Shown in pieces: positions 1 through 64,000 of a stretch of DNA of 64,000 nt. The stretch's first letter is position 1. Each line of letters opens with the position of its first letter. The stretch is taken from assembly GCA_963971425.1 (NCBI GenBank), contig OZ020519.1, forward strand, positions 2,124,028-2,188,027, given 5' to 3'. The notes under the pieces were generated by a model that searched no databases, had not been told where the DNA came from, and was given only the letters and a program-made list of their open reading frames with translations. This stretch comes from Bryoerythrophyllum caledonicum. Taxonomy: Eukaryota > Streptophyta > Bryopsida > Pottiales > Pottiaceae. The translations under genes were made by a program, and so were the position numbers.

Positions 1-270
1 TTTGGACTGAATGACAAGAGAAAACATTAGTAGAAAGAGAACCAGGTACACTATCAATTGGTACTTCTTAACGGTATACTTGGCCACTCCAGAAGAGAAA
101 ATGGGGTTCCTAAAAACAAACATTCATAAAAAGTAAACGACCTTGTTCAAGAGAAGCGGAACCCAAGTGGCAGCAGTATGACTAGAACCCAAACTACACG
201 AATGGCCAGAAAACACAAGATAACCGTACAACTGAGAGAGAAAGAGGGACAAATGGTCATATATTCCAAC

Positions 271-3200
271 CTGATACGCGACAACTGTAAGTGACATCGT
301 CTTCATCAGCAACGTATTGATTTGGATCAGATGACCAGGTTTGGACCTGGAAAAAGTTTAAGCAGAAATAATGTATATTTGCGTGTAACTTTGAGCCCTT
401 TCTTGAAAGTATTTTGGTGAAAAAACACTAAACAGAAATCAATTTCAATTCAACGGAATCGTACTGGATATTTCTAAGAATGTCTACAAATCGGTGTAAA
501 AGGAGACTACTATTCCTGATAGCGTAGAAAGGAACAAGTACCTGTTCTTCAGTCATCTGCATGTAACCCACGGTATAATAGACCAGTTCACCAACGGTTT
601 TCCGCACTATCTGCAAAGCCGAGAAAGATGTCAATACTAAGCTCAAGACAAGTCGAAAAGCGGTAAATCCGTAAATTCAAATTTGGTATTTTTTAGTTAA
701 ATCAGTAACCAGAGAATATTTGCCTGGAAACACACCAGAACGACAATTTTCCTTCGTTATTACACTAGCACTCCATACTGAAAGTACAGAAGGATTAACA
801 GAAATACACGTAGATCTGACCGAAGCAGTATACCTTACTGAAGCGAGGACTAGAGACGGCTGTCAGCAAGAACTCAAAGAGCTGCACAAAAAAAATCACA
901 AGCAGGATGTAAATTTGAGTATTAATGTAAAGTTAAACTTATATATGTCTGAACAACCATTGGCATCACAAAATAGGAGGGTTGAGAACCAATACGCTAA
1001 GACAGATCTGGCATTTAGATCTAAGTGACTTAAAAAATCAATGCATAAATGTGCCGAACGTTAAGAACCTGAATAGCAAAAGATTCTAAGCTTTGGTCCG
1101 TGCCATCTGAGTCTGCCATGCCCGAAAATGACTCTTCAACCCCCTGAACGCAGGCTTGCTCGTATACCTTCAAACCTGAGACAAACGTCTGCCATAGAGG
1201 AACAAGAATCCCTGGACACAAGCATTGTCAGCCAACAAAGGAACACATGCACAATCGTTGAACAGAGAAGGAGAAGAGTAACGCTGCCCTGATGACCAGC
1301 GCGAATAAAGAGACTGTTGGGGGTAGCGCTACTACTTAGATCGCCAGAACCTAGATAGCGCATACTACCCTGACTACCTCCTCTCGAAGGTAGACTCTCG
1401 TAACAAACGTTGAACAGACACTTGGTATGAAACAGCCTCCATTATTTCTAGGATAGTTCACCAAGAATAAGAGGGGGAAAAGGACCTTAGTGATGGAATA
1501 ACATATAGGATATAATGTATTAAATAGCGGCAAAAATAATTTAAAATCTTTCTAATAAATATACGACACTACTAGCGATCACCGGAACATTTCACCACAG
1601 GCACAAATCTCACGAGACATATAATATCTAACACTAAAGAAACATGGTTATTAATGACGAGTAATGGCAACATTAACACTTTGAATTTCCTTTATGACCA
1701 ATACTAGAAAAACCGTGAACATTCCAATACCTGGAAATTCTCCTGCAGCCAATTTCGGAAAGTTCTCGACTATTCTCATCAGAACTTTGAAAGTCTGCAT
1801 AAGGATGTAAGGGTTAGAAAACACAAAATTGCAAAACACTGGAAAAAGTGACAATACACAGTTTTGACTAATTCCTATAGATGACGATGTTGGTTTCCAT
1901 CTGAACTTTTTAAACAGGAGTTCAGAGAAAATACTAAAAATACAGGTGTAAATGCATGTGTAAATTTAATATCCTCTAGTCGCATTGCTACATGCAGGTA
2001 AACTTCATGAACCTGCAATGCGCACACGCCACCTTAACAATTAGAGCATAAGAGTGCCTACCTCCATTCGGAGTCCCCAGTCATCAGCATCTTCAGATGG
2101 CACTGGAGGTGTCAAGATAAGAGAAAATTGTTCCATCCATGATTTCAACATCGGTGATATTAACTCCTTCGTTTGTTGTTGATTTGCACCACTCATGACT
2201 CCCAGAGTTGAGATACAACTATGTAAGATGATAAGAGCTCGGCGACGTAATGAGCTGTCATAAGCCTAAACATGACAGAGGAAACTGCATTAATGTCAAC
2301 AAAGGGCAGTTCATTACCCTGGTAACACTAAATGAGACATAGAATGTCAACGATGCTGGAACAATACAAGCAATGGCATAAGTGACTGACGCGAGCAGAA
2401 AGAGTACAACTTTGCAACTGAGCATCACACCGATTACAGAGACTTGATCTTAGCACGAAGTCGATGACTCAACAAGATGACAAGAGTGAGAAAAGCTTAC
2501 ATCCGGGGAAGTGACAATTGCAAATAGAGCTGGAAAAAGAACTGGCACTAAAGGTGGCAACTGCAAATCGTCCAAGTCCCCAGCAAACAGAGCTAAGCAT
2601 CGTAAAGCTCCATGCACTGTGTCAAAAGTCAAAATCAGGTTGAATTGCTATTGCATACTGACAAGTCAAAAAGACTTTAAACTCATAAAAAGAATCAGAT
2701 GTTATAAAAACGGATGATGTACATAAACATAATCAGGTATTTTTAAGAAGTTTCACAAGGAAGAAGACATCACTGCACTCTACAATCAGCAAATTTTACA
2801 ATGAACTTACAAAGGCCTCAACTGCCGTCATCACTACCTTTATTAACATCCGTCCTGTCATTGATCAAACTTAGAAGATTGCCCATCAACCCAGGCCATT
2901 CTTCAGGCCAATCCCAATTTGCAATCGATGCAATAGCCATACCGACCGCAGTTCGTATCTTGCCATGTGGATCTTCCAAAGCAGCAGGAAGTAGTTCTTT
3001 GATAGCTGCCTGCATCAGCGGGTAGATTGAACTATGGTGACTTGAAGTTATATTACAACGAATATAGAACCTCATTTTACCTAGACTGGTAATGAAAGAA
3101 GAGTACAAAACCTGATGGTAGACACGACAATGCACTTCAATTCCAATGCAAGCCTAAAATTGGTACCATATCTACGGACTTTCCAGTACCTTGTCAAGAC

Positions 3201-4236
3201 ATAATGCTCCAAAAGAGAGGCCAATTTTACTTCTAGTCTATCATGAAAGCAAGCAGGTATTGCGATGATTGCAAAGAAGATAAGTTTACAGCCTCATCGT
3301 AAGATCAGGCAATCAACCAGATGAAATCTATTTATGCAATGATGATTAAGAAAGTACACTTCTTAATGTCTACAATACTTCAAATACAGCAAAATGGCAT
3401 AATGGCTACAAACCTTGTCTTCAGGTGACACTTCCGGTTCCACAAAATTCTTATCACCCTTCTGCCAATGCTGCTTCACGTACTGCTTCAGCAATACTGC
3501 CGCTAGGTGAATTTTTGGTCAAGGATCCTCAGGAATAGCTCAAAAAACCAAGCTACCAACAGCAGTTTCCATAACGACGATGAGCATCACAAGTATTACC
3601 ATTCGCCTCCAATACGTCTAAGGAATATTAGATATCCTCACTTCGCTATCGTAACTTTTCGCACAGGAAATCAAGTAGCCTAAAAAGCGTGACCAATCTC
3701 ACTAACGAATGAACTTCGACCGAAAAGAAAACCCTATCTACGACCGATCAGAGACCCTCGCACTCATGAGCATTTGTATCTAGAGTGCAATTTGTAAGGA
3801 TATTTGCCGCAGACCAAAATGGAGCTCCTTATTCACAGTGACCTTCGTCAAGGCGACTCCATACCCTGAAGTAGAGAGACGGACATAAAACGTGAAGTCT
3901 ACTAGTGTCCGACAAAAATCCGGTTCAAATGAGTGAAAAAGTAACAATGAATTCAACCTCTTGATTACAAAGTCATATATATGTTTACAGCAAACATTGG
4001 ATCAGTGTCAACAGATCTCCCAAGCACAACATATAGCTCCGTCAGTCTTTCCTGAACTAAGACTGCTGCTGTAACATTGGTGTTCAATAAAACAGTGACA
4101 AACCTGCGTGAACAGAAGCCTGCTTCAAGGCTTCTTCGGCTGCTGTGCGGATCTGCGGATTCGCATCAAGCGTGGCATTCAAGCAGTTGACCAGCCACAC
4201 TTGACCTCCATCGACAGCCGCGGCTCCATTTGCCAT
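271..4236 (-). CDS. IPO9: Importin-9-like nuclear transport receptor, 5' part (11 exons)
   Basis: Karyopherin-beta family importin (HEAT repeats, Ran-regulated nuclear import). I rebuilt 11 coding exons by splice sites and phase: 4236-4104, 3865-3804, 3506-3414, 3009-2838, 2616-2501, 2265-2062, 1794-1731, 1211-1069, 881-834, 610-542, 346-271. They total 1180 nt (393 codons plus one base) with no stop or frame break. Start is the ATG at 4236 (MANGAAAVDGG). Landmarks resembling plant importin-9, from memory: QVWLVNCLNATLDANPQIR, LAAVLLKQYVKQHW, NWDWPEEWPGLM, VHGALRCLALFAGDLDD, DADDWGLRME, ADSDGTDQSLESFAIQ and VQTWSSDPNQYVADEDD. Exon 2-3 is joined by an AT-AC intron; the other introns use GT-AG. 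Family length is about 1000 residues, so the remainder lies left of position 1. The next exon (expected after ..SCRVS) was not found in 1-270. A MULE sits about 275 bp upstream. Family assignment is strong; expression is not shown. Confidence 0.9.
3507..3803 (-). other. U12-type AT-AC intron in the importin-9 gene
   Basis: Intron of 297 nt between exon 2 (ends CTGCGGCAA, LRQ) and exon 3 (starts CTAGCGGCAGTATTG, LAAVL). The donor reads ATATCCTTAC immediately after the exon and the acceptor ends in AC. A TCCTTGAC branch-site match lies upstream, with its branch adenosine about 12 nt from the 3' end. All three match the minor-spliceosome AT-AC consensus. Only this junction keeps phase and the conserved LRQ-LAAVLLKQ run; no GT lies at the exon 2 end. 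Confidence 0.88.
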
Positions 4237-4511
4237 CCTATCTCGCCTGAGCGTAGAACGAGTCGAACAGAATCGCACTCATGCCCAGACCCTGGATACG
4301 GAAAAAATGTTGATATTGACCATAGAACTCCGAATCATGTTCAGCACCAGATTATGTAACTGTCCCTCGATGCTGCAATTTAAGTTCCAAACAAAGTGCA
4401 CCAAACTGCACGAAACTGCACAACCGACAAGCCACGCTTTTCTAGAGCTTAAGACACCGAATCCTCGTTACAATCCACCCTAAACCCTGAAATCGGCGGT
4501 CTACTCGGCGC
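4237..4511 (-). other. Importin-9 upstream region between ATG and MULE
   Basis: About 275 bp holding the presumed 5'UTR and core promoter of the importin-9 gene. I see no clear TATA box in a sensible position. A short run of CAAACTGCACGAAACTGCACAA-like direct repeats lies at about 4397-4424. The left MULE inverted repeat begins at its distal edge. Confidence 0.4.
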
Positions 4512-4750
4512 GCCCACCCTCGCCCCTAAGGGCCTCATAGAAACCGGGGGCCGCCTGGCTGCCCCGCCAGCAGCCTCCGCTCCCCGTCCCTCCCTCCTCC
4601 CACCCCGATACCCGAATTCCGACTCCCTCACCCCGGTTCTCAACCCTCTCATCGTGCTTCGCCGCCGCCTCCAGGTCGCCTCACCTCATCAAACCCCATA
4701 AACCTCAGTAGCCTCCATAACAACTCCTCAACTCAAGTACCTCCCTTACC
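4512..4750 (+). repeat. MULE left terminal inverted repeat
   Basis: GC-rich arm matching the reverse complement of 8951-9209. Shared landmarks are CTAAGGGCCTCATAGAAA, CGGGGGCCGCC, the CCCGTCC-rich block, CATCAAACCCCATAAACC and TCAACTCAAGTACCTCCC. Homology stops after CTCCCTTACC on the inner side. Confidence 0.85.
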
Positions 4751-5197
4751 ACCATCAAGTGAGTGTAGTTTCTTTAGATTCTAAACCTTTTGAATGTAGT
4801 ACCGCTTGTATGTCTTTTTTGTAGGTGAATGTGGGTTGTAACGACTGTTAATTTTTTCTTTCTTTTGTGCATCTCTTATTACATTGTTATTGAATGTTGG
4901 TGTCACATGAATGTTAGACTTTGTATGTTATTTTGTATAAATATGTTGAGTATGTAGTTTACAAAAAAAAATGTTTCAACTTAGAAAATAGAGGTTGGTT
5001 AGTGTAAGAATGCTAGAATTGATATGCAACAAAAATTAGGGTTTTGGATTTAGGGTTTTGGATGTAGGGTCGGATAGTTACGGCTAAAGTTGTCTACATT
5101 TAGGATTAATCGTACCTAATGCATTTATTTTGCTAAAATATGTGATTGTATGTGTCTACGATATTGTTGATCTCTTCATGGGCATTCGATTGCAAGT

Positions 5198-8100
5198 ATG
5201 GAGGACAATGAAGAATTCTTGGATGGAGATTTATTCTAACCTTTGGACTTTGAGGATGATGTGGAGGATTTGGTTGGTGTAGAGGAATTTCTTTTTGGTG
5301 TAGATGGAGATGGTGGTGCATCCTCTTCTAATGCTCTATTTCAAAACACTTGTAAACAACCTCCAATTTATGATGAAAGTGCAAGGCATGAAGGGCAATG
5401 GGAAGAATGGCAATATGATGAGAATGAGGGGTATGAGAGACATGAGGGCCATGAGGGGCATGAAGGGCATGAGAGGGTATGGCATAATAATGAGAGTGAA
5501 GTGTATGAGGAGAAATGGGAGGATATGGAACCCACATGTTGCAATTCTTCAACCAAAGAGTTTCTGAATGATTTACAAGAGCCATTGCCTCTTCTGTTTG
5601 ATCATGTTTATATTGATACTTTTTCGAAGTATATTCATTTTACACATGGTAGTGTGAAGCTTATGATTGAATATTTGAAAGGACGGTTTTTCCCAACTTA
5701 TACCTAGATTCATGAAGCACAAGCAGAATTCATGCCACTATTGAGTATTCATGGACGACCTACTGCTTCCAACATTCCCTTTCATACGACCGAACGTTGG
5801 AAAAAACTTCAGGCTGAACTGAAGATCATAGAAACCGTAGATAGCATGGACATATCTCCTTGAAACGACTCAAAAAATAAATTGATTCCTCCTCTAGAGT
5901 CTTGGCCTTCTATTGTGCAAAATGCACACGTAGATACCAGCGGCAAGCATTTACTTTTAACCCCAATAGTAAATGTAATCCGCATGCAATGGAGTACAGA
6001 TATTTATGTAAGGGGGATTCCTTCATCATATGTTCAAAAAGGTCTCCACTCATGTCAACATTGTCAGGGATCAAAGTGGTGGGATGAAGTTCAAGTGGTT
6101 CCAATTGAAAAATTGTCTACCACTCTTGATGCACTATGTTTAAAGTATATTGTACTTAGGAAGATTTCCAGGCGTGTGAAGTTGAAGCATCAGAGGGTTA
6201 CATACTATCGTTGTCATCGAGGGGGGAACAAAAATCGTGCTCACAGAAAGAAAAGTGATGCATAAGTTTTGCAGAATCAAAAATCTAGACGAAACATGAT
6301 GTCTAGATTATGCAACTGTTCTTTTGAAATACGGACAGTCGAGCCTCTTACGATGCAGAAAGAAGAATTTAAAGGCAAACTGCAAACTACAATATATGTG
6401 CATACTACACATATTGGGCATAAACTTTGTTATGATGCTGACAGTTTTTCTTTGCTCCTTCATCCATATGTAATATCGTGGGCTACGGAGAATTTAAAGT
6501 ACATGTATTCAACAACAACAGTAGCATTAACATCGGAACGAGACCAAGAACTGTTTCGCCAAAATGTTGGTGAATTGGAACGTATCACCTATCGATTTCA
6601 TATGATCAATACGGAAGTGCAAGCACTTGCATATTCTATGAGGATAAACGATAAGTTCTCTATTATTATTCCTTGAAATTGTGTGAAAAAACATTTCATA
6701 TTGTATAGTTTTTGTTTATTCCATCTTTTTTATATATCATATATATTTTTACAGGTTCTCTACGCAAAATGATTGGGATGCTACACAAGTGGAGATTATA
6801 AGACAACAATGCCTTAGAAATGTTATTTATTATCAGCCTTACACACCAGAAGAGGCTAATCCAATGAAAAGATTTTTGTGGTTGTCATTCAAGACGAGTT
6901 TATGAAATCTATGGCACAAAGATTTTCTACCGGTAATTCGTGGGCGTTGGATTCACTTTCAAAACTAATCAGTATGGTTTGCCTCTCTATGCCGCGATCG
7001 TTCCAAATCAAGATGGAAAAGGGATTCCTGTCTTTTATATGTTATGCAGTACTGATATTAAGTAGGGTTATGAGGGAATAGCTTTGGAGTTGGCATTGAC
7101 GCACGTATTTAATTCCATTGGTGTTACACGACCGTCCGCAATTCTCATTGACAAGCACCGAACGTCGTTAACTGTAATTAACAAAGTGGTTAACAACGAT
7201 ATGCATTGTTGGATCATAGAGGGGGAAAATAGAGTGCAAGTCGCGGGAAGAGTTCTTTTATGTCACTTCCATGTCATGAAAGCATGGAGTGAAAATCTCT
7301 TTACACGGGTTCCAATGGCCGACAAAGATCAGGTTTGGCAAGCGCTTAATGTTTTGTTGCATTGTCCGAATGAAAATCATTTTGATGAAAATTTGCATAG
7401 GTTTGCAGAGGAATTTGCACACATACCGTGCATTGGCACATATATTTATTGGTTGGACTGGTTCAAGTGTGCCATGGAGAGAAGACTTTGGCCAAAGTTT
7501 GGTAGACTTATTGCTTATGGTGGTATGGATACCACAAATCACGTTGAACGCCATTGGAAATTCATTAAATACACCTTATTACAAAACAAAGTGAACCGAT
7601 CCCTTCGAGATCTCATCGTGGCCATTATTGGGAGTGCAAAAGATGGCACCGGCATAGGTCAACCAACCCTCTTAAATCAATTCAAGATGACACAACGTAT
7701 TGGTAAGTATTTCTATTGTTTTGTATTTTAAGAAATGATGTTTCATTACATATGTAATATGTTATTTAACTACTATTTTTTATACATAGGTGATTCCGCA
7801 AGGTTTTCAAGAAGGAGAAATGATAAGGCACATCGGACGTCGTTTGAAAGGAGGAGAGAGGATTTTTAAGTCTTATCAATCAACTCCATCGAATGTGTTA
7901 CAAGTAGTAGATGAGACACATTTATTGTTTTGTATTCAAAATGAAACCAATGTGTCATTGAACACATACTTTTGCGATTGTCCAGACCGGAATGCTACTT
8001 ATAAACATATTTTAGGGGTGCAACGCATTGTCAAGGAATATTTCCATAATTCAAAGAAAAATGAGATGGTGGAGGATATGATGGTAATTGAAGATGATAT

Positions 8101-8629
8101 TCCTACTGTTGCACCAATATCTTCTACAATTATGGATGTATTTCTTGAAGAATCTTCAGTATCAGATGAAGCAGGTGCAAAATTGCATAGTACGGTTGAA
8201 GAAACAGAGGCATTATTACAAAATGTGAAAGCTTCCATTGGAGAGTATACTGAGGATGAGAAGAAGCATAAGCTACAACTTCTTCAGAATTTTCTTACCT
8301 CATTCTCAGAGCCTTTTACATTCCATAGACCTGCTACCATCAATCTTCCTCGTCGAAGATCTATCCCTATTATACAAGATAATGTCAAACTTACAAGGAT
8401 GGGACATGGGAAAAAATGTGAGGCATCAGATTGTGTCAAAGAGGGTGCTTCACAACCTCCTTTGAAACGGCCCTCTCATATGCTTATATCACATTCAAAA
8501 CAAAAAAGAGCCATCTTCCGCAAACTTCCCAAAGTTACTTGTGATATTTGTGCTACAAAGACTTTCGTGGAACAAGGTGCAACATCAATTTCTTGCAAAA
8601 ATTGTGACCATCAAATGTTTGTGCAATAA
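5198..8629 (+). pseudogene. Decayed MULE (FAR1/FHY3-like) transposase with SWIM domain
   Basis: Transposase relic of the surrounding MULE. From ATG 5198 one frame runs to 6676, broken by TAA 5237, TAG 5705, TGA 5861, TAA 6263 and TGA 6674. A possible intron ends at the AG near 6755. Frameshifts follow near 6870 and 6950, then TAG 7063; 7084-7703 and 7790-8629 are open, separated by an intron with a GTAAGTATTT donor. The acidic N-terminus contains a GHEGHEGHE repeat. The catalytic core has WALDS (first D), YGLPLYAAIVPNQDG, ILIDKHRTS (second D), LLCHFHVMKAW and NHVERHWKF (E). The C-terminal SWIM-like finger reads CDC..Y-KHI, so the Cys before x-His is Tyr. A CxxC pair (CDIC, CKNC) ends the protein. 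Family sure; inactivation sure. Confidence 0.85.
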
Positions 8630-8950
8630 AGTTGAAGTTCTTTGATTTTAAATAGCATTTGACTTCATTTATGATTAAAATAATTATGTCATGTGCATTA
8701 ATTATATGTTGAAATGATGTACTTTAAATTTGTTTCTTCATTCGTAGACCTATGTGATGTAGTCGCATGTAAAGGACTAAGATATCATGAGGAATATGGC
8801 CTCTCTTGATTTAAAACTACCAAGATTTGAATTAAAAATTTAACCGTAAGATCTTCTATTAAACTTGCATGAGAGGATGTGGAATTTTTTTTGTGAATTT
8901 TGACCGTACGGATTTAAAGATAATTGCAGTCAAAGTGTGGTGTCCTTTGG

Positions 8951-9209
8951 GGTAAGGGAGGTACTTGAGTTGAGGAGTTGTTCTGGAAGCTATTAAGGTT
9001 TATGGGGTTTGATGAGGTGAGGCGACCTGGAGGCGGCAACGAAGCACGGTGGGAGGGTTGAGAACCGGATCGAGGGCGTCGGAAGTCGGATATCGGGGTG
9101 GGAGGAGGGAAGGACGGGGAGCGGAGGCTGCTAGCGGGCGGGCAGCGAGCTGGCAGGGCAGCCAGGCGGCCCCCGATTTCTATGAGGCCCTTAGGAGCGA
9201 GGTGCGTCC
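8951..9209 (-). repeat. MULE right terminal inverted repeat
   Basis: Reverse-complement partner of 4512-4750, with point differences and a ~20-bp length difference in the GC-rich middle (GCGGGCGGGCAGCGAGC). The divergence between arms indicates that the insertion is not recent. Confidence 0.85.
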
Positions 9210-9259
9210 ACTCTCCCACAACCTCATGTCCTCGCTTTTAACAACTTCTCAACAATCTC

Positions 9260-9475
9260 GGGAAGCTATCTAGGTCTCACAACCCTAAATCTCTGACAAC
9301 CTCACAATTCCACAATCTCTTATAAGCACACAACCTCGTCGCTTACAACCTCAAATGAACACAACCTTTCTCACCCTCACAATCTCACAACCTCACAACC
9401 TTGCTGCTCACAACAAACCCTCAACACAATGCATCTCACCCTCACATGCTCACAACTTCACATTCTAGATAGGTA
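9260..9475 (+). repeat. CTCACAAC-type simple repeat tract
   Basis: Low-complexity run of degenerate CTCACAACC / CACAATCTC units directly right of the MULE TIR. The strand is almost free of G. No coding signal. Confidence 0.7.
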
Positions 9476-12049
9476 CATACATGTCCGACGATCATTGATA
9501 ATGGAAAATCCTAAAGTTTTCCATCATTGGCGACAACATTCAATGCACAAGGCAACTGAAAACTAAAATGCAAGAAAATCTTCACATGCAAATGGTTAAA
9601 GAGGCGTATGAGAAATTGAGAAAGATGAAGGCGGGCAATGGGATGAGGGCAGGCGGGGTCTTGGGCACGCGAACGGGTTTTTTGTTGTCAGCATGGCGGA
9701 CACAGCCACCGTGATAGGGATGACGTGGCAATGGGGATGGAGTTGGATTGCTAGCGCGATGGACAAGGTCGGGCGTCAAGGCAGCCGTTGTTCCAAGCCT
9801 TGTCTCACAACCCACCTTGGCAAGGGTTAATAATGGGATCCAATCCAAGCTCAGCGATACCATCTTTCTCCGTTTGGTGTGGTCATCCACATGTTGCCAT
9901 GTAGTAGCACATTAGTGGTCAATCACTACAAGTCGACTGTCAATCGATGCATCTTCGATTAATATGCAGGAGAACCCAAAGACTCGAAGCGGGAATGCAT
10001 GCATATTCTATGTGAACCCTTGAAGTTATTCTACAGACTGAAGAACATGTAGTGGAATGTCATTCAATTGGCATTGCTCCCCATGGCATTGCGCCATCTT
10101 CCCTACAAGCCCGCAGAGGGGCCAATCCACCTCGGCGTCCTCGGCCCACTGCTAGCCGAGTTGGCATCTAGCGATGTAGCCCTCTTAGAATGCCCCAAAA
10201 TTGAGACCATGTCTTTGCCCCGCCTTCACTTACCTATCCATCCAAGTGGCTTCATTTCACCCCACTTTGGCCCCGCTTTGGACCCCGTAGCCACGTCAAC
10301 CTCTTTTGACACTATGTCTACTCAAAATATAGAAGTTAGATCATTTTGATTGAGGCCCGTTGTCCCAGCAAAAATGTACAAGTTGATGCTTTGTTGTCAC
10401 AAAGCAGCTCCACCCCGTTGGCCGGCTTGACGCCTCGGGCGGGATGACGTAGAGCTTACTTCTAAATGACATTTTGAAGAGGATTATTGCTGCTATGCTA
10501 TAGTTTGGCGGGTAGAGACTGCAAAAAGAAGCCATGCATGTGGCGCGGGGATTATGGAGTGAGCAACAAAAAGAACTGTAGATGACAAAAAATTGTTTAT
10601 AAGTTGTATTATGGATGGTAAACGATATTGAGGCCTAGGTAGTCGGGCTCCGCCTACTGTTGTGGTAGGACATTGTGCACAGCTTAAGACTATAGGCTTT
10701 CTCCTCGTAGACGTTCTCCTACCCGCCCTAGTCGGATTAACGTCTCATAGTGGAGATGCTATTAGTTGGGCTGCCCAACCAAAGAGCTACATGGGCTTGA
10801 AGAAGAGATCACCACAACCCATGGCTTCCCTGATGACCATGAGCCTTTTTCGCAAGTCCCCCATCCCCATCTCTACTCAACCTTCGTCCACATTCCTTAT
10901 CCAAGTCTACGATCCGCCCCTTTTGTCCGCCTCTTAATATTGTCACACCCTCCGACCCTTTTCACCAAGTGATCTCCGCTAAATGAATGTTAGGCTTTTG
11001 TCCTTTCCGTCTTTAGGTTCTCCAACCCACCTTCCCTCTACGACTACCCATACAACTTCGGTCATTCTTATATGGGCATATTCTCTCTCATCTCTCACTC
11101 GAGCCCTATCCATACACCTTTGCTCAAAGGTGTATGGTGCCTATGACAAAAGCTCTTCCAACGATCAACTCCTATAATACACCTTTTCGAAAAGATGTCA
11201 GGCATGTGTAAAATCATATTGTAAGATCCTAAGGTGTATTAAAAAATTTATATCATTTGTGATGAATGAAATGGAAAATATATAATATAGCCACAATTAG
11301 AGGCAATTCGTATCAAAAGTAAGTGTGGTTACTTTATAATTCACTTAAAAAAATATTAGGGTTATATTTTAGAGAATTGTGAGATTTTCATTAAATCCAT
11401 GACATATTTCCTACAATGTTCAAATGTGATGATGTAGAAAATATTACACATATCACGAAAAACATACTACAAGGAACATCAAAGAAGAAAAGAAACCTTA
11501 CACATCATTTTATTACAATATCAATCGTTGATCACAACTATGGCAAAAAACTAATATCTCACCACTTTCCACCATGATTTTTGAAAGACACAAATCTCAA
11601 ACCACTCTTGGATAATTTTTAAAGAGCTTTCTTTTGTTTTGAACCATAGATTAATATGTGAATGAGGTCTTTTGATGGTGACTTTACACTACTAGATTCA
11701 TCAATTTCTATCTTGTCTTGTTTTTTTTATAGATTTTCCATGTCTCATTCTTGTGCACTTCTCATTTTTGAATGCAGGAATTGAACCTTTTGATTTAAGA
11801 AGCTTAGAAATAAAAGGTCTTTTAAATGTAAAAGGCTTTATAAGAGATACCATATATTACTTCAATACATCTATTTTGAATTTCATTTTTTTACTTTGAA
11901 CTTCCCCATAGTATTTTTATGTTCAAAAGAAGGGATTTTACCTAGTATATTACTTGTAATATTTCTTTATTATAATTTTTGGTGCAATAATATCATTTCT
12001 GTTTACTTCACAAAGACCACACTTAACTATTTGTGATGCTTGCAATCAC
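9476..12049. other. No gene recognised; moderately GC then AT-rich
   Basis: Short open frames only (for example 10068-10349 plus and 9582-9890 minus), none recognisable. One small perfect hairpin lies at 11110-11137. From 11.2 kb the sequence becomes AT-rich and merges into the second MULE relic. Confidence 0.5.
11110..11137. repeat. 13-bp perfect hairpin
   Basis: CCATACACCTTTG, a 2-nt loop, then the exact complement. Related AAGGTGTAT words occur about 100 bp further on. Function unknown; it may be a remnant of element ends. Confidence 0.6.
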
Positions 12050-14290
12050 GTTCGTACATTTAAAAATGAAAGTTATTTCTTACAAAGATAAGGAAAGTGT
12101 TGCTTGATTATCAATACCTTACATATATTGTTGAAATACCAATCACAAAAATGTGTGCTTAGAGATTACCTCATATTTTGAGAGGTCGTACTTTTCACTT
12201 GGAATTATTAATGCTTTTTATTTACTATCTCCCAAAGTCCATCATAATTTGCTTTATAAGCCTTCAAAATTCTTTCACTACCTTTTGAACGACGTTGATG
12301 ATATTTGTCATTTTCTCTCCTTGAAAACCTCTTTGAATCACTTGCAATAAAGAAATATATACATATGATTGATATAAATAATTATCACTATTTTCAACAT
12401 ATATTGATAATAACACTGAAGGTTCAAAATGTACGTACTTATAATTTGTATTTGCTTGAAGTAGTTCATTAACATTGGGCCACCTTCACAAATTTCATCC
12501 TTTACACTTCCAACGATTACAAGAATAGGATTTTATATCAAGCAATTGACCTTCCCTTGAAGTAGATTATACTTTATCCACTCTCAATGACGTTCAATGT
12601 AGTTAGTACTATTCACAATACAATATGAAAAAATCTACTGAACTTTGGCCATCAATTTCTCCAAGGCATTCCAACCTTCACGCAATATATTTAAATATAT
12701 GAAAGAATTTAGGAATAACTTTGAAATCTTTGCAAAAACACACCAGATTATTATCAAAAAAAAAAATCGTTGGACAATGCATTTTAAGTACATACAATTG
12801 TCGCCACAACTTATATTTTTTGTCCAATAATACACAAGTAAGAATTTTTTTTGTCCGAGCCATCATTACATAAAAATGATAGAATCTTGGTTTAAAACAA
12901 TAGTGGCATGTGATGACAAGTCAAATTGGTTAGATTTGAGCATTAAAATCAGACGCCATGAGTTTCCGCTTAAAAATTGCATTACAAATTTTTGCATAAT
13001 GTTTGATAGTTGCTATATTTTTTTAGGAATCAAATAAAATTGATAAATAATTGACTCAAATCCTTGTACAAAATGTTGAGTCTTTTTTTCTTTAAGAGCC
13101 AATACTAAAGCAATATGTAAATGTTGATATCATTTGCTTCATTTTTCCATTGCCATGGAAGTAACCATAGGATGCACAAACAAAAACAATTTATCTTTCT
13201 CTAAACTAGGATCATGTCGAAAATCATGCTCCTTACAAGTATGACAATTTTTTCCTTTTTTTTTTTGTCATCATTTATCTTTACATCTTTAGGTGCCTCA
13301 ACAATCCTTCATCAAGAAAAAACATTCACACTTCATAGATTTCCTTTCCTGAATTTTTTAGCAATCAAGGGTCTTCTCATGTTATCACCGGGTTGTGACC
13401 TCTTCCTCCCTCCCTAATGGCATCAATAATAAGAGACTTTACTAAATTTCATTTTTTTGGTTTGACAAGCTCGTTGTAATACTATATGCCTCTCATATAT
13501 AGCATCCAAAGTGATGTTTACAAGATCCAAAGGAACCTTGTGAATTTCATAATATACTTGTTCTACTTAACAAGTTTAACAAGATGCAAGGCATTTTTTA
13601 TACATATTTAGAGAATGCTTCTGCATCTACAATCAATATCTCATATACACTAATTAACATGAATTTCTTTGAATTCATAAATATATATTATTTTTATTAG
13701 TATGAGAATTTTGAACAATAGTGTTCCATTGTTCAATACAAGGAATTTTCTTTCATTCCGTATCATTCAATGGTGTTAAAACAAGCTCATCATTGACCTC
13801 TATGACTTTAATATTTATTTTGAAGCTTTTTCTATCTCTCAAGTTTATGAAACATATCAACAAAATGTCCATGATACTTAGGTAGTAAACAAAACCTATA
13901 ATTTGCTTTGCAAATTTCACCTAAAGTGTGCAAACTCAGATGATTTAAGGATTGAATCATGATTTTTATACTCTTAAGGATAAATGATACGTGGTTTGAA
14001 AATGATTCAATAGAAATATTGAAAAATAACATTTACTTCCAAATATGGGGATGCTAATTTTTTTAGGATGGTAATGTTCACCTTCACTCATATCCGTCTC
14101 CTACTCCTTCAAAGTCTTCATCATGCTCCGTATTTGAGTCAACGTTTGAAAGTTTGAAAAAAAAAAAATTCAAATTGTCAGGTCTATCTTTAAGTATGTC
14201 TTCAACCCCTACCACATGATCCAATTTATCTTCAAAGTCTGAAGCGTAGAAGAAATTGTCTCCAACACTGTCACTATTTTCTTTTATTAT
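12050..14290 (-). pseudogene. Second, heavily decayed copy of the MULE transposase
   Basis: Collinear on minus with the transposase at 5.2-8.6 kb. The acidic N-terminus DFEDKLDHVVGVED (about 14.2 kb) matches DFEDDVEDLVGVEE. A YIVLR..YYRCH-like stretch lies near 13.4-13.5 kb. QFLSGNSWRL (about 13.0 kb) matches QRFSTGNSWAL, with following words equivalent to the YGLPLYAAIVPNQD block in shifted frames. NYIERH-stop-EWIKYNLLQGKV and NPILVIVGSVKDE (about 12.5-12.6 kb) match NHVERHWKFIKYTLLQ and DLIVAIIGSAKD. A KRFSRREN-like segment follows near 12.3 kb. Many stops and frameshifts and high AT content make it older than the first copy. I did not find its TIRs. Confidence 0.75.
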
Positions 14291-14639
14291 AAAGCGTATG
14301 GAAAGAAAAATAATTCAAAGCAACAATATACGTAATTGTGTAACAAAGTACTAGAGGACAAGAAGTGCAAACCAATAGAGCCATTAAATGAATAAGCAAA
14401 CTGCAAAAACTTCAAAAACTCTTCCATTCTTGAAATCAAGAAGCTCAAGTGCAAAAAAAAGTCGCTATTGAGGTTTGCTCCACTTTCGTTCGTTGCCTTC
14501 AATGAATGAATTCTTTATCTTCAATGTGTCAATCATGAATGAAATGAATACAAAATCTTCTCTGAATGAAATTTATAGATTCTTTAAAAAATAAATAGAA
14601 ATATTCATTTCAAAAGATATATTATTTTAATACATAATT

Positions 14640-15215
14640 ATCTTCCCTGTACAATAGCATATTTACCCAAGTCAAGAAATTCACCCATTGTTAGCCATTG
14701 TACCAAAAAAACTCATACTAGTTACATATAACTAAGATATCTTCACATACGGAACGTTTTATTTATCTCATAATAATATTGTTGTGAATCTTATTATCTT
14801 TCATTTGGTTCATTGATCTACAACATATTGAGTTTGAAGACAAGTATCTTGTGAATTGATAATTACTAAAAAGTTCTTTGCACTATAATTTTTAATAACC
14901 TATAGTGCTTTTATACCCTAAAATTTTATTAAAAAAGAGATAATACCATGCTTAACATGAGAGTACATAATTTATACCTTATGTAGAACAAAACTTGGGC
15001 ACTATGTGCAGTTTAAGTCTGTTGATCCACTCAACATAGGATAGAAAATGAACCATTATTCTTGCTTTAACTAATATAATTGTCATCTACGCGGTCAAAG
15101 TTCATGAAATTTGGTGGGGTCCCTACTTTAAAATTTATACTTCAGATCATATGGTTTAAACTAGAATTGGGATTTTTGTTCTATCTCGTTATCATTTCAC
15201 TAAAGTGAAGAATTA
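14640..15215 (+). repeat. Truncated copy of the TTAA-flanked repeat family
   Basis: Shares, in order with the copies at 20.8 and 22.8 kb, the words AATAGCATATTTACCCAAG, CTGTTGATCCACTCAACATAGG, CGGTCAAAGTTCATGAAATTT and the ATCATATGGTTTAAACTAGAA region. Both termini are lost. Divergence is high, so this is an old fragment. Confidence 0.6.
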
Positions 15216-16555
15216 AAAGAAATTTCATATGATATTGTTACATTTTTTTAGTGGGTGAATATAAATGTTTTGACAAATTTCATACGTCAAGAGTATTTTC
15301 ATTTTATTATCAACTGTAAGTGCTCTACCAATATCTTGTTCTCTATTGCTCTTTTGTCCTTCGAAATGATCTCTCTTTCAATTCCCAACTGCTGCAATCT
15401 GAGGCTTAGTCCAACAGTTTTGCTACAATGGTGAGTTCCTACAAGGGCCCAATGACTCTCCTACATAGCCTCAATTGTGTCAATACTTCTTGGGCAAGAA
15501 AATCATATACCACAATGTTATATGGCTGAAAAGTTATTCTTTGATTGGATCTGGTGTTAGTTTCTGCGACTTCTTTATCAATTCCACTAGGCGCCATAGG
15601 TCTTCAGTCGTAAGGCTCTTCAACGGTAGACCAACTATCTAAGCATCATTTCGCTAACAGTTATGGACTAGCACGCTCTGTTGTAGAAGCTCTCTAATGT
15701 TAAAAAAACACCAAGTAATTAAGTCTTCTTTCTGCCATTTTAGGAAACACTTTACCATTTGTATATCTAATTTTGATGAACTTCTACACTCTCTACAATG
15801 CCAATCTTGTGGAAATTCCAACCACTATGCTATCCACAAATTTTTTCATTTTCTTAGAGATCATGTGTATTCTCATAGCATTTTTTAGTGTGTTCTCCCA
15901 ATCTGAGCAAAGTTGATAATCATCAAGAACTTCTAGCACCAAAAAAATGATCTCCAACTTTTTCTTTAGAAAAATACTTCCATCTCCTATTTCATAAAAT
16001 TCATCTAAAACCATTGTATTATTTTCTACTTCCTTTTCTGAAAAACACTTGTAACATGCAATTAAGCAATTTTTCCCTCACCATTTAAAAGTGCACTTAA
16101 GTAAAAACGCGGCCATTGTGCGCAAAATTGTCAAAATCGCAAAATTTTAAATTTTAAAAAAGAAAAAAATGAAGTTTGTGCACACATATTGTGTATCATC
16201 AAAATTGTTGATATAAAAAACTATGTAATGGCATTTTCAACAAAGTTTCAATAAAATTTCAAAGAAATATCAAAAGTATTGTACTATACAAAAATATGCA
16301 ATCACCAATAATGATACAATAAGCAACAATTGCCAAATCATAAGTGGATATTCTAAATAGTACATGATATACAAATCAATGAAAATCAATATAAATGCAT
16401 TTATACATGGACATAAATATGTCATTTAGCAATAGTAAACATCTCTTGTGTCCATAGAATTGCTCCACAATGTCCTACATAACCCTTTCAATATACTACC
16501 CTTGCACATACACTAAATAACAATTATCATACACAATATACTCATAATACTTTCA
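15216..16555. other. AT-rich interval, no gene recognised
   Basis: A minus open frame at 15793-16014 (MVLDEFYEIGDGSIF..) is the only coding-like segment. It could be a host-gene or transposon fragment, but I do not recognise it. The rest is AT-rich without clear structure. Confidence 0.4.
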
Positions 16556-19500
16556 CTATCTACTATGTACATTTAAAGTTGCTTGCAAGCGGTCGTTGTC
16601 GATAGCTTCGGTTTGCATTGCAATATATTCTAGTATGTGAGCCTTAGTTGATTGAGAAATGCGAATCCTACTTTCAACCTGCATTCCAAATACATTGTGC
16701 TTTCTCCACCGACAAGCACCAGTCATGATTCTTTCCGGTTCATCTACCCACGAAAAAATGCATGCCTCTTTCTCTACCCAACTATGGCTCTCACCAGATA
16801 GCTCCCACAATGAATCCATGCAATTTGCATATCGTTGTGCAGATGACCCCACTCCATCAACAACCAACCCTCGAATGATGGGCCAATACCAACAAACCTT
16901 CATCTTCAATCTCCATCGACCTTTTCCGTCTTCAATCACCTTTCCTACATAGAATGGTACACCACCTTCTACTTCTGCTCGATCAACACTCAAGGCTACA
17001 AATTGTCCACAACCGATATCAGATTGTGGATTAAATGGTGGAAACGGGTCGTGGTTATCTTCATGCACTTTTCATTCGGCTTCTTCCTCAACATAGTTGC
17101 GTTCCGTTTGTTGTGCCCTACGCACTGCTTGATTTGATGGTCTTCCTCTACGAAGATCAAAATACCCTCGAGCCTCAGCATTTGGTAGCATAGCCACTAT
17201 TTGGTCCACAACAGTTATCTCGCGATTATCTTCACTTAGACTGTCCATTACATCCAAGGTTGCACTTTCTGCAGGTGCGGTGTTGGAGACCTCTGAAGGC
17301 CATAATGGTGAAGAACAATGGTCGTTGTTGCGATTTTTGTATGGAAATTCAGCTAGATAGAGTTTCAACCTTTCGGCCTCCTCTTTTGCATTACGATTCG
17401 TGTCGTCATGCTACAATCATTGAATGCACCTTTGTTTTCATGCAATGAAGTCATTCAACGCCTTCAGCTTCGGCTCGTTTGCTTCAAATACTTTCGCAAA
17501 AGTTGGTCGCTCATCTCTACTTGGAAACGACCTCAAAGTCTTTGTTCCTGCCTCTAGTCCCCATGGATCCTTGCAATAATGCTTGTGTTGTACTCAAACC
17601 TCACGAATTCCCTTTGAATTATCCATATAAAACCGCATGTGGTGCGGAAATGTTATGCCAACCAATGCATCCGGACCTGTTAGTAAGCAAGGAGTTATAA
17701 ACAATTTCCAATCCCACACATTCTTTAACAGTCGAGTGCTAACAAATGCTTCTGTAGGAGATGTTCGTCTTTCGATAAGACTAAGCATCTCCTTCAACGA
17801 GTCCACGTCCGACCTCTTCAATGTACCTGATATACAACTGAAGCGTTGATCAATATCTTCATGTGTATGGCCCACTAAAGAAAAGAGAATTCCACCTCCT
17901 GAAAAAAGCCCAATCCCACCAATGTAGCACATAGAGCAAACATATATATGTTGTTATTCTTGCGTGTGCAGTTGTCAGCTTGGAGGAGCAATGTTGGTGG
18001 CAAAAAGCCCTTCATCTGCAACACATCTCTTATGCCGTACAACAATGTGCTCACGATTTGGTTGCTATCATGTTTGTGGTGAGCCCCAAACCACACATCG
18101 CAATATAAACCAATCCCATGTATAAGTTCCCCACACAAGTGGGTCTTCACAAACCGGTGCTCAATGTTCTTCACAGTTTGACGCATCCTTGGTACCATGG
18201 TTGTATTTTGGTCCATGCCATCCACAATGATGCACATGTACAACTCAGGGCTAATATAACACGAACTCTTGAATATCCAATAATGCCTACGTTCCTCCAT
18301 CTGGTTGCGCAGATGCAACATAAACAACTCTTTTATCTTTATCCTTGCATCCGCATTGGTGGTTCCCTCCATGGCACATTTATTCTCCCAACAATGATAA
18401 CACTTTGAGAATCTCGAGAATGGAGGTATCTGAACGTGAGGATACCTCTTGCGCCACATCCTTTGGAACGAGGTGATTGAAATGGTATCCTCATTACAAA
18501 TTCTCTTCACCTTCTTGTTCACATAATTGAATACATCAGACTTTATTGTATTCATGGGAAGGAGAATAAGAGGTACCACTTCGTTGTCACTCGTACGGCG
18601 GATAGAACAATGTGGTTGAGGACAACCAATTTTATCCACAAATTATTTAAAGCAGGCCTCTGCCCCGGACATTCTAGTGCTCTTTCTAACCAGGTCTGAA
18701 AGGCTGTTGCCGTGAATCCCCGTCACTCTTCCATATATTGAACAATCTTTCTTCAATTGCTTAATGCGCCTCTGCGAATAGCCAACCTCAAGAGCATAGC
18801 AGGCATTGCAAACTTGTTTGCCATCTAACTTCGTTACAAATTTATCCCGACGAGTTCCTTCCATTTGTGTGTAAAAAGAAACCAGCATTTGTCTCATCCA
18901 CGTACTTTGTACAGGAAACTTGGAAGCCCATGCAACATATCGCATGTCCAATAGATACTTTGCTTGAACGTCCCTCAAACAATTACGTTTGCAACCTCCT
19001 TGTGCTATTGCACTTTGCACGCTTGTAAGGGATACCTTAGTTATTGTAGCTTATGTCAAGGATGCCTCGCTTGAGACTCTCCTTCTCCTATTCTACATAG
19101 AATATGAACGACACGTTGGTCAAACGTAAGCTCACCCATCTACATTGGGGAGATCTCGAATATTGGAGGCAATACATTGAGAAAATGGCGAATTCTCATC
19201 TACAAGGTTTGAAGCTTGACTAGTGCGCCGAGACCTTTTGGTGTGTTAAACCGATCATGGAAATCAAATTTTGGAGCCATCATTCGTGTAGGTGTTGTTT
19301 GAGATCCATCTTCACCATGGACATTTCTAATATTAGGTTCTACGGCCAAGGCACGTAGCAAAGATTGGTGCCAACGAATGATCAAACCATTACACATGCC
19401 AAGACGCTCTCCTACAACCTCTTCGGTCCAATGCAATGTATTGTTTGCCTTTATGATACGCACCGCCACCTCGAATGGGAATAACTTTGACCCATTCAAT

Positions 19501-19736
19501 TCCATGCCACTTTCAAATGCATGCTCCTTTGTTCCCAAACCCACAACATCTCCATTTTCTGAGAACAATTCTACAGTCCTTTCCAATTCAGATAAAATAA
19601 CCCCAAGAGATCTTCTTTGACTTTGCCTTGAACGTGCTACTCGTACTAATCGGGCCCCTACAGAGCTATTGGAAAGGATATTATCTCTACGGGTGTTTGG
19701 AGGTATCAAAGACGTTTGATATGTGTTGGTCTCCAT
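16556..19736 (-). pseudogene. DUF7869-like putative DDE transposase relic
   Basis: Minus-strand relic in several open blocks: 19736-19200, 19020-18643, 18639-17875, 17932-17594, 17368-17072 and 17068-16556. An in-frame TAA (18643-18645) separates ACFK from FVDKIGC, and a 1-nt shift near 17880 separates VEFSFL from VGHTHEDID. Order: a helix-rich N-terminus; a CNACYALEVGYSQRRI Cys pair; FSKCYHCWENKC; then IIVDGMDQNT, LLLQADNCTRKNN and VGHTHEDIDQRFS. In my reading these last three supply D, D and E/D positions of an RNase H-like fold. The C-terminus has a BAH-like or CW-rich region (FYVGKVIED, KVCWYWP, GACRWRKHNVFG). The motif set matches a repetitive family I recall as DUF7869. The transposase role is inference; no terminal repeats were found. 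Confidence 0.6.
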
Positions 19737-20762
19737 TGTTGCTATCGGTACAAAAAAAACATAGCGGTTGCAAATTGGTCAACATATATGTAGACATTAA
19801 TCTCTAAAAAACCAATTCAGGGTCAAGAAGGTATACACCACAATATAAAAATAAAATGCATGAAATAATAAAATAAAACTAATTTTTAAATAGAAAACAT
19901 GATATAGTTTATTTTCTTTTGTATTTGAAATTGTTCATGAAAAATATATGTAACCTTGTTTGTTAATGTGTGAAATTGTTTGACTTGGATTAAGATGTGT
20001 CAATTTTATTGAAGTTTATTTCATTTTTTGATATTATCATTTCACCTCACAGTTTAATGAAGCCTTAAATACGAGTTGGGGTTATTTAACAACAAATAAA
20101 CATAAACTACAAATAATATTTCAATGTGTACCTGATAAGTTGTGCCTTTCTAATTCACATGTTCTCTTGCAAAGGACAAATATTCCTTCATTGGGCCCAA
20201 ACTGATCTATGATAGATTGTTATAAGTTTGCCCCACGTTCACCTTGGCCAAATCCACAATACCTAATTCGTGGACCTTTGTCTCTTTTGTAGTATGTCTT
20301 AGTAGTCCTGGTTTACTTTGTAGTTCTACGCCAACCTTTCATACATTGTATGGTGATAATCATTAGCGTCCTCCGGATCATTTAGCTAGAACAATACAAT
20401 AACCCCAAATTCCCAGTAGTTTGTTAAATCAATGTATCAAAAAATGTCTCTTTCAAATGAGACGTTCTATGATAGATTCAACAACTTTTTACTATAGTTT
20501 TCAATCATAGGGAATTTAAGTTAACTACTACATGAAATAGACTCATATATTTTAGTAAACTTCAACTGCAGAGATCATAAGGTTTATCCTTTGAATAGTG
20601 CATTCTGGTTTTATTATTCCATGCATGGAAATTGTTATGGTATTTTGAATAAAATTAATGACATATTTTTTCCAATATTCAATGCCTAAATTTTATGCCA
20701 AGTGTATATTCTAACTTGTATTAGGTCATTGCAAACAAAAAAGTCACAACTAATAGAGGTGT
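19737..20762. other. AT-rich interval, no gene recognised
   Basis: Upstream side of the DUF7869-like relic. A short stretch near 19930-20020 (GTGTGAAATTGTTTGACTTGG) resembles the reverse complement of the TTAA-family interior, but it is too short to call. Confidence 0.4.
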
Positions 20763-20766
20763 TTAA

Positions 20767-21669
20767 CCCCTAAAGGCCCAAGAGTTCCCCTCAAGAGACG
20801 CTTCAAGGTCTGGACTAGTTCCTTTGGTGTTAATTTATAACATTTCTTTTTGAACTTTCTACTACAGATGGACATTTGGAAGCTTTGTGCGAGTCTAATT
20901 TTTTCCTATATTCGACATTTTATGAAAAATCTATAGGATTTTGAATTTCAAATGGGGAAATCAGGCACGTTGGACAACTCCAAAAAGTATTGCTAGGACA
21001 ATCTATTGAATGTGAGATTTTCAAAACTAGATAATAATATTATTTCCTTTCATATTGTCAAAAAATTCTCTTGTCTTAAGTGGAATATAGCATAATAATC
21101 TAATTCAAACATTTTCACACATTGTCACACTTTGTCGGGCAAGGTACCAAAAAAACTTCTTCTTTTCCACATAAAACTTAGAGACTTCATATTTCTTACA
21201 TTTCTTATTGACCATTCGGATTATCATTCTAAAACATATTTAGATCACAAAAAAATGAAATGTGAATTGTCAATTTTTGAACCTCCACTCCTTCCACATT
21301 TGCATAGAATTTGCTACACTCCTTCTCTACCTCTAAAAATTGGTGTTCAAGGAAATAACATCATGATGAACGTGATGGTAATGTTCGCAGACCTTGTGAA
21401 GTGCAAAAATTTGACACCAAGGGTAGTCAAAATCTGCTGATCCGCTCTAAGCAAGGAAAAAAGAACAGTTTTCTCTACTTCAAACACTATAATCTTTCAA
21501 TCCGTGCGGTCAAAGTTTATGAAATTTTGTAAGGACGTTAATGAAATAAGTCTTAATTTAGATCCTATGGTTAGATGTAGAAATAAAGGTTTTGATTACC
21601 TCGTTATTCATCACACTAGAAGCAGTTTTGTAGTGTTTTTGGTGTGAAAATGCCTTGGGCCTTTAGAGG
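20767..21669 (+). mobile_element. TTAA-flanked non-autonomous DNA element, most complete copy
   Basis: 903-bp element beginning CCCCTAAAGGCCCAAG and ending CTTGGGCCTTTAGAGG, an imperfect terminal inverted repeat. Each end abuts TTAA (20763-20766 and 21670-21673). TTAA duplication with ends starting CC is the known piggyBac signature. No long open frame, so it is non-autonomous. Three further copies exist in the window. An alternative is a TA- or TAA-duplicating family (Harbinger or Mariner type), because TTAA contains those words. Confidence 0.65.
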
Positions 21670-21673
21670 TTAA

Positions 21674-22788
21674 GATATAAGAAGTCGAATTGCAATGACT
21701 AGGTCTATAGAAATTACTCATTTCCTTAGGAAAACAATTTAGTTTTATAACAAATAAGCCATAGTAGTTTGCCTTGTACAAACGGTGGATAGAATCATGA
21801 TTCTTGCTTATAGTGGGATAAAAATATATTTTGAAGAAGAATAAAAATTTTAATTTCTCCCCACCTCAAAAAAATCATTATGGAATTCTAAAGTACTATT
21901 TTTGAAAAAGAATCAAAGATAATTCTCACCTAAGGTATGTTGCAGGTCTTTGTTGGGCAATCACTAGAATTGGATGGCCTTGAACGTTTGATGCTTGTGT
22001 GGGCGCTAGTGGTAGTCACGTACTTCAGCTTTTGCCAAAAACCTACACAAATTGTTAAAAATTCAATTGGAGCTCTGCTTAAGACATTGATTGAAAAGTT
22101 CCTCGACCACCATCAAGGTCGCCATCAATATATTTCTTTCCAAAATAGCAAAATTGACCATGCTTGTTGATCTTTTAAAAAATCTCAATTCTTAACCAAA
22201 GCTTAAAAATGAAAAAATTAACCACGCTTGTCGATCTTCTACAAAAATATGAAGGATGCACAACATGACCCTCCATCATTCTGGTATCACCAAACTTCAA
22301 ACAAGGACGCGCTAGCTTCAAAAATCACCTGAAATGCCTTCCTTTCCTCCTTAGTCATGGAATTTCTTACAAGCCACAACTTAGTAATAGCCTGGAAATA
22401 GACACAAAATTTAGAAACAAGAAACAACTATTCGCCTTTAGAAGGTAACATCCGTAGTACTCATCTATGTACAAAGAATAAGCAATATGCTATGTCCAGC
22501 TTCATTAGACTTCTACAAATGCCATACACACAGATCAAAAACATCAAACCCGAAACAAGCCTAGCTGAGTGTCTGCCAAATCAAGGAAAAACAACTCGCA
22601 ATTGTTTTCTGAAGACTAAAAGGTACACAAGGCACATGACTTATGTGAAAAGCCATGCCCAAACAATCCATACCTAGAACCTCGAAATGACGTGATCACT
22701 GAAATTGATACCATTTCCTGAATCGGGCAAGATTCACAACAGAAAAAGGAAGTACTCTTTAATCAAAGCAAGGAAACTTGAGAAACCA
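21674..22788. other. No gene recognised between two TTAA-family copies
   Basis: Short unrelated open frames only. AT-rich, with no repeat structure that I could follow. Confidence 0.4.
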
Positions 22789-22792
22789 TTAA

Positions 22793-23706
22793 CCCCTAAA
22801 GGACCAAGTGTCAAAAATGGGCTTTTTGAAAGTTTGGTCAGGTTCCTATGGTGTCAATTTCCAACATTCCACTTTGAAAATTTTACTATAGAAGGGCATT
22901 ACTAAGACCTTAGTGGGAGAAAAAAATTCCTAAATTCGACATATAATGAAAAAGTTATAAGGTTTTGAATTTCAAATGGGGAGGGCGGGCACTTCAGGCA
23001 CCTCCAAAAACTTTTGCTAGGACACTCTATTGAATGTGAGATTTTCAATACCAGCAAGTAATATTTTTTCCCTTCATATTGTCAAAAAAAAGTTCTTGTC
23101 TTTAGTGAAAAATAGCATATTTACCCAAGCCAAACATTTTCACACATTGTCGGACAAGGAACTAAAAAAACTTCTTCTTTTCCACATAAAAATTAGAGAT
23201 CTTCATATTTTTTACTTTTTTTTACCCACAACAATATGTAGTGCAAATCTTCTTATCAACCATTCGGATTATCAATCAAAAACATAGTAATTACACAAAA
23301 ATTTAGAACGGAGATTGGCTATTTTTTAACCTCCACTCCTTACACACTTGTTTTGAATAAGCTACACCCCTCCTCTACCTCTAAAATTTGGCGTATAAGG
23401 AATTAACAACATGATTAACACATTGGTAATGGACTTAGACCTTGTGTAGTGCAAAAATTTGACATCAAGTGAAGTCAAAGTCTGCTGATCCATGGAACGT
23501 AGGGAAGACAATGAACCATTTGCTTGACTTTAAACACTATAATCTTTCAATCCGTGCCGTCAAAGTTTATGACATTTTGTAAGTATGTTACTGAATAAGT
23601 CATATTTGAGATCCTACGGTCAAAACTAGAAATCAAAGTTTTTGTTTCCTTCTTTATTGAGTGCACTAGAATCCAATAATTTTGAAGTGTTTTTGGTGTG
23701 AAACTG
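22793..23706 (+). mobile_element. TTAA-family element, right terminus lost
   Basis: Starts at TTAA (22789-22792) followed by CCCCTAAAGGACCAAG and is collinear with 20767-21650. Shared words include TGAATTTCAAATGGGGA, GAATGTGAGATTTTCAA, TCTTTCAATCCGTGC and TTTTTGGTGTGAAA. Similarity ends where the right inverted repeat should begin. Confidence 0.65.
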
Positions 23707-24455
23707 TCACGGTACCTTAAGGCAAGGCTTTGCTTCCTGCTGCAAGTAGACCTCCAATCCAATTGGTTGCATTCGTTGCCTTCGAGTGAATGTCATGGAA
23801 TTGATTGCAACCATTCGGATGATCTTCTTGAATATACACAAGTCCTGTGTATATGATTACAATCTGCAACCTCCCCATCTGACAGAGATCTCATCAACAG
23901 ATTGACCAGAACAACATCAATAAAGAGAGAACAAATCCAGCATTCGAGAACAAATCCAGTATTCAACCTGGTCGGTTCTCCTGAAAATAACAGACTTTCA
24001 CATCAAACTCAGAATTCTCACAACAAAGTTTCACAACCTCAGAGTTTCACAACAAAAATTCACAAGTCTTTTCACTTAGCTCCAAATAACAATTGACATC
24101 AGCTGACTTGTGTAACTACAGTCAGCTGTCCCAAATTGCATCATTATCACCTAACTAGGCATATGACATCATATGGTATGGAGCATATAACGGATTGCAC
24201 CTATGTATCATCATAAATAGAGGACCCTATGTGAACATGTCTCTAGAAAACTTAGATGGCTCCTCAATAGACAATCAACATGCACATTGTATCGTTTGGT
24301 AGACACCATGAACCCCTATCAGTGTGCACTATCCATATGATACTAGTCTGACACCCGACTGATATTGAGTGCTCTTGCCATAGAAGGCGCAAGAAAACTC
24401 AACGTTGTGAACATGTGAAGGCTGCAGTCGTAAGTCAGCTGATGAAAACGAAACG

Positions 24456-24730
24456 TCCACACAAATCAGTGACCATACAAACATCAGGCTTATGGCAAAA
24501 GTCAGCTCATGAAACGAAACGTCCACCACAGTGACCATACAAATTGTCCACACAAATCAGTGACCAACAAACACCACAGTGACCAACAAATGATCATATG
24601 GAAGACGTCAACACACCATGTTAAATGAAAATCAACAAATTGTCTACACACCATCCATACAATTGTCCACACACCATCCATACAAATCGATACAAATGAT
24701 CATACAGAAGACTACAAATGATCATACCGA
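24456..24730 (+). repeat. Degenerate tandem repeat around CAGTGACCATACAAA
   Basis: Words CCACACAAATCAGTGACCA, CCACAGTGACCA, TTGTCCACACACCATCCAT and AAATGATCATAC recur with irregular 20-40 bp spacing, suggesting a decayed minisatellite. Confidence 0.55.
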
Positions 24731-25067
24731 AGATATAAGAAATATGAGTGCTCTGCCCATGATCCAGGAGGTTGACACTGAATATGTAGAATAGGTGGTG
24801 TTAATAAACACCATTGGTTTTGATTGCAGAACACTGCACCGCGGTCAGCTCTAAATCGGAGACTCAACCACCTGAAGAAAAGAAAACTCAATCACGTGAA
24901 GCACCAATGTCAATGTCAGCCTCTACAATCTTGCTATTTTGTGCTCTGCTCCAAAAGTTCTTAACAACCCTAACTAGAGAGAAATAATGCAATATTGATA
25001 GAAGCCATCACAAAAAGCACTAGCAGCCATTTCAACATCTGAAACCCTACCTGTGACGTGGATGTTG

Positions 25068-25140
25068 AGGAGACGCTAGCGCCGTAGGAAATCCTAGCGC
25101 CGCCTCCATGGAAACTCTAGCGCCGCCTCCATCGCGCTCT
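25068..25140 (+). repeat. CTAGCGCCGCCTCCAT short tandem repeat
   Basis: Three close copies of a CTAGCGCCG core spaced about 20-27 bp apart, in an otherwise GC-elevated stretch. Confidence 0.55.
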
Positions 25141-26949
25141 AGAACCTCTAGCTTGTAAAGAGGTGTGCGGCCGCATACCTCGTGACATCACAATTTCAAG
25201 GACTCTTCAAGAACGGTGTGACCTGAGCCAACAGCCAACAACCCTCACCTTCAAGATCTAAGGTTGGCGACCCTCATCGTCCAGGAGCGAGTACACCTAC
25301 GCCAAACACCTCCTTGCACACGCCGGACCTCCTTCTGACCTACGGTGAGAGATTAGAGACCGGTGAGGGAATGTGACATGCGCTAAGACAAATAAGAGCA
25401 CACCGAGATCGGTGAGGGAGATCCGACTTGCGCCGAGTGAGATCAGTTCGCGCCGAAGAAGATCTGACCTGCGCCAAGATCGGTGAGGGTTGAACACTTG
25501 TGCTATGACAGAGGTTGAACATTGGTCTCGCGTCCTAGGTTGAGTTGCTTCGAACTGGAGTTGCTTCGACCTCTGTTCAACCTTCTGCACACACTCGAGT
25601 TTACTTCTGCACACACTCATCTTGTCACTTTGAATTGGAGTGTGTGCAGAAGGAAGCAACTTCAGCGCAAGGGCGTGTTCAATCTTCTGCACAAACTTCG
25701 ACCTGTGTTCAACCTGAGCTGTGTTTAACCTGATCCTCTACAGCACGATTTTCTGCAACGCGATCGCGCCAAGATACATGCGAAACTCATGCTGCAACGC
25801 GATCCCCTATACACACTTGTCACTCTACACACACTCATCACTGAAAGTAAATCACCGCTCACTTCGGAGGGAGAGACTTGCATTGAGCGGGAAATTGGAG
25901 CGGAATAAGCGAAATGGGGTTGTAAAAAGAGTTTGCACTAGGAATTGGGGTGTGTGGCTGTGGACCTCCAGGGAGGCATTCGTAATGACCGCCGAAGAGA
26001 AGGATATCACCGTGTGATATCCTTCAAATACTCTACCCTACACCAACCCTAGTTGATATGTAGGACTTGCACATTGACCTATATATCGACATCAAGATCC
26101 AAGTGCTGGTGGAGGCCATCTAAGGGTTGTGGGTCGCAGCAACGCGATGCTTACGGCGTTAGAAGTTCTCACCTGGAAGAATTTCATTAAGGTACATACA
26201 ATTTGTGATGGAGGGTATTGTGCAACTGCAGGAGAGGTTTAATTCAACGTCAGCCTTCTTATTAATGTCCATGATTAAATTTCTAATGAATGGCACCGAT
26301 CACGGAAGTACTAGGGTTGAGGCGATGCTTGTGTTCTTTTGGCTTGGTGGTTTACCTTCTAACCTTTTCATGTTTAATGTGATTTAAGCCTACATATCAT
26401 AGTGTTACATGTGTCACAAGAGTTGTTCATTGAGCCAATTACAATGTAAGTTGTAGTTTCTTTTAACTTTTTAACTTCAGTTGCAAATTGTATATAGAAG
26501 CCCATATTTTACCCTGTAGAATACAAAATTTTGATTATGGTTTAGCAAGACTAACACCTTCGTATTAAAGATTCTTTTACTAAGAGCTTTTATTTGGAGG
26601 TCATTTTAATATGTGAACCATATCATGTTCAAATACAACATCAGACATGGTCAATAATATGGTCACCACTGGCACCTTCTATGGTGTAAGGATTAATCTT
26701 CAATATTTATATTTGTGTGTTTTCACACCTTTGGATTGAAGATTTATCAACTAAGATCAGGGTTGTCATACTGGACGGACGTTCAGCTCGTCCGTCCGTC
26801 CGATTCGCCCGTCCGATACAGTCAACAAAGGGTTGACTTACCTGCAAGGTTAAAAACAGGCGACGTGGCAGCTACGTATGAACTAAAGTGATGCCACGCA
26901 GGATTTAAACTAAAAAAATGAATAGTTGACTACATAAAATAATATATTG

Positions 26950-28240
26950 GCCGCAAGGACGTGTCCCCCCCCTAAATGGTAGGGGCGGAGACGTCACCAC
27001 CCCTCCCCGCCCAATTTTGGAATCAGGATCTTTGAACGGCCATATCTCACTCAAACATAGTCCAAATTAAGCGAGTGATATGTTTTTTGGCATCTACGAA
27101 AAATTTAGATGTCAAAACACACCTCAAACGCTTAATTTGAGCTATTTTTAAGTGAGTTATGCCCATTCAAACAGTCTGACTCCAAATTTAGACGGGGAAG
27201 GGGCGGGGACGTTAGAGGCGGGGACGTCTCCGCCCCTACCATTTAGGGGTGGAGACGTCCCCGCCCCTCCCCGCCCAATTTTGGAATCAGGATCTTTGAA
27301 TGGCCATATCTCACTCAAAAATAGTCCAAATTAAGCATATGAGATGTTTTTTGGCATCTACGGAAAATTTAGATGTCAAATCACACCTCAAACGCTTAAT
27401 TTGGGCTGTTTTTGAGTGAATTGTGCCCATTCAAACATTCTAACTTCAAATTTAGGCAAGGAAGGGGCGGGGACGTTAGGGGCGGGGACGTGAGGGCGAG
27501 GATTCAACCCTTTGAAGGTTGTAGAGGAACAAAGTTGGGCAAACTCCATTCTTGCCTTGGCAAAGGTCTTCTTCCTTCCCATGCGTTAGAGAAACGATAT
27601 TTTTAATGTAAATTTAGTTTTCCTTCCAACTTCTAGGGAATGACATGATTGCCGTGATGATTGGGAAATGCAAAGATCTTATCGGAACCAAATATAGCAG
27701 CTTTTTGTTCTAAATGATTCTATTGGACTTGAATTAGGAGATGAAGAAGAACTACGGTCTTCCAATGGGACCGGCGTGAATGTAGTGTTTGTTCATTCTC
27801 TTCACTAAGCATATGGCCACGGGACATAGGCTAGTGTATAAAGAACTATTTTCCCCTCTCGAGGGTAAACACTTTTCTACACTAAGTGCTTCCCTACACT
27901 AATTGCATTAAAGATAACCGACATGTCATCTCCCCCAAGGGCTTTGTGGGTCCCCATACAACGAGGCCGTGGGATCTCCCACCATAATTGGGTGGACTAT
28001 GGTGGTACTTGAATTAGAATGTTGTATTACGTCATAAACAACAAATTCTTTTTGACATTTTCAAAGAAGGTAATATTCTTTGCACAAGTGAAACCTCCTT
28101 TATTATCGACGGACAAATACCATTGAGCAATGTAGTTTTAATGTAAAGATGTGTTCTTAAATGACTCATCTTGAGGTCATATTCAAATTTATGAAGCATA
28201 ATGTCGAATCATCCAATGTCCATATATCCCTTGTGTAACA
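26950..28240 (+). repeat. hAT internal inverted repeat, left arm
   Basis: Pairs with about 29520-30860; a base at x matches about 57753 minus x over much of the arm. Matching is near-perfect over 27.5-28.2 kb. The outer part holds two ~270-bp direct repeats beginning CCCCGCCCAATTTTGGAATC, separated by GGGGCGGGGACGT words. Confidence 0.8.
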
Positions 28241-29519
28241 ACCTTTAAACTTTACTTTACAAAGGAATTACGCAACTTAACTTTACAAACGAATTATTTA
28301 AACATGCAATGAGAGAGAAATATATATATATCCCCAAACATAAGGGCTCGTGTAAACTTCTAACCACGGAGGAAATGTACAAGTTACCCAACAATAAATT
28401 GTTGCATGAGTGCCCCACAATAAATACCCCCTTTTTATCCATTGAGAAACAGTGAGAACCTAAATCAGTATAATCTACCATTCAAATTTTGTACCTATTT
28501 TTTCCATGATATTTTGTACGTATCAATTACATAGTTCGTTGACATTATATCTATTTATAAATTACTTATAACCATATTTCACACTTTTAAAGCAATGTAT
28601 GTTTCATGTACTTTCTTTATAAAATTTATCCTAAGTGAATATATTTGCCCCTATTTATTTATCGTACGTCGTTTCTACAATTTATGCAAGTGGCCCCTTC
28701 GAGTTTACTTTTTTTCCCAACTTCCCCAAAAAGTGTGAACGTGCTCTACTTGGGTTTAAATGTATTTTAACAACAAAGAAAATACTTTGTTTTTGGAATT
28801 TTAGAAGAAGGTAATACGCTTTATATATAAGTATTCTACAATTGAATCCAATGTTAAGAAGGGGCATGGAAAGATAAACAAAAAAGTTAAGGAACATATA
28901 AATAGTTTGCACGTGTTAGAGGAAATGTAATAGTTTCCATTTGAACACAAAGAAATTGACATTCCCAATATATAAATACGGCATATGTATAGTACATCAC
29001 AACGTCAAAATTATATTTATTTAGGAAAAGAATTTCATGCAAACCATACAAAGTTCTATCATTATTGTATATAGACATGAGTTCAAGAAAGAAGTTAATA
29101 GTTATGTCCTATATTGCTAGAAATTTTACTAGAGCTTCTATTGACATTTATATTTTTTGTACATCTATATGTATACTAAAAAACATTTGGTCGTGTGTCT
29201 CTCCCCTACATCCATAGCTTTTACAATAGACATGTTTAATGTGACCTTTTGAAGGTGTCACCCTTAGTTGCAAAGCCTTTTGGAGTTTCATCTAACCTTT
29301 GCAAGGTTTAATCAATTTAAAGTTAAATTGATACCATATAGTAAGAAGTGTTGTGAGAGAACCACTTCGACTTTGGAACATTGTGGCCTTTAGAGAATGC
29401 TTTTATTTGCATCATCTTTCTTTATGATTGAATAAAGCGATAAATAATTAAAACCTCAACAATTTAAAGATAGATATTTCATCGACCCTACGGTTATGAA
29501 GAGTAATTCGTGGATTGTT

Positions 29520-30860
29520 CCAAAGGGGTTGTTACACATTGGATGATTCGACATTATGCTTCATAAATTTGAATATGACCTCAAGATGAGTCATTTAAGA
29601 ACACATCTTTACATTAAAACTACATTGCTCAATGGTATTTGTCCGTCGATAATAAAGGAGGTTTCACTTGTGCAAAGAATATTACCTTCTTTGAAAATGT
29701 CAAAAAGAATTTGTTGTTTATGACGTAATACAACATTCTAATTCAAGTACCACCATAGTCCACCCAATTATGGTGGGAGATCCCACGGCCTCGTTGTATG
29801 GGGACCCACAAAGCCCTTGGGGGAGATGACATGTCGGTTATCTTTAATGCAATTAGTGTAGGGAAGCACTTAGTGTGGAAAAGTGTTTATCCTCGAGAGG
29901 GGAAAATAGTTCTTTATACACTAGCCTATGTCCCGTGGCCATATGCTTAGTGAAGAGAATGAACAAACACTACATTCACGCCGGTCCCATTGGAAGACCG
30001 TAGTTCTTCTTCTTCTCCTAATTCAAGTCCAATAGAATCATTTAGAACAAAAAGCTGCTATATTTGGTTCCGATAAGATCTTTGCATTTCCCAATCATCA
30101 CGGCAATCATGTCATTCCCTAGAAGTTGGAAGGAAAACTAAATTTACATTAAAAATATCGTTTCTCTAACGCATGGGAAGGAAGAAGACCTTTGCCAAGG
30201 CAAGAATGGAGTTTGCCCAACTTTGTTCCTCTACAACCTTCAAAGGGTTGAGTCCTCGCCCTCACGTCCCCGCCCCTAACGTCCCCGCCCCTAACGTCCC
30301 CGCCCCTTCCTTGCCTAAATTTGAAGTTAGAATGTTTGAATGGGCATAACTCACTCAAAAACAGCCCAAATTAAGCGTTTGAGGTGTGATTTGACATCTA
30401 AATTTTCCGTAGATGCCAAAAAACATCTCATACGCTTCATTTAGACTATTTTTGAGTGAGATATGGCCTCTCAAAGATCCTGATTCCAAAATTGGGCGGG
30501 GAGGGGCGGTGACGTCTCCGCCCCTGCCATTTAGGGGCGGGGACGTCTCCGCCCCTACCATTTTGGGGCGGAGACGTCCCCGCCCCTAACGTCCCCGCCC
30601 CTTCCCTGCCTAAATTTGGAGTTAGAATGTTTGAATGGGCATAACTCACTCAAAAACAATCCAAATTAAGCATTTGAGGTGTGATTTGACATTTAAATTT
30701 TCCGTAGATGCCAAAAAACATCTCATATGCTTAATTTGGACTATTTTTGAGTGAAATATGGCCATTCAAAGATCCTGATTCCAAAATTGGGCGGGGAGGA
30801 GCGGGGACGTCTCTGCCCCTGCCATTTAGGGGCGGAGACGTCCCCGCCCTAGTGCCACGG
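29520..30860 (-). repeat. hAT internal inverted repeat, right arm
   Basis: Reverse-complement partner of 26950-28240 with a few indels, including an extra GTCCCCGCCCCTAAC unit near 30.28-30.30 kb and a 15-bp difference at the inner end (CATATATCCCTTGTG is present on the left only). Confidence 0.8.
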
Positions 30861-31329
30861 TGGCGTGACACGTCTGTATGTGACGTGGCGATCACAATAT
30901 AAATTTGTTATGTACAAAAAATGACTGGGCGCACTTCAGGCAATCCGTCTGAACCGTCCGTCCGTGTCGTCCGGACCGCCCGTCCGGTTGTCCCGTCCGA
31001 TAACCTCAACCCGTCGGTTATGACAACCCTGACTAAGATCTTTCATTTACAGGTCATTTTTTGTGGAGGTCATCTTTCATTTGGAGGTCATATCAATTGG
31101 AACTCATCTTTCATTTTGAGGTCATTTCATCTAGAAGCCATCTTTTATTTGGGGGTCATCTTTTATTTGGAGGTAATTTCATTTGAGGTAATTTCATTTG
31201 GAGGTCATTTTATTTGGAGGTCATTTAACTTTGAAGTTATTTCATTTATATATTAATTCACTTGAAGGGCATATACACCAACTTGTAGAGTTAGAAAATG
31301 ATACGGTTACAAAAAATTGAAGTTATTAC

Positions 31330-31960
31330 CATGCCATTTTAAAACCAAAAACACTTCAAAACTACTCGTCTTAGTCCAATGAGTAAGGAAGAAAATCAAA
31401 GGTTATATTTATAGTTTTAACTGTAGGATCTCAATTAAGATCTATTAACTACCACAGACACGAAACTTCAAAGACTTTGACCGCACGGATTGAAAGATTA
31501 TAGTGTTTGAAGTACAGGAAGGGTTCATTTTCTTCACTGCGTTAAGTGGATCAGCAAACTTTGACTTCACTTGGTGTCCAATTTTTGCACTACACAAGGT
31601 CTAAATTCATTCTCACCATGTTAAGCATGATATGTGTACCTTGTACACCAATTTTTAGAGGTAAATAAAAGGTGCAGCGTATTCAAGAAAATTGTGCAAG
31701 GACTGGAGGTTCAAAAGTTGATAATTCATGTTTTAATTTTTTGTGATCTTAACATGTTTTAGAATGATAATCCAAATGGTCAATAAGAAGGTTTACACCA
31801 CATAATGCCGTGGAAAAAATAAAAAGTAAACAATGTGAAAATCATAAAGTTTTATGTAGAAAGGAAGAACAATTTTTGGTACATTGCTCAACAATGTGCG
31901 ACAATGTGCAACAATGTGTCAAAATGTTTGATTTGAATTAATATGCTAATTTCTTATAAT
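31330..31960 (-). repeat. TTAA-family copy, minus orientation, ends eroded
   Basis: Reverse complement is collinear with 21.1-21.65 and 23.1-23.7 kb: CATTTGGATTATCATTCTAA, ACCTCTAAAAATTGGTGT, CTGATCCACTTAACG and TCTTTCAATCCGTGCGG. It lies just right of the hAT element and just left of the ParB-like relic. Confidence 0.65.
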
Positions 31961-32059
31961 CTTTAAGATAAAAAACTATACAAACAAGAATAAATTTTAC
32001 ACCATACTAACAATTACTATTGTATGGTAATGTCATTCAGGTTTTTAGAGTGTGGCATT

Positions 32060-35000
32060 ATGGCACCTAATATTGACAAGGACTGGGAGAGCCACGGTTG
32101 GAGGATTGCGGAAGTGGAGCTGTTTAAGCCATTCTTGTAGGTGACAATTTATTCCTTTGAGCTAACAAAGCGTTCATCAGGATTGGAGAGACGTTGCGGC
32201 AAAATCCAAGCAATCTTTGGCCGACCTGATGATATGGTATATGTGAGGTTGGTATCAGATCCTGATACAACAACGGTGAAGTTTTCTCTTTCTAAGAAGT
32301 TGCTTCTAGCACGTGTCCCTGTAAGTCTCATCCAGAATCCAAGACAAGTGAAATTACTCAAATCACTACAGACATTTTGGGTAAGCATACATCCTACGGT
32401 ACGTACTGCTGGACACAATAATGTTTTGGCAAGTTTGGCGTTATCACTGGAGATGGTGCTACAAGCAAAGAAGATTATGAATGAGCATATTAGATATGAG
32501 GCATTACGGATAGCAGATCCAACAAGTGCAGCAGGTGAAGTTCTACCTGAAGAGACAGAACCAATTTGTTGTGTTATTACACGTCCACCGCAAATGGATT
32601 GGCAACATGTAAGGGAGAGGCGTAGGCGTGGGGACCAACAGTCTACCGCATCCATTGATATGCCTACATCACCTCATCCTCCACTACGAAGGGAACGTCT
32701 TTCAAAGCGGCCACGACGGGATCAGAGGGATGTAAGTTCTGGAACCGGTGGAGGCTCTTTAGGTTTGGATGCAAGAGGTACAAGGTTGATAGGGAGAGCT
32801 TTAGGATTGGGTGGCAGGGTTCCAAGGTTGAGACTCAGAGCGTCTACATCTCATCGTAGGATCCCTACATCTACCTTGGGAGATACTATAAATTTGTCGC
32901 CCGTGACTCAGGAGGAAGAAGAGTTCCCAATCTCGAAAACGACCCCGCAGAGGATTTAGAGGAAGAAAGACAGATGCCAAATTATATTCCAACTTCACAT
33001 ACATACAAAGTTCCAGTGTCTACAGTGGAGGAGATTTTGAAAGGATCGTTGTGGGGGAACATTGTGTTTAACGCATATGTAGATCGCATTGTCTCAGTGG
33101 AAAATCCAGAAACAAACCATCGAGTTTTATCACAGAAGAGGGCTACAAATGTGTATAGCCGCTTCAGAGATCCAGAGTTCAGAATCCGGGTGAGCAGATT
33201 GGTACTTTGACCGATCAGATACATTTTGCATACTACTACCGACGACGGTACGATTTCACAGGAAGAGGTGCCGTTTTCAAATGAAGGGGCAGCACGAGAG
33301 TTTAAACGCGTTTTCCTTACACATGGGAGTGCTTCTGTAAATGGTGGTGTAGGATCTCAGTTGGCTTGGTTTGAAGACCATATTATTTGGGAGCCAGTGG
33401 ATGGACAACATATAGTCGCAGCTTGCAAATTTGACAAGAATAGTGGAGGAATGATAAGATCCCGACAACTGAGTACCTCGAGTTTTTTGAGCGGCGGGAG
33501 GCAACCTTCGTGTTATATGATGATCGCCGTTTTTACATTGATAAGTCGGTGCGGATCAACGTAGCGGAGTGGGAGAGAACATCATATTCCACCGTGGAAG
33601 AGGATTTAAAGAAGCTCCGCCAGATTTTGGTTCTATATGGGAGGCCCAATAGCTTGGTCTGTGGAAATGATGCACGCAGAGGCATTGCTTTGGTGAGTGC
33701 CGCAAGCGCAGTGCATAAGTTGCACAATATAGATGATGGTAATGAAGTTACGATTAAGAAGCTGGCCAAGAACATGCAGGACCTGACCCGTCATGCCTGG
33801 AATCCGAGCGATGATTGTTTTGATGCTATCATTCGCGTCTGCAAAGACTACGAAGATGGACTTATTTTCTACAGCAAGAAGGAAGAAACAAAGTGGAAGC
33901 ACTATGCACAGAAGAAAGAGCTCGATTCCAATGTGGATGTGCAGCTGAAACAAAAGGTGATGACTCAGAATTGGTTGAGGCCGCTCAGCTGGATTCCAGA
34001 TTCATATTATCTACAGCTGATACGATCATGTGCAGCTAAGCCGTTGGGGATAAATGGGCGTAGAACTAGCCAAGAGTATTATTTCAATGGTGTAGACGAC
34101 AAGATTCTACAACGCCGCACCATTGCCTTTGTGGTTGATCGGTTGGAGAGAGAAGCGGTGATGAATATCATCCGTTGGTTGATGGTGGACAACAAAGAAT
34201 TTGCACCAAGTTCTATGGAGGAGTTCTTTTGCATATCCGTACTGCAGTATTTTCCAAAGGGCAAGGGACAACTTTATACTTTGGCAAAGCATTTGGATGC
34301 TCCTACAAAAACGGCATGGATTGCTCCTGTACGAGAGAAGGTGTCTAAGGTGGAAGACATAGTCCATCTCATCCCTCCTTCCATCAAATATCATTATCAT
34401 AATGTTGCAGCAGGGGGACGTGGATACAATGGTTTATTTGTGGATGTGGGAGATTTTAGCACTGCTAGTTGGGAATGGCAAATGCAAGTTCAAAAGCCAG
34501 GTCATGATGATCCACAGAACTCTCTTATGGTTCGGTTTAGAAGAGGGTTATTTCATTCAGATCAAGTACAATTGGGAAAACCATGCTTGTGGGTGATTGA
34601 TTGTCGGCGTAGCGGTGGGAGGCATGGAGATGCTCCATGGGATGATGAGCAATTATGTAGAGTGTTTGCACAACTTGCATTATGGATGGCAAACATTGAA
34701 CGACGGAACATCATCTTTTTATTACCATCGGCCGAGTACACCAATGAAGAGTTGTTCGCGTAGTTAAAGCTTTCTAAGGGTTGTTCTATGCGGCATGGAA
34801 TTTGGGCATTTGATCCCAACTCGGTTGATCCATAGGCTCTCGATTTTACATAGAGCGGGCGCTTGCAGCAAATGGTACAACCAATTGGAGCTATTGTGAT
34901 TTACATGCAGCATTCTATTGGTACTTCCCTTAGCCCCAACTATGTTTTTGGGGATTGTCCACTTCCACTTGTACTTTAGGATTTATGGAGTGATGCATGC

Positions 35001-35981
35001 ATGCCTTCTGAAGCTGATAATCTGGAGAGATCTTCAACGGAGCTATCTAGGCTCGTGGGTCCGTACTTGCCTCAAGGTTGGGATTTAGTGGCATGAGGAA
35101 TTTCTACGGCCATTCCTACGATCCTTCAAGGGAATTTCCAAGGATCTCAGATCATTGTCATAGACGATTGCACGGAGAGGGCTAGATTCCTAGACAATAA
35201 ATTATGCAACAATTTCCAAGGACAAATGTTGATCACTGAGATGACAGGTGGAACAAATGTGGCTCCTAACATCGCACAAGAGACCGAAGAGGCGATTGGT
35301 GGAGACATGCAAGAGAACGATGACGCCGACGAAGGAACTTTGAATGAGAGGTTGCCACGTTCACCTGTATCAGAATATTATTCGTCTGACAATAGCTCGA
35401 CCGATGACGATTCAAGCACCAATGAAGAAGTGGATAAGTCTCCTGCAAGGGAGATGATTCCATCAACGCAGCCAACGGTGGGAGACACTTTGAGAGAGAT
35501 GTCAGGGACACCTATGGAGAGGATGGAAGAGATTGGTATAGTGGATAGTTTGGTGGCAATGGGAAGAGAGGCAAATACATTAGCTTCTCAAAGACTTGAG
35601 GTAGAGCAAGAAGTATCCGATTCGCTTGAATTTTTCACAGTGCAGATGAGGGTTTGGCAGCCTTCGGGGTCTTCTCAAGTACAAATTAAATCAGAGACAC
35701 AAGAGAGGGTTGTAGGTACTGGAAGTGATACGCGACCAATATTGACTTCCGTTCCAAGATCTGGCGTATCGGAGGATGTCAGTGCATTTTAGGGGGCTTT
35801 TTTCTTAGACCGAGAGATGTTGTTTAAGGATGGCTTCTACTATAATGATGATGGTGTAAGACACACGCAACATGGTGAGCCTGGCAGTTACAAATATGTT
35901 GAGTCTGCGTCCATAAGTCTTGGAGATACGATAGATCATCCGGTGCAGATTGTCGTGCACAAACACATCGTGCAAAGATAA
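32060..35981 (+). pseudogene. Decayed ~1300-codon gene: ParB/Srx-like VDGQH region plus possible methyltransferase-like domain
   Basis: I do not recognise the full gene. ATG 32060 opens a frame with TAG 32138 and continues to about 32950. A frameshift leads to 32974-33450 (TGA 33208), and a second shift near 33455 leads to one frame until TAA 35979. That last part is broken by TAG 34761, 34833, 34851, 34977, TGA 35094 and TAG 35790. Seen: an N-terminal region with FGRPDDMVYVRLVSDPD and a basic RRERLSKRPRR tail; then WEPVDGQHIVAACKF followed by TFVLYDDRRFYIDKSVRINVAEW. This resembles the DGxHR signature and distal strand of ParB/sulfiredoxin domains. Further on come CLWVIDCRRSGG..DAPWDDEQL and NIIFLLPSAEYT, with spacing like a Rossmann methyltransferase, then an acidic Ser-rich tail. 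The domain calls are inference. No transposon ends were found around it. Confidence 0.5.
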
Positions 35982-36410
35982 CATCGTGCCAACAGGTGAG
36001 AGCGCACAATTAGAGGCAAACTTGGAGCAATGGAGACTATACTATCACCGTTGCCTCTGTAAACAACGAAAACAATAGTTCACAAAAGAAACTATCAACC
36101 TCCAGCAACCTAGGCTAGGGAAAAAGAAATAAATACCAAGACCACAACATTTAGTAATTGGTCTACAAGGACCCCTTTACTCGCCCCCTTCGCCCGTGCT
36201 GAAGCCCCTTTCACACCGGCGAATAACACAACTAACGTAAACTAGAGGAACGACCGAGCATAAAAACCTCTCAAGTCCAGAAAAATCAAGGTGACCTATA
36301 GAAAAGACACTAACAGATTGTGTAGACAAAGGATAGGCCGGGTGCAATGAGAGCCCCATCGTTAATCGCCTCCAATACTTTTACTGGCTAGACCTTGTCT
36401 ACATAGACTC
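35982..36410. other. Between ParB-like relic and gypsy PHD end
   Basis: No gene. On minus this is where the gypsy polypurine tract and 3' LTR should lie; GAAGGGGGCGAG and AAAGGGG runs occur near 36.17-36.22 kb. I could not match any part to sequence beyond 61.3 kb, so no LTR is called. Confidence 0.4.
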
Positions 36411-36689
36411 TCAATGTGCTAAACAATTTGGACATGACCATTGACCCACTGGTACCTCTAGAAGAGGTGGGGTTAGACACTCTAGATGCCACCCCGTAGA
36501 ACACAAGTCACAAATGACCATTGTGGCTGCCCGTTTGGCACTACCACACAATTGACATCGCAATCCAGTAGAGATGTGAGAAATACCAGGGTTTACCGTG
36601 CCATCAATGTGTGGTAAATGGCAAGGAGTGCAATTGTGCGTATGATCCTTCCATATTTTACCATCACGACCCTCCAATAGTAATACTCC
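36411..36689 (-). CDS. Gypsy polyprotein C-terminal extension with PHD finger
   Basis: In frame with pol after a single TAA (36690-36692). Reads GRDGKIWKDHTHNCTPCHLPHI and then a complete C4-H-C3 PHD finger: CQLC, CDLC, WHLEC and CPNC. PHD fingers read histone H3 tails in known proteins. Fused behind an integrase, one could steer insertion to chromatin; that role is inference. The TAA may be a CAA change that truncates the finger from pol. Confidence 0.8.
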   Translation of the reverse strand, partial: GVLLLEGRDGKIWKDHTHNCTPCHLPHIDGTVNPGISHISTGLRCQLCGSAKRAATMVICDLCSTGWHLECLTPPLLEVPVGQWSCPNCLAH

Positions 36690-39545
36690 TTAGTTTTTCA
36701 CCTCACGAACTCGCAAGATCACCCGTCCCGCTGTCACATCCAAGGTGGTGAGCGTTGCTTGCTGTAAATACATATAGTCTCCAGGAGTAAACCGTCGCAC
36801 TTGCGGTCGGTAGCCTCCTCCCCGTATTATAGCATAACGCAACGTATCCCGATGTTGAGCAATGGAGAGATTCTCCAATGCCCTAGGCATCACCCGTTTA
36901 AACAAATCCGCACGTTGCTCACATACTTGAGTCCACGTATCTAGATTGTCCATGTTAGCCAACACGGTGTCAGCATCTTCCTCAATGGCCTTTGGTAACA
37001 CCGGTTGCCTTCCAAACAACAAGAAGTAAGGAGAAAATGACGCCAAAGATGCTTGCTTGCTAAACCGGTAGCCCATGGCTATCCACGGTAATTGCCAGTC
37101 CCAATCTTGATGATGTCCCTTCTTCAAACTATACTTCTGAAGCCCCTTCTTGACGGTTTGCACCATGCGCTCCGCCAATCCATCCGCTTCGGGGTGATCC
37201 CTTGAAGTAGTGCGGTGATCTATCATCGCTTGCTCACAGAACATTTGAAAGTCACCCAAGAATTCCCTTCCTTGGTCTGTGAGAACTTCCGCTGGAGCTC
37301 CAAAGCAACTCAAAACACGATCAAGAAAAGAGTAAGCAGCCCCCTCACTAAATTTGTTAGGCAACGCCACCAACTCTATCCATTTCGAGAAGTGCTCGAT
37401 CATCACCAACACATACTTGTTGTGTCGAGGTGTCACTGACAATGGACCAGCAAAATCTAAGCTCCACATATATCCCAAGCTCGTAATTGGCAATGGTTGC
37501 AATTGTGGCATTGGAGCATTAAAAGATGCTCGCACACGATCACAAACCATACACCGGGCTACCAAGGCTTGAACTTGAGTTTGCATTTTTCGCCACCAAT
37601 AGTGAAGCTGGAGCAAGCTAGAAGTCCTCTGCACTCCAAAGTGCCCAAGGTCTTCATGCGTGTCCTTGATGAGCTTCACTCTCTCCAATGGAGTTGGGAC
37701 AACCTTCCGCGTGCCATCCGGCCACACCCTCAATAGGTGAGTCCTCTCCCACACGAACCGTTTGGCTCGTTGTGAGATCCGATCTCTCTCCTTAGTGGAC
37801 CACATAGGCACCATTTCTCTATTCTTCAAAAAGTGCATCACGTTCGTGTCTTCAAAGATATCTTTGGCGCCCCCAGATTCTTCACCGCCATCCTCATCTA
37901 TCGTGGCCACAGTAGATGCTCCGGTGTCATCTCCACTTATCGCCAATACACTTATAAAGGCCGAACAATGCCAATCTGGCAACGAATCGGCTTCATCCTC
38001 CCCGTGCCACCTAGCACCCGTAGCATCCGCTTCGTTTGGAATTGGATTGCGGCTAAGGCCGTCGGCATCCATGTTCACCAATCCCGCTATGTGCACCACC
38101 TTGAAGTCGTATTCCATCAACATCAAGGCCCACCGTGCTAGCTTGCCTGTTAGTTTGTTAGACTCCATCAACCACTTTAAAGGTTGATGATCCGTGACTA
38201 ACAAGAACTCATTACCATAAAGGTAACATCGAAAATGAGCAATTGCCCACATGGCAACCAAACACTCCCCTTCATACGAGCTATACTGAGCCTCCGCATT
38301 ATTGTTGGACCGGTTGGCGTATGCAATGACAAACTCCTTCTCGTCGTCATCCATTTGCGTCAACACCGCACCAATTCTCAATGCACTCCAATCTGTGTGT
38401 AGCTGATATGTCCTTCCGGCTATTGGCCTTCGAAGTATAGGTGCCGATGCCAAGCGGTCCTTCAACTCTTGAAAGGCCACCTCTTGCTCATCTCCACATA
38501 TCCAAGGTTGATCATTCCTTGTCAACATGGTTAATGGCTTGGCAATAGCACTGAAAGTCTTCACAAACTTTCTATAGTAATTATACAACCCCAAGAATGC
38601 ACGTAGCCTACTAATATCCCTTGGTCTAGGAATAGACATCACTACTTCAATTTTACTAGCTACCATACCCAATCCACTTGGATATATCATGTGGCCTAAG
38701 TACTCGATGCGGTCAAAGTAGAATTTGCACTTACCAGGGTGCAACTTCAAACCGTGGAACCTCAATCTAGCAAACACTTCCATCAAGTGTAGCCTATGTT
38801 GCCTTCGATTCGTGCTAAAGACAACGATGTCGTCAATGTAGCATCTCACGAAATCCAAGCCCGAGAATACTCGGTCCATAACCCTCTGGAACTCGGCAGG
38901 CGCATTCTTCAATCCAAATGGTAAGAATTTCCATTGGAACAACCGGTCCTTCCCATCTTTGTCAATGCCCCAGAATGCGGTCTTCTCCATGTCTTTCTCT
39001 CTCCGTCCAATCTGGTAGTATCCAGAGCGCAAGTCCAACGTACTAAATACCTTGGCGTGACCAATAGCCTCAAAGTTCTCCTCCGGCGTTGGCATTGCAT
39101 AACGATCCGACTTGGTGAATTTATTAATCCTCCTATAGTCCCCGTACATCCTCTTCTTGGTCCAATTACCATAGATATCTTTCTTGGATGGCATAACCGT
39201 CGTCAATGCATACTCGCAATCCGGTGGAGCCAACTCCACTAGCCCCGCAACCACCAACTCCTCCGTACGAGCGTGTATCATCCTCCGTTCAACGTCGCTA
39301 TACTTATACAGCTTCCGGTATATTAGTCCTTTGTCCGTCAAGTTGATATGTACTTCTTGCCTCTTCAATACTCCAAGATCTTCAAGATTAAAGGTAAAAC
39401 AATCTAAGTACTCCCTGAGGAACTCATGTTCCTCTCTCTCAACTGCTCCATCAGTTAGGCCTACCATCGGTTTCCAAGTATCCTTGGTCACCGCTGTCGT
39501 GTAGAGAGTCTTTGCTTCGGGAAAACCCAGGGTTCTTGGCTGCAC
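36690..39545 (-). CDS. Ty3/gypsy pol: reverse transcriptase, RNase H, integrase
   Basis: 951 codons without a stop. RT: TVMPSKKDIYGNWTKKRMYGDYR, FSTLDLRSGYYQI, FLPFGLKNAPAEFQRVMD and the catalytic CYIDDIVVFS. RNase H: LHTDWSALRIGAVLTQ, SSYEGECLVAMWA and LVTDHQPLKWL. Integrase: zinc-binding H..H..C..C (THEDLGHFG.., CMVC), SLDFAGP (D), LTDQGREF (D) and AERMVQ (E). There is no chromodomain; a PHD finger follows. The frame begins right after a TAA at 39546 with no ATG, and no aspartic protease (DTGA/DSGA) precedes RT, so the 5' side is truncated. The matching gag is probably that at 58.7-61.3 kb, same strand, placed upstream. Only long undamaged transposon frame in the window. Confidence 0.92.
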   Translation of the reverse strand: MQPRTLGFPEAKTLYTTAVTKDTWKPMVGLTDGAVEREEHEFLREYLDCFTFNLEDLGVLKRQEVHINLTDKGLIYRKLYKYSDVERRMIHARTEELVVAGLVELAPPDCEYALTTVMPSKKDIYGNWTKKRMYGDYRRINKFTKSDRYAMPTPEENFEAIGHAKVFSTLDLRSGYYQIGRREKDMEKTAFWGIDKDGKDRLFQWKFLPFGLKNAPAEFQRVMDRVFSGLDFVRCYIDDIVVFSTNRRQHRLHLMEVFARLRFHGLKLHPGKCKFYFDRIEYLGHMIYPSGLGMVASKIEVVMSIPRPRDISRLRAFLGLYNYYRKFVKTFSAIAKPLTMLTRNDQPWICGDEQEVAFQELKDRLASAPILRRPIAGRTYQLHTDWSALRIGAVLTQMDDDEKEFVIAYANRSNNNAEAQYSSYEGECLVAMWAIAHFRCYLYGNEFLLVTDHQPLKWLMESNKLTGKLARWALMLMEYDFKVVHIAGLVNMDADGLSRNPIPNEADATGARWHGEDEADSLPDWHCSAFISVLAISGDDTGASTVATIDEDGGEESGGAKDIFEDTNVMHFLKNREMVPMWSTKERDRISQRAKRFVWERTHLLRVWPDGTRKVVPTPLERVKLIKDTHEDLGHFGVQRTSSLLQLHYWWRKMQTQVQALVARCMVCDRVRASFNAPMPQLQPLPITSLGYMWSLDFAGPLSVTPRHNKYVLVMIEHFSKWIELVALPNKFSEGAAYSFLDRVLSCFGAPAEVLTDQGREFLGDFQMFCEQAMIDHRTTSRDHPEADGLAERMVQTVKKGLQKYSLKKGHHQDWDWQLPWIAMGYRFSKQASLASFSPYFLLFGRQPVLPKAIEEDADTVLANMDNLDTWTQVCEQRADLFKRVMPRALENLSIAQHRDTLRYAIIRGGGYRPQVRRFTPGDYMYLQQATLTTLDVTAGRVILRVREVKN

Positions 39546-41599
39546 TTAGTTTAGAGAGGGAAAGGGAGAATATAGAACATATGATTTGTGTCCAAGTCCA
39601 TATAAACTTATAAGTTCTCATTCACCATATCAGAAAGGCCTCCGATCTTCAACTTGTATAATAAAACTCGATGTATATATAATAAGACATGATGCAGATG
39701 TCTTGTAGAACTTGTCTCTCAAAAACTTAACTAAAAACATTAATTATCCTTAACCTAAATCAAGCCTTAATCAAACTCTGATTAAATTAACTAATTCCAT
39801 TTAATAATAATTAATTAATAGTTGAGATAATTATATTTAACTAAAATGATTAACCTTGATTAATCCACTTAATTTTAGTTAAGCTAATTGATTACAATTA
39901 GACTAGTTAATCTTACTTAACACAATTAACCTTGATTAAGATAATTAATTCCCTAATTAACCTCAATCCCACATACCCTTACCCTTATTTACCCTAACCA
40001 CTTCATACCCTTCTCCTATATACCCTTACTCCCTTTGAAATCATTTATCTAACCTCTCATTAAGTATTAAACCGAACTCAAACTCTCCTTTAAACTCTTG
40101 GTTAACCTTCTAATTCAAAATACCACTACGGTTTCATACAAACTCGAAATGAGACGTGCTATAGCTACTTGAAAAGCCACTAAAATATACCACGTACACA
40201 CCAAATTTCACTTCCAGAAACTCATCTGGACAGCCGCTATGTGCAATCAAAGTTACTTCTTATAAAAACTCAAGTCAGCTGACCCCTCTTCTTTCAAATT
40301 AGTGCTATGACTTCACAAAAGCTCGAAATAGAGCATAAAATAGCTCTTTGGAAAGCTATTTACAGTGTTTAAACACTCACCAAAGATGTCATTTAGATAT
40401 ACTTTGTACAACTCGCTACAAGGCTTCAAACCTATTGCTCATGAAAACATGGGGCAGCAGACCCCCTTGTGTTCGACAAGGCGCCGTTCACTCATACTTT
40501 TAGCTCTAAGACCGAGTGATAGCTTCATAGAGAGCTAACAACAAGGGCTACAACATACTCAAAATCCAAAACAAATTATCACAAAAACAACCAGAGAGAG
40601 CCCCCGCAGTCCAGCCCCTCCTCGGTTAAGAAGAACTCAACCCCCAAAACGGGGAAAGGAGCCAATCACAACTAACCTCAGCCCATTCAAAGGCCACATG
40701 GGCATCTTAAACCCCATTGGTTGCTCAAATTCTCCCCCTTATCAACTCTTATCATCCCTCTATCCATTTTATTCTTTGTATTTTTAAACACTAACTACCT
40801 AGTCATCAATCTAAAGACCGGGTTTCTTCAACAACAACAACTAACTACAAATATATATTAAGAAAAATAACAACAAATGGTCTCAACTTCAGCCCCAAGA
40901 TGGATTAAACATGTAAAAAGTCAAGAATCTCACGAAGAACAACAACAATGTAACTTGCTCGCCTTTCACTACCCAAGTGTCTGAGCGGGCCTTGAAACCA
41001 AAGACGGTGACCAAGGTCATTGGACAAGCGGGTTACCATTTGACCTTCGTTAGTGTTTTGAAAACACCCTTCAAACACCACTTGATGGCCTTCGATAAGC
41101 ACATCTCCAAACTCCAAGATGATTACTAAAGTTCTTGCCTCCGGTTGTAAACTTCTTAAACTTGTCAAAGGAACTTGTTGAGGATCAAAACCGGTACGTG
41201 GTTGAACACGACGCTCAGAAGGCCCTGCTTCCTCTCGCTCACGCCGCCTTGATGTGGATGATTGAGAAAGTTGAATTAGATCATCCGGTGAGTGAGCTAA
41301 AGGAAACTCCCAATCATCAGGGTCTTGAGAAGCCATACTATCAACCTATAGAAACTAAGAAGAAACAATCCAAAGTAATAATGACCTGAAGTAATGCATA
41401 AGGCACGGCAACCATCTACCTTTTATATGTTTTTCGATAACTTCATCAAGAAGCTTGCCTTCCCTAACATTAACTCAATGACATTTTTTTAATAGTAAAC
41501 GGTTAAACAAATTTAAGTAGCCATAGATGCCTTTCCATCTAAATGAAGGTCCACAGTAAAGCCAGATTAAGAAACAAACGACTTATCTGTAGCAGTATA
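39546..41599. other. Spacer between gypsy pol and CACTA complex; one unknown ORF
   Basis: AT-rich (39.7-40.0 kb is dominated by TTAATTA words), then GC-balanced. A minus frame 41336-40905 (143 codons, true ATG) has an acidic Ser/Arg-rich start (MASQDPDDWEFPLAHS) and a hydrophobic second half (IVVVLREILDFL). I do not recognise it; it could be an accessory or gag-like exon of a retroelement. Confidence 0.4.
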
Positions 41600-41940
41600 A
41601 GACTATTGCGGGCTCGATGATAATCGCCAAGTTGCAGACTTGGTTGGCTGTTAGAGCCCGTTTGTTATCCGCCGACTGATTCCGAGTTCGAGTCTCATTG
41701 AACTCGTTGAACTATTCGGGCGGCTGCGGCTTGGCACTTGCTAGTGAGAGTAGGAAAATAAGCAGCCAACTGGCCACCTACCTACCCCTGAGCTAGAGAC
41801 AAGAGATGCAATACATCCAAGCTAGACTAACAAGCTCTAAATGTTCCCACATTGAATTATACTGTAGGCCACTCTACGACCACACTTTTTGTATCTATAT
41901 TATCTTTTTACATAGTGTAGTAATTTACAACACGACACCG
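41600..41940 (+). repeat. Possible tRNA-derived SINE
   Basis: The head has a tRNA-like arrangement: TTGGTTGGCTGTTAGAGC (A-box-like) and GAGTTCGAGTCTC (B-box-like) about 30 bp apart. The 3' part (41772-41940) recurs in reverse orientation at 48040-48208 and 51421-51589 without the tRNA-like head, as expected for 5'-truncated SINE copies. No poly-A tail is obvious. It could instead be a terminal repeat of a DNA transposon. Confidence 0.4.
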
Positions 41941-42161
41941 CTACCCTTACCAAAATTGTCACGGCGGTCAGCGCAGACGTATAAACGTCATTCGAGAGCA
42001 CCACACGAGAGTCGGTAGACATCCTTATTTATCGTTTTCCATGATAGGTGGGGATCCTCCCGCTGGATATCTAGAGGACGGTATCTGGGTCCAGGACATT
42101 GCATATGACGATGACGTTGTAGAGCAGGCACCAGACATTGGCGCTTCTGATGTCCTGCCGG

Positions 42162-45100
42162 ACATCGCCGACGACATCTCCGGACATAATCATGTTACAG
42201 AGGACGTTACTGCATTGGATGAGAATCACGACGTCCAGCGCCAGGTCATGAAGGCCCTCGACCGTGGTGATGCACTGCATAGGGATGCAGAGGGGCAGCA
42301 ACACTTGGAAGAGGATGACGACATTGATAGCGATACGGTGGATGGCCTCCAGCAATTGTATGAGGAAGCCACCACACCGCTGTATGCAGGATCCAGAACC
42401 AGCATTGTTTCCGCTACAATCGTCATCATGAACATGTGTGTTGTTTTTGAAGTGAGCAATACGTTCACCAGTGAGTTGTTGCAGTATTTGGCAGAGGATT
42501 TGCTCCCTGTAGGCAACAAGCTGCCCAATAGTCATTACGCCGCATCGAAGACCATTCGAAGGTTGGGATTGAACTACAACAACATCCATGCATGTCCTGA
42601 TGGTTGTGTCCTCTATGAGGATGAACATGCGGAGTTGCAGACATGCCCAAAGTGTTCCAAGTCCCGATGGTTGGAGGGCACTAACTCCATCCCAGCCAAG
42701 GTGATTAGGCACTTTCCTCTCATTCCCTGCTTGAAACGGATGTGGCGATCACCAGAAATTGCGGGGATGTTGACAGGTCACACAAAGCACGTTGGTGTCA
42801 ACGGCGTGATGCGATCCGTGATTGACAGCCCAGCATGGAAACACATCAACACGGATGTTGCGTTTGACGGCTTTGGACGTGAGGACCGCAACATGCGTCT
42901 TGCTTTAGCACTGGATGGTGTCAATCCTTTCAAGTTGAGCAACACAAATTGGTCTACGTGGCCACTGGCCAATGCTGGTCTTAGTCTACAATTTGGAGCC
43001 TTGGTTTGTGACGAAGAAGTTCTTCATATCCATGTACATATTGATATCGGGGAAGCGTTCCCCAACTGCAACAAACATCGACGTGTTTGTGCGCCCGGTG
43101 TTGAAGGAGCTACACCAACTTTGGCAAGGAGTCGCCGCACAGGATTTTACCCAACCCGTGGGATCTCGACGCTTCAATCTACGTGGATTGCTGACGTGGA
43201 CCATTTCGGATTTCCCTGCACACGGCCTAATCTGAGGCCTATGCTGTAAGGGATATAAAGGATGTCTTGAATGTGGCCCGGAGACAAATGCACGGATGGC
43301 AAAGACAGGGGATACGCGTCCCGACCGTAGGATACAAGGTTCGAAGATAGTGTATGGACGAGCACGTCGGTACCTTGCTCGTCACCATCCGTACCGTAGG
43401 AACACTAGGTTCAATAGGAAGCGTGAGAACCGGACAGCGCCTCGAATCATGTCAGGTGCAGACGTCATCCGTTACGCAACGTGGCGGCAGTCATACTTAG
43501 ATCTTGGTGGCAGGGAAGGATCTCCAAGTGACCCTGTGCACTACACGGGAGTCAAACGTCTTAGCGCATTCTTCGAACTTCCGTACTGGCAAGTGAACAC
43601 TTCGTATATGCTGGCTGTTGGAACAAATACCGGATGCATTGTGTCAATGTTGCTGTCATGGTAGACATCGCAGCGTTACTTGTGATGTCTATGTCGTTAT
43701 GGAAGATGTTCTTGCAGACATACTTCAAGACATCCTCAGCAGCAGAGGGATGTTTCTAGAACCGCGTGGCAATGTTCTTAGAAACGTACATGAAATATTA
43801 CAAATCTAATCAACATGCATGGTTCATTCTAATAGCATCTCAAGGTTCGACACGTACTAGACGTCATGCATTGGAAGAAAAATCTATGCGAGAACATTCT
43901 GAAGACATTGTTTGGAATGAACGACAGCCCAGGAAGTCGTCAAGATGTGGAGGACTTGAACATACGTGAGGAGATATGGCTGCAGCCCCCCCCGGACGCC
44001 GAGGTGACGAATACTACATGCCACAGACACCATACATACTTAAGCCTGAGGAGAAGCGAGAGTTTGTGCACATTGTTTCCAGCATCTGCACTCCCACAAA
44101 CACTAGTACAAAACAGGGAAAAAAAAACCGCACTCGATTCGGAGTTGAGGTTCGTTTGACCACAATGTCGGAACAGTCAGCATTGTTCCTAAATCGGGCT
44201 GTCCCGGGTTTTTTGGCCATAACTCTTTCATGTTTGGGAGTTTTTGGACGTGTAATACACCGTTGAAAGCGCCTTAAAAACACGCTTCCAAAGGTATATT
44301 ACACGTCCAAAAAATTCCAAAAATAAGGGAGTTATAGCCAAAAAACCCAGGACAACCCGATATAGGAACAGTGTTGACTGTTCCGACAGCGTGGTCAAAC
44401 GAACCGTAACTCCAGTTCGAGTGCGGTTTTTTTTTCCCTGTTTTGTACAAGTGAAACTACGTGGGAGCAATTCACAAGCGGTTGCAGGACGGAAAGCTGC
44501 AATACATGAAGACACACGACTATCATGTCCTCATGCAACAGGTATGGGTACTACTCTTAAATTACCTTCAGTCAGAATACACTTATTTGTAAGAGCTACA
44601 GTGCATTGCATGGGAACTGTGAATGTCTGTTTTTGAGGATTCTCTTGTATGGACCCTTTCTTGTAAGCCATGTCTTGCAAAACATGTGGACGTTGAATTG
44701 GAGTCTGGACACAAACAAATGTTCTGCAAGACACGATGATGTTTTCTATGACATTTCAATGTTTGGCCAGACAATGCTCATGTCTGTTGAGACATACGCA
44801 GCGTAGGAGCCCAGAGGTGATCGCAGCCATGATTATTTCCACCTTCTTGTATTTTTGTTTTCAGAAGTCGAACATGATGATTGTACTACCTCCTGTAGAT
44901 TCTCCCGGTGGCTGTTCGGAACTTGCCGGACGAAGAGGTGCGCGTAGCTATCATCAAAATGTGCAGAGTCTTCCAGCGTATATGTGAGAAAGAGGTACGG
45001 GAAGACGCCCTCGATGCTCTCATGCGGGACGTGGTAATCGCAACGTGTGTGCTAGAGAAGGAGTTTCCGCCCACATTCCTGAACGTGATGGCTCATCTTC

Positions 45101-45186
45101 CCGTGCATCTCGTGGAACAACTGTTCATATGCGGACCGGTGCATTGCAGGTGGATGTATCCAATTGAGAGATACATGAAGACGCTG
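42162..45186 (+). repeat. 3025-bp inverted repeat, left arm
   Basis: Base x equals the complement of 96795 minus x throughout every stretch I compared (partner 51609-54633). It includes the frameshift, the MITE and all flanking words. Homology breaks sharply at ACATCGCCGACGA on the outside and at GAAGACGCTG on the inside. Confidence 0.92.
44101..44453 (+). mobile_element. CACTA-type foldback MITE, copy 1
   Basis: 353 bp with ends CACTAGTACAAAACAGGG and CCCTGTTTTGTACAAGTG, flanked by the 3-bp duplication AAA (44098-44100, 44454-44456). The whole element folds on itself: nearly all of the left half pairs with the right half, including the GGACGTGTAATA / TATTACACGTCC apex. Removing it with one AAA joins CTPTN to YVGAIHKRL in frame, so it landed in an exon of the transposase. 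Confidence 0.92.
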
Positions 45187-46599
45187 AAAGATTACGTACG
45201 GACGAACGTACATCGAGAAGGAAGTATAGCAGAAGGCTATAGACTAGAGGACACGCTTGGGTTCTGCATAGAGTACATGCAGCGGCATACAGCGACAACC
45301 CACCGTGTATGGGACCCGAACGAGGACGCCATTATGAACGACGAGATATTGAGGCTGAATGAACACACGAAGAGAAGAATGTCCGATGAGGTCCGCGGCC
45401 ATGCACACGCATTCGTAATTGACAACGCACCTTGCTTGGAGCCGTGGCGAGAGTGAGTTCCTCTCTAAGCACTTTCTGATGTTCTTCTTGATATCATTCA
45501 TATGCATCAAAATAGGAGACTCGTGAACGTTACATGCCTGTCCATGCTGACATTGTACATAATATTGTAGAATTTTGGAGGATGTATAGATGATGGACGT
45601 GCACATGTCATTTGCAACGTCCACATGAGCAGGCGGATGTCACTGGAGACGTCTTCGGGGATAAATCCCAACGTCACAGGTGCACTACGTGATTACCGTA
45701 CATGTCTGATGTCTAAGAACAGAGGTGGATGTGTTGTTCAGGGAATACACAACGAAGGGACGCAGATGGGAAGAGCGAGAGGCATTTCAAGTACTATCAC
45801 GACGTCGTCGACCTTCTAGACCGGTGACATACCCACCCGAACTGAGTGATTTGCCAAGCTTTGCTGATTGGCTGAAGGCGCGGGTGCAGGCAGCAGAGTA
45901 GGTTGGAGTTCTCTTGGACCAGGACGTGATATAGTATTCATGTCCGCCGAAGCGTTATGCAACCTCCCACCGACAAATGTATGCATTTGGGATGCATTTG
46001 CGTGTTAGGACTTCCGAAGGAGGCCTTGTAACTCGGGACTCATGTGTGGTGGCCACCTATATATAGCAATTGCGTTGGGGGATTCGCAATGGGAGGCCCA
46101 TTGACCATACTACCGAGTATGTCGGGTACATCAAGGAGATACTGGAATTGGATTACCGCAATCACTGTACAACGATGTTGCTATGCGAGTGGATTAAAGC
46201 GTCACGGGATGTGCGAGTTCCTAGCATTGAACGTGACAAGTACGGATTCAGCGTGGCAAACTTCAACCACATGGACAACAGAGTACATGCGGATTCCTTG
46301 GCATTCCCCTTGCATTGTCAGCAGGTGTTTTTCTGCGATGTCCCTACGAGACTCGGGTGGAAGATTATTTGCAGAACAGAAGTTAGAGAGAGGCGAAACA
46401 CACCCCATCATCAACATCTAGTGGCCAACGCTATCGCTGTTGGTGATGACGAGGACTTCCAGGGCTTGCAACCGCCGATTTTGGAAACGGACCCAATTCG
46501 GAGAGTTGCTACGACGGGAGGGAGATATGTCGTAACCGGAACAGAAACCAACAACCAAGTTGAGACTGAGGAGGAGTAGTGATTTTTGGACATTTTGCT

Positions 46600-47230
46600 C
46601 GTAGTACCGTACTTTACTGCCCCCTTCATCTATTCGACGGGACATTCCCGCGGACGTGCATGCTGACATTACTATGTATCGGAGGACATTTTACATGTTT
46701 TTGCTGACGGCCTCTCACGTCGTCTACCGTGTCATAGTCAATGTCTGTGCCAAGACGACATGCTGCATCATGAATGTTATGGTAGATGTTTTCAGGGACG
46801 TCTTCGTGAACATCCCTGAAAACATTCTTCAAGACACGGGCCGCATTGTTGCGGATGTCACCGCGGACATGTCAGTAACAACATGCAAATGTCTGAGGGG
46901 ATGTCGTACAACACGTTCGGACTAGTGCCAACAGCCACGTCATACGAGACGCAGGTGACATCCACTCAAACATGACCGCATATGGATGTCCCTTTTGATG
47001 TTTCTGGTGATGTCTCCGAGGATGACTACGAAGACACCCAGGTGGGACGTCTCGTAAAACATCTTCCAGAATTTCTGCAAAGACATCATCGCGTTTCTGC
47101 AACGTTCTCAAAGACATCCCGGAGGATGTCTTTAGAGACATAATGATGTCACTGAAGACATATGGAGTTGGATGTCTCAAGTGACGTGGACCAGAACACA
47201 TAATGACGTCGATGTGGAATTGTGCTTGCC
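46600..47230 (+). repeat. GATGTC/GACGTC-rich region downstream of DUF4216
   Basis: Dense short words GATGTC, GACATC, GACGTC, ACGTC and GATGTTTTCAGGGACGTC on both strands, some forming inverted pairs (GATGTTTTCAGGGACG..GAACATCCCTGAAAAC). In known CACTA elements such subterminal repeats bind the second transposon protein; that role here is inference. Repeated at 49981-50611. Confidence 0.65.
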
Positions 47231-48039
47231 ATGTAGATGAACAGCTGTAAACTACAAAATATATAATATGTCCACATAGGTATTGCCACTTTGAACTTTG
47301 CAAATTCCTTTTCTTTTTTTAATTCTGGATTTTGTAGAAAAAATACACTTTAATATTATATTAAGTTATAAATATTTTTTTAATATTTAAATATACAGTA
47401 CTTAATTTAGAATGTCAGGTTATATTACAGAATAATCAATGCAGTTGAACGAGAGAGAGCCCAATGCAGATGAACGAGAGAGAGCCATGGGATTTTCCAC
47501 AGGCACTACCGATGCGCCCGGGATCTCGGAGCAACAACAACGATTTTTACTTGGGCAAGCGATGGGCTTAAATTGATTGACGTGGATCGTTTCCTTACTA
47601 TTGGCAGAACAGAAGCGGTTGGCTTCTAGTTTTACTGGTTACATGGGATCTTATGAGTTGCAGGCGGCCGGAGAACCATTTGTCTTTGTTAGGGTGACAA
47701 GCAAAGTGGTTGGGGGCGAGAAGGCCTTGACACCTCACCCATAGAACATGTGGGGCTCCGCGAATCTTTTTGCGACACCCAAGACTAATGATCCTCTTCA
47801 TGGAGTGAAGGATGGAAGCCGAAGTAGGGGATTGGTCCACCAAACGAAGGATTTGGAGGAGGTTGTGGAGATTATGTTCGTGGGAGAACACACAACTCAC
47901 CAAAAAAAGACAATTGGCATACTAAGCCAATTGGAAGGATTTGGAAGCTTGGTAGACGTGGAGGGAGAAGAGTCTCCTTCGCATGGCATCCAATAGCAAC
48001 CAAGGAAGGAGAATCCTGCTCCAAAGGAACTGAAGGAGG
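47231..48039. other. AT-rich then unassigned stretch inside the CACTA complex
   Basis: 47.28-47.43 kb is strongly AT-rich. A short tandem pair (AATGCAG-TGAACGAGAGAGAGCC) lies at 47.44-47.49 kb. No gene recognised. The same content recurs at 50.61-51.42 kb. Confidence 0.45.
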
Positions 48040-48208
48040 CGGTGTCGTGTTGTAAACTACTACACTATGTAAAAAGATAATATAGATACAAAAAGTGTGG
48101 TCGTAGGGTGACCTACAGTTTAATTCAATGTGGGAACATTTGGAGCTTGTTAGCCTAGCTTGGATGTACAACATCTCTTGTCTCTAGCTCAGCGGTAGGT
48201 AGGTGGCC
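48040..48208 (-). repeat. Truncated copy of the SINE-like repeat
   Basis: Reverse complement of 41772-41940 with roughly one difference in ten bases. Shared words are AAGCTCCAAATGTTCCCACA and TACAACACGACACCG. Confidence 0.65.
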
Positions 48209-48332
48209 ATACAGGTTTCATGTATTGCAGCGTCTTCATGTATCTCTCAATTGGATACATCCACCTGCAATGCACCGGTCCGCATATGAACAGTTGTTCC
48301 ACGAGATGCACGGGAAGATGAGCCATCACGTT

Positions 48333-48532
48333 NNNNNNNNNNNNNNNNNNNNNNNNNNNNNNNNNNNNNNNNNNNNNNNNNNNNNNNNNNNNNNNNNNNN
48401 NNNNNNNNNNNNNNNNNNNNNNNNNNNNNNNNNNNNNNNNNNNNNNNNNNNNNNNNNNNNNNNNNNNNNNNNNNNNNNNNNNNNNNNNNNNNNNNNNNNN
48501 NNNNNNNNNNNNNNNNNNNNNNNNNNNNNNNN
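48333..48532. other. Assembly gap, 200 N
   Basis: Exactly 200 N, a fixed-size scaffold placeholder. It joins two contigs that carry the same 3.2-kb sequence. Open frames running across it are meaningless. Confidence 0.98.
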
Positions 48533-51500
48533 GGATGTATCCAATTGAGAGATACATGAAGACGCTGAAAGATTACGTACGGACGAACGTACATCGAGAA
48601 GGAAGTATAGCAGAAGGCTATAGACTAGAGGACACGCTTGGGTTCTGCATAGAGTACATGCAGCGGCATACAGCGACAACCCACCGTGTATGGGACCCGA
48701 ACGAGGACGCCATTATGAACGACGAGATATTGAGGCTGAATGAACACACGAAGAGAAGAATGTCCGATGAGGTCCGCGGCCATGCACACGCATTCGTAAT
48801 TGACAACGCACCTTGCTTGGAGCCGTGGCGAGAGTGAGTTCCTCTCTAAGCACTTTCTGATGTTCTTCTTGATATCATTCATATGCATCAAAATAGGAGA
48901 CTCGTGAACGTTACATGCCTGTCCATGCTGACATTGTACATAATATTGTAGAATTTTGGAGGATGTATAGATGATGGACGTGCACATGTCATTTGCAACG
49001 TCCACATGAGCAGGCGGATGTCACTGGAGACGTCTTCGGGGATAAATCCCAACGTCACAGGTGCACTACGTGATTACCGTACATGTCTGATGTCTAAGAA
49101 CAGAGGTGGATGTGTTGTTCAGGGAATACACAACGAAGGGACGCAGATGGGAAGAGCGAGAGGCATTTCAAGTACTATCACGACGTCGTCGACCTTCTAG
49201 ACCGGTGACATACCCACCCGAACTGAGTGATTTGCCAAGCTTTGCTGATTGGCTGAAGGCGCGGGTGCAGGCAGCAGAGTAGGTTGGAGTTCTCTTGGAC
49301 CAGGACGTGATATAGTATTCATGTCCGCCGAAGCGTTATGCAACCTCCCACCGACAAATGTATGCATTTGGGATGCATTTGCGTGTTAGGACTTCCGAAG
49401 GAGGCCTTGTAACTCGGGACTCATGTGTGGTGGCCACCTATATATAGCAATTGCGTTGGGGGATTCGCAATGGGAGGCCCATTGACCATACTACCGAGTA
49501 TGTCGGGTACATCAAGGAGATACTGGAATTGGATTACCGCAATCACTGTACAACGATGTTGCTATGCGAGTGGATTAAAGCGTCACGGGATGTGCGAGTT
49601 CCTAGCATTGAACGTGACAAGTACGGATTCAGCGTGGCAAACTTCAACCACATGGACAACAGAGTACATGCGGATTCCTTGGCATTCCCCTTGCATTGTC
49701 AGCAGGTGTTTTTCTGCGATGTCCCTACGAGACTCGGGTGGAAGATTATTTGCAGAACAGAAGTTAGAGAGAGGCGAAACACACCCCATCATCAACATCT
49801 AGTGGCCAACGCTATCGCTGTTGGTGATGACGAGGACTTCCAGGGCTTGCAACCGCCGATTTTGGAAACGGACCCAATTCGGAGAGTTGCTACGACGGGA
49901 GGGAGATATGTCGTAACCGGAACAGAAACCAACAACCAAGTTGAGACTGAGGAGGAGTAGTGATTTTTGGACATTTTGCTCGTAGTACCGTACTTTACTG
50001 CCCCCTTCATCTATTCGACGGGACATTCCCGCGGACGTGCATGCTGACATTACTATGTATCGGAGGACATTTTACATGTTTTTGCTGACGGCCTCTCACG
50101 TCGTCTACCGTGTCATAGTCAATGTCTGTGCCAAGACGACATGCTGCATCATGAATGTTATGGTAGATGTTTTCAGGGACGTCTTCGTGAACATCCCTGA
50201 AAACATTCTTCAAGACACGGGCCGCATTGTTGCGGATGTCACCGCGGACATGTCAGTAACAACATGCAAATGTCTGAGGGGATGTCGTACAACACGTTCG
50301 GACTAGTGCCAACAGCCACGTCATACGAGACGCAGGTGACATCCACTCAAACATGACCGCATATGGATGTCCCTTTTGATGTTTCTGGTGATGTCTCCGA
50401 GGATGACTACGAAGACACCCAGGTGGGACGTCTCGTAAAACATCTTCCAGAATTTCTGCAAAGACATCATCGCGTTTCTGCAACGTTCTCAAAGACATCC
50501 CGGAGGATGTCTTTAGAGACATAATGATGTCACTGAAGACATATGGAGTTGGATGTCTCAAGTGACGTGGACCAGAACACATAATGACGTCGATGTGGAA
50601 TTGTGCTTGCCATGTAGATGAACAGCTGTAAACTACAAAATATATAATATGTCCACATAGGTATTGCCACTTTGAACTTTGCAAATTCCTTTTCTTTTTT
50701 TAATTCTGGATTTTGTAGAAAAAATACACTTTAATATTATATTAAGTTATAAATATTTTTTTAATATTTAAATATACAGTACTTAATTTAGAATGTCAGG
50801 TTATATTACAGAATAATCAATGCAGTTGAACGAGAGAGAGCCCAATGCAGATGAACGAGAGAGAGCCATGGGATTTTCCACAGGCACTACCGATGCGCCC
50901 GGGATCTCGGAGCAACAACAACGATTTTTACTTGGGCAAGCGATGGGCTTAAATTGATTGACGTGGATCGTTTCCTTACTATTGGCAGAACAGAAGCGGT
51001 TGGCTTCTAGTTTTACTGGTTACATGGGATCTTATGAGTTGCAGGCGGCCGGAGAACCATTTGTCTTTGTTAGGGTGACAAGCAAAGTGGTTGGGGGCGA
51101 GAAGGCCTTGACACCTCACCCATAGAACATGTGGGGCTCCGCGAATCTTTTTGCGACACCCAAGACTAATGATCCTCTTCATGGAGTGAAGGATGGAAGC
51201 CGAAGTAGGGGATTGGTCCACCAAACGAAGGATTTGGAGGAGGTTGTGGAGATTATGTTCGTGGGAGAACACACAACTCACCAAAAAAAGACAATTGGCA
51301 TACTAAGCCAATTGGAAGGATTTGGAAGCTTGGTAGACGTGGAGGGAGAAGAGTCTCCTTCGCATGGCATCCAATAGCAACCAAGGAAGGAGAATCCTGC
51401 TCCAAAGGAACTGAAGGAGGCGGTGTCGTGTTGTAAACTACTACACTATGTAAAAAGATAATATAGATACAAAAAGTGTGGTCGTAGGGTGACCTACAGT

Positions 51501-51713
51501 TTAATTCAATGTGGGAACATTTGGAGCTTGTTAGCCTAGCTTGGATGTACAACATCTCTTGTCTCTAGCTCAGCGGTAGGTAGGTGGCCATACAGGTTTC
51601 ATGTATTGCAGCGTCTTCATGTATCTCTCAATTGGATACATCCACCTGCAATGCACCGGTCCGCATATGAACAGTTGTTCCACGAGATGCACGGGAAGAT
51701 GAGCCATCACGTT
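48533..51713 (+). repeat. 3181-bp direct repeat, copy 2
   Basis: Second copy of 45152-48332. It starts 35 bp before the inner edge of the left arm and runs on into the full right arm. It holds a second DUF4218 3' part (to 48837) and a DUF4216 exon (49451-49960), cut off from any Tnp2 5' half. Confidence 0.92.
51421..51589 (-). repeat. Truncated copy of the SINE-like repeat (duplicated segment)
   Basis: Identical to 48040-48208 because it lies in the 3181-bp duplicated block. Confidence 0.65.
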
Positions 51714-54633
51714 CAGGAATGTGGGCGGAAACTCCTTCTCTAGCACACACGTTGCGATTACCACGTCCCGCATGAGAGCATCGAGGGCGTCTTCCCGTAC
51801 CTCTTTCTCACATATACGCTGGAAGACTCTGCACATTTTGATGATAGCTACGCGCACCTCTTCGTCCGGCAAGTTCCGAACAGCCACCGGGAGAATCTAC
51901 AGGAGGTAGTACAATCATCATGTTCGACTTCTGAAAACAAAAATACAAGAAGGTGGAAATAATCATGGCTGCGATCACCTCTGGGCTCCTACGCTGCGTA
52001 TGTCTCAACAGACATGAGCATTGTCTGGCCAAACATTGAAATGTCATAGAAAACATCATCGTGTCTTGCAGAACATTTGTTTGTGTCCAGACTCCAATTC
52101 AACGTCCACATGTTTTGCAAGACATGGCTTACAAGAAAGGGTCCATACAAGAGAATCCTCAAAAACAGACATTCACAGTTCCCATGCAATGCACTGTAGC
52201 TCTTACAAATAAGTGTATTCTGACTGAAGGTAATTTAAGAGTAGTACCCATACCTGTTGCATGAGGACATGATAGTCGTGTGTCTTCATGTATTGCAGCT
52301 TTCCGTCCTGCAACCGCTTGTGAATTGCTCCCACGTAGTTTCACTTGTACAAAACAGGGAAAAAAAAACCGCACTCGAACTGGAGTTACGGTTCGTTTGA
52401 CCACGCTGTCGGAACAGTCAACACTGTTCCTATATCGGGTTGTCCTGGGTTTTTTGGCTATAACTCCCTTATTTTTGGAATTTTTTGGACGTGTAATATA
52501 CCTTTGGAAGCGTGTTTTTAAGGCGCTTTCAACGGTGTATTACACGTCCAAAAACTCCCAAACATGAAAGAGTTATGGCCAAAAAACCCGGGACAGCCCG
52601 ATTTAGGAACAATGCTGACTGTTCCGACATTGTGGTCAAACGAACCTCAACTCCGAATCGAGTGCGGTTTTTTTTTCCCTGTTTTGTACTAGTGTTTGTG
52701 GGAGTGCAGATGCTGGAAACAATGTGCACAAACTCTCGCTTCTCCTCAGGCTTAAGTATGTATGGTGTCTGTGGCATGTAGTATTCGTCACCTCGGCGTC
52801 CGGGGGGGGCTGCAGCCATATCTCCTCACGTATGTTCAAGTCCTCCACATCTTGACGACTTCCTGGGCTGTCGTTCATTCCAAACAATGTCTTCAGAATG
52901 TTCTCGCATAGATTTTTCTTCCAATGCATGACGTCTAGTACGTGTCGAACCTTGAGATGCTATTAGAATGAACCATGCATGTTGATTAGATTTGTAATAT
53001 TTCATGTACGTTTCTAAGAACATTGCCACGCGGTTCTAGAAACATCCCTCTGCTGCTGAGGATGTCTTGAAGTATGTCTGCAAGAACATCTTCCATAACG
53101 ACATAGACATCACAAGTAACGCTGCGATGTCTACCATGACAGCAACATTGACACAATGCATCCGGTATTTGTTCCAACAGCCAGCATATACGAAGTGTTC
53201 ACTTGCCAGTACGGAAGTTCGAAGAATGCGCTAAGACGTTTGACTCCCGTGTAGTGCACAGGGTCACTTGGAGATCCTTCCCTGCCACCAAGATCTAAGT
53301 ATGACTGCCGCCACGTTGCGTAACGGATGACGTCTGCACCTGACATGATTCGAGGCGCTGTCCGGTTCTCACGCTTCCTATTGAACCTAGTGTTCCTACG
53401 GTACGGATGGTGACGAGCAAGGTACCGACGTGCTCGTCCATACACTATCTTCGAACCTTGTATCCTACGGTCGGGACGCGTATCCCCTGTCTTTGCCATC
53501 CGTGCATTTGTCTCCGGGCCACATTCAAGACATCCTTTATATCCCTTACAGCATAGGCCTCAGATTAGGCCGTGTGCAGGGAAATCCGAAATGGTCCACG
53601 TCAGCAATCCACGTAGATTGAAGCGTCGAGATCCCACGGGTTGGGTAAAATCCTGTGCGGCGACTCCTTGCCAAAGTTGGTGTAGCTCCTTCAACACCGG
53701 GCGCACAAACACGTCGATGTTTGTTGCAGTTGGGGAACGCTTCCCCGATATCAATATGTACATGGATATGAAGAACTTCTTCGTCACAAACCAAGGCTCC
53801 AAATTGTAGACTAAGACCAGCATTGGCCAGTGGCCACGTAGACCAATTTGTGTTGCTCAACTTGAAAGGATTGACACCATCCAGTGCTAAAGCAAGACGC
53901 ATGTTGCGGTCCTCACGTCCAAAGCCGTCAAACGCAACATCCGTGTTGATGTGTTTCCATGCTGGGCTGTCAATCACGGATCGCATCACGCCGTTGACAC
54001 CAACGTGCTTTGTGTGACCTGTCAACATCCCCGCAATTTCTGGTGATCGCCACATCCGTTTCAAGCAGGGAATGAGAGGAAAGTGCCTAATCACCTTGGC
54101 TGGGATGGAGTTAGTGCCCTCCAACCATCGGGACTTGGAACACTTTGGGCATGTCTGCAACTCCGCATGTTCATCCTCATAGAGGACACAACCATCAGGA
54201 CATGCATGGATGTTGTTGTAGTTCAATCCCAACCTTCGAATGGTCTTCGATGCGGCGTAATGACTATTGGGCAGCTTGTTGCCTACAGGGAGCAAATCCT
54301 CTGCCAAATACTGCAACAACTCACTGGTGAACGTATTGCTCACTTCAAAAACAACACACATGTTCATGATGACGATTGTAGCGGAAACAATGCTGGTTCT
54401 GGATCCTGCATACAGCGGTGTGGTGGCTTCCTCATACAATTGCTGGAGGCCATCCACCGTATCGCTATCAATGTCGTCATCCTCTTCCAAGTGTTGCTGC
54501 CCCTCTGCATCCCTATGCAGTGCATCACCACGGTCGAGGGCCTTCATGACCTGGCGCTGGACGTCGTGATTCTCATCCAATGCAGTAACGTCCTCTGTAA
54601 CATGATTATGTCCGGAGATGTCGTCGGCGATGT
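51609..54633 (-). pseudogene. Inverted second copy of the Tnp2 5' half (right arm)
   Basis: Reverse complement of 42162-45186, so Tnp2 is read on minus from 54633 down to GAAGACGCTG at 51609, where it stops inside DUF4218. It carries the same near-42970-equivalent frameshift (about 53825) and the same MITE. The outer flank differs: the minus frame reaches back to 54688 with an unrelated start (MINNNNGPVHPN). No 3' half follows, so this copy cannot encode a full transposase. Confidence 0.88.
52342..52694 (-). mobile_element. CACTA-type foldback MITE, inverted-arm copy of copy 1
   Basis: Same MITE as 44101-44453, carried in the right arm of the large inverted repeat with the same AAA duplication. 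It reflects arm duplication, not a separate insertion. Confidence 0.9.
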
Positions 54634-54712
54634 GGGTCTTGACCGTCGCAGAGTTTGGGTGTACAGGTCCGTTGTTGTTGTTTATCATTGACTCTCATGT
54701 TCTAACGATGTT

Positions 54713-55708
54713 TTGTTTGAATCCTGCGAGACTCTTTGCCATAATAGAGAACCCTGGGAGTCTGAGATCGTGGACGAGATCGAAGAACGGATTCAGGAGG
54801 AGAAGGAGAGTGCAGGTGGTACTGGGGAGGATGACCTCGAAGACTTGCAGAGCCGCTTGGTTGAGTTGGAGGGACAAATGGATGCGACAAACGAGCGTCT
54901 GGAGGCGAAGATTGAGTCCTCGAACAAGCGACTGGAGTCGAAGATTGAAGACTCCACACAGCGCATGGAGGCCATGTTTCGGGAGCTCTTGGCCGGGAAG
55001 ACATCGCACGCGGACTCAACACTGATCCAATCCACGGATCCCCTAGAGCGTGTCCATTCCGTGGCTTTGCAGCACTAGTACAAAACAGGGAAAAAAAAAC
55101 CGCACTTGATTCGGAGTTGCGGTTCGTTTGACCACAATGTCGGAACAGTCAGCACTGTTCCTAAATCGGGCTGTCCCGGGTTTTTTGGCCATAACTCTTT
55201 CATGTTTGGGAGTTTTTGGACGTGTAATACACCGTTGGAAGCGCCTTAAAAACACGCTTCCAACGGTATATTACACGTCTAAAAACTTCCAAAAATAAGG
55301 GAGTTATGGCCAAAAAACCCAGGACAGCCCGATATAGGAACAGTGCTGACTGTTCCGACAGCGTGGTCAAACGAATCGTAACTCCAGTTCGAGTGCGGTT
55401 TTTTTTTCCCTGTTTTGTACTAGTGCAGGAACCTCCACCGCCCACGCCCATCACAGAGACAACGCGCCCAACCTTGCCAATCCATGCTGCCTCTGGCGTC
55501 TCACATCGCAGCGGCCACGAGGATGTTGGAATGGTGGTTGGGCAAGATGTTGGGGGAGACCCTTCTATTGAGCCCGGACAAGGAGAGGGCACCGGGGAGG
55601 GGGAAGATACACTTGGCTTCACACAAGCACCGAACGAAGGCAACAAGGCTCAAGAGGATGATGTACGCAATCTTAGATACGCCGGTGTCTGTAGAGCCTT
55701 CCCAACAG
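54713..55708 (+). pseudogene. Coiled-coil protein of the CACTA complex, split by MITE
   Basis: First block 54713-55072 begins MFESCETLCHNREPW, preceded by an open stretch. It is followed by a charged coiled coil (EEEKESAGG, then heptad-like LVELEGQMDATNERLEAK and KIESSNKRLESKIED). The 353-bp MITE interrupts at CAG; the second block 55429-55708 continues in the same frame (EPPPPTPITETTRP.., GEGTGEGEDTLGF) to a good donor CAG|GTAAAG. A Lys-rich open segment near 56.16-56.33 kb may be a later exon. Its position beside a Tnp2 copy and subterminal repeats suggests the accessory DNA-binding protein of a CACTA element, but I recognise no family. Confidence 0.5.
55073..55425 (+). mobile_element. CACTA-type foldback MITE, independent copy
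   Basis: 353 bp, ends CACTAGTACAAAACAGGG and CCCTGTTTTGTACTAGTG, duplication CAG at 55070-55072 and 55426-55428. Interior differs from copy 1 at scattered bases, so this is a separate insertion. It interrupts the coiled-coil frame exactly at a CAG codon. Confidence 0.93.
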
Positions 55709-55829
55709 GTAAAGTGATGGAGGATGTCCTTAGAGGATCTTCAGACGTCATCACGTTGTACAGGACATCTGGACTAGCATGTATGAAAAGCGTGGACGTT
55801 TTTGGTAACATCTTCGCGTCTGTGTAGAC

Positions 55830-56640
55830 GTTGTTGGACATGTCTAGGAACATAGCAATGTTTCAAGCGACGTTGTCTTGACAATTTAGCTGTGTTTAAT
55901 TTTGATCAGTACATGTGTTGTTATCGTCTATGTAATCACTACGAACTGTAAGCCATTCATATCTCAAATCATGTCTATGTCATATTACTATGAAGTTGAT
56001 AACATGGGTGTACATGGGCTTGTAAACTTCTCTGTTCTACATATAGCAGGGCTAGTGTTGATGTTGTGACTAATTTTCTAACTTGTGATGAATTCAAGGT
56101 GCAGGATGACATGGAAACAGCGGGGGGGGGTCTGCGGGAGCTGAACGACGTAGAATGCAACCAGGTAACATGCTAAAGGCATTGTCAAAGACACCTAAGC
56201 CTGTAGGATTGTCAAAATCGGAGAAGAGCGACACGCAGAAGTCAACGGGAGCTTCCAAAGTGACAAAGGTTGATGCAACAAAGGCAGCCGAAATGTCCAA
56301 ACAGGGGAAGCCGCTTCAGAAGGTTGGAAATATGTACACCCACTCCATATTTGGACTTGTATGTAGGCATATTTCTTTTTGGAACTATGCGGTGGGTAGT
56401 AATGTACATTTTCCAATGAAAGAGTGTCAGAAACTGTATTATCTACAATATACCTAGACATTGCATAAGTATAGTTTGCTGACATTTCACAAGTACAGGT
56501 AGGGACTTCAACAAGAGCAGAGGCGGCCAGAAATAAATGACATACGGGGCCTGCAAAGAAATGGGTGAATGACTTCACCGAAACCTTAGAAGTTCTGAAA
56601 TCTTGATGACTGTTACAAGTCAAAGTTGGATTAAAGCAGG
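55830..56640 (+). other. Putative 3' exons of the coiled-coil gene and unassigned DNA
   Basis: 56104-56163 reads DDMETAGGGLRELNDVECNQ between an AG acceptor and a GTAACA donor, and 56164-56330 contains a Lys/Ser-rich open segment. Otherwise nothing is recognised. Confidence 0.35.
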
Positions 56641-58690
56641 CGGACAAGAAGGACGTTATTGCAGATGTCTCTGAAGACGTCCGCGGAAACACGTGGACGT
56701 TTCCATGCCAGCGTACGACGTCTGGTAGAACATCTCTGCGGACGTCTTGGCCCATATTGTAGCATGTATACCAAAGTGTCAATCATCCAGAACGTCGAAA
56801 TAGTTCATGATTTAGGATATGTGTGCATGCACGATTGGACCATGTATCTTATGATGGTCTTGCGATTGGTAACTAATGCAATAATGTATACTACTCTATC
56901 ACTAGTTTAACCGAAGGCATTGTTGGCATGTTGAATAGGTAGAGCAATGGACAAGCATGGAAATTATTGATGCACACATGGGAGCATCGACAGGCTGTGA
57001 AGACATTGGAGCCAGTGGAAGACGTGGTTACCTGAATGTTAGAAGAGACGTATTGTATGACATCTAGATTATGACACGGGGATGTCTGGGGGGACGCCCG
57101 CGATGTCCTAGTGAATGTATGCATGGTCACGTTAGTATGCTACGTGGGACGTCTACGTATATGCTTCGATGTTCCCTGGAAGACATTGTCCATGGTGTGG
57201 GAATGTTATCTCGGACGACTATGTAATCATGATGATTTTTTTATGACAATTGTTTATTGACATGAGGATGTTCTCTACGACGAGTATGTGTTGAGGACGA
57301 TGTTCATGCCCCCTGTTAGACATGACATTAGAATGTTAGCGTAGACGTCTGTGTCATCACGATGACGTTCTGCAGAATTATTCTTATGTGACAAGTGGAT
57401 GTTACCTACATCGGCTGTGTGATGAGGTTCATGTTCATTTAACCCATTGGACGTGATGTGGTCATGTTTTTCTGGATGTCTACGTGAACATGGTGATGTC
57501 TTTCATAACAATTGTTCTATGACAAGGCAATGTTTTGTGGGACGGCTATGTGATATGCATGATGTCCATCTAGGACGTCGAACGTGACAATAGGATGTTC
57601 TCTAGGACGTTTGGGTGATCATGATGATGTCTCTGAATGCACTTCCTTAGCGACATGGGGATGTTTTATGAGACGTCTACTTTTCAAGGGTTCAGTCTCT
57701 TTCTCGGATCATATAGACGCGCGGATGTATTCTCGGACGTCTCGGTCTACGTGATGATGTCTTCAGTAACACCTATGACATGGCGAATGGATGTCTTTCG
57801 CGACGTCTACATGTCGTCATTGATGTCTTGGTAACACGTCACACATGATGCACAGATGTTTTCAGGGACTATTGTAGGGTCACGACGACGTATTTCATAA
57901 CATCCATAAATTTGAAGTAGATGTTTTCAGAGACGTCCTGAAGAACATTATGACGTCATCATATAGATGTCCGCGCGTTCACAACGATGTCCACATAGAC
58001 AGTACTCGTGTCTTCTACAGCATGTCTCGTATCCTCCAAAACATCATCAAATACACGCCGTGAACAATACCATGTCTCAGGAGATGTCACATCAGACACG
58101 CATAAATTTTATGAGACATCCGCGATGACACCTTCTATAACCACGTACATGGATAAGCAACGTACCTCAGAACTTGGTCATGTCTATGGACATGTCCTGT
58201 GCAACATGGCAATATTCGACAAAATGAACATCCATAGCCAGTACGCGTCGTTGTAGACATCCACGTCGACATCTCCACGTCAATCTGGGACGTTTTGTAA
58301 AACGCAGCCATGTTCCCAGTGACGTCCCAGCAAACATGAATCTGAAAAAAAAATGACGCAAATCCCTGCTGACGTGGCACGCCACGTCACTCTTTCCCGG
58401 GTCTACATCAGAGGCCACGTGGGTCCACGTCACATGCCACGTCAGATGCCATGTCACCAATGGAGAGGATGAATTTCCCGGCCATGTGGCACTGCCCGTC
58501 ATCCTGCCGCTTAGGTGCCGTCTACGTGGCGCTCAGTTGGCACCATTTCCAGCCTCCCAAAATCTCTGAAAATCGTCCATGTCGTAGGGATGTCCTCGCG
58601 TTTTTGGTGATGTCCCCACGCGTTATAGCGTGTTACACGCGTTGGTACGTCAGAGGAATGTAAATTCGGATGTCTACATGTCTCTTGGGA
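56640..58690 (+). repeat. GATGT/GACGTC-rich repeat region, subterminal-type
   Basis: About 2 kb saturated with GATGTC, GACGTC, GACATC and ACGTC. The core 57201-57990 is a tandem array of about twelve degenerate units of 63-67 bp. Beyond 58.3 kb the motif changes to CCACGTCAC-type words. The region resembles 46.6-47.2 kb and probably marks the other flank of a CACTA element. No CACTA/TAGTG terminus was found near 58.7 kb. Confidence 0.65.
57201..57990 (+). repeat. ~65-bp tandem array with GGATGTT..GACGTC units
   Basis: Unit starts near 57201, 57266, 57331, 57397, 57459, 57526, 57594, 57659, 57722, 57789, 57853 and 57920. Each unit opens with (G)GATGTT, then GACGTC or a variant about 8-10 bp on, then TACGTGATCATGATGATGTCT-like sequence. 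Confidence 0.75.
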
Positions 58691-58732
58691 CATGATTTAG
58701 GACGTGACAAAAAACACGGGTTTCTTATACTG

Positions 58733-61262
58733 ATGGCTGCTGAAAGCAGTCTCTCCACATTGTCCTCTTGACTCTTATCCACCTCTCCTCCAACCACTTC
58801 CGTCTTCAACGCATTGACGCCCGTGGAGTCACCCGACTCACTCATTTGAGCCGCCATCTTGAAGATCGCCGCTGCATTGAAGCCCTCTTGTGACATTAAT
58901 TTAGCAGAAAATAGTGAAGCCTCACAAACCACGTTTGCCGCTTCTCTCACCGCCATACTGGATGGCTCTACAATCCCAACGCTAGGGCGAGTTGTTGGCA
59001 CCCCTCGACGCGTTGGAGGCACCATGGAAGATGTTGGCACCATCTCCTCCAACGTGAAAGACTCTGGCAATCGAGCTTGCCGGTTGTCCTTCCCATATTG
59101 AGGATCCAAGGTTGGACTTGCTTCACGTGGAACCTCCTTGGTCACCGGTGTTTGACTCCACGTAAGGGCATATGCCTCCCGTGAGCCATCCGTGATAGCA
59201 AGTGCCATGCTACTTAGCATATAGTCCCCAAATTCGTCATCATCGGGCCTAAATCCGCCCCCAGCATGAAAACTAGGAGTGGCTTGGGGTTTCTCACCCA
59301 CTGAAGCAGCATTCGCGCTCATGGCCGCCATCTTGGCCTCCAACTCCGCAAATTTGGCCTTCCAACCTTTCTTGTCTCCTAAAGAAGACTTGGACTCCTT
59401 CTCCTTGTTGCTTGCCTTGGCTCCCTTGCCTCCAGAAGGCTTCAACTCGGGGTGAAGCTTCCAACACTTAGCCTCGGAATGCCCCTTAGCACCACAACCA
59501 AAGCAATAGTCACCGGTTTGGGGGGTAGAGGACTTGATTTCCTTCCAATCCTTCCTCAAATTCCCCGGTTTGCGACAACTAAAGCATAATGCCTCAGTGT
59601 CGGTGGCGTAGGAGGGAACCGCAACCTTGGCCACCTTGACCTTCTCAGGAACCTTCTCTTCTCGTTCGAGAAATCCCATGGCCGCTTTCTCCTCCAATAA
59701 ATTGATCTCTATTCCCTCCGAAGTTTCGAACACAAATCGCAAAGTCGGTGGCTCACCCAATCGCAATGCCTCATTGCGAACTAAGGTCTTCAACTCCATC
59801 TCTAGGATGCTGTACCAGTGTTGCACCGCTTGCTGCTCCATGACTCCATGAGTTGCAAAAATCAGTCTCCGCAATCTCGCATGAGCTTCCCGCAAGGACT
59901 CATGTCCTCCTCGCGCAAAAGACCTCAATGCCTTCATCTTATCCGCCCGTTGACCTTGATAGTCTCGACGGATCTGTGTGAAGAATACGGCCGTAGGGTT
60001 AAACGGAGGTGGAATAGCCACCGTTTCCATCGGTTGGCTCAAGTCCTCGGCACTACTCGTGCCTTCCTCCTGCTTCTCCTTTCCCACACGTGATGGCACA
60101 CTTGGCGCTCCGCCAAATACGTCCGCATAATTCGGTGCATAGAAATTCCTCCATGCCAATATCTCCGTGAGGTGAGCCGCCTCGAATTCTCCATAATCCG
60201 CTAACGGAGCTCCATCTAGACATCCAAATAACGCCCTCCACACCATGTAAGGGTTGAAGTTGGGGTTGCGAGACTTCTGGAATTCACACCACATGATGAA
60301 CTCCCTCTTGAAGTCATCCGCTTCAATAGTGCCCGTGGCACCCGAAAACCGTCGCACCCCCCGTTCTCCTCCTCCTCCATATGGTGAAGCCATCTCCTCC
60401 CAATCAAAAATTGATTGCAAAGGCTTTCTTCGTGGGGAACTTGCACTACGTGCCAAAGGTTCTACCACAAACTCACGTTCTTCTACTATCGTATCCTCCT
60501 CTTCTTTGGATTGAGTGGTAACCTCCTCTACCACTCTTTCACGAACTTCTAACGTAAATGGGGTGTTTCTCCGAGTGAAACCGGGCCCCTTCTACGTCTC
60601 CAGATTGAGAATTGGTTGGCTCAATCAAAGAAACGCCATGCTTCATGAGTGCCCTTCTTCTCCGGAGCGTAGACAGTGGGTGGTACTTCCCAATCGAGTA
60701 GCTCCAAGGTGAGTGTGTCCCACACACTGCTGGCCCGCTCTTGCCACGTACCCACTTCCCACTGCCACGTAATGTGAAAGACGAAACCTTCACTCTCAAA
60801 CTCGGTGAAGATGAGGGAGAATGTGGGCAATTGATTCCCTCGGCGGAAATCCGCCACCTCCACGGCGTACCTTGACCCAACGTTCTTTAGGACAACGACC
60901 TTTTGTCCAACCACAAGATCCACGGCTTCAACTTAGCCTCGTGTACGACAAAGAGGTGCTCGAACACCCTCTTTGGCCCGAAGCGCTCGGACTTTGCGCA
61001 CCCCACCAAGTAAAGTCCAATACTTCACGGACTCTTCGCTTAGCACCTTTGTGCCTGGCTTTTGTAAGTCTTGGGTCCCAGTTCGAGACTTGGCTATGGG
61101 AGATAACTCAAAATCCCTACGACTAGAGCTTGCCTGGGAATGTGAAGATTTAACTTGTAAATCTTGGAGGCAAGAAATCAATTGATTAAGTGTCTCGGTG
61201 CTAATCTCTACCTTGGATGCACTAGACTCTTCTGATTCCTTCTTCCTACCTCCACCATCCAT
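58733..61262 (-). pseudogene. Gypsy gag with zinc knuckles, N-terminal part broken
   Basis: Gag-like capsid and nucleocapsid protein. The main open part is 60534-58733: an acidic start, DDFKREFIMWCEFQKSRNPNF, RADKMKALRSFARGGHESLREAHARLR (retrotransposon gag core), then two knuckles. CFGCGAKGHSEAKC is intact CCHC; the preceding CFSCRKPGNLRKDW has Asn for His and Trp for the last Cys. Upstream blocks 60923-60621 (MDLVVGQKVVVLKNVG) and 61262-60933 (MDGGGRKKESEESSASK) are probably the original N-terminus, separated by stops and shifts. The frame runs into unrelated DNA after ..LLSAAI at about 58.73 kb. On the same strand and upstream of the pol at 39.5 kb, so both may be halves of one element. 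LTRs not found. Confidence 0.7.
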
Positions 61263-61502
61263 GTCCCATATGCTCGATACAACCCACTCTTTTTACGTGG
61301 TTGTATTAAATGGACTTACAATGGATGTTGACTCTGGATTAGGGGCATGCCAGAATTTCACTTCTAGTTCACTATCATATGCCACACTTACCTCAACGTG
61401 ATGGAAGACACTAATCGTGTGCAGAACATTTTGATAAGAACAACCCAAAGTCTAGCCATACATCCCCATAATCCAAATTCCTAGCCGAAGTACAAGAGGA
61501 AA

Positions 61503-61790
61503 GCGACAATGTCACTCACCATCCCATACCTCTACTAGTCACTTCCCAAAGGTGGCAAAACGCAAGATGAAGGTGACTATGGCACCCAAAATCCCACAAC
61601 TCTTCCAATCACTCTCACAAGCAAATTGGCAAGGGTAAGAAGTGGGCAACAATGGTACCCACTATCCCACACCTTCACATCTTACAAGAATGACCAAGAG
61701 CAAGAAGAAGGTGACTATGGCACCCGCTCTCCCGCACTTTCACCACTTACTAACAAGATGCATCATACAAACTTATCACTCCCCCAAACA
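61503..61790 (+). repeat. ~65-72 bp minisatellite in gypsy 5' region
   Basis: Four imperfect units built on GGTGACTATGGCACCC, ATCCCACA, CTTCACC and ACTTAC at about 61507, 61568, 61640 and 61707. It may lie within the untranslated leader or LTR of the gypsy element. Confidence 0.65.
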
Positions 61791-62213
61791 ACCAACTATC
61801 CCCTTCCAACGCGGGTCCGGATACGTTACCTTGTTAAAGTTGTCTTGGGCCTTCAAATAGCTACCACTAGCTACTCCTTAAGAAAACCCAAAATCCAATC
61901 TATGCCTTATAATGCCTCGTGCAAGAGGCTGGCCTTTCTCCAGAACTAGATAAGTTCTAGGATAACACCCTAAAATTCTAAGTGATCAAAATCACTAGAT
62001 AGTAGAAACGGATAACTCTTGTACTAAAATGTGCACAAACCTAACATGTCCTTAAGCATGTATCATTCCCACATGGAGACAATTGCACTTATGCAATTCT
62101 AACAAACTTTTGGCAGCGCTTCCGCATCACCAAGAGCACCAAAATTTCACAAGTCACAACACTTGAATACAATCACATCCATGGAGTAGCATGTAATTCA
62201 AGAGGCAACTCAC
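61791..62213. other. Unassigned; expected site of gypsy 5' LTR
   Basis: No gene and no direct-repeat partner visible near 36 kb. No plain tRNA-Met primer-binding site was found. The gypsy 5' boundary lies somewhere here. Confidence 0.35.
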
Positions 62214-62566
62214 CTCCTTTGACGCTTCCCCGCAACACCTTGCACAGTGTTTGGCTTCCGCCTCTAGTTCCGCCTGACTGCTCCCCGCAGCTCCTCCAGA
62301 CCGTTGAGTCGTTCGTGATTATGGTCGATGCCTCCTCCCGCGGATGCTTCACACCAGGAGCCTGCGCCCTTCTTGCCAAGCCTCCTTACGGCCCCGCACG
62401 AACCCGCCGATTCCCTGACGCCCACGGTGAACACTGCTGGCTGCGCCGAGACGACAAAGTCTCCGGAGCTGGAGTTGGTAATGGTGATGGTGTACTTCTC
62501 AGCGATGGGAGCCACGTTCGTAATCGTCCTCGAAAATCGGCAGGAGCGATTACTGATCGTGCCCAA
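62214..62566 (-). pseudogene. Possible subtilase C-terminal (fn3-like) exon fragment
   Basis: Minus frame with CRFSRTITNVAPIAEKYTIT and FVVSAQPAVFTV, resembling the C-terminal fibronectin-III-like domain of plant subtilisin-like proteases (RTVTNVG..YTV..V.PSVLTF pattern). The rest of the frame does not match. A strong donor GGAG|GTGAGT follows at 62213-62208. It may be a host exon cut by the retroelement, or a chance resemblance in part. Confidence 0.4.
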
Positions 62567-63347
62567 TTGTACTCATAACCACATCAATTTCTTCCAACGC
62601 GCACATCAGTTCAAACACTACCACTCATCAGAGGATCAGGTTCTAGCTTGATCACCTCTGCTCTTGCAGACTGAATCCCACCTAGTACCAGGAGATATGA
62701 GTGCGCTAGCTACTTCTGGTTTCGGTGTCGGCGTACTAGATGTAACTCCTCTATACTTCCGTGATACTAAATATCACCTCTGCCATTTTACCAGTGCCGC
62801 TGGATGAGCACTCAAGCGGCGTCTCTCACGCCGACGTCTCTCCACACCGACCTCCACTTGCTCTGCACATTCCCTATTGGTGGATGAACAATCCCACACT
62901 TGAGAAATTTTGCTTCACAATCATAGGAACAGCCAATATCGAAAGATCAGAAAGTAGCGTCGCTATGAATGCTTGGCTGCCACGAGCCAATTATCCTTGT
63001 GATAACTCTTCCGCCACCTCCACGCAGCGCCTTCTTTGGCATCTCCGGTAGTCTTCATCTTCTTCAGAATGGGACTCCCACCCGGCACTCCTCAAGCAGA
63101 TCCTGGTCACTCTCCAATGGAATCCCAGCTTGTAGTTCTGACACCCAAAAAAACGTCGCAGAAGAACGCCGCCCTCACCTGCGTAGACCTTCACCTCGTC
63201 CTCCAAGAAGTTGCTGCGCCCGAATCCAATGAAAGGCACCCTAACTTCTCGTTTGAACAAACTTCGACAAACTTCGATGCCAGAGCCTCGAGCCTTGCAG
63301 TCCACTCGACCCAACGTCGCCGACCACCCACCGTCCTCGGCACCAGC
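62567..63347. other. Unassigned; minus frame continues from B56-like segment
   Basis: The minus frame 63437-62991 stays open past the B56-like match but does not look like B56. A consensus donor (GCAG|GTGAGG) sits near 63174. Plus-strand frames here look like shadows. Confidence 0.35.
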
Positions 63348-63520
63348 TTGTTTCTTGCAAATCCGGTGCAGGATCGTCTTCCGGTACTCTCGCTCCCAAG
63401 AGTCCTCGTTGTCGAACAAGTCCAGCAGACGCAGCACGACCGAGTGGTCGATGTACCACTTCTAGATGTCCGCCTCCGCCGCGTCCAGCTTCAGATCGTC
63501 CACGCACTTCAGCTCGAGCT
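63348..63520 (-). pseudogene. PP2A B' (B56) regulatory subunit-like fragment with in-frame TAG
   Basis: Reads [29 protein letters not shown] and [29 protein letters not shown] (here split for length). It matches the conserved B56 run ending in (K)[36 protein letters not shown] as I know it. TAG at 63462-63464 interrupts just before the best match; it could instead be an intron acceptor (CTAG|AAG). After HRICKK the B56 similarity stops. Neighbouring open frames toward 64000 on minus (FEQLKNEDLVVVMDRVNQV) are not recognised. Either a host-gene exon at the window edge or a captured fragment. Confidence 0.5.
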
Positions 63521-64000
63521 CTGCCTGCGTGACTCCGTAAACCGCATAAACCTAGAGAGCAAGTCTTGGCATGTTGGATCCACCTTATTCTCGAGGATCA
63601 ACTCCCGTACAAACAAAACCTGCTCCCGGATCGCCGTCTGCTTCTTCTTGTTATCGCACGCCTCTCACGCCCACCACTTTCTTACGCAGTACGACGTCCT
63701 CCGGCTCGAGCTCCCCCGCGCGCGCTTGTTCTCCGACGTGCACCACACGACTCCTCGCCCTGTTGCACGATAGCACTCCTCGTCCAGCTCCGGCAGCGTT
63801 CACTTGGTTGACCCTGTCCATCACCACCACGAGGTCCTCGTTTTTTAGCTGCTCGAACCAGCTCTCCAACACGTCCGCCACAGGACGGACGAGATCCAGC
63901 TCACGAAATGGCGATGACGAGACACTGAAATCGCTCCTTCTAAGGATTTCTTGTGCACTCTCTGCGCACTCTCCGTGTTTCCCCTAATCACAGAAAACTC

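What the first reader, a model, noticed from the sequence alone, without database searches (positions are those of the whole stretch)
32060..35981. Large relic joining a ParB/Srx-like module to a methyltransferase-like region
WEPVDGQHIVAACKF followed by a strand-rich DDRRFYIDKSVRIN segment recalls ParB/sulfiredoxin nucleic-acid enzymes. The downstream VIDCRR..DAPWDDE..IIFLLP pattern recalls amino-methyltransferases but lacks DPPW. ParB-like plus methylase fusions are known from phages and bacteria. In a plant TE landscape this would be a novel transposon-borne or virus-derived gene.
Basis: inference. Interest (0 to 1): 0.78.

Follow-up and report, generated by a model that had tools for sequence, protein, structure and literature searches.

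The report
Unnamed transposon gene, split by retrotransposon
This is a decayed copy of a large gene that a mobile element carries in many copies in a plant-like genome; the protein matches no described family, and the suggested kinship to ParB and methyltransferases did not hold up in tests.

Summary
From ATG 32060 to 35950 (+) lies one long broken coding region with both quoted blocks. Bases 35951-35981 are the end of a Ty3 retrotransposon that split the gene near its 3' end; the gene's last ~30 codons follow the Ty3 outside the window (L149). The genome search scored 96 copies of 1139 candidates; 32 of 96 have open frames of 1317-1371 codons without stops in the match. Two copy groups differ with dN/dS 0.15-0.19, so the protein is under purifying selection. 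137 related proteins were listed, all unnamed. No match reached a curated Pfam or NCBIfam cut-off. hhalign against phage ParB-methylase fusions stayed within decoys. GxxR and DPPW are absent from the motifs read; GQHI and DCRR stand there instead. Two copies share a right end (...TGCATG), as does this one; a matching inverted end lies at window 16055, beside a DUF7869 gene on the other strand. Best reading: accessory gene of a two-gene inverted-repeat DNA transposon. The left half rests on this one locus; the genome searches meant to confirm it did not complete.

The parts
32060..35950 (+). decayed copy of the large gene (intact copies examined: 1332-1334 codons from this ATG); the last ~30 codons lie beyond the Ty3, outside the window (L149 from ~475)
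   Evidence: frames; copies; ORFs; right flank
32060..32560 (+). N-terminal conserved block (MAPNIDKDWESHGW...NEHIRYEA)
   Evidence: P0022 and intact copies share it; dN/dS 0.12 for L138 against L140
32560..32960 (+). basic, low-complexity linker with RERLSKRPRRDQRD (NLS-like is my label, from no call)
   Evidence: dN/dS 0.50
32980..33580 (+).
   Evidence: dN/dS 0.23
33580..34440 (+). middle block, mostly helical in a low-confidence model; the most constrained part
   Evidence: model; dN/dS 0.04
34470..35250 (+).
   Evidence: dN/dS 0.15
35250..35950 (+). acidic tail and C-terminal motif FKDGFYYNDDGVRHTQHGEPGSYKYVES, cut by the Ty3
   Evidence: tail dN/dS 0.43, C-motif 0.22
31037..32059 (+). 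upstream part of the same element, shared with the C8 and C11 copies
   Evidence: these match window 31032/31038-35948 at about 92%
25945..26758 (+). further upstream part of the element (matched pieces 25945-26049 and 26485-26758)
26759..31031 (.). sequence absent at this place from the two copies compared: inserted later (contains 97% inverted arms 28000-28232 / 29523-29755 and GC-rich tandem repeats)
35951..64000 (-). Ty3 retrotransposon inserted in the gene (LTR end at 35951; gag 60.5-58.7k, pol 39.5-36.7k, PHD finger 36.7-36.4k; CACTA-type sequence nested about 41.7-55.4k); runs on to L149 about 474; 4-bp repeat AGAT on both sides
16055..16071 (+). proposed left end: CATGCAATTAAGCAATT, inverted copy of the right end
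   Evidence: one match, 0.02 expected; 17 leading bases identical; not checked in a second copy
16559..19736 (-). broken DUF7869 protein gene, proposed transposase partner
   Evidence: PF25273 E=1.1e-21 and 2.4e-17 in two pieces, three other pieces without match; frames

Best explanation
The finding is an old copy of a gene belonging to a high-copy DNA transposon. The gene encodes a protein of about 1,333 residues: conserved N-terminal block, basic linker, 'GQHI' block, helical middle, alpha/beta-looking 'IDCRR' block, acidic tail and a short C-terminal motif. I propose that the transposon has terminal inverted repeats and two genes pointing outward: a DUF7869 protein (left, minus strand) acting as transposase, and this protein (right, plus strand) acting in the nucleus as an accessory factor that binds the element's DNA ends and assembles or regulates the transposition complex, as TNPA does for CACTA elements (recalled). 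Shown: repetition, intact copies, a common right end, purifying selection, decay of this copy and its splitting by a Ty3. Inferred: the left end, the DUF7869 partnership, nuclear location, DNA binding and accessory role.
For: Copies on many contigs; L139, L143 and L144 are 99.5-99.9% identical to L138 over 4.3 kb. The C8 and C11 copies are 98.8% alike over 6.5 kb and then part at the same point after ...TGCATAATTGCTTAATTGCATG; the window copy has the same end in L149. The inverted end occurs once in the window, at 16055, with 17 identical leading bases. A DUF7869 gene lies just inside it. dN/dS is 0.15-0.19 between copy groups, lower in the blocks (0.04-0.23) than in linker and tail (0.50, 0.43).
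Against: Left end and DUF7869 gene were seen in one locus only. Target-site duplications of the element are not clear: the bases outside the right ends are TTAA, TTCA and TTCA, those outside the left end GTAA. Beyond the first 17 bases the two ends are only loosely alike; 5 of 2000 random window 100-mers reached the observed score, and how many of these overlapped the site itself was not checked. The element's length between the two ends in an intact copy is unknown. Nothing directly shows DNA binding or a role in transposition.
Confidence: 0.5

Rival explanations
1. The 1,333-residue protein is itself the transposase or recombinase of a one-gene element, in a fold too divergent to be recognised; the DUF7869 gene belongs to a neighbouring transposon.
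For: Only the right element end is proven by several copies. DUF7869 and the left end are seen in one locus. The element reaches at least 2 kb upstream of the gene; that stretch was not examined for genes in the intact copies.
Against: No transposase family was matched by the protein or its relatives. The 17-base inverted end lies beside the DUF7869 gene in the right orientation.
Confidence: 0.2
2. ParB/sulfiredoxin-like module fused to a methyltransferase that has lost catalysis, captured from prokaryotes by a plant transposon and used to bind DNA.
For: By eye: VDGQHIVAAC resembles ParB/Srx box II; the IDCRR block shows strand-helix alternation in the order of beta-class methylases, ending SPSEL..LVxxYLPxGWGLVA...GSxIIVID.C.ERV (low-confidence models; alignments). 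ParB fused to N6/N4 methylases is frequent in phages (PMC12704722, passages seen; L030 shows one).
Against: hhalign of three parts and of two motif blocks lies within decoys. Of 72 proteins with a readable GQ motif none has the GxxR arginine; of 17 with a readable LWxxDC motif 15 read DCRR and none DPPW (both patterns presuppose GQ or DC). No Pfam, NCBIfam, PHROG or PDB match to either family.
Confidence: 0.13
3. An anti-silencing or other regulatory protein of the transposon (as VANC for VANDAL elements, recalled) rather than a part of the cut-and-paste machinery.
For: Large basic/acidic protein without recognised enzyme motifs; high copy number with near-identical copies.
Against: No direct evidence; similarity to VANC was not tested.
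Confidence: 0.1
4. An antisense gene inside the Ty3 element (extra ORF between pol and the 3' LTR).
For: Gene and Ty3 lie back to back in the window, and in the C1 locus a Ty3 ends about 2.6 kb from a copy, in the same relative orientation.
Against: The Ty3 LTR ends at 35951 inside the gene, the gene resumes beyond the other LTR, and AGAT stands on both sides. The 10 kb downstream of the intact C8 copy match neither the window's nor the C1 Ty3.
Confidence: 0.03

Closest known systems
DUF7869 (PF25273) proteins
   Same: A DUF7869 gene lies between the proposed left end and this gene
   Different: No second gene of this kind is known to me for such proteins; the held paper library has no paper with the word DUF7869
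Plant DNA transposons with an accessory gene (CACTA TNPA, Mutator mudrB, VANDAL VANC; all recalled)
   Same: DNA element with inverted ends and a second gene without transposase motifs (proposed)
   Different: No family match ties this protein to them; a direct comparison was not made
Phage ParB-N6/N4 methylase fusions (L030; PHROG 498; PMC12704722)
   Same: Order of two blocks in one protein, by eye
   Different: No profile similarity above decoys, no GxxR, no DPPW/DPPY, eukaryotic mobile element
Ty3 retrotransposon with PHD finger after integrase
   Same: Physical neighbour in the window
   Different: A later insertion, not part of the gene's element

Membership tests
ParB/sulfiredoxin (ParB-CTPase fold) | profile match to a ParB or Srx family | tested here: not met
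   Pfam: 68 of 137 relatives and the 439-aa window piece singly, window pieces, intact L144 protein; PHROGs and NCBIfam on a few relatives and window pieces; hhalign within decoys. Weakness: Pfam's ParB model also missed the phage control L030, which PHROGs recognised
ParB/sulfiredoxin (ParB-CTPase fold) | GxxR nucleotide-binding arginine | tested here: not met
   0 of 72 readable motifs; 67 read DGQHI (the pattern presupposes GQ)
ParB/sulfiredoxin (ParB-CTPase fold) | the fold itself | tested here: inconclusive
   model pLDDT 43, 30 residues at 70-90; Foldseek best E 0.14 to an unrelated chain
beta-class amino-methyltransferase (N6_N4_Mtase, MT-A70) | catalytic motif IV DPPY/DPPW | tested here: not met
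   15 of 17 DCRR, 1 DCPR, 1 DCRQ (the pattern presupposes DC)
beta-class amino-methyltransferase (N6_N4_Mtase, MT-A70) | profile match or motif I (DPFxGSGTT) | tested here: not met
   no such family in Pfam, PHROGs or NCBIfam, where the control L030 gave N6_N4_Mtase at E 7.7e-38 (Pfam); motif blocks against 65 methylases score 14.4 and 13.1, best of 93 decoys each 19.4 and 16.0
beta-class amino-methyltransferase (N6_N4_Mtase, MT-A70) | Rossmann fold in beta-class order | tested here: inconclusive
   strand/helix order compatible, but model pLDDT 36; Foldseek best E 0.2 to an unrelated chain
two-gene DUF7869 TIR transposon | DUF7869 protein | tested here: met
   window 16.6-19.7k(-), E=1.1e-21 and 2.4e-17
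two-gene DUF7869 TIR transposon | matching inverted ends enclosing both genes | tested here: inconclusive
   one locus: 17 identical leading bases; second copies could not be examined (searches at 116, 119, 123, 124, 126, 128, 132, 135, 137, 139, 141, 143, 144 unanswered)
two-gene DUF7869 TIR transposon | target-site duplication at the element ends | tested here: inconclusive
   TTAA right against GTAA left in this old copy
Ty3 element with antisense ORF | gene lies between the LTRs | tested here: not met

The most novel reading that the evidence does not exclude
A new kind of plant DNA transposon whose second gene encodes a catalytically dead, ParB-like plus methyltransferase-like protein, recruited as a DNA-clamping or end-binding factor for transposition and kept in very high copy number.
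Probability: 0.1. Interest if true: 0.78.

Novelty: new variant of a known kind. Interest (0 to 1): 0.5.

Why it matters
A protein of about 1,333 residues, kept under purifying selection in an abundant mobile element with near-identical copies, falls in no family of the libraries searched. Naming it would annotate a large repeat family in this genome and the many unnamed metagenome and genome proteins found here. If it is an accessory factor of DUF7869 elements, it gives a concrete two-component system in which a poorly described group of presumed transposases could be tested.

Tried and rejected
Rejected: ParB/Srx and methyltransferase membership (profiles, motifs; structure inconclusive). 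Rejected: gene as part of the Ty3. Without support: viral or prokaryotic origin; no relatives in viral contigs or genome contigs, each scanned with two to six peptide patterns, and only two weak hits in phages (E 2 and 3). The repeat 31327-31953 first looked like an LTR or MITE end of the element; it is a dispersed repeat with many matches in 230 kb of genome that also lies inside the element. A helitron 3' end was considered for the palindrome TTATGCACTTGGCTAAGTGCATAA near the right end and set aside because the terminal bases recur inverted at 16055; it was not tested further. Paper searches that gave nothing on this gene: (listings seen).

Full report
OBSERVATION. The region 32060-35981 was read in all frames. 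Both quoted blocks are present on the plus strand. The pieces belong to one gene: frame 32060-32959, a frame change, 32860-33435, a second frame change, and 33444-35950. I count eight in-frame stops in all. No Pfam family reached its cut-off in any of the six gene pieces (one match, DUF6152 at E 0.067, 13.7 bits against a cut-off of 27).

RELATIVES. The 439-aa piece found 5 proteins, a profile of 6 sequences found 22, and a profile of 12 found 143 at E<=0.1, of which 120 were listed. In all 137 distinct proteins were listed; where a source gave a name it is 'hypothetical protein' (JGI), and ENA contigs reach 570 kb. They show that the two blocks belong to one protein (P0001, P0023, P0024), with an N-terminal block (P0022) and an acidic tail plus C-terminal motif (P0005, P0034).

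THE GENOME. The genome search answered once: the window is G000:C7:2124028-2188027, the genome has 437 Mb in 894 contigs, and 96 of 1139 candidates were scored, so counts are lower bounds. In that table 29 of 96 rows are 74-100% identical to the window piece and 67 of 96 are 65-68%; 32 of 96 have no stop inside the match and an open frame of at least 1300 codons (7 in the first group, 25 in the second). Against L138, the copies L139, L143 and L144 are 99.5-99.9% identical over 4.3 kb and L140, L141 and L142 about 96%. The four copies with a full frame (L138, L139, L140, L144) have 1332-1334 codons from the ATG homologous to 32060; L141 has 954, L142 286 and L143 436. Between the L138/L139/L144 group and L140/L141, dS is 0.11-0.12, dN 0.017-0.022, ratio 0.15-0.19; within groups the ratio is 0.12-0.35 on few changes (L142 and L143 were left out for their short frames). 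By block for L138 against L140, with simple uncorrected counts and block limits set by me: N-domain 0.12, basic linker 0.50, GQHI block 0.23, helical middle 0.04, IDCRR block 0.15, acidic tail 0.43, C-motif 0.22. The protein has been maintained and is not drifting.

ELEMENT EDGES. The C8 copy and the C11 copy are 98.8% alike over 6.5 kb, from at least 2 kb upstream of the ATG (the limit of what was fetched) to the same point about 540 bp after the stop, ending TTATGCACTTGGCTAAGTGCATAATTGCTTAATTGCATG, then TTCA in both, then different. Window pieces 25945-26049, 26485-26758 and 31032-35948 match this element; 26759-31031 is absent from both copies at this place. The right flank of the window (L149) shows the end of the Ty3 LTR at about 474, then the remaining ~30 codons (DNA 90% identical to the C8 copy) and the same right end at 1105. 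AGAT stands on both sides of the Ty3. So the Ty3, with CACTA-type sequence nested in it, split the gene near its 3' end. In the C1 locus a more distant copy (75% DNA identity to the C8 copy) lies about 2.6 kb from another Ty3, whereas the 10 kb downstream of the C8 copy match neither Ty3 by blastn; these 10 kb were not scanned for other transposase families.

LEFT END AND PARTNER. The right-end sequence recurs inverted at 16055-16075, with 2 mismatches in 21 where 0.02 matches are expected; its first 17 bases are identical. Just inside lies a broken minus-strand gene, 19736 to 16559, with DUF7869 (PF25273, E=1.1e-21 and 2.4e-17 in two of five pieces). If this is the left end, the element held, before insertions, a DUF7869 gene reading left and the present gene reading right. 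That is one locus only. Thirteen later genome searches meant to test it did not complete.

WHAT THE PROTEIN IS NOT. ParB and methylase relations were tested in several ways. Family libraries: no ParB, Srx or methylase family for the window pieces, for P0001-P0005, for the longer relatives, for the 68 relatives and one window piece of A5 scanned singly in Pfam, or for the intact 1334-aa protein. The best stray match was Beta_helix_2 on P0023 at E 0.002, 18.3 bits against a cut-off of 30. The phage control L030 gave N6_N4_Mtase at E 7.7e-38 in Pfam and ParB-like families in PHROGs (E 1.6e-13), but no ParB family in Pfam, so the Pfam negatives for ParB are weak evidence. PDB sequences: nothing meaningful (the best in 68, E 0.011, is the acidic tail against an acidic stretch). 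hhalign: three parts against 32 ORF clusters from phage and bacterial loci, of which the ParB-methylase cluster (60 of its 118 members used) scored 14.9, 17.0 and 15.8 while the best clusters scored 20.0, 20.5 and 21.1; the two motif blocks against 65 methylases scored 14.4 and 13.1, with the best of 93 decoys at 19.4 and 16.0. No positive control was run for hhalign. Structure: mean pLDDT 35.6 and 43.3, no Foldseek match at E<=0.1. Motifs: 67 DGQHI, 2 DGQHV, 1 DGQPI, 1 NGQHI, 1 DGQYI of 72; 15 DCRR, 1 DCPR, 1 DCRQ of 17 (the patterns presuppose GQ and DC). The eye does see a beta-class methylase order of strands and helices; I keep this as a minority reading.

HOW IT MOST LIKELY WORKS (inference). 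A two-component DNA transposon: the DUF7869 protein cuts and joins; the large protein, with a basic NLS-like linker and an acidic tail, binds the inverted ends and organises the complex. Its GQHI and DCRR blocks are then structural or DNA-binding, not catalytic.

KNOWN OR NEW. ParB-fold domains fused to methylases are reported from phages and, with MT-A70, from archaea, and the most common eukaryotic member of the fold is sulfiredoxin (PMC12704722; passages seen, the whole paper was not read). No paper in the held library contains DUF7869. Searches for ParB with transposon and methyltransferase terms and for plant or bryophyte elements were seen as listings only, and none of the titles listed describes this protein. 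The host is eukaryotic and plant-like (Transposase_21, DUF4218 and DUF4216; LSU_rRNA_eukarya piece); I suspect a moss, which is not shown.

Noticed in passing
window 36411-36689 (-): A PHD finger (PF00628, E 8.5e-11) follows the Ty3 integrase in the same frame after one stop; the second copy (L114 7665-7940) has it at 93% identity. Possibly a chromatin-targeting module in place of a chromodomain.
   Followed up: partly
window 42162-54633: Near-perfect hairpin: 42162-45189 equals 54633-51606 inverted (99.97%), and 45152-48332 equals 48533-51713 (100%) around a 200-N gap; likely an assembly artefact within CACTA-type sequence.
   Followed up: partly
window 47457-48043 and 50838-51424: A Ty3 piece that lies between gag and pol in L114 sits in the opposite orientation inside the hairpin region, again suggesting misassembly or rearrangement.
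   Followed up: no
window 31327-31953, 20818-21658, 22842-23714: Dispersed AT-rich repeat of about 0.9 kb with many matches in a 230-kb genome sample; one copy lies inside the element upstream of the gene, and the C8 element copy is flanked on its right by another.
   Followed up: partly
window 28000-28232 / 29523-29755: 97% inverted arms of 233 nt, 1.3 kb apart, within the 26759-31031 insert: a possible small transposon.
   Followed up: no
window 62835-62995 (-): 160-nt eukaryotic LSU rRNA fragment (Rfam, 90 bits) in the Ty3's upstream stretch, without match in the C1 locus.
   Followed up: no
L114/L135/L136 (C1:1030001-1056000): The Ty3 copy has a 367-bp LTR part at both ends, but a 229-bp LTR end on both sides of the 3' copy of that part: an odd LTR structure.
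   Followed up: no
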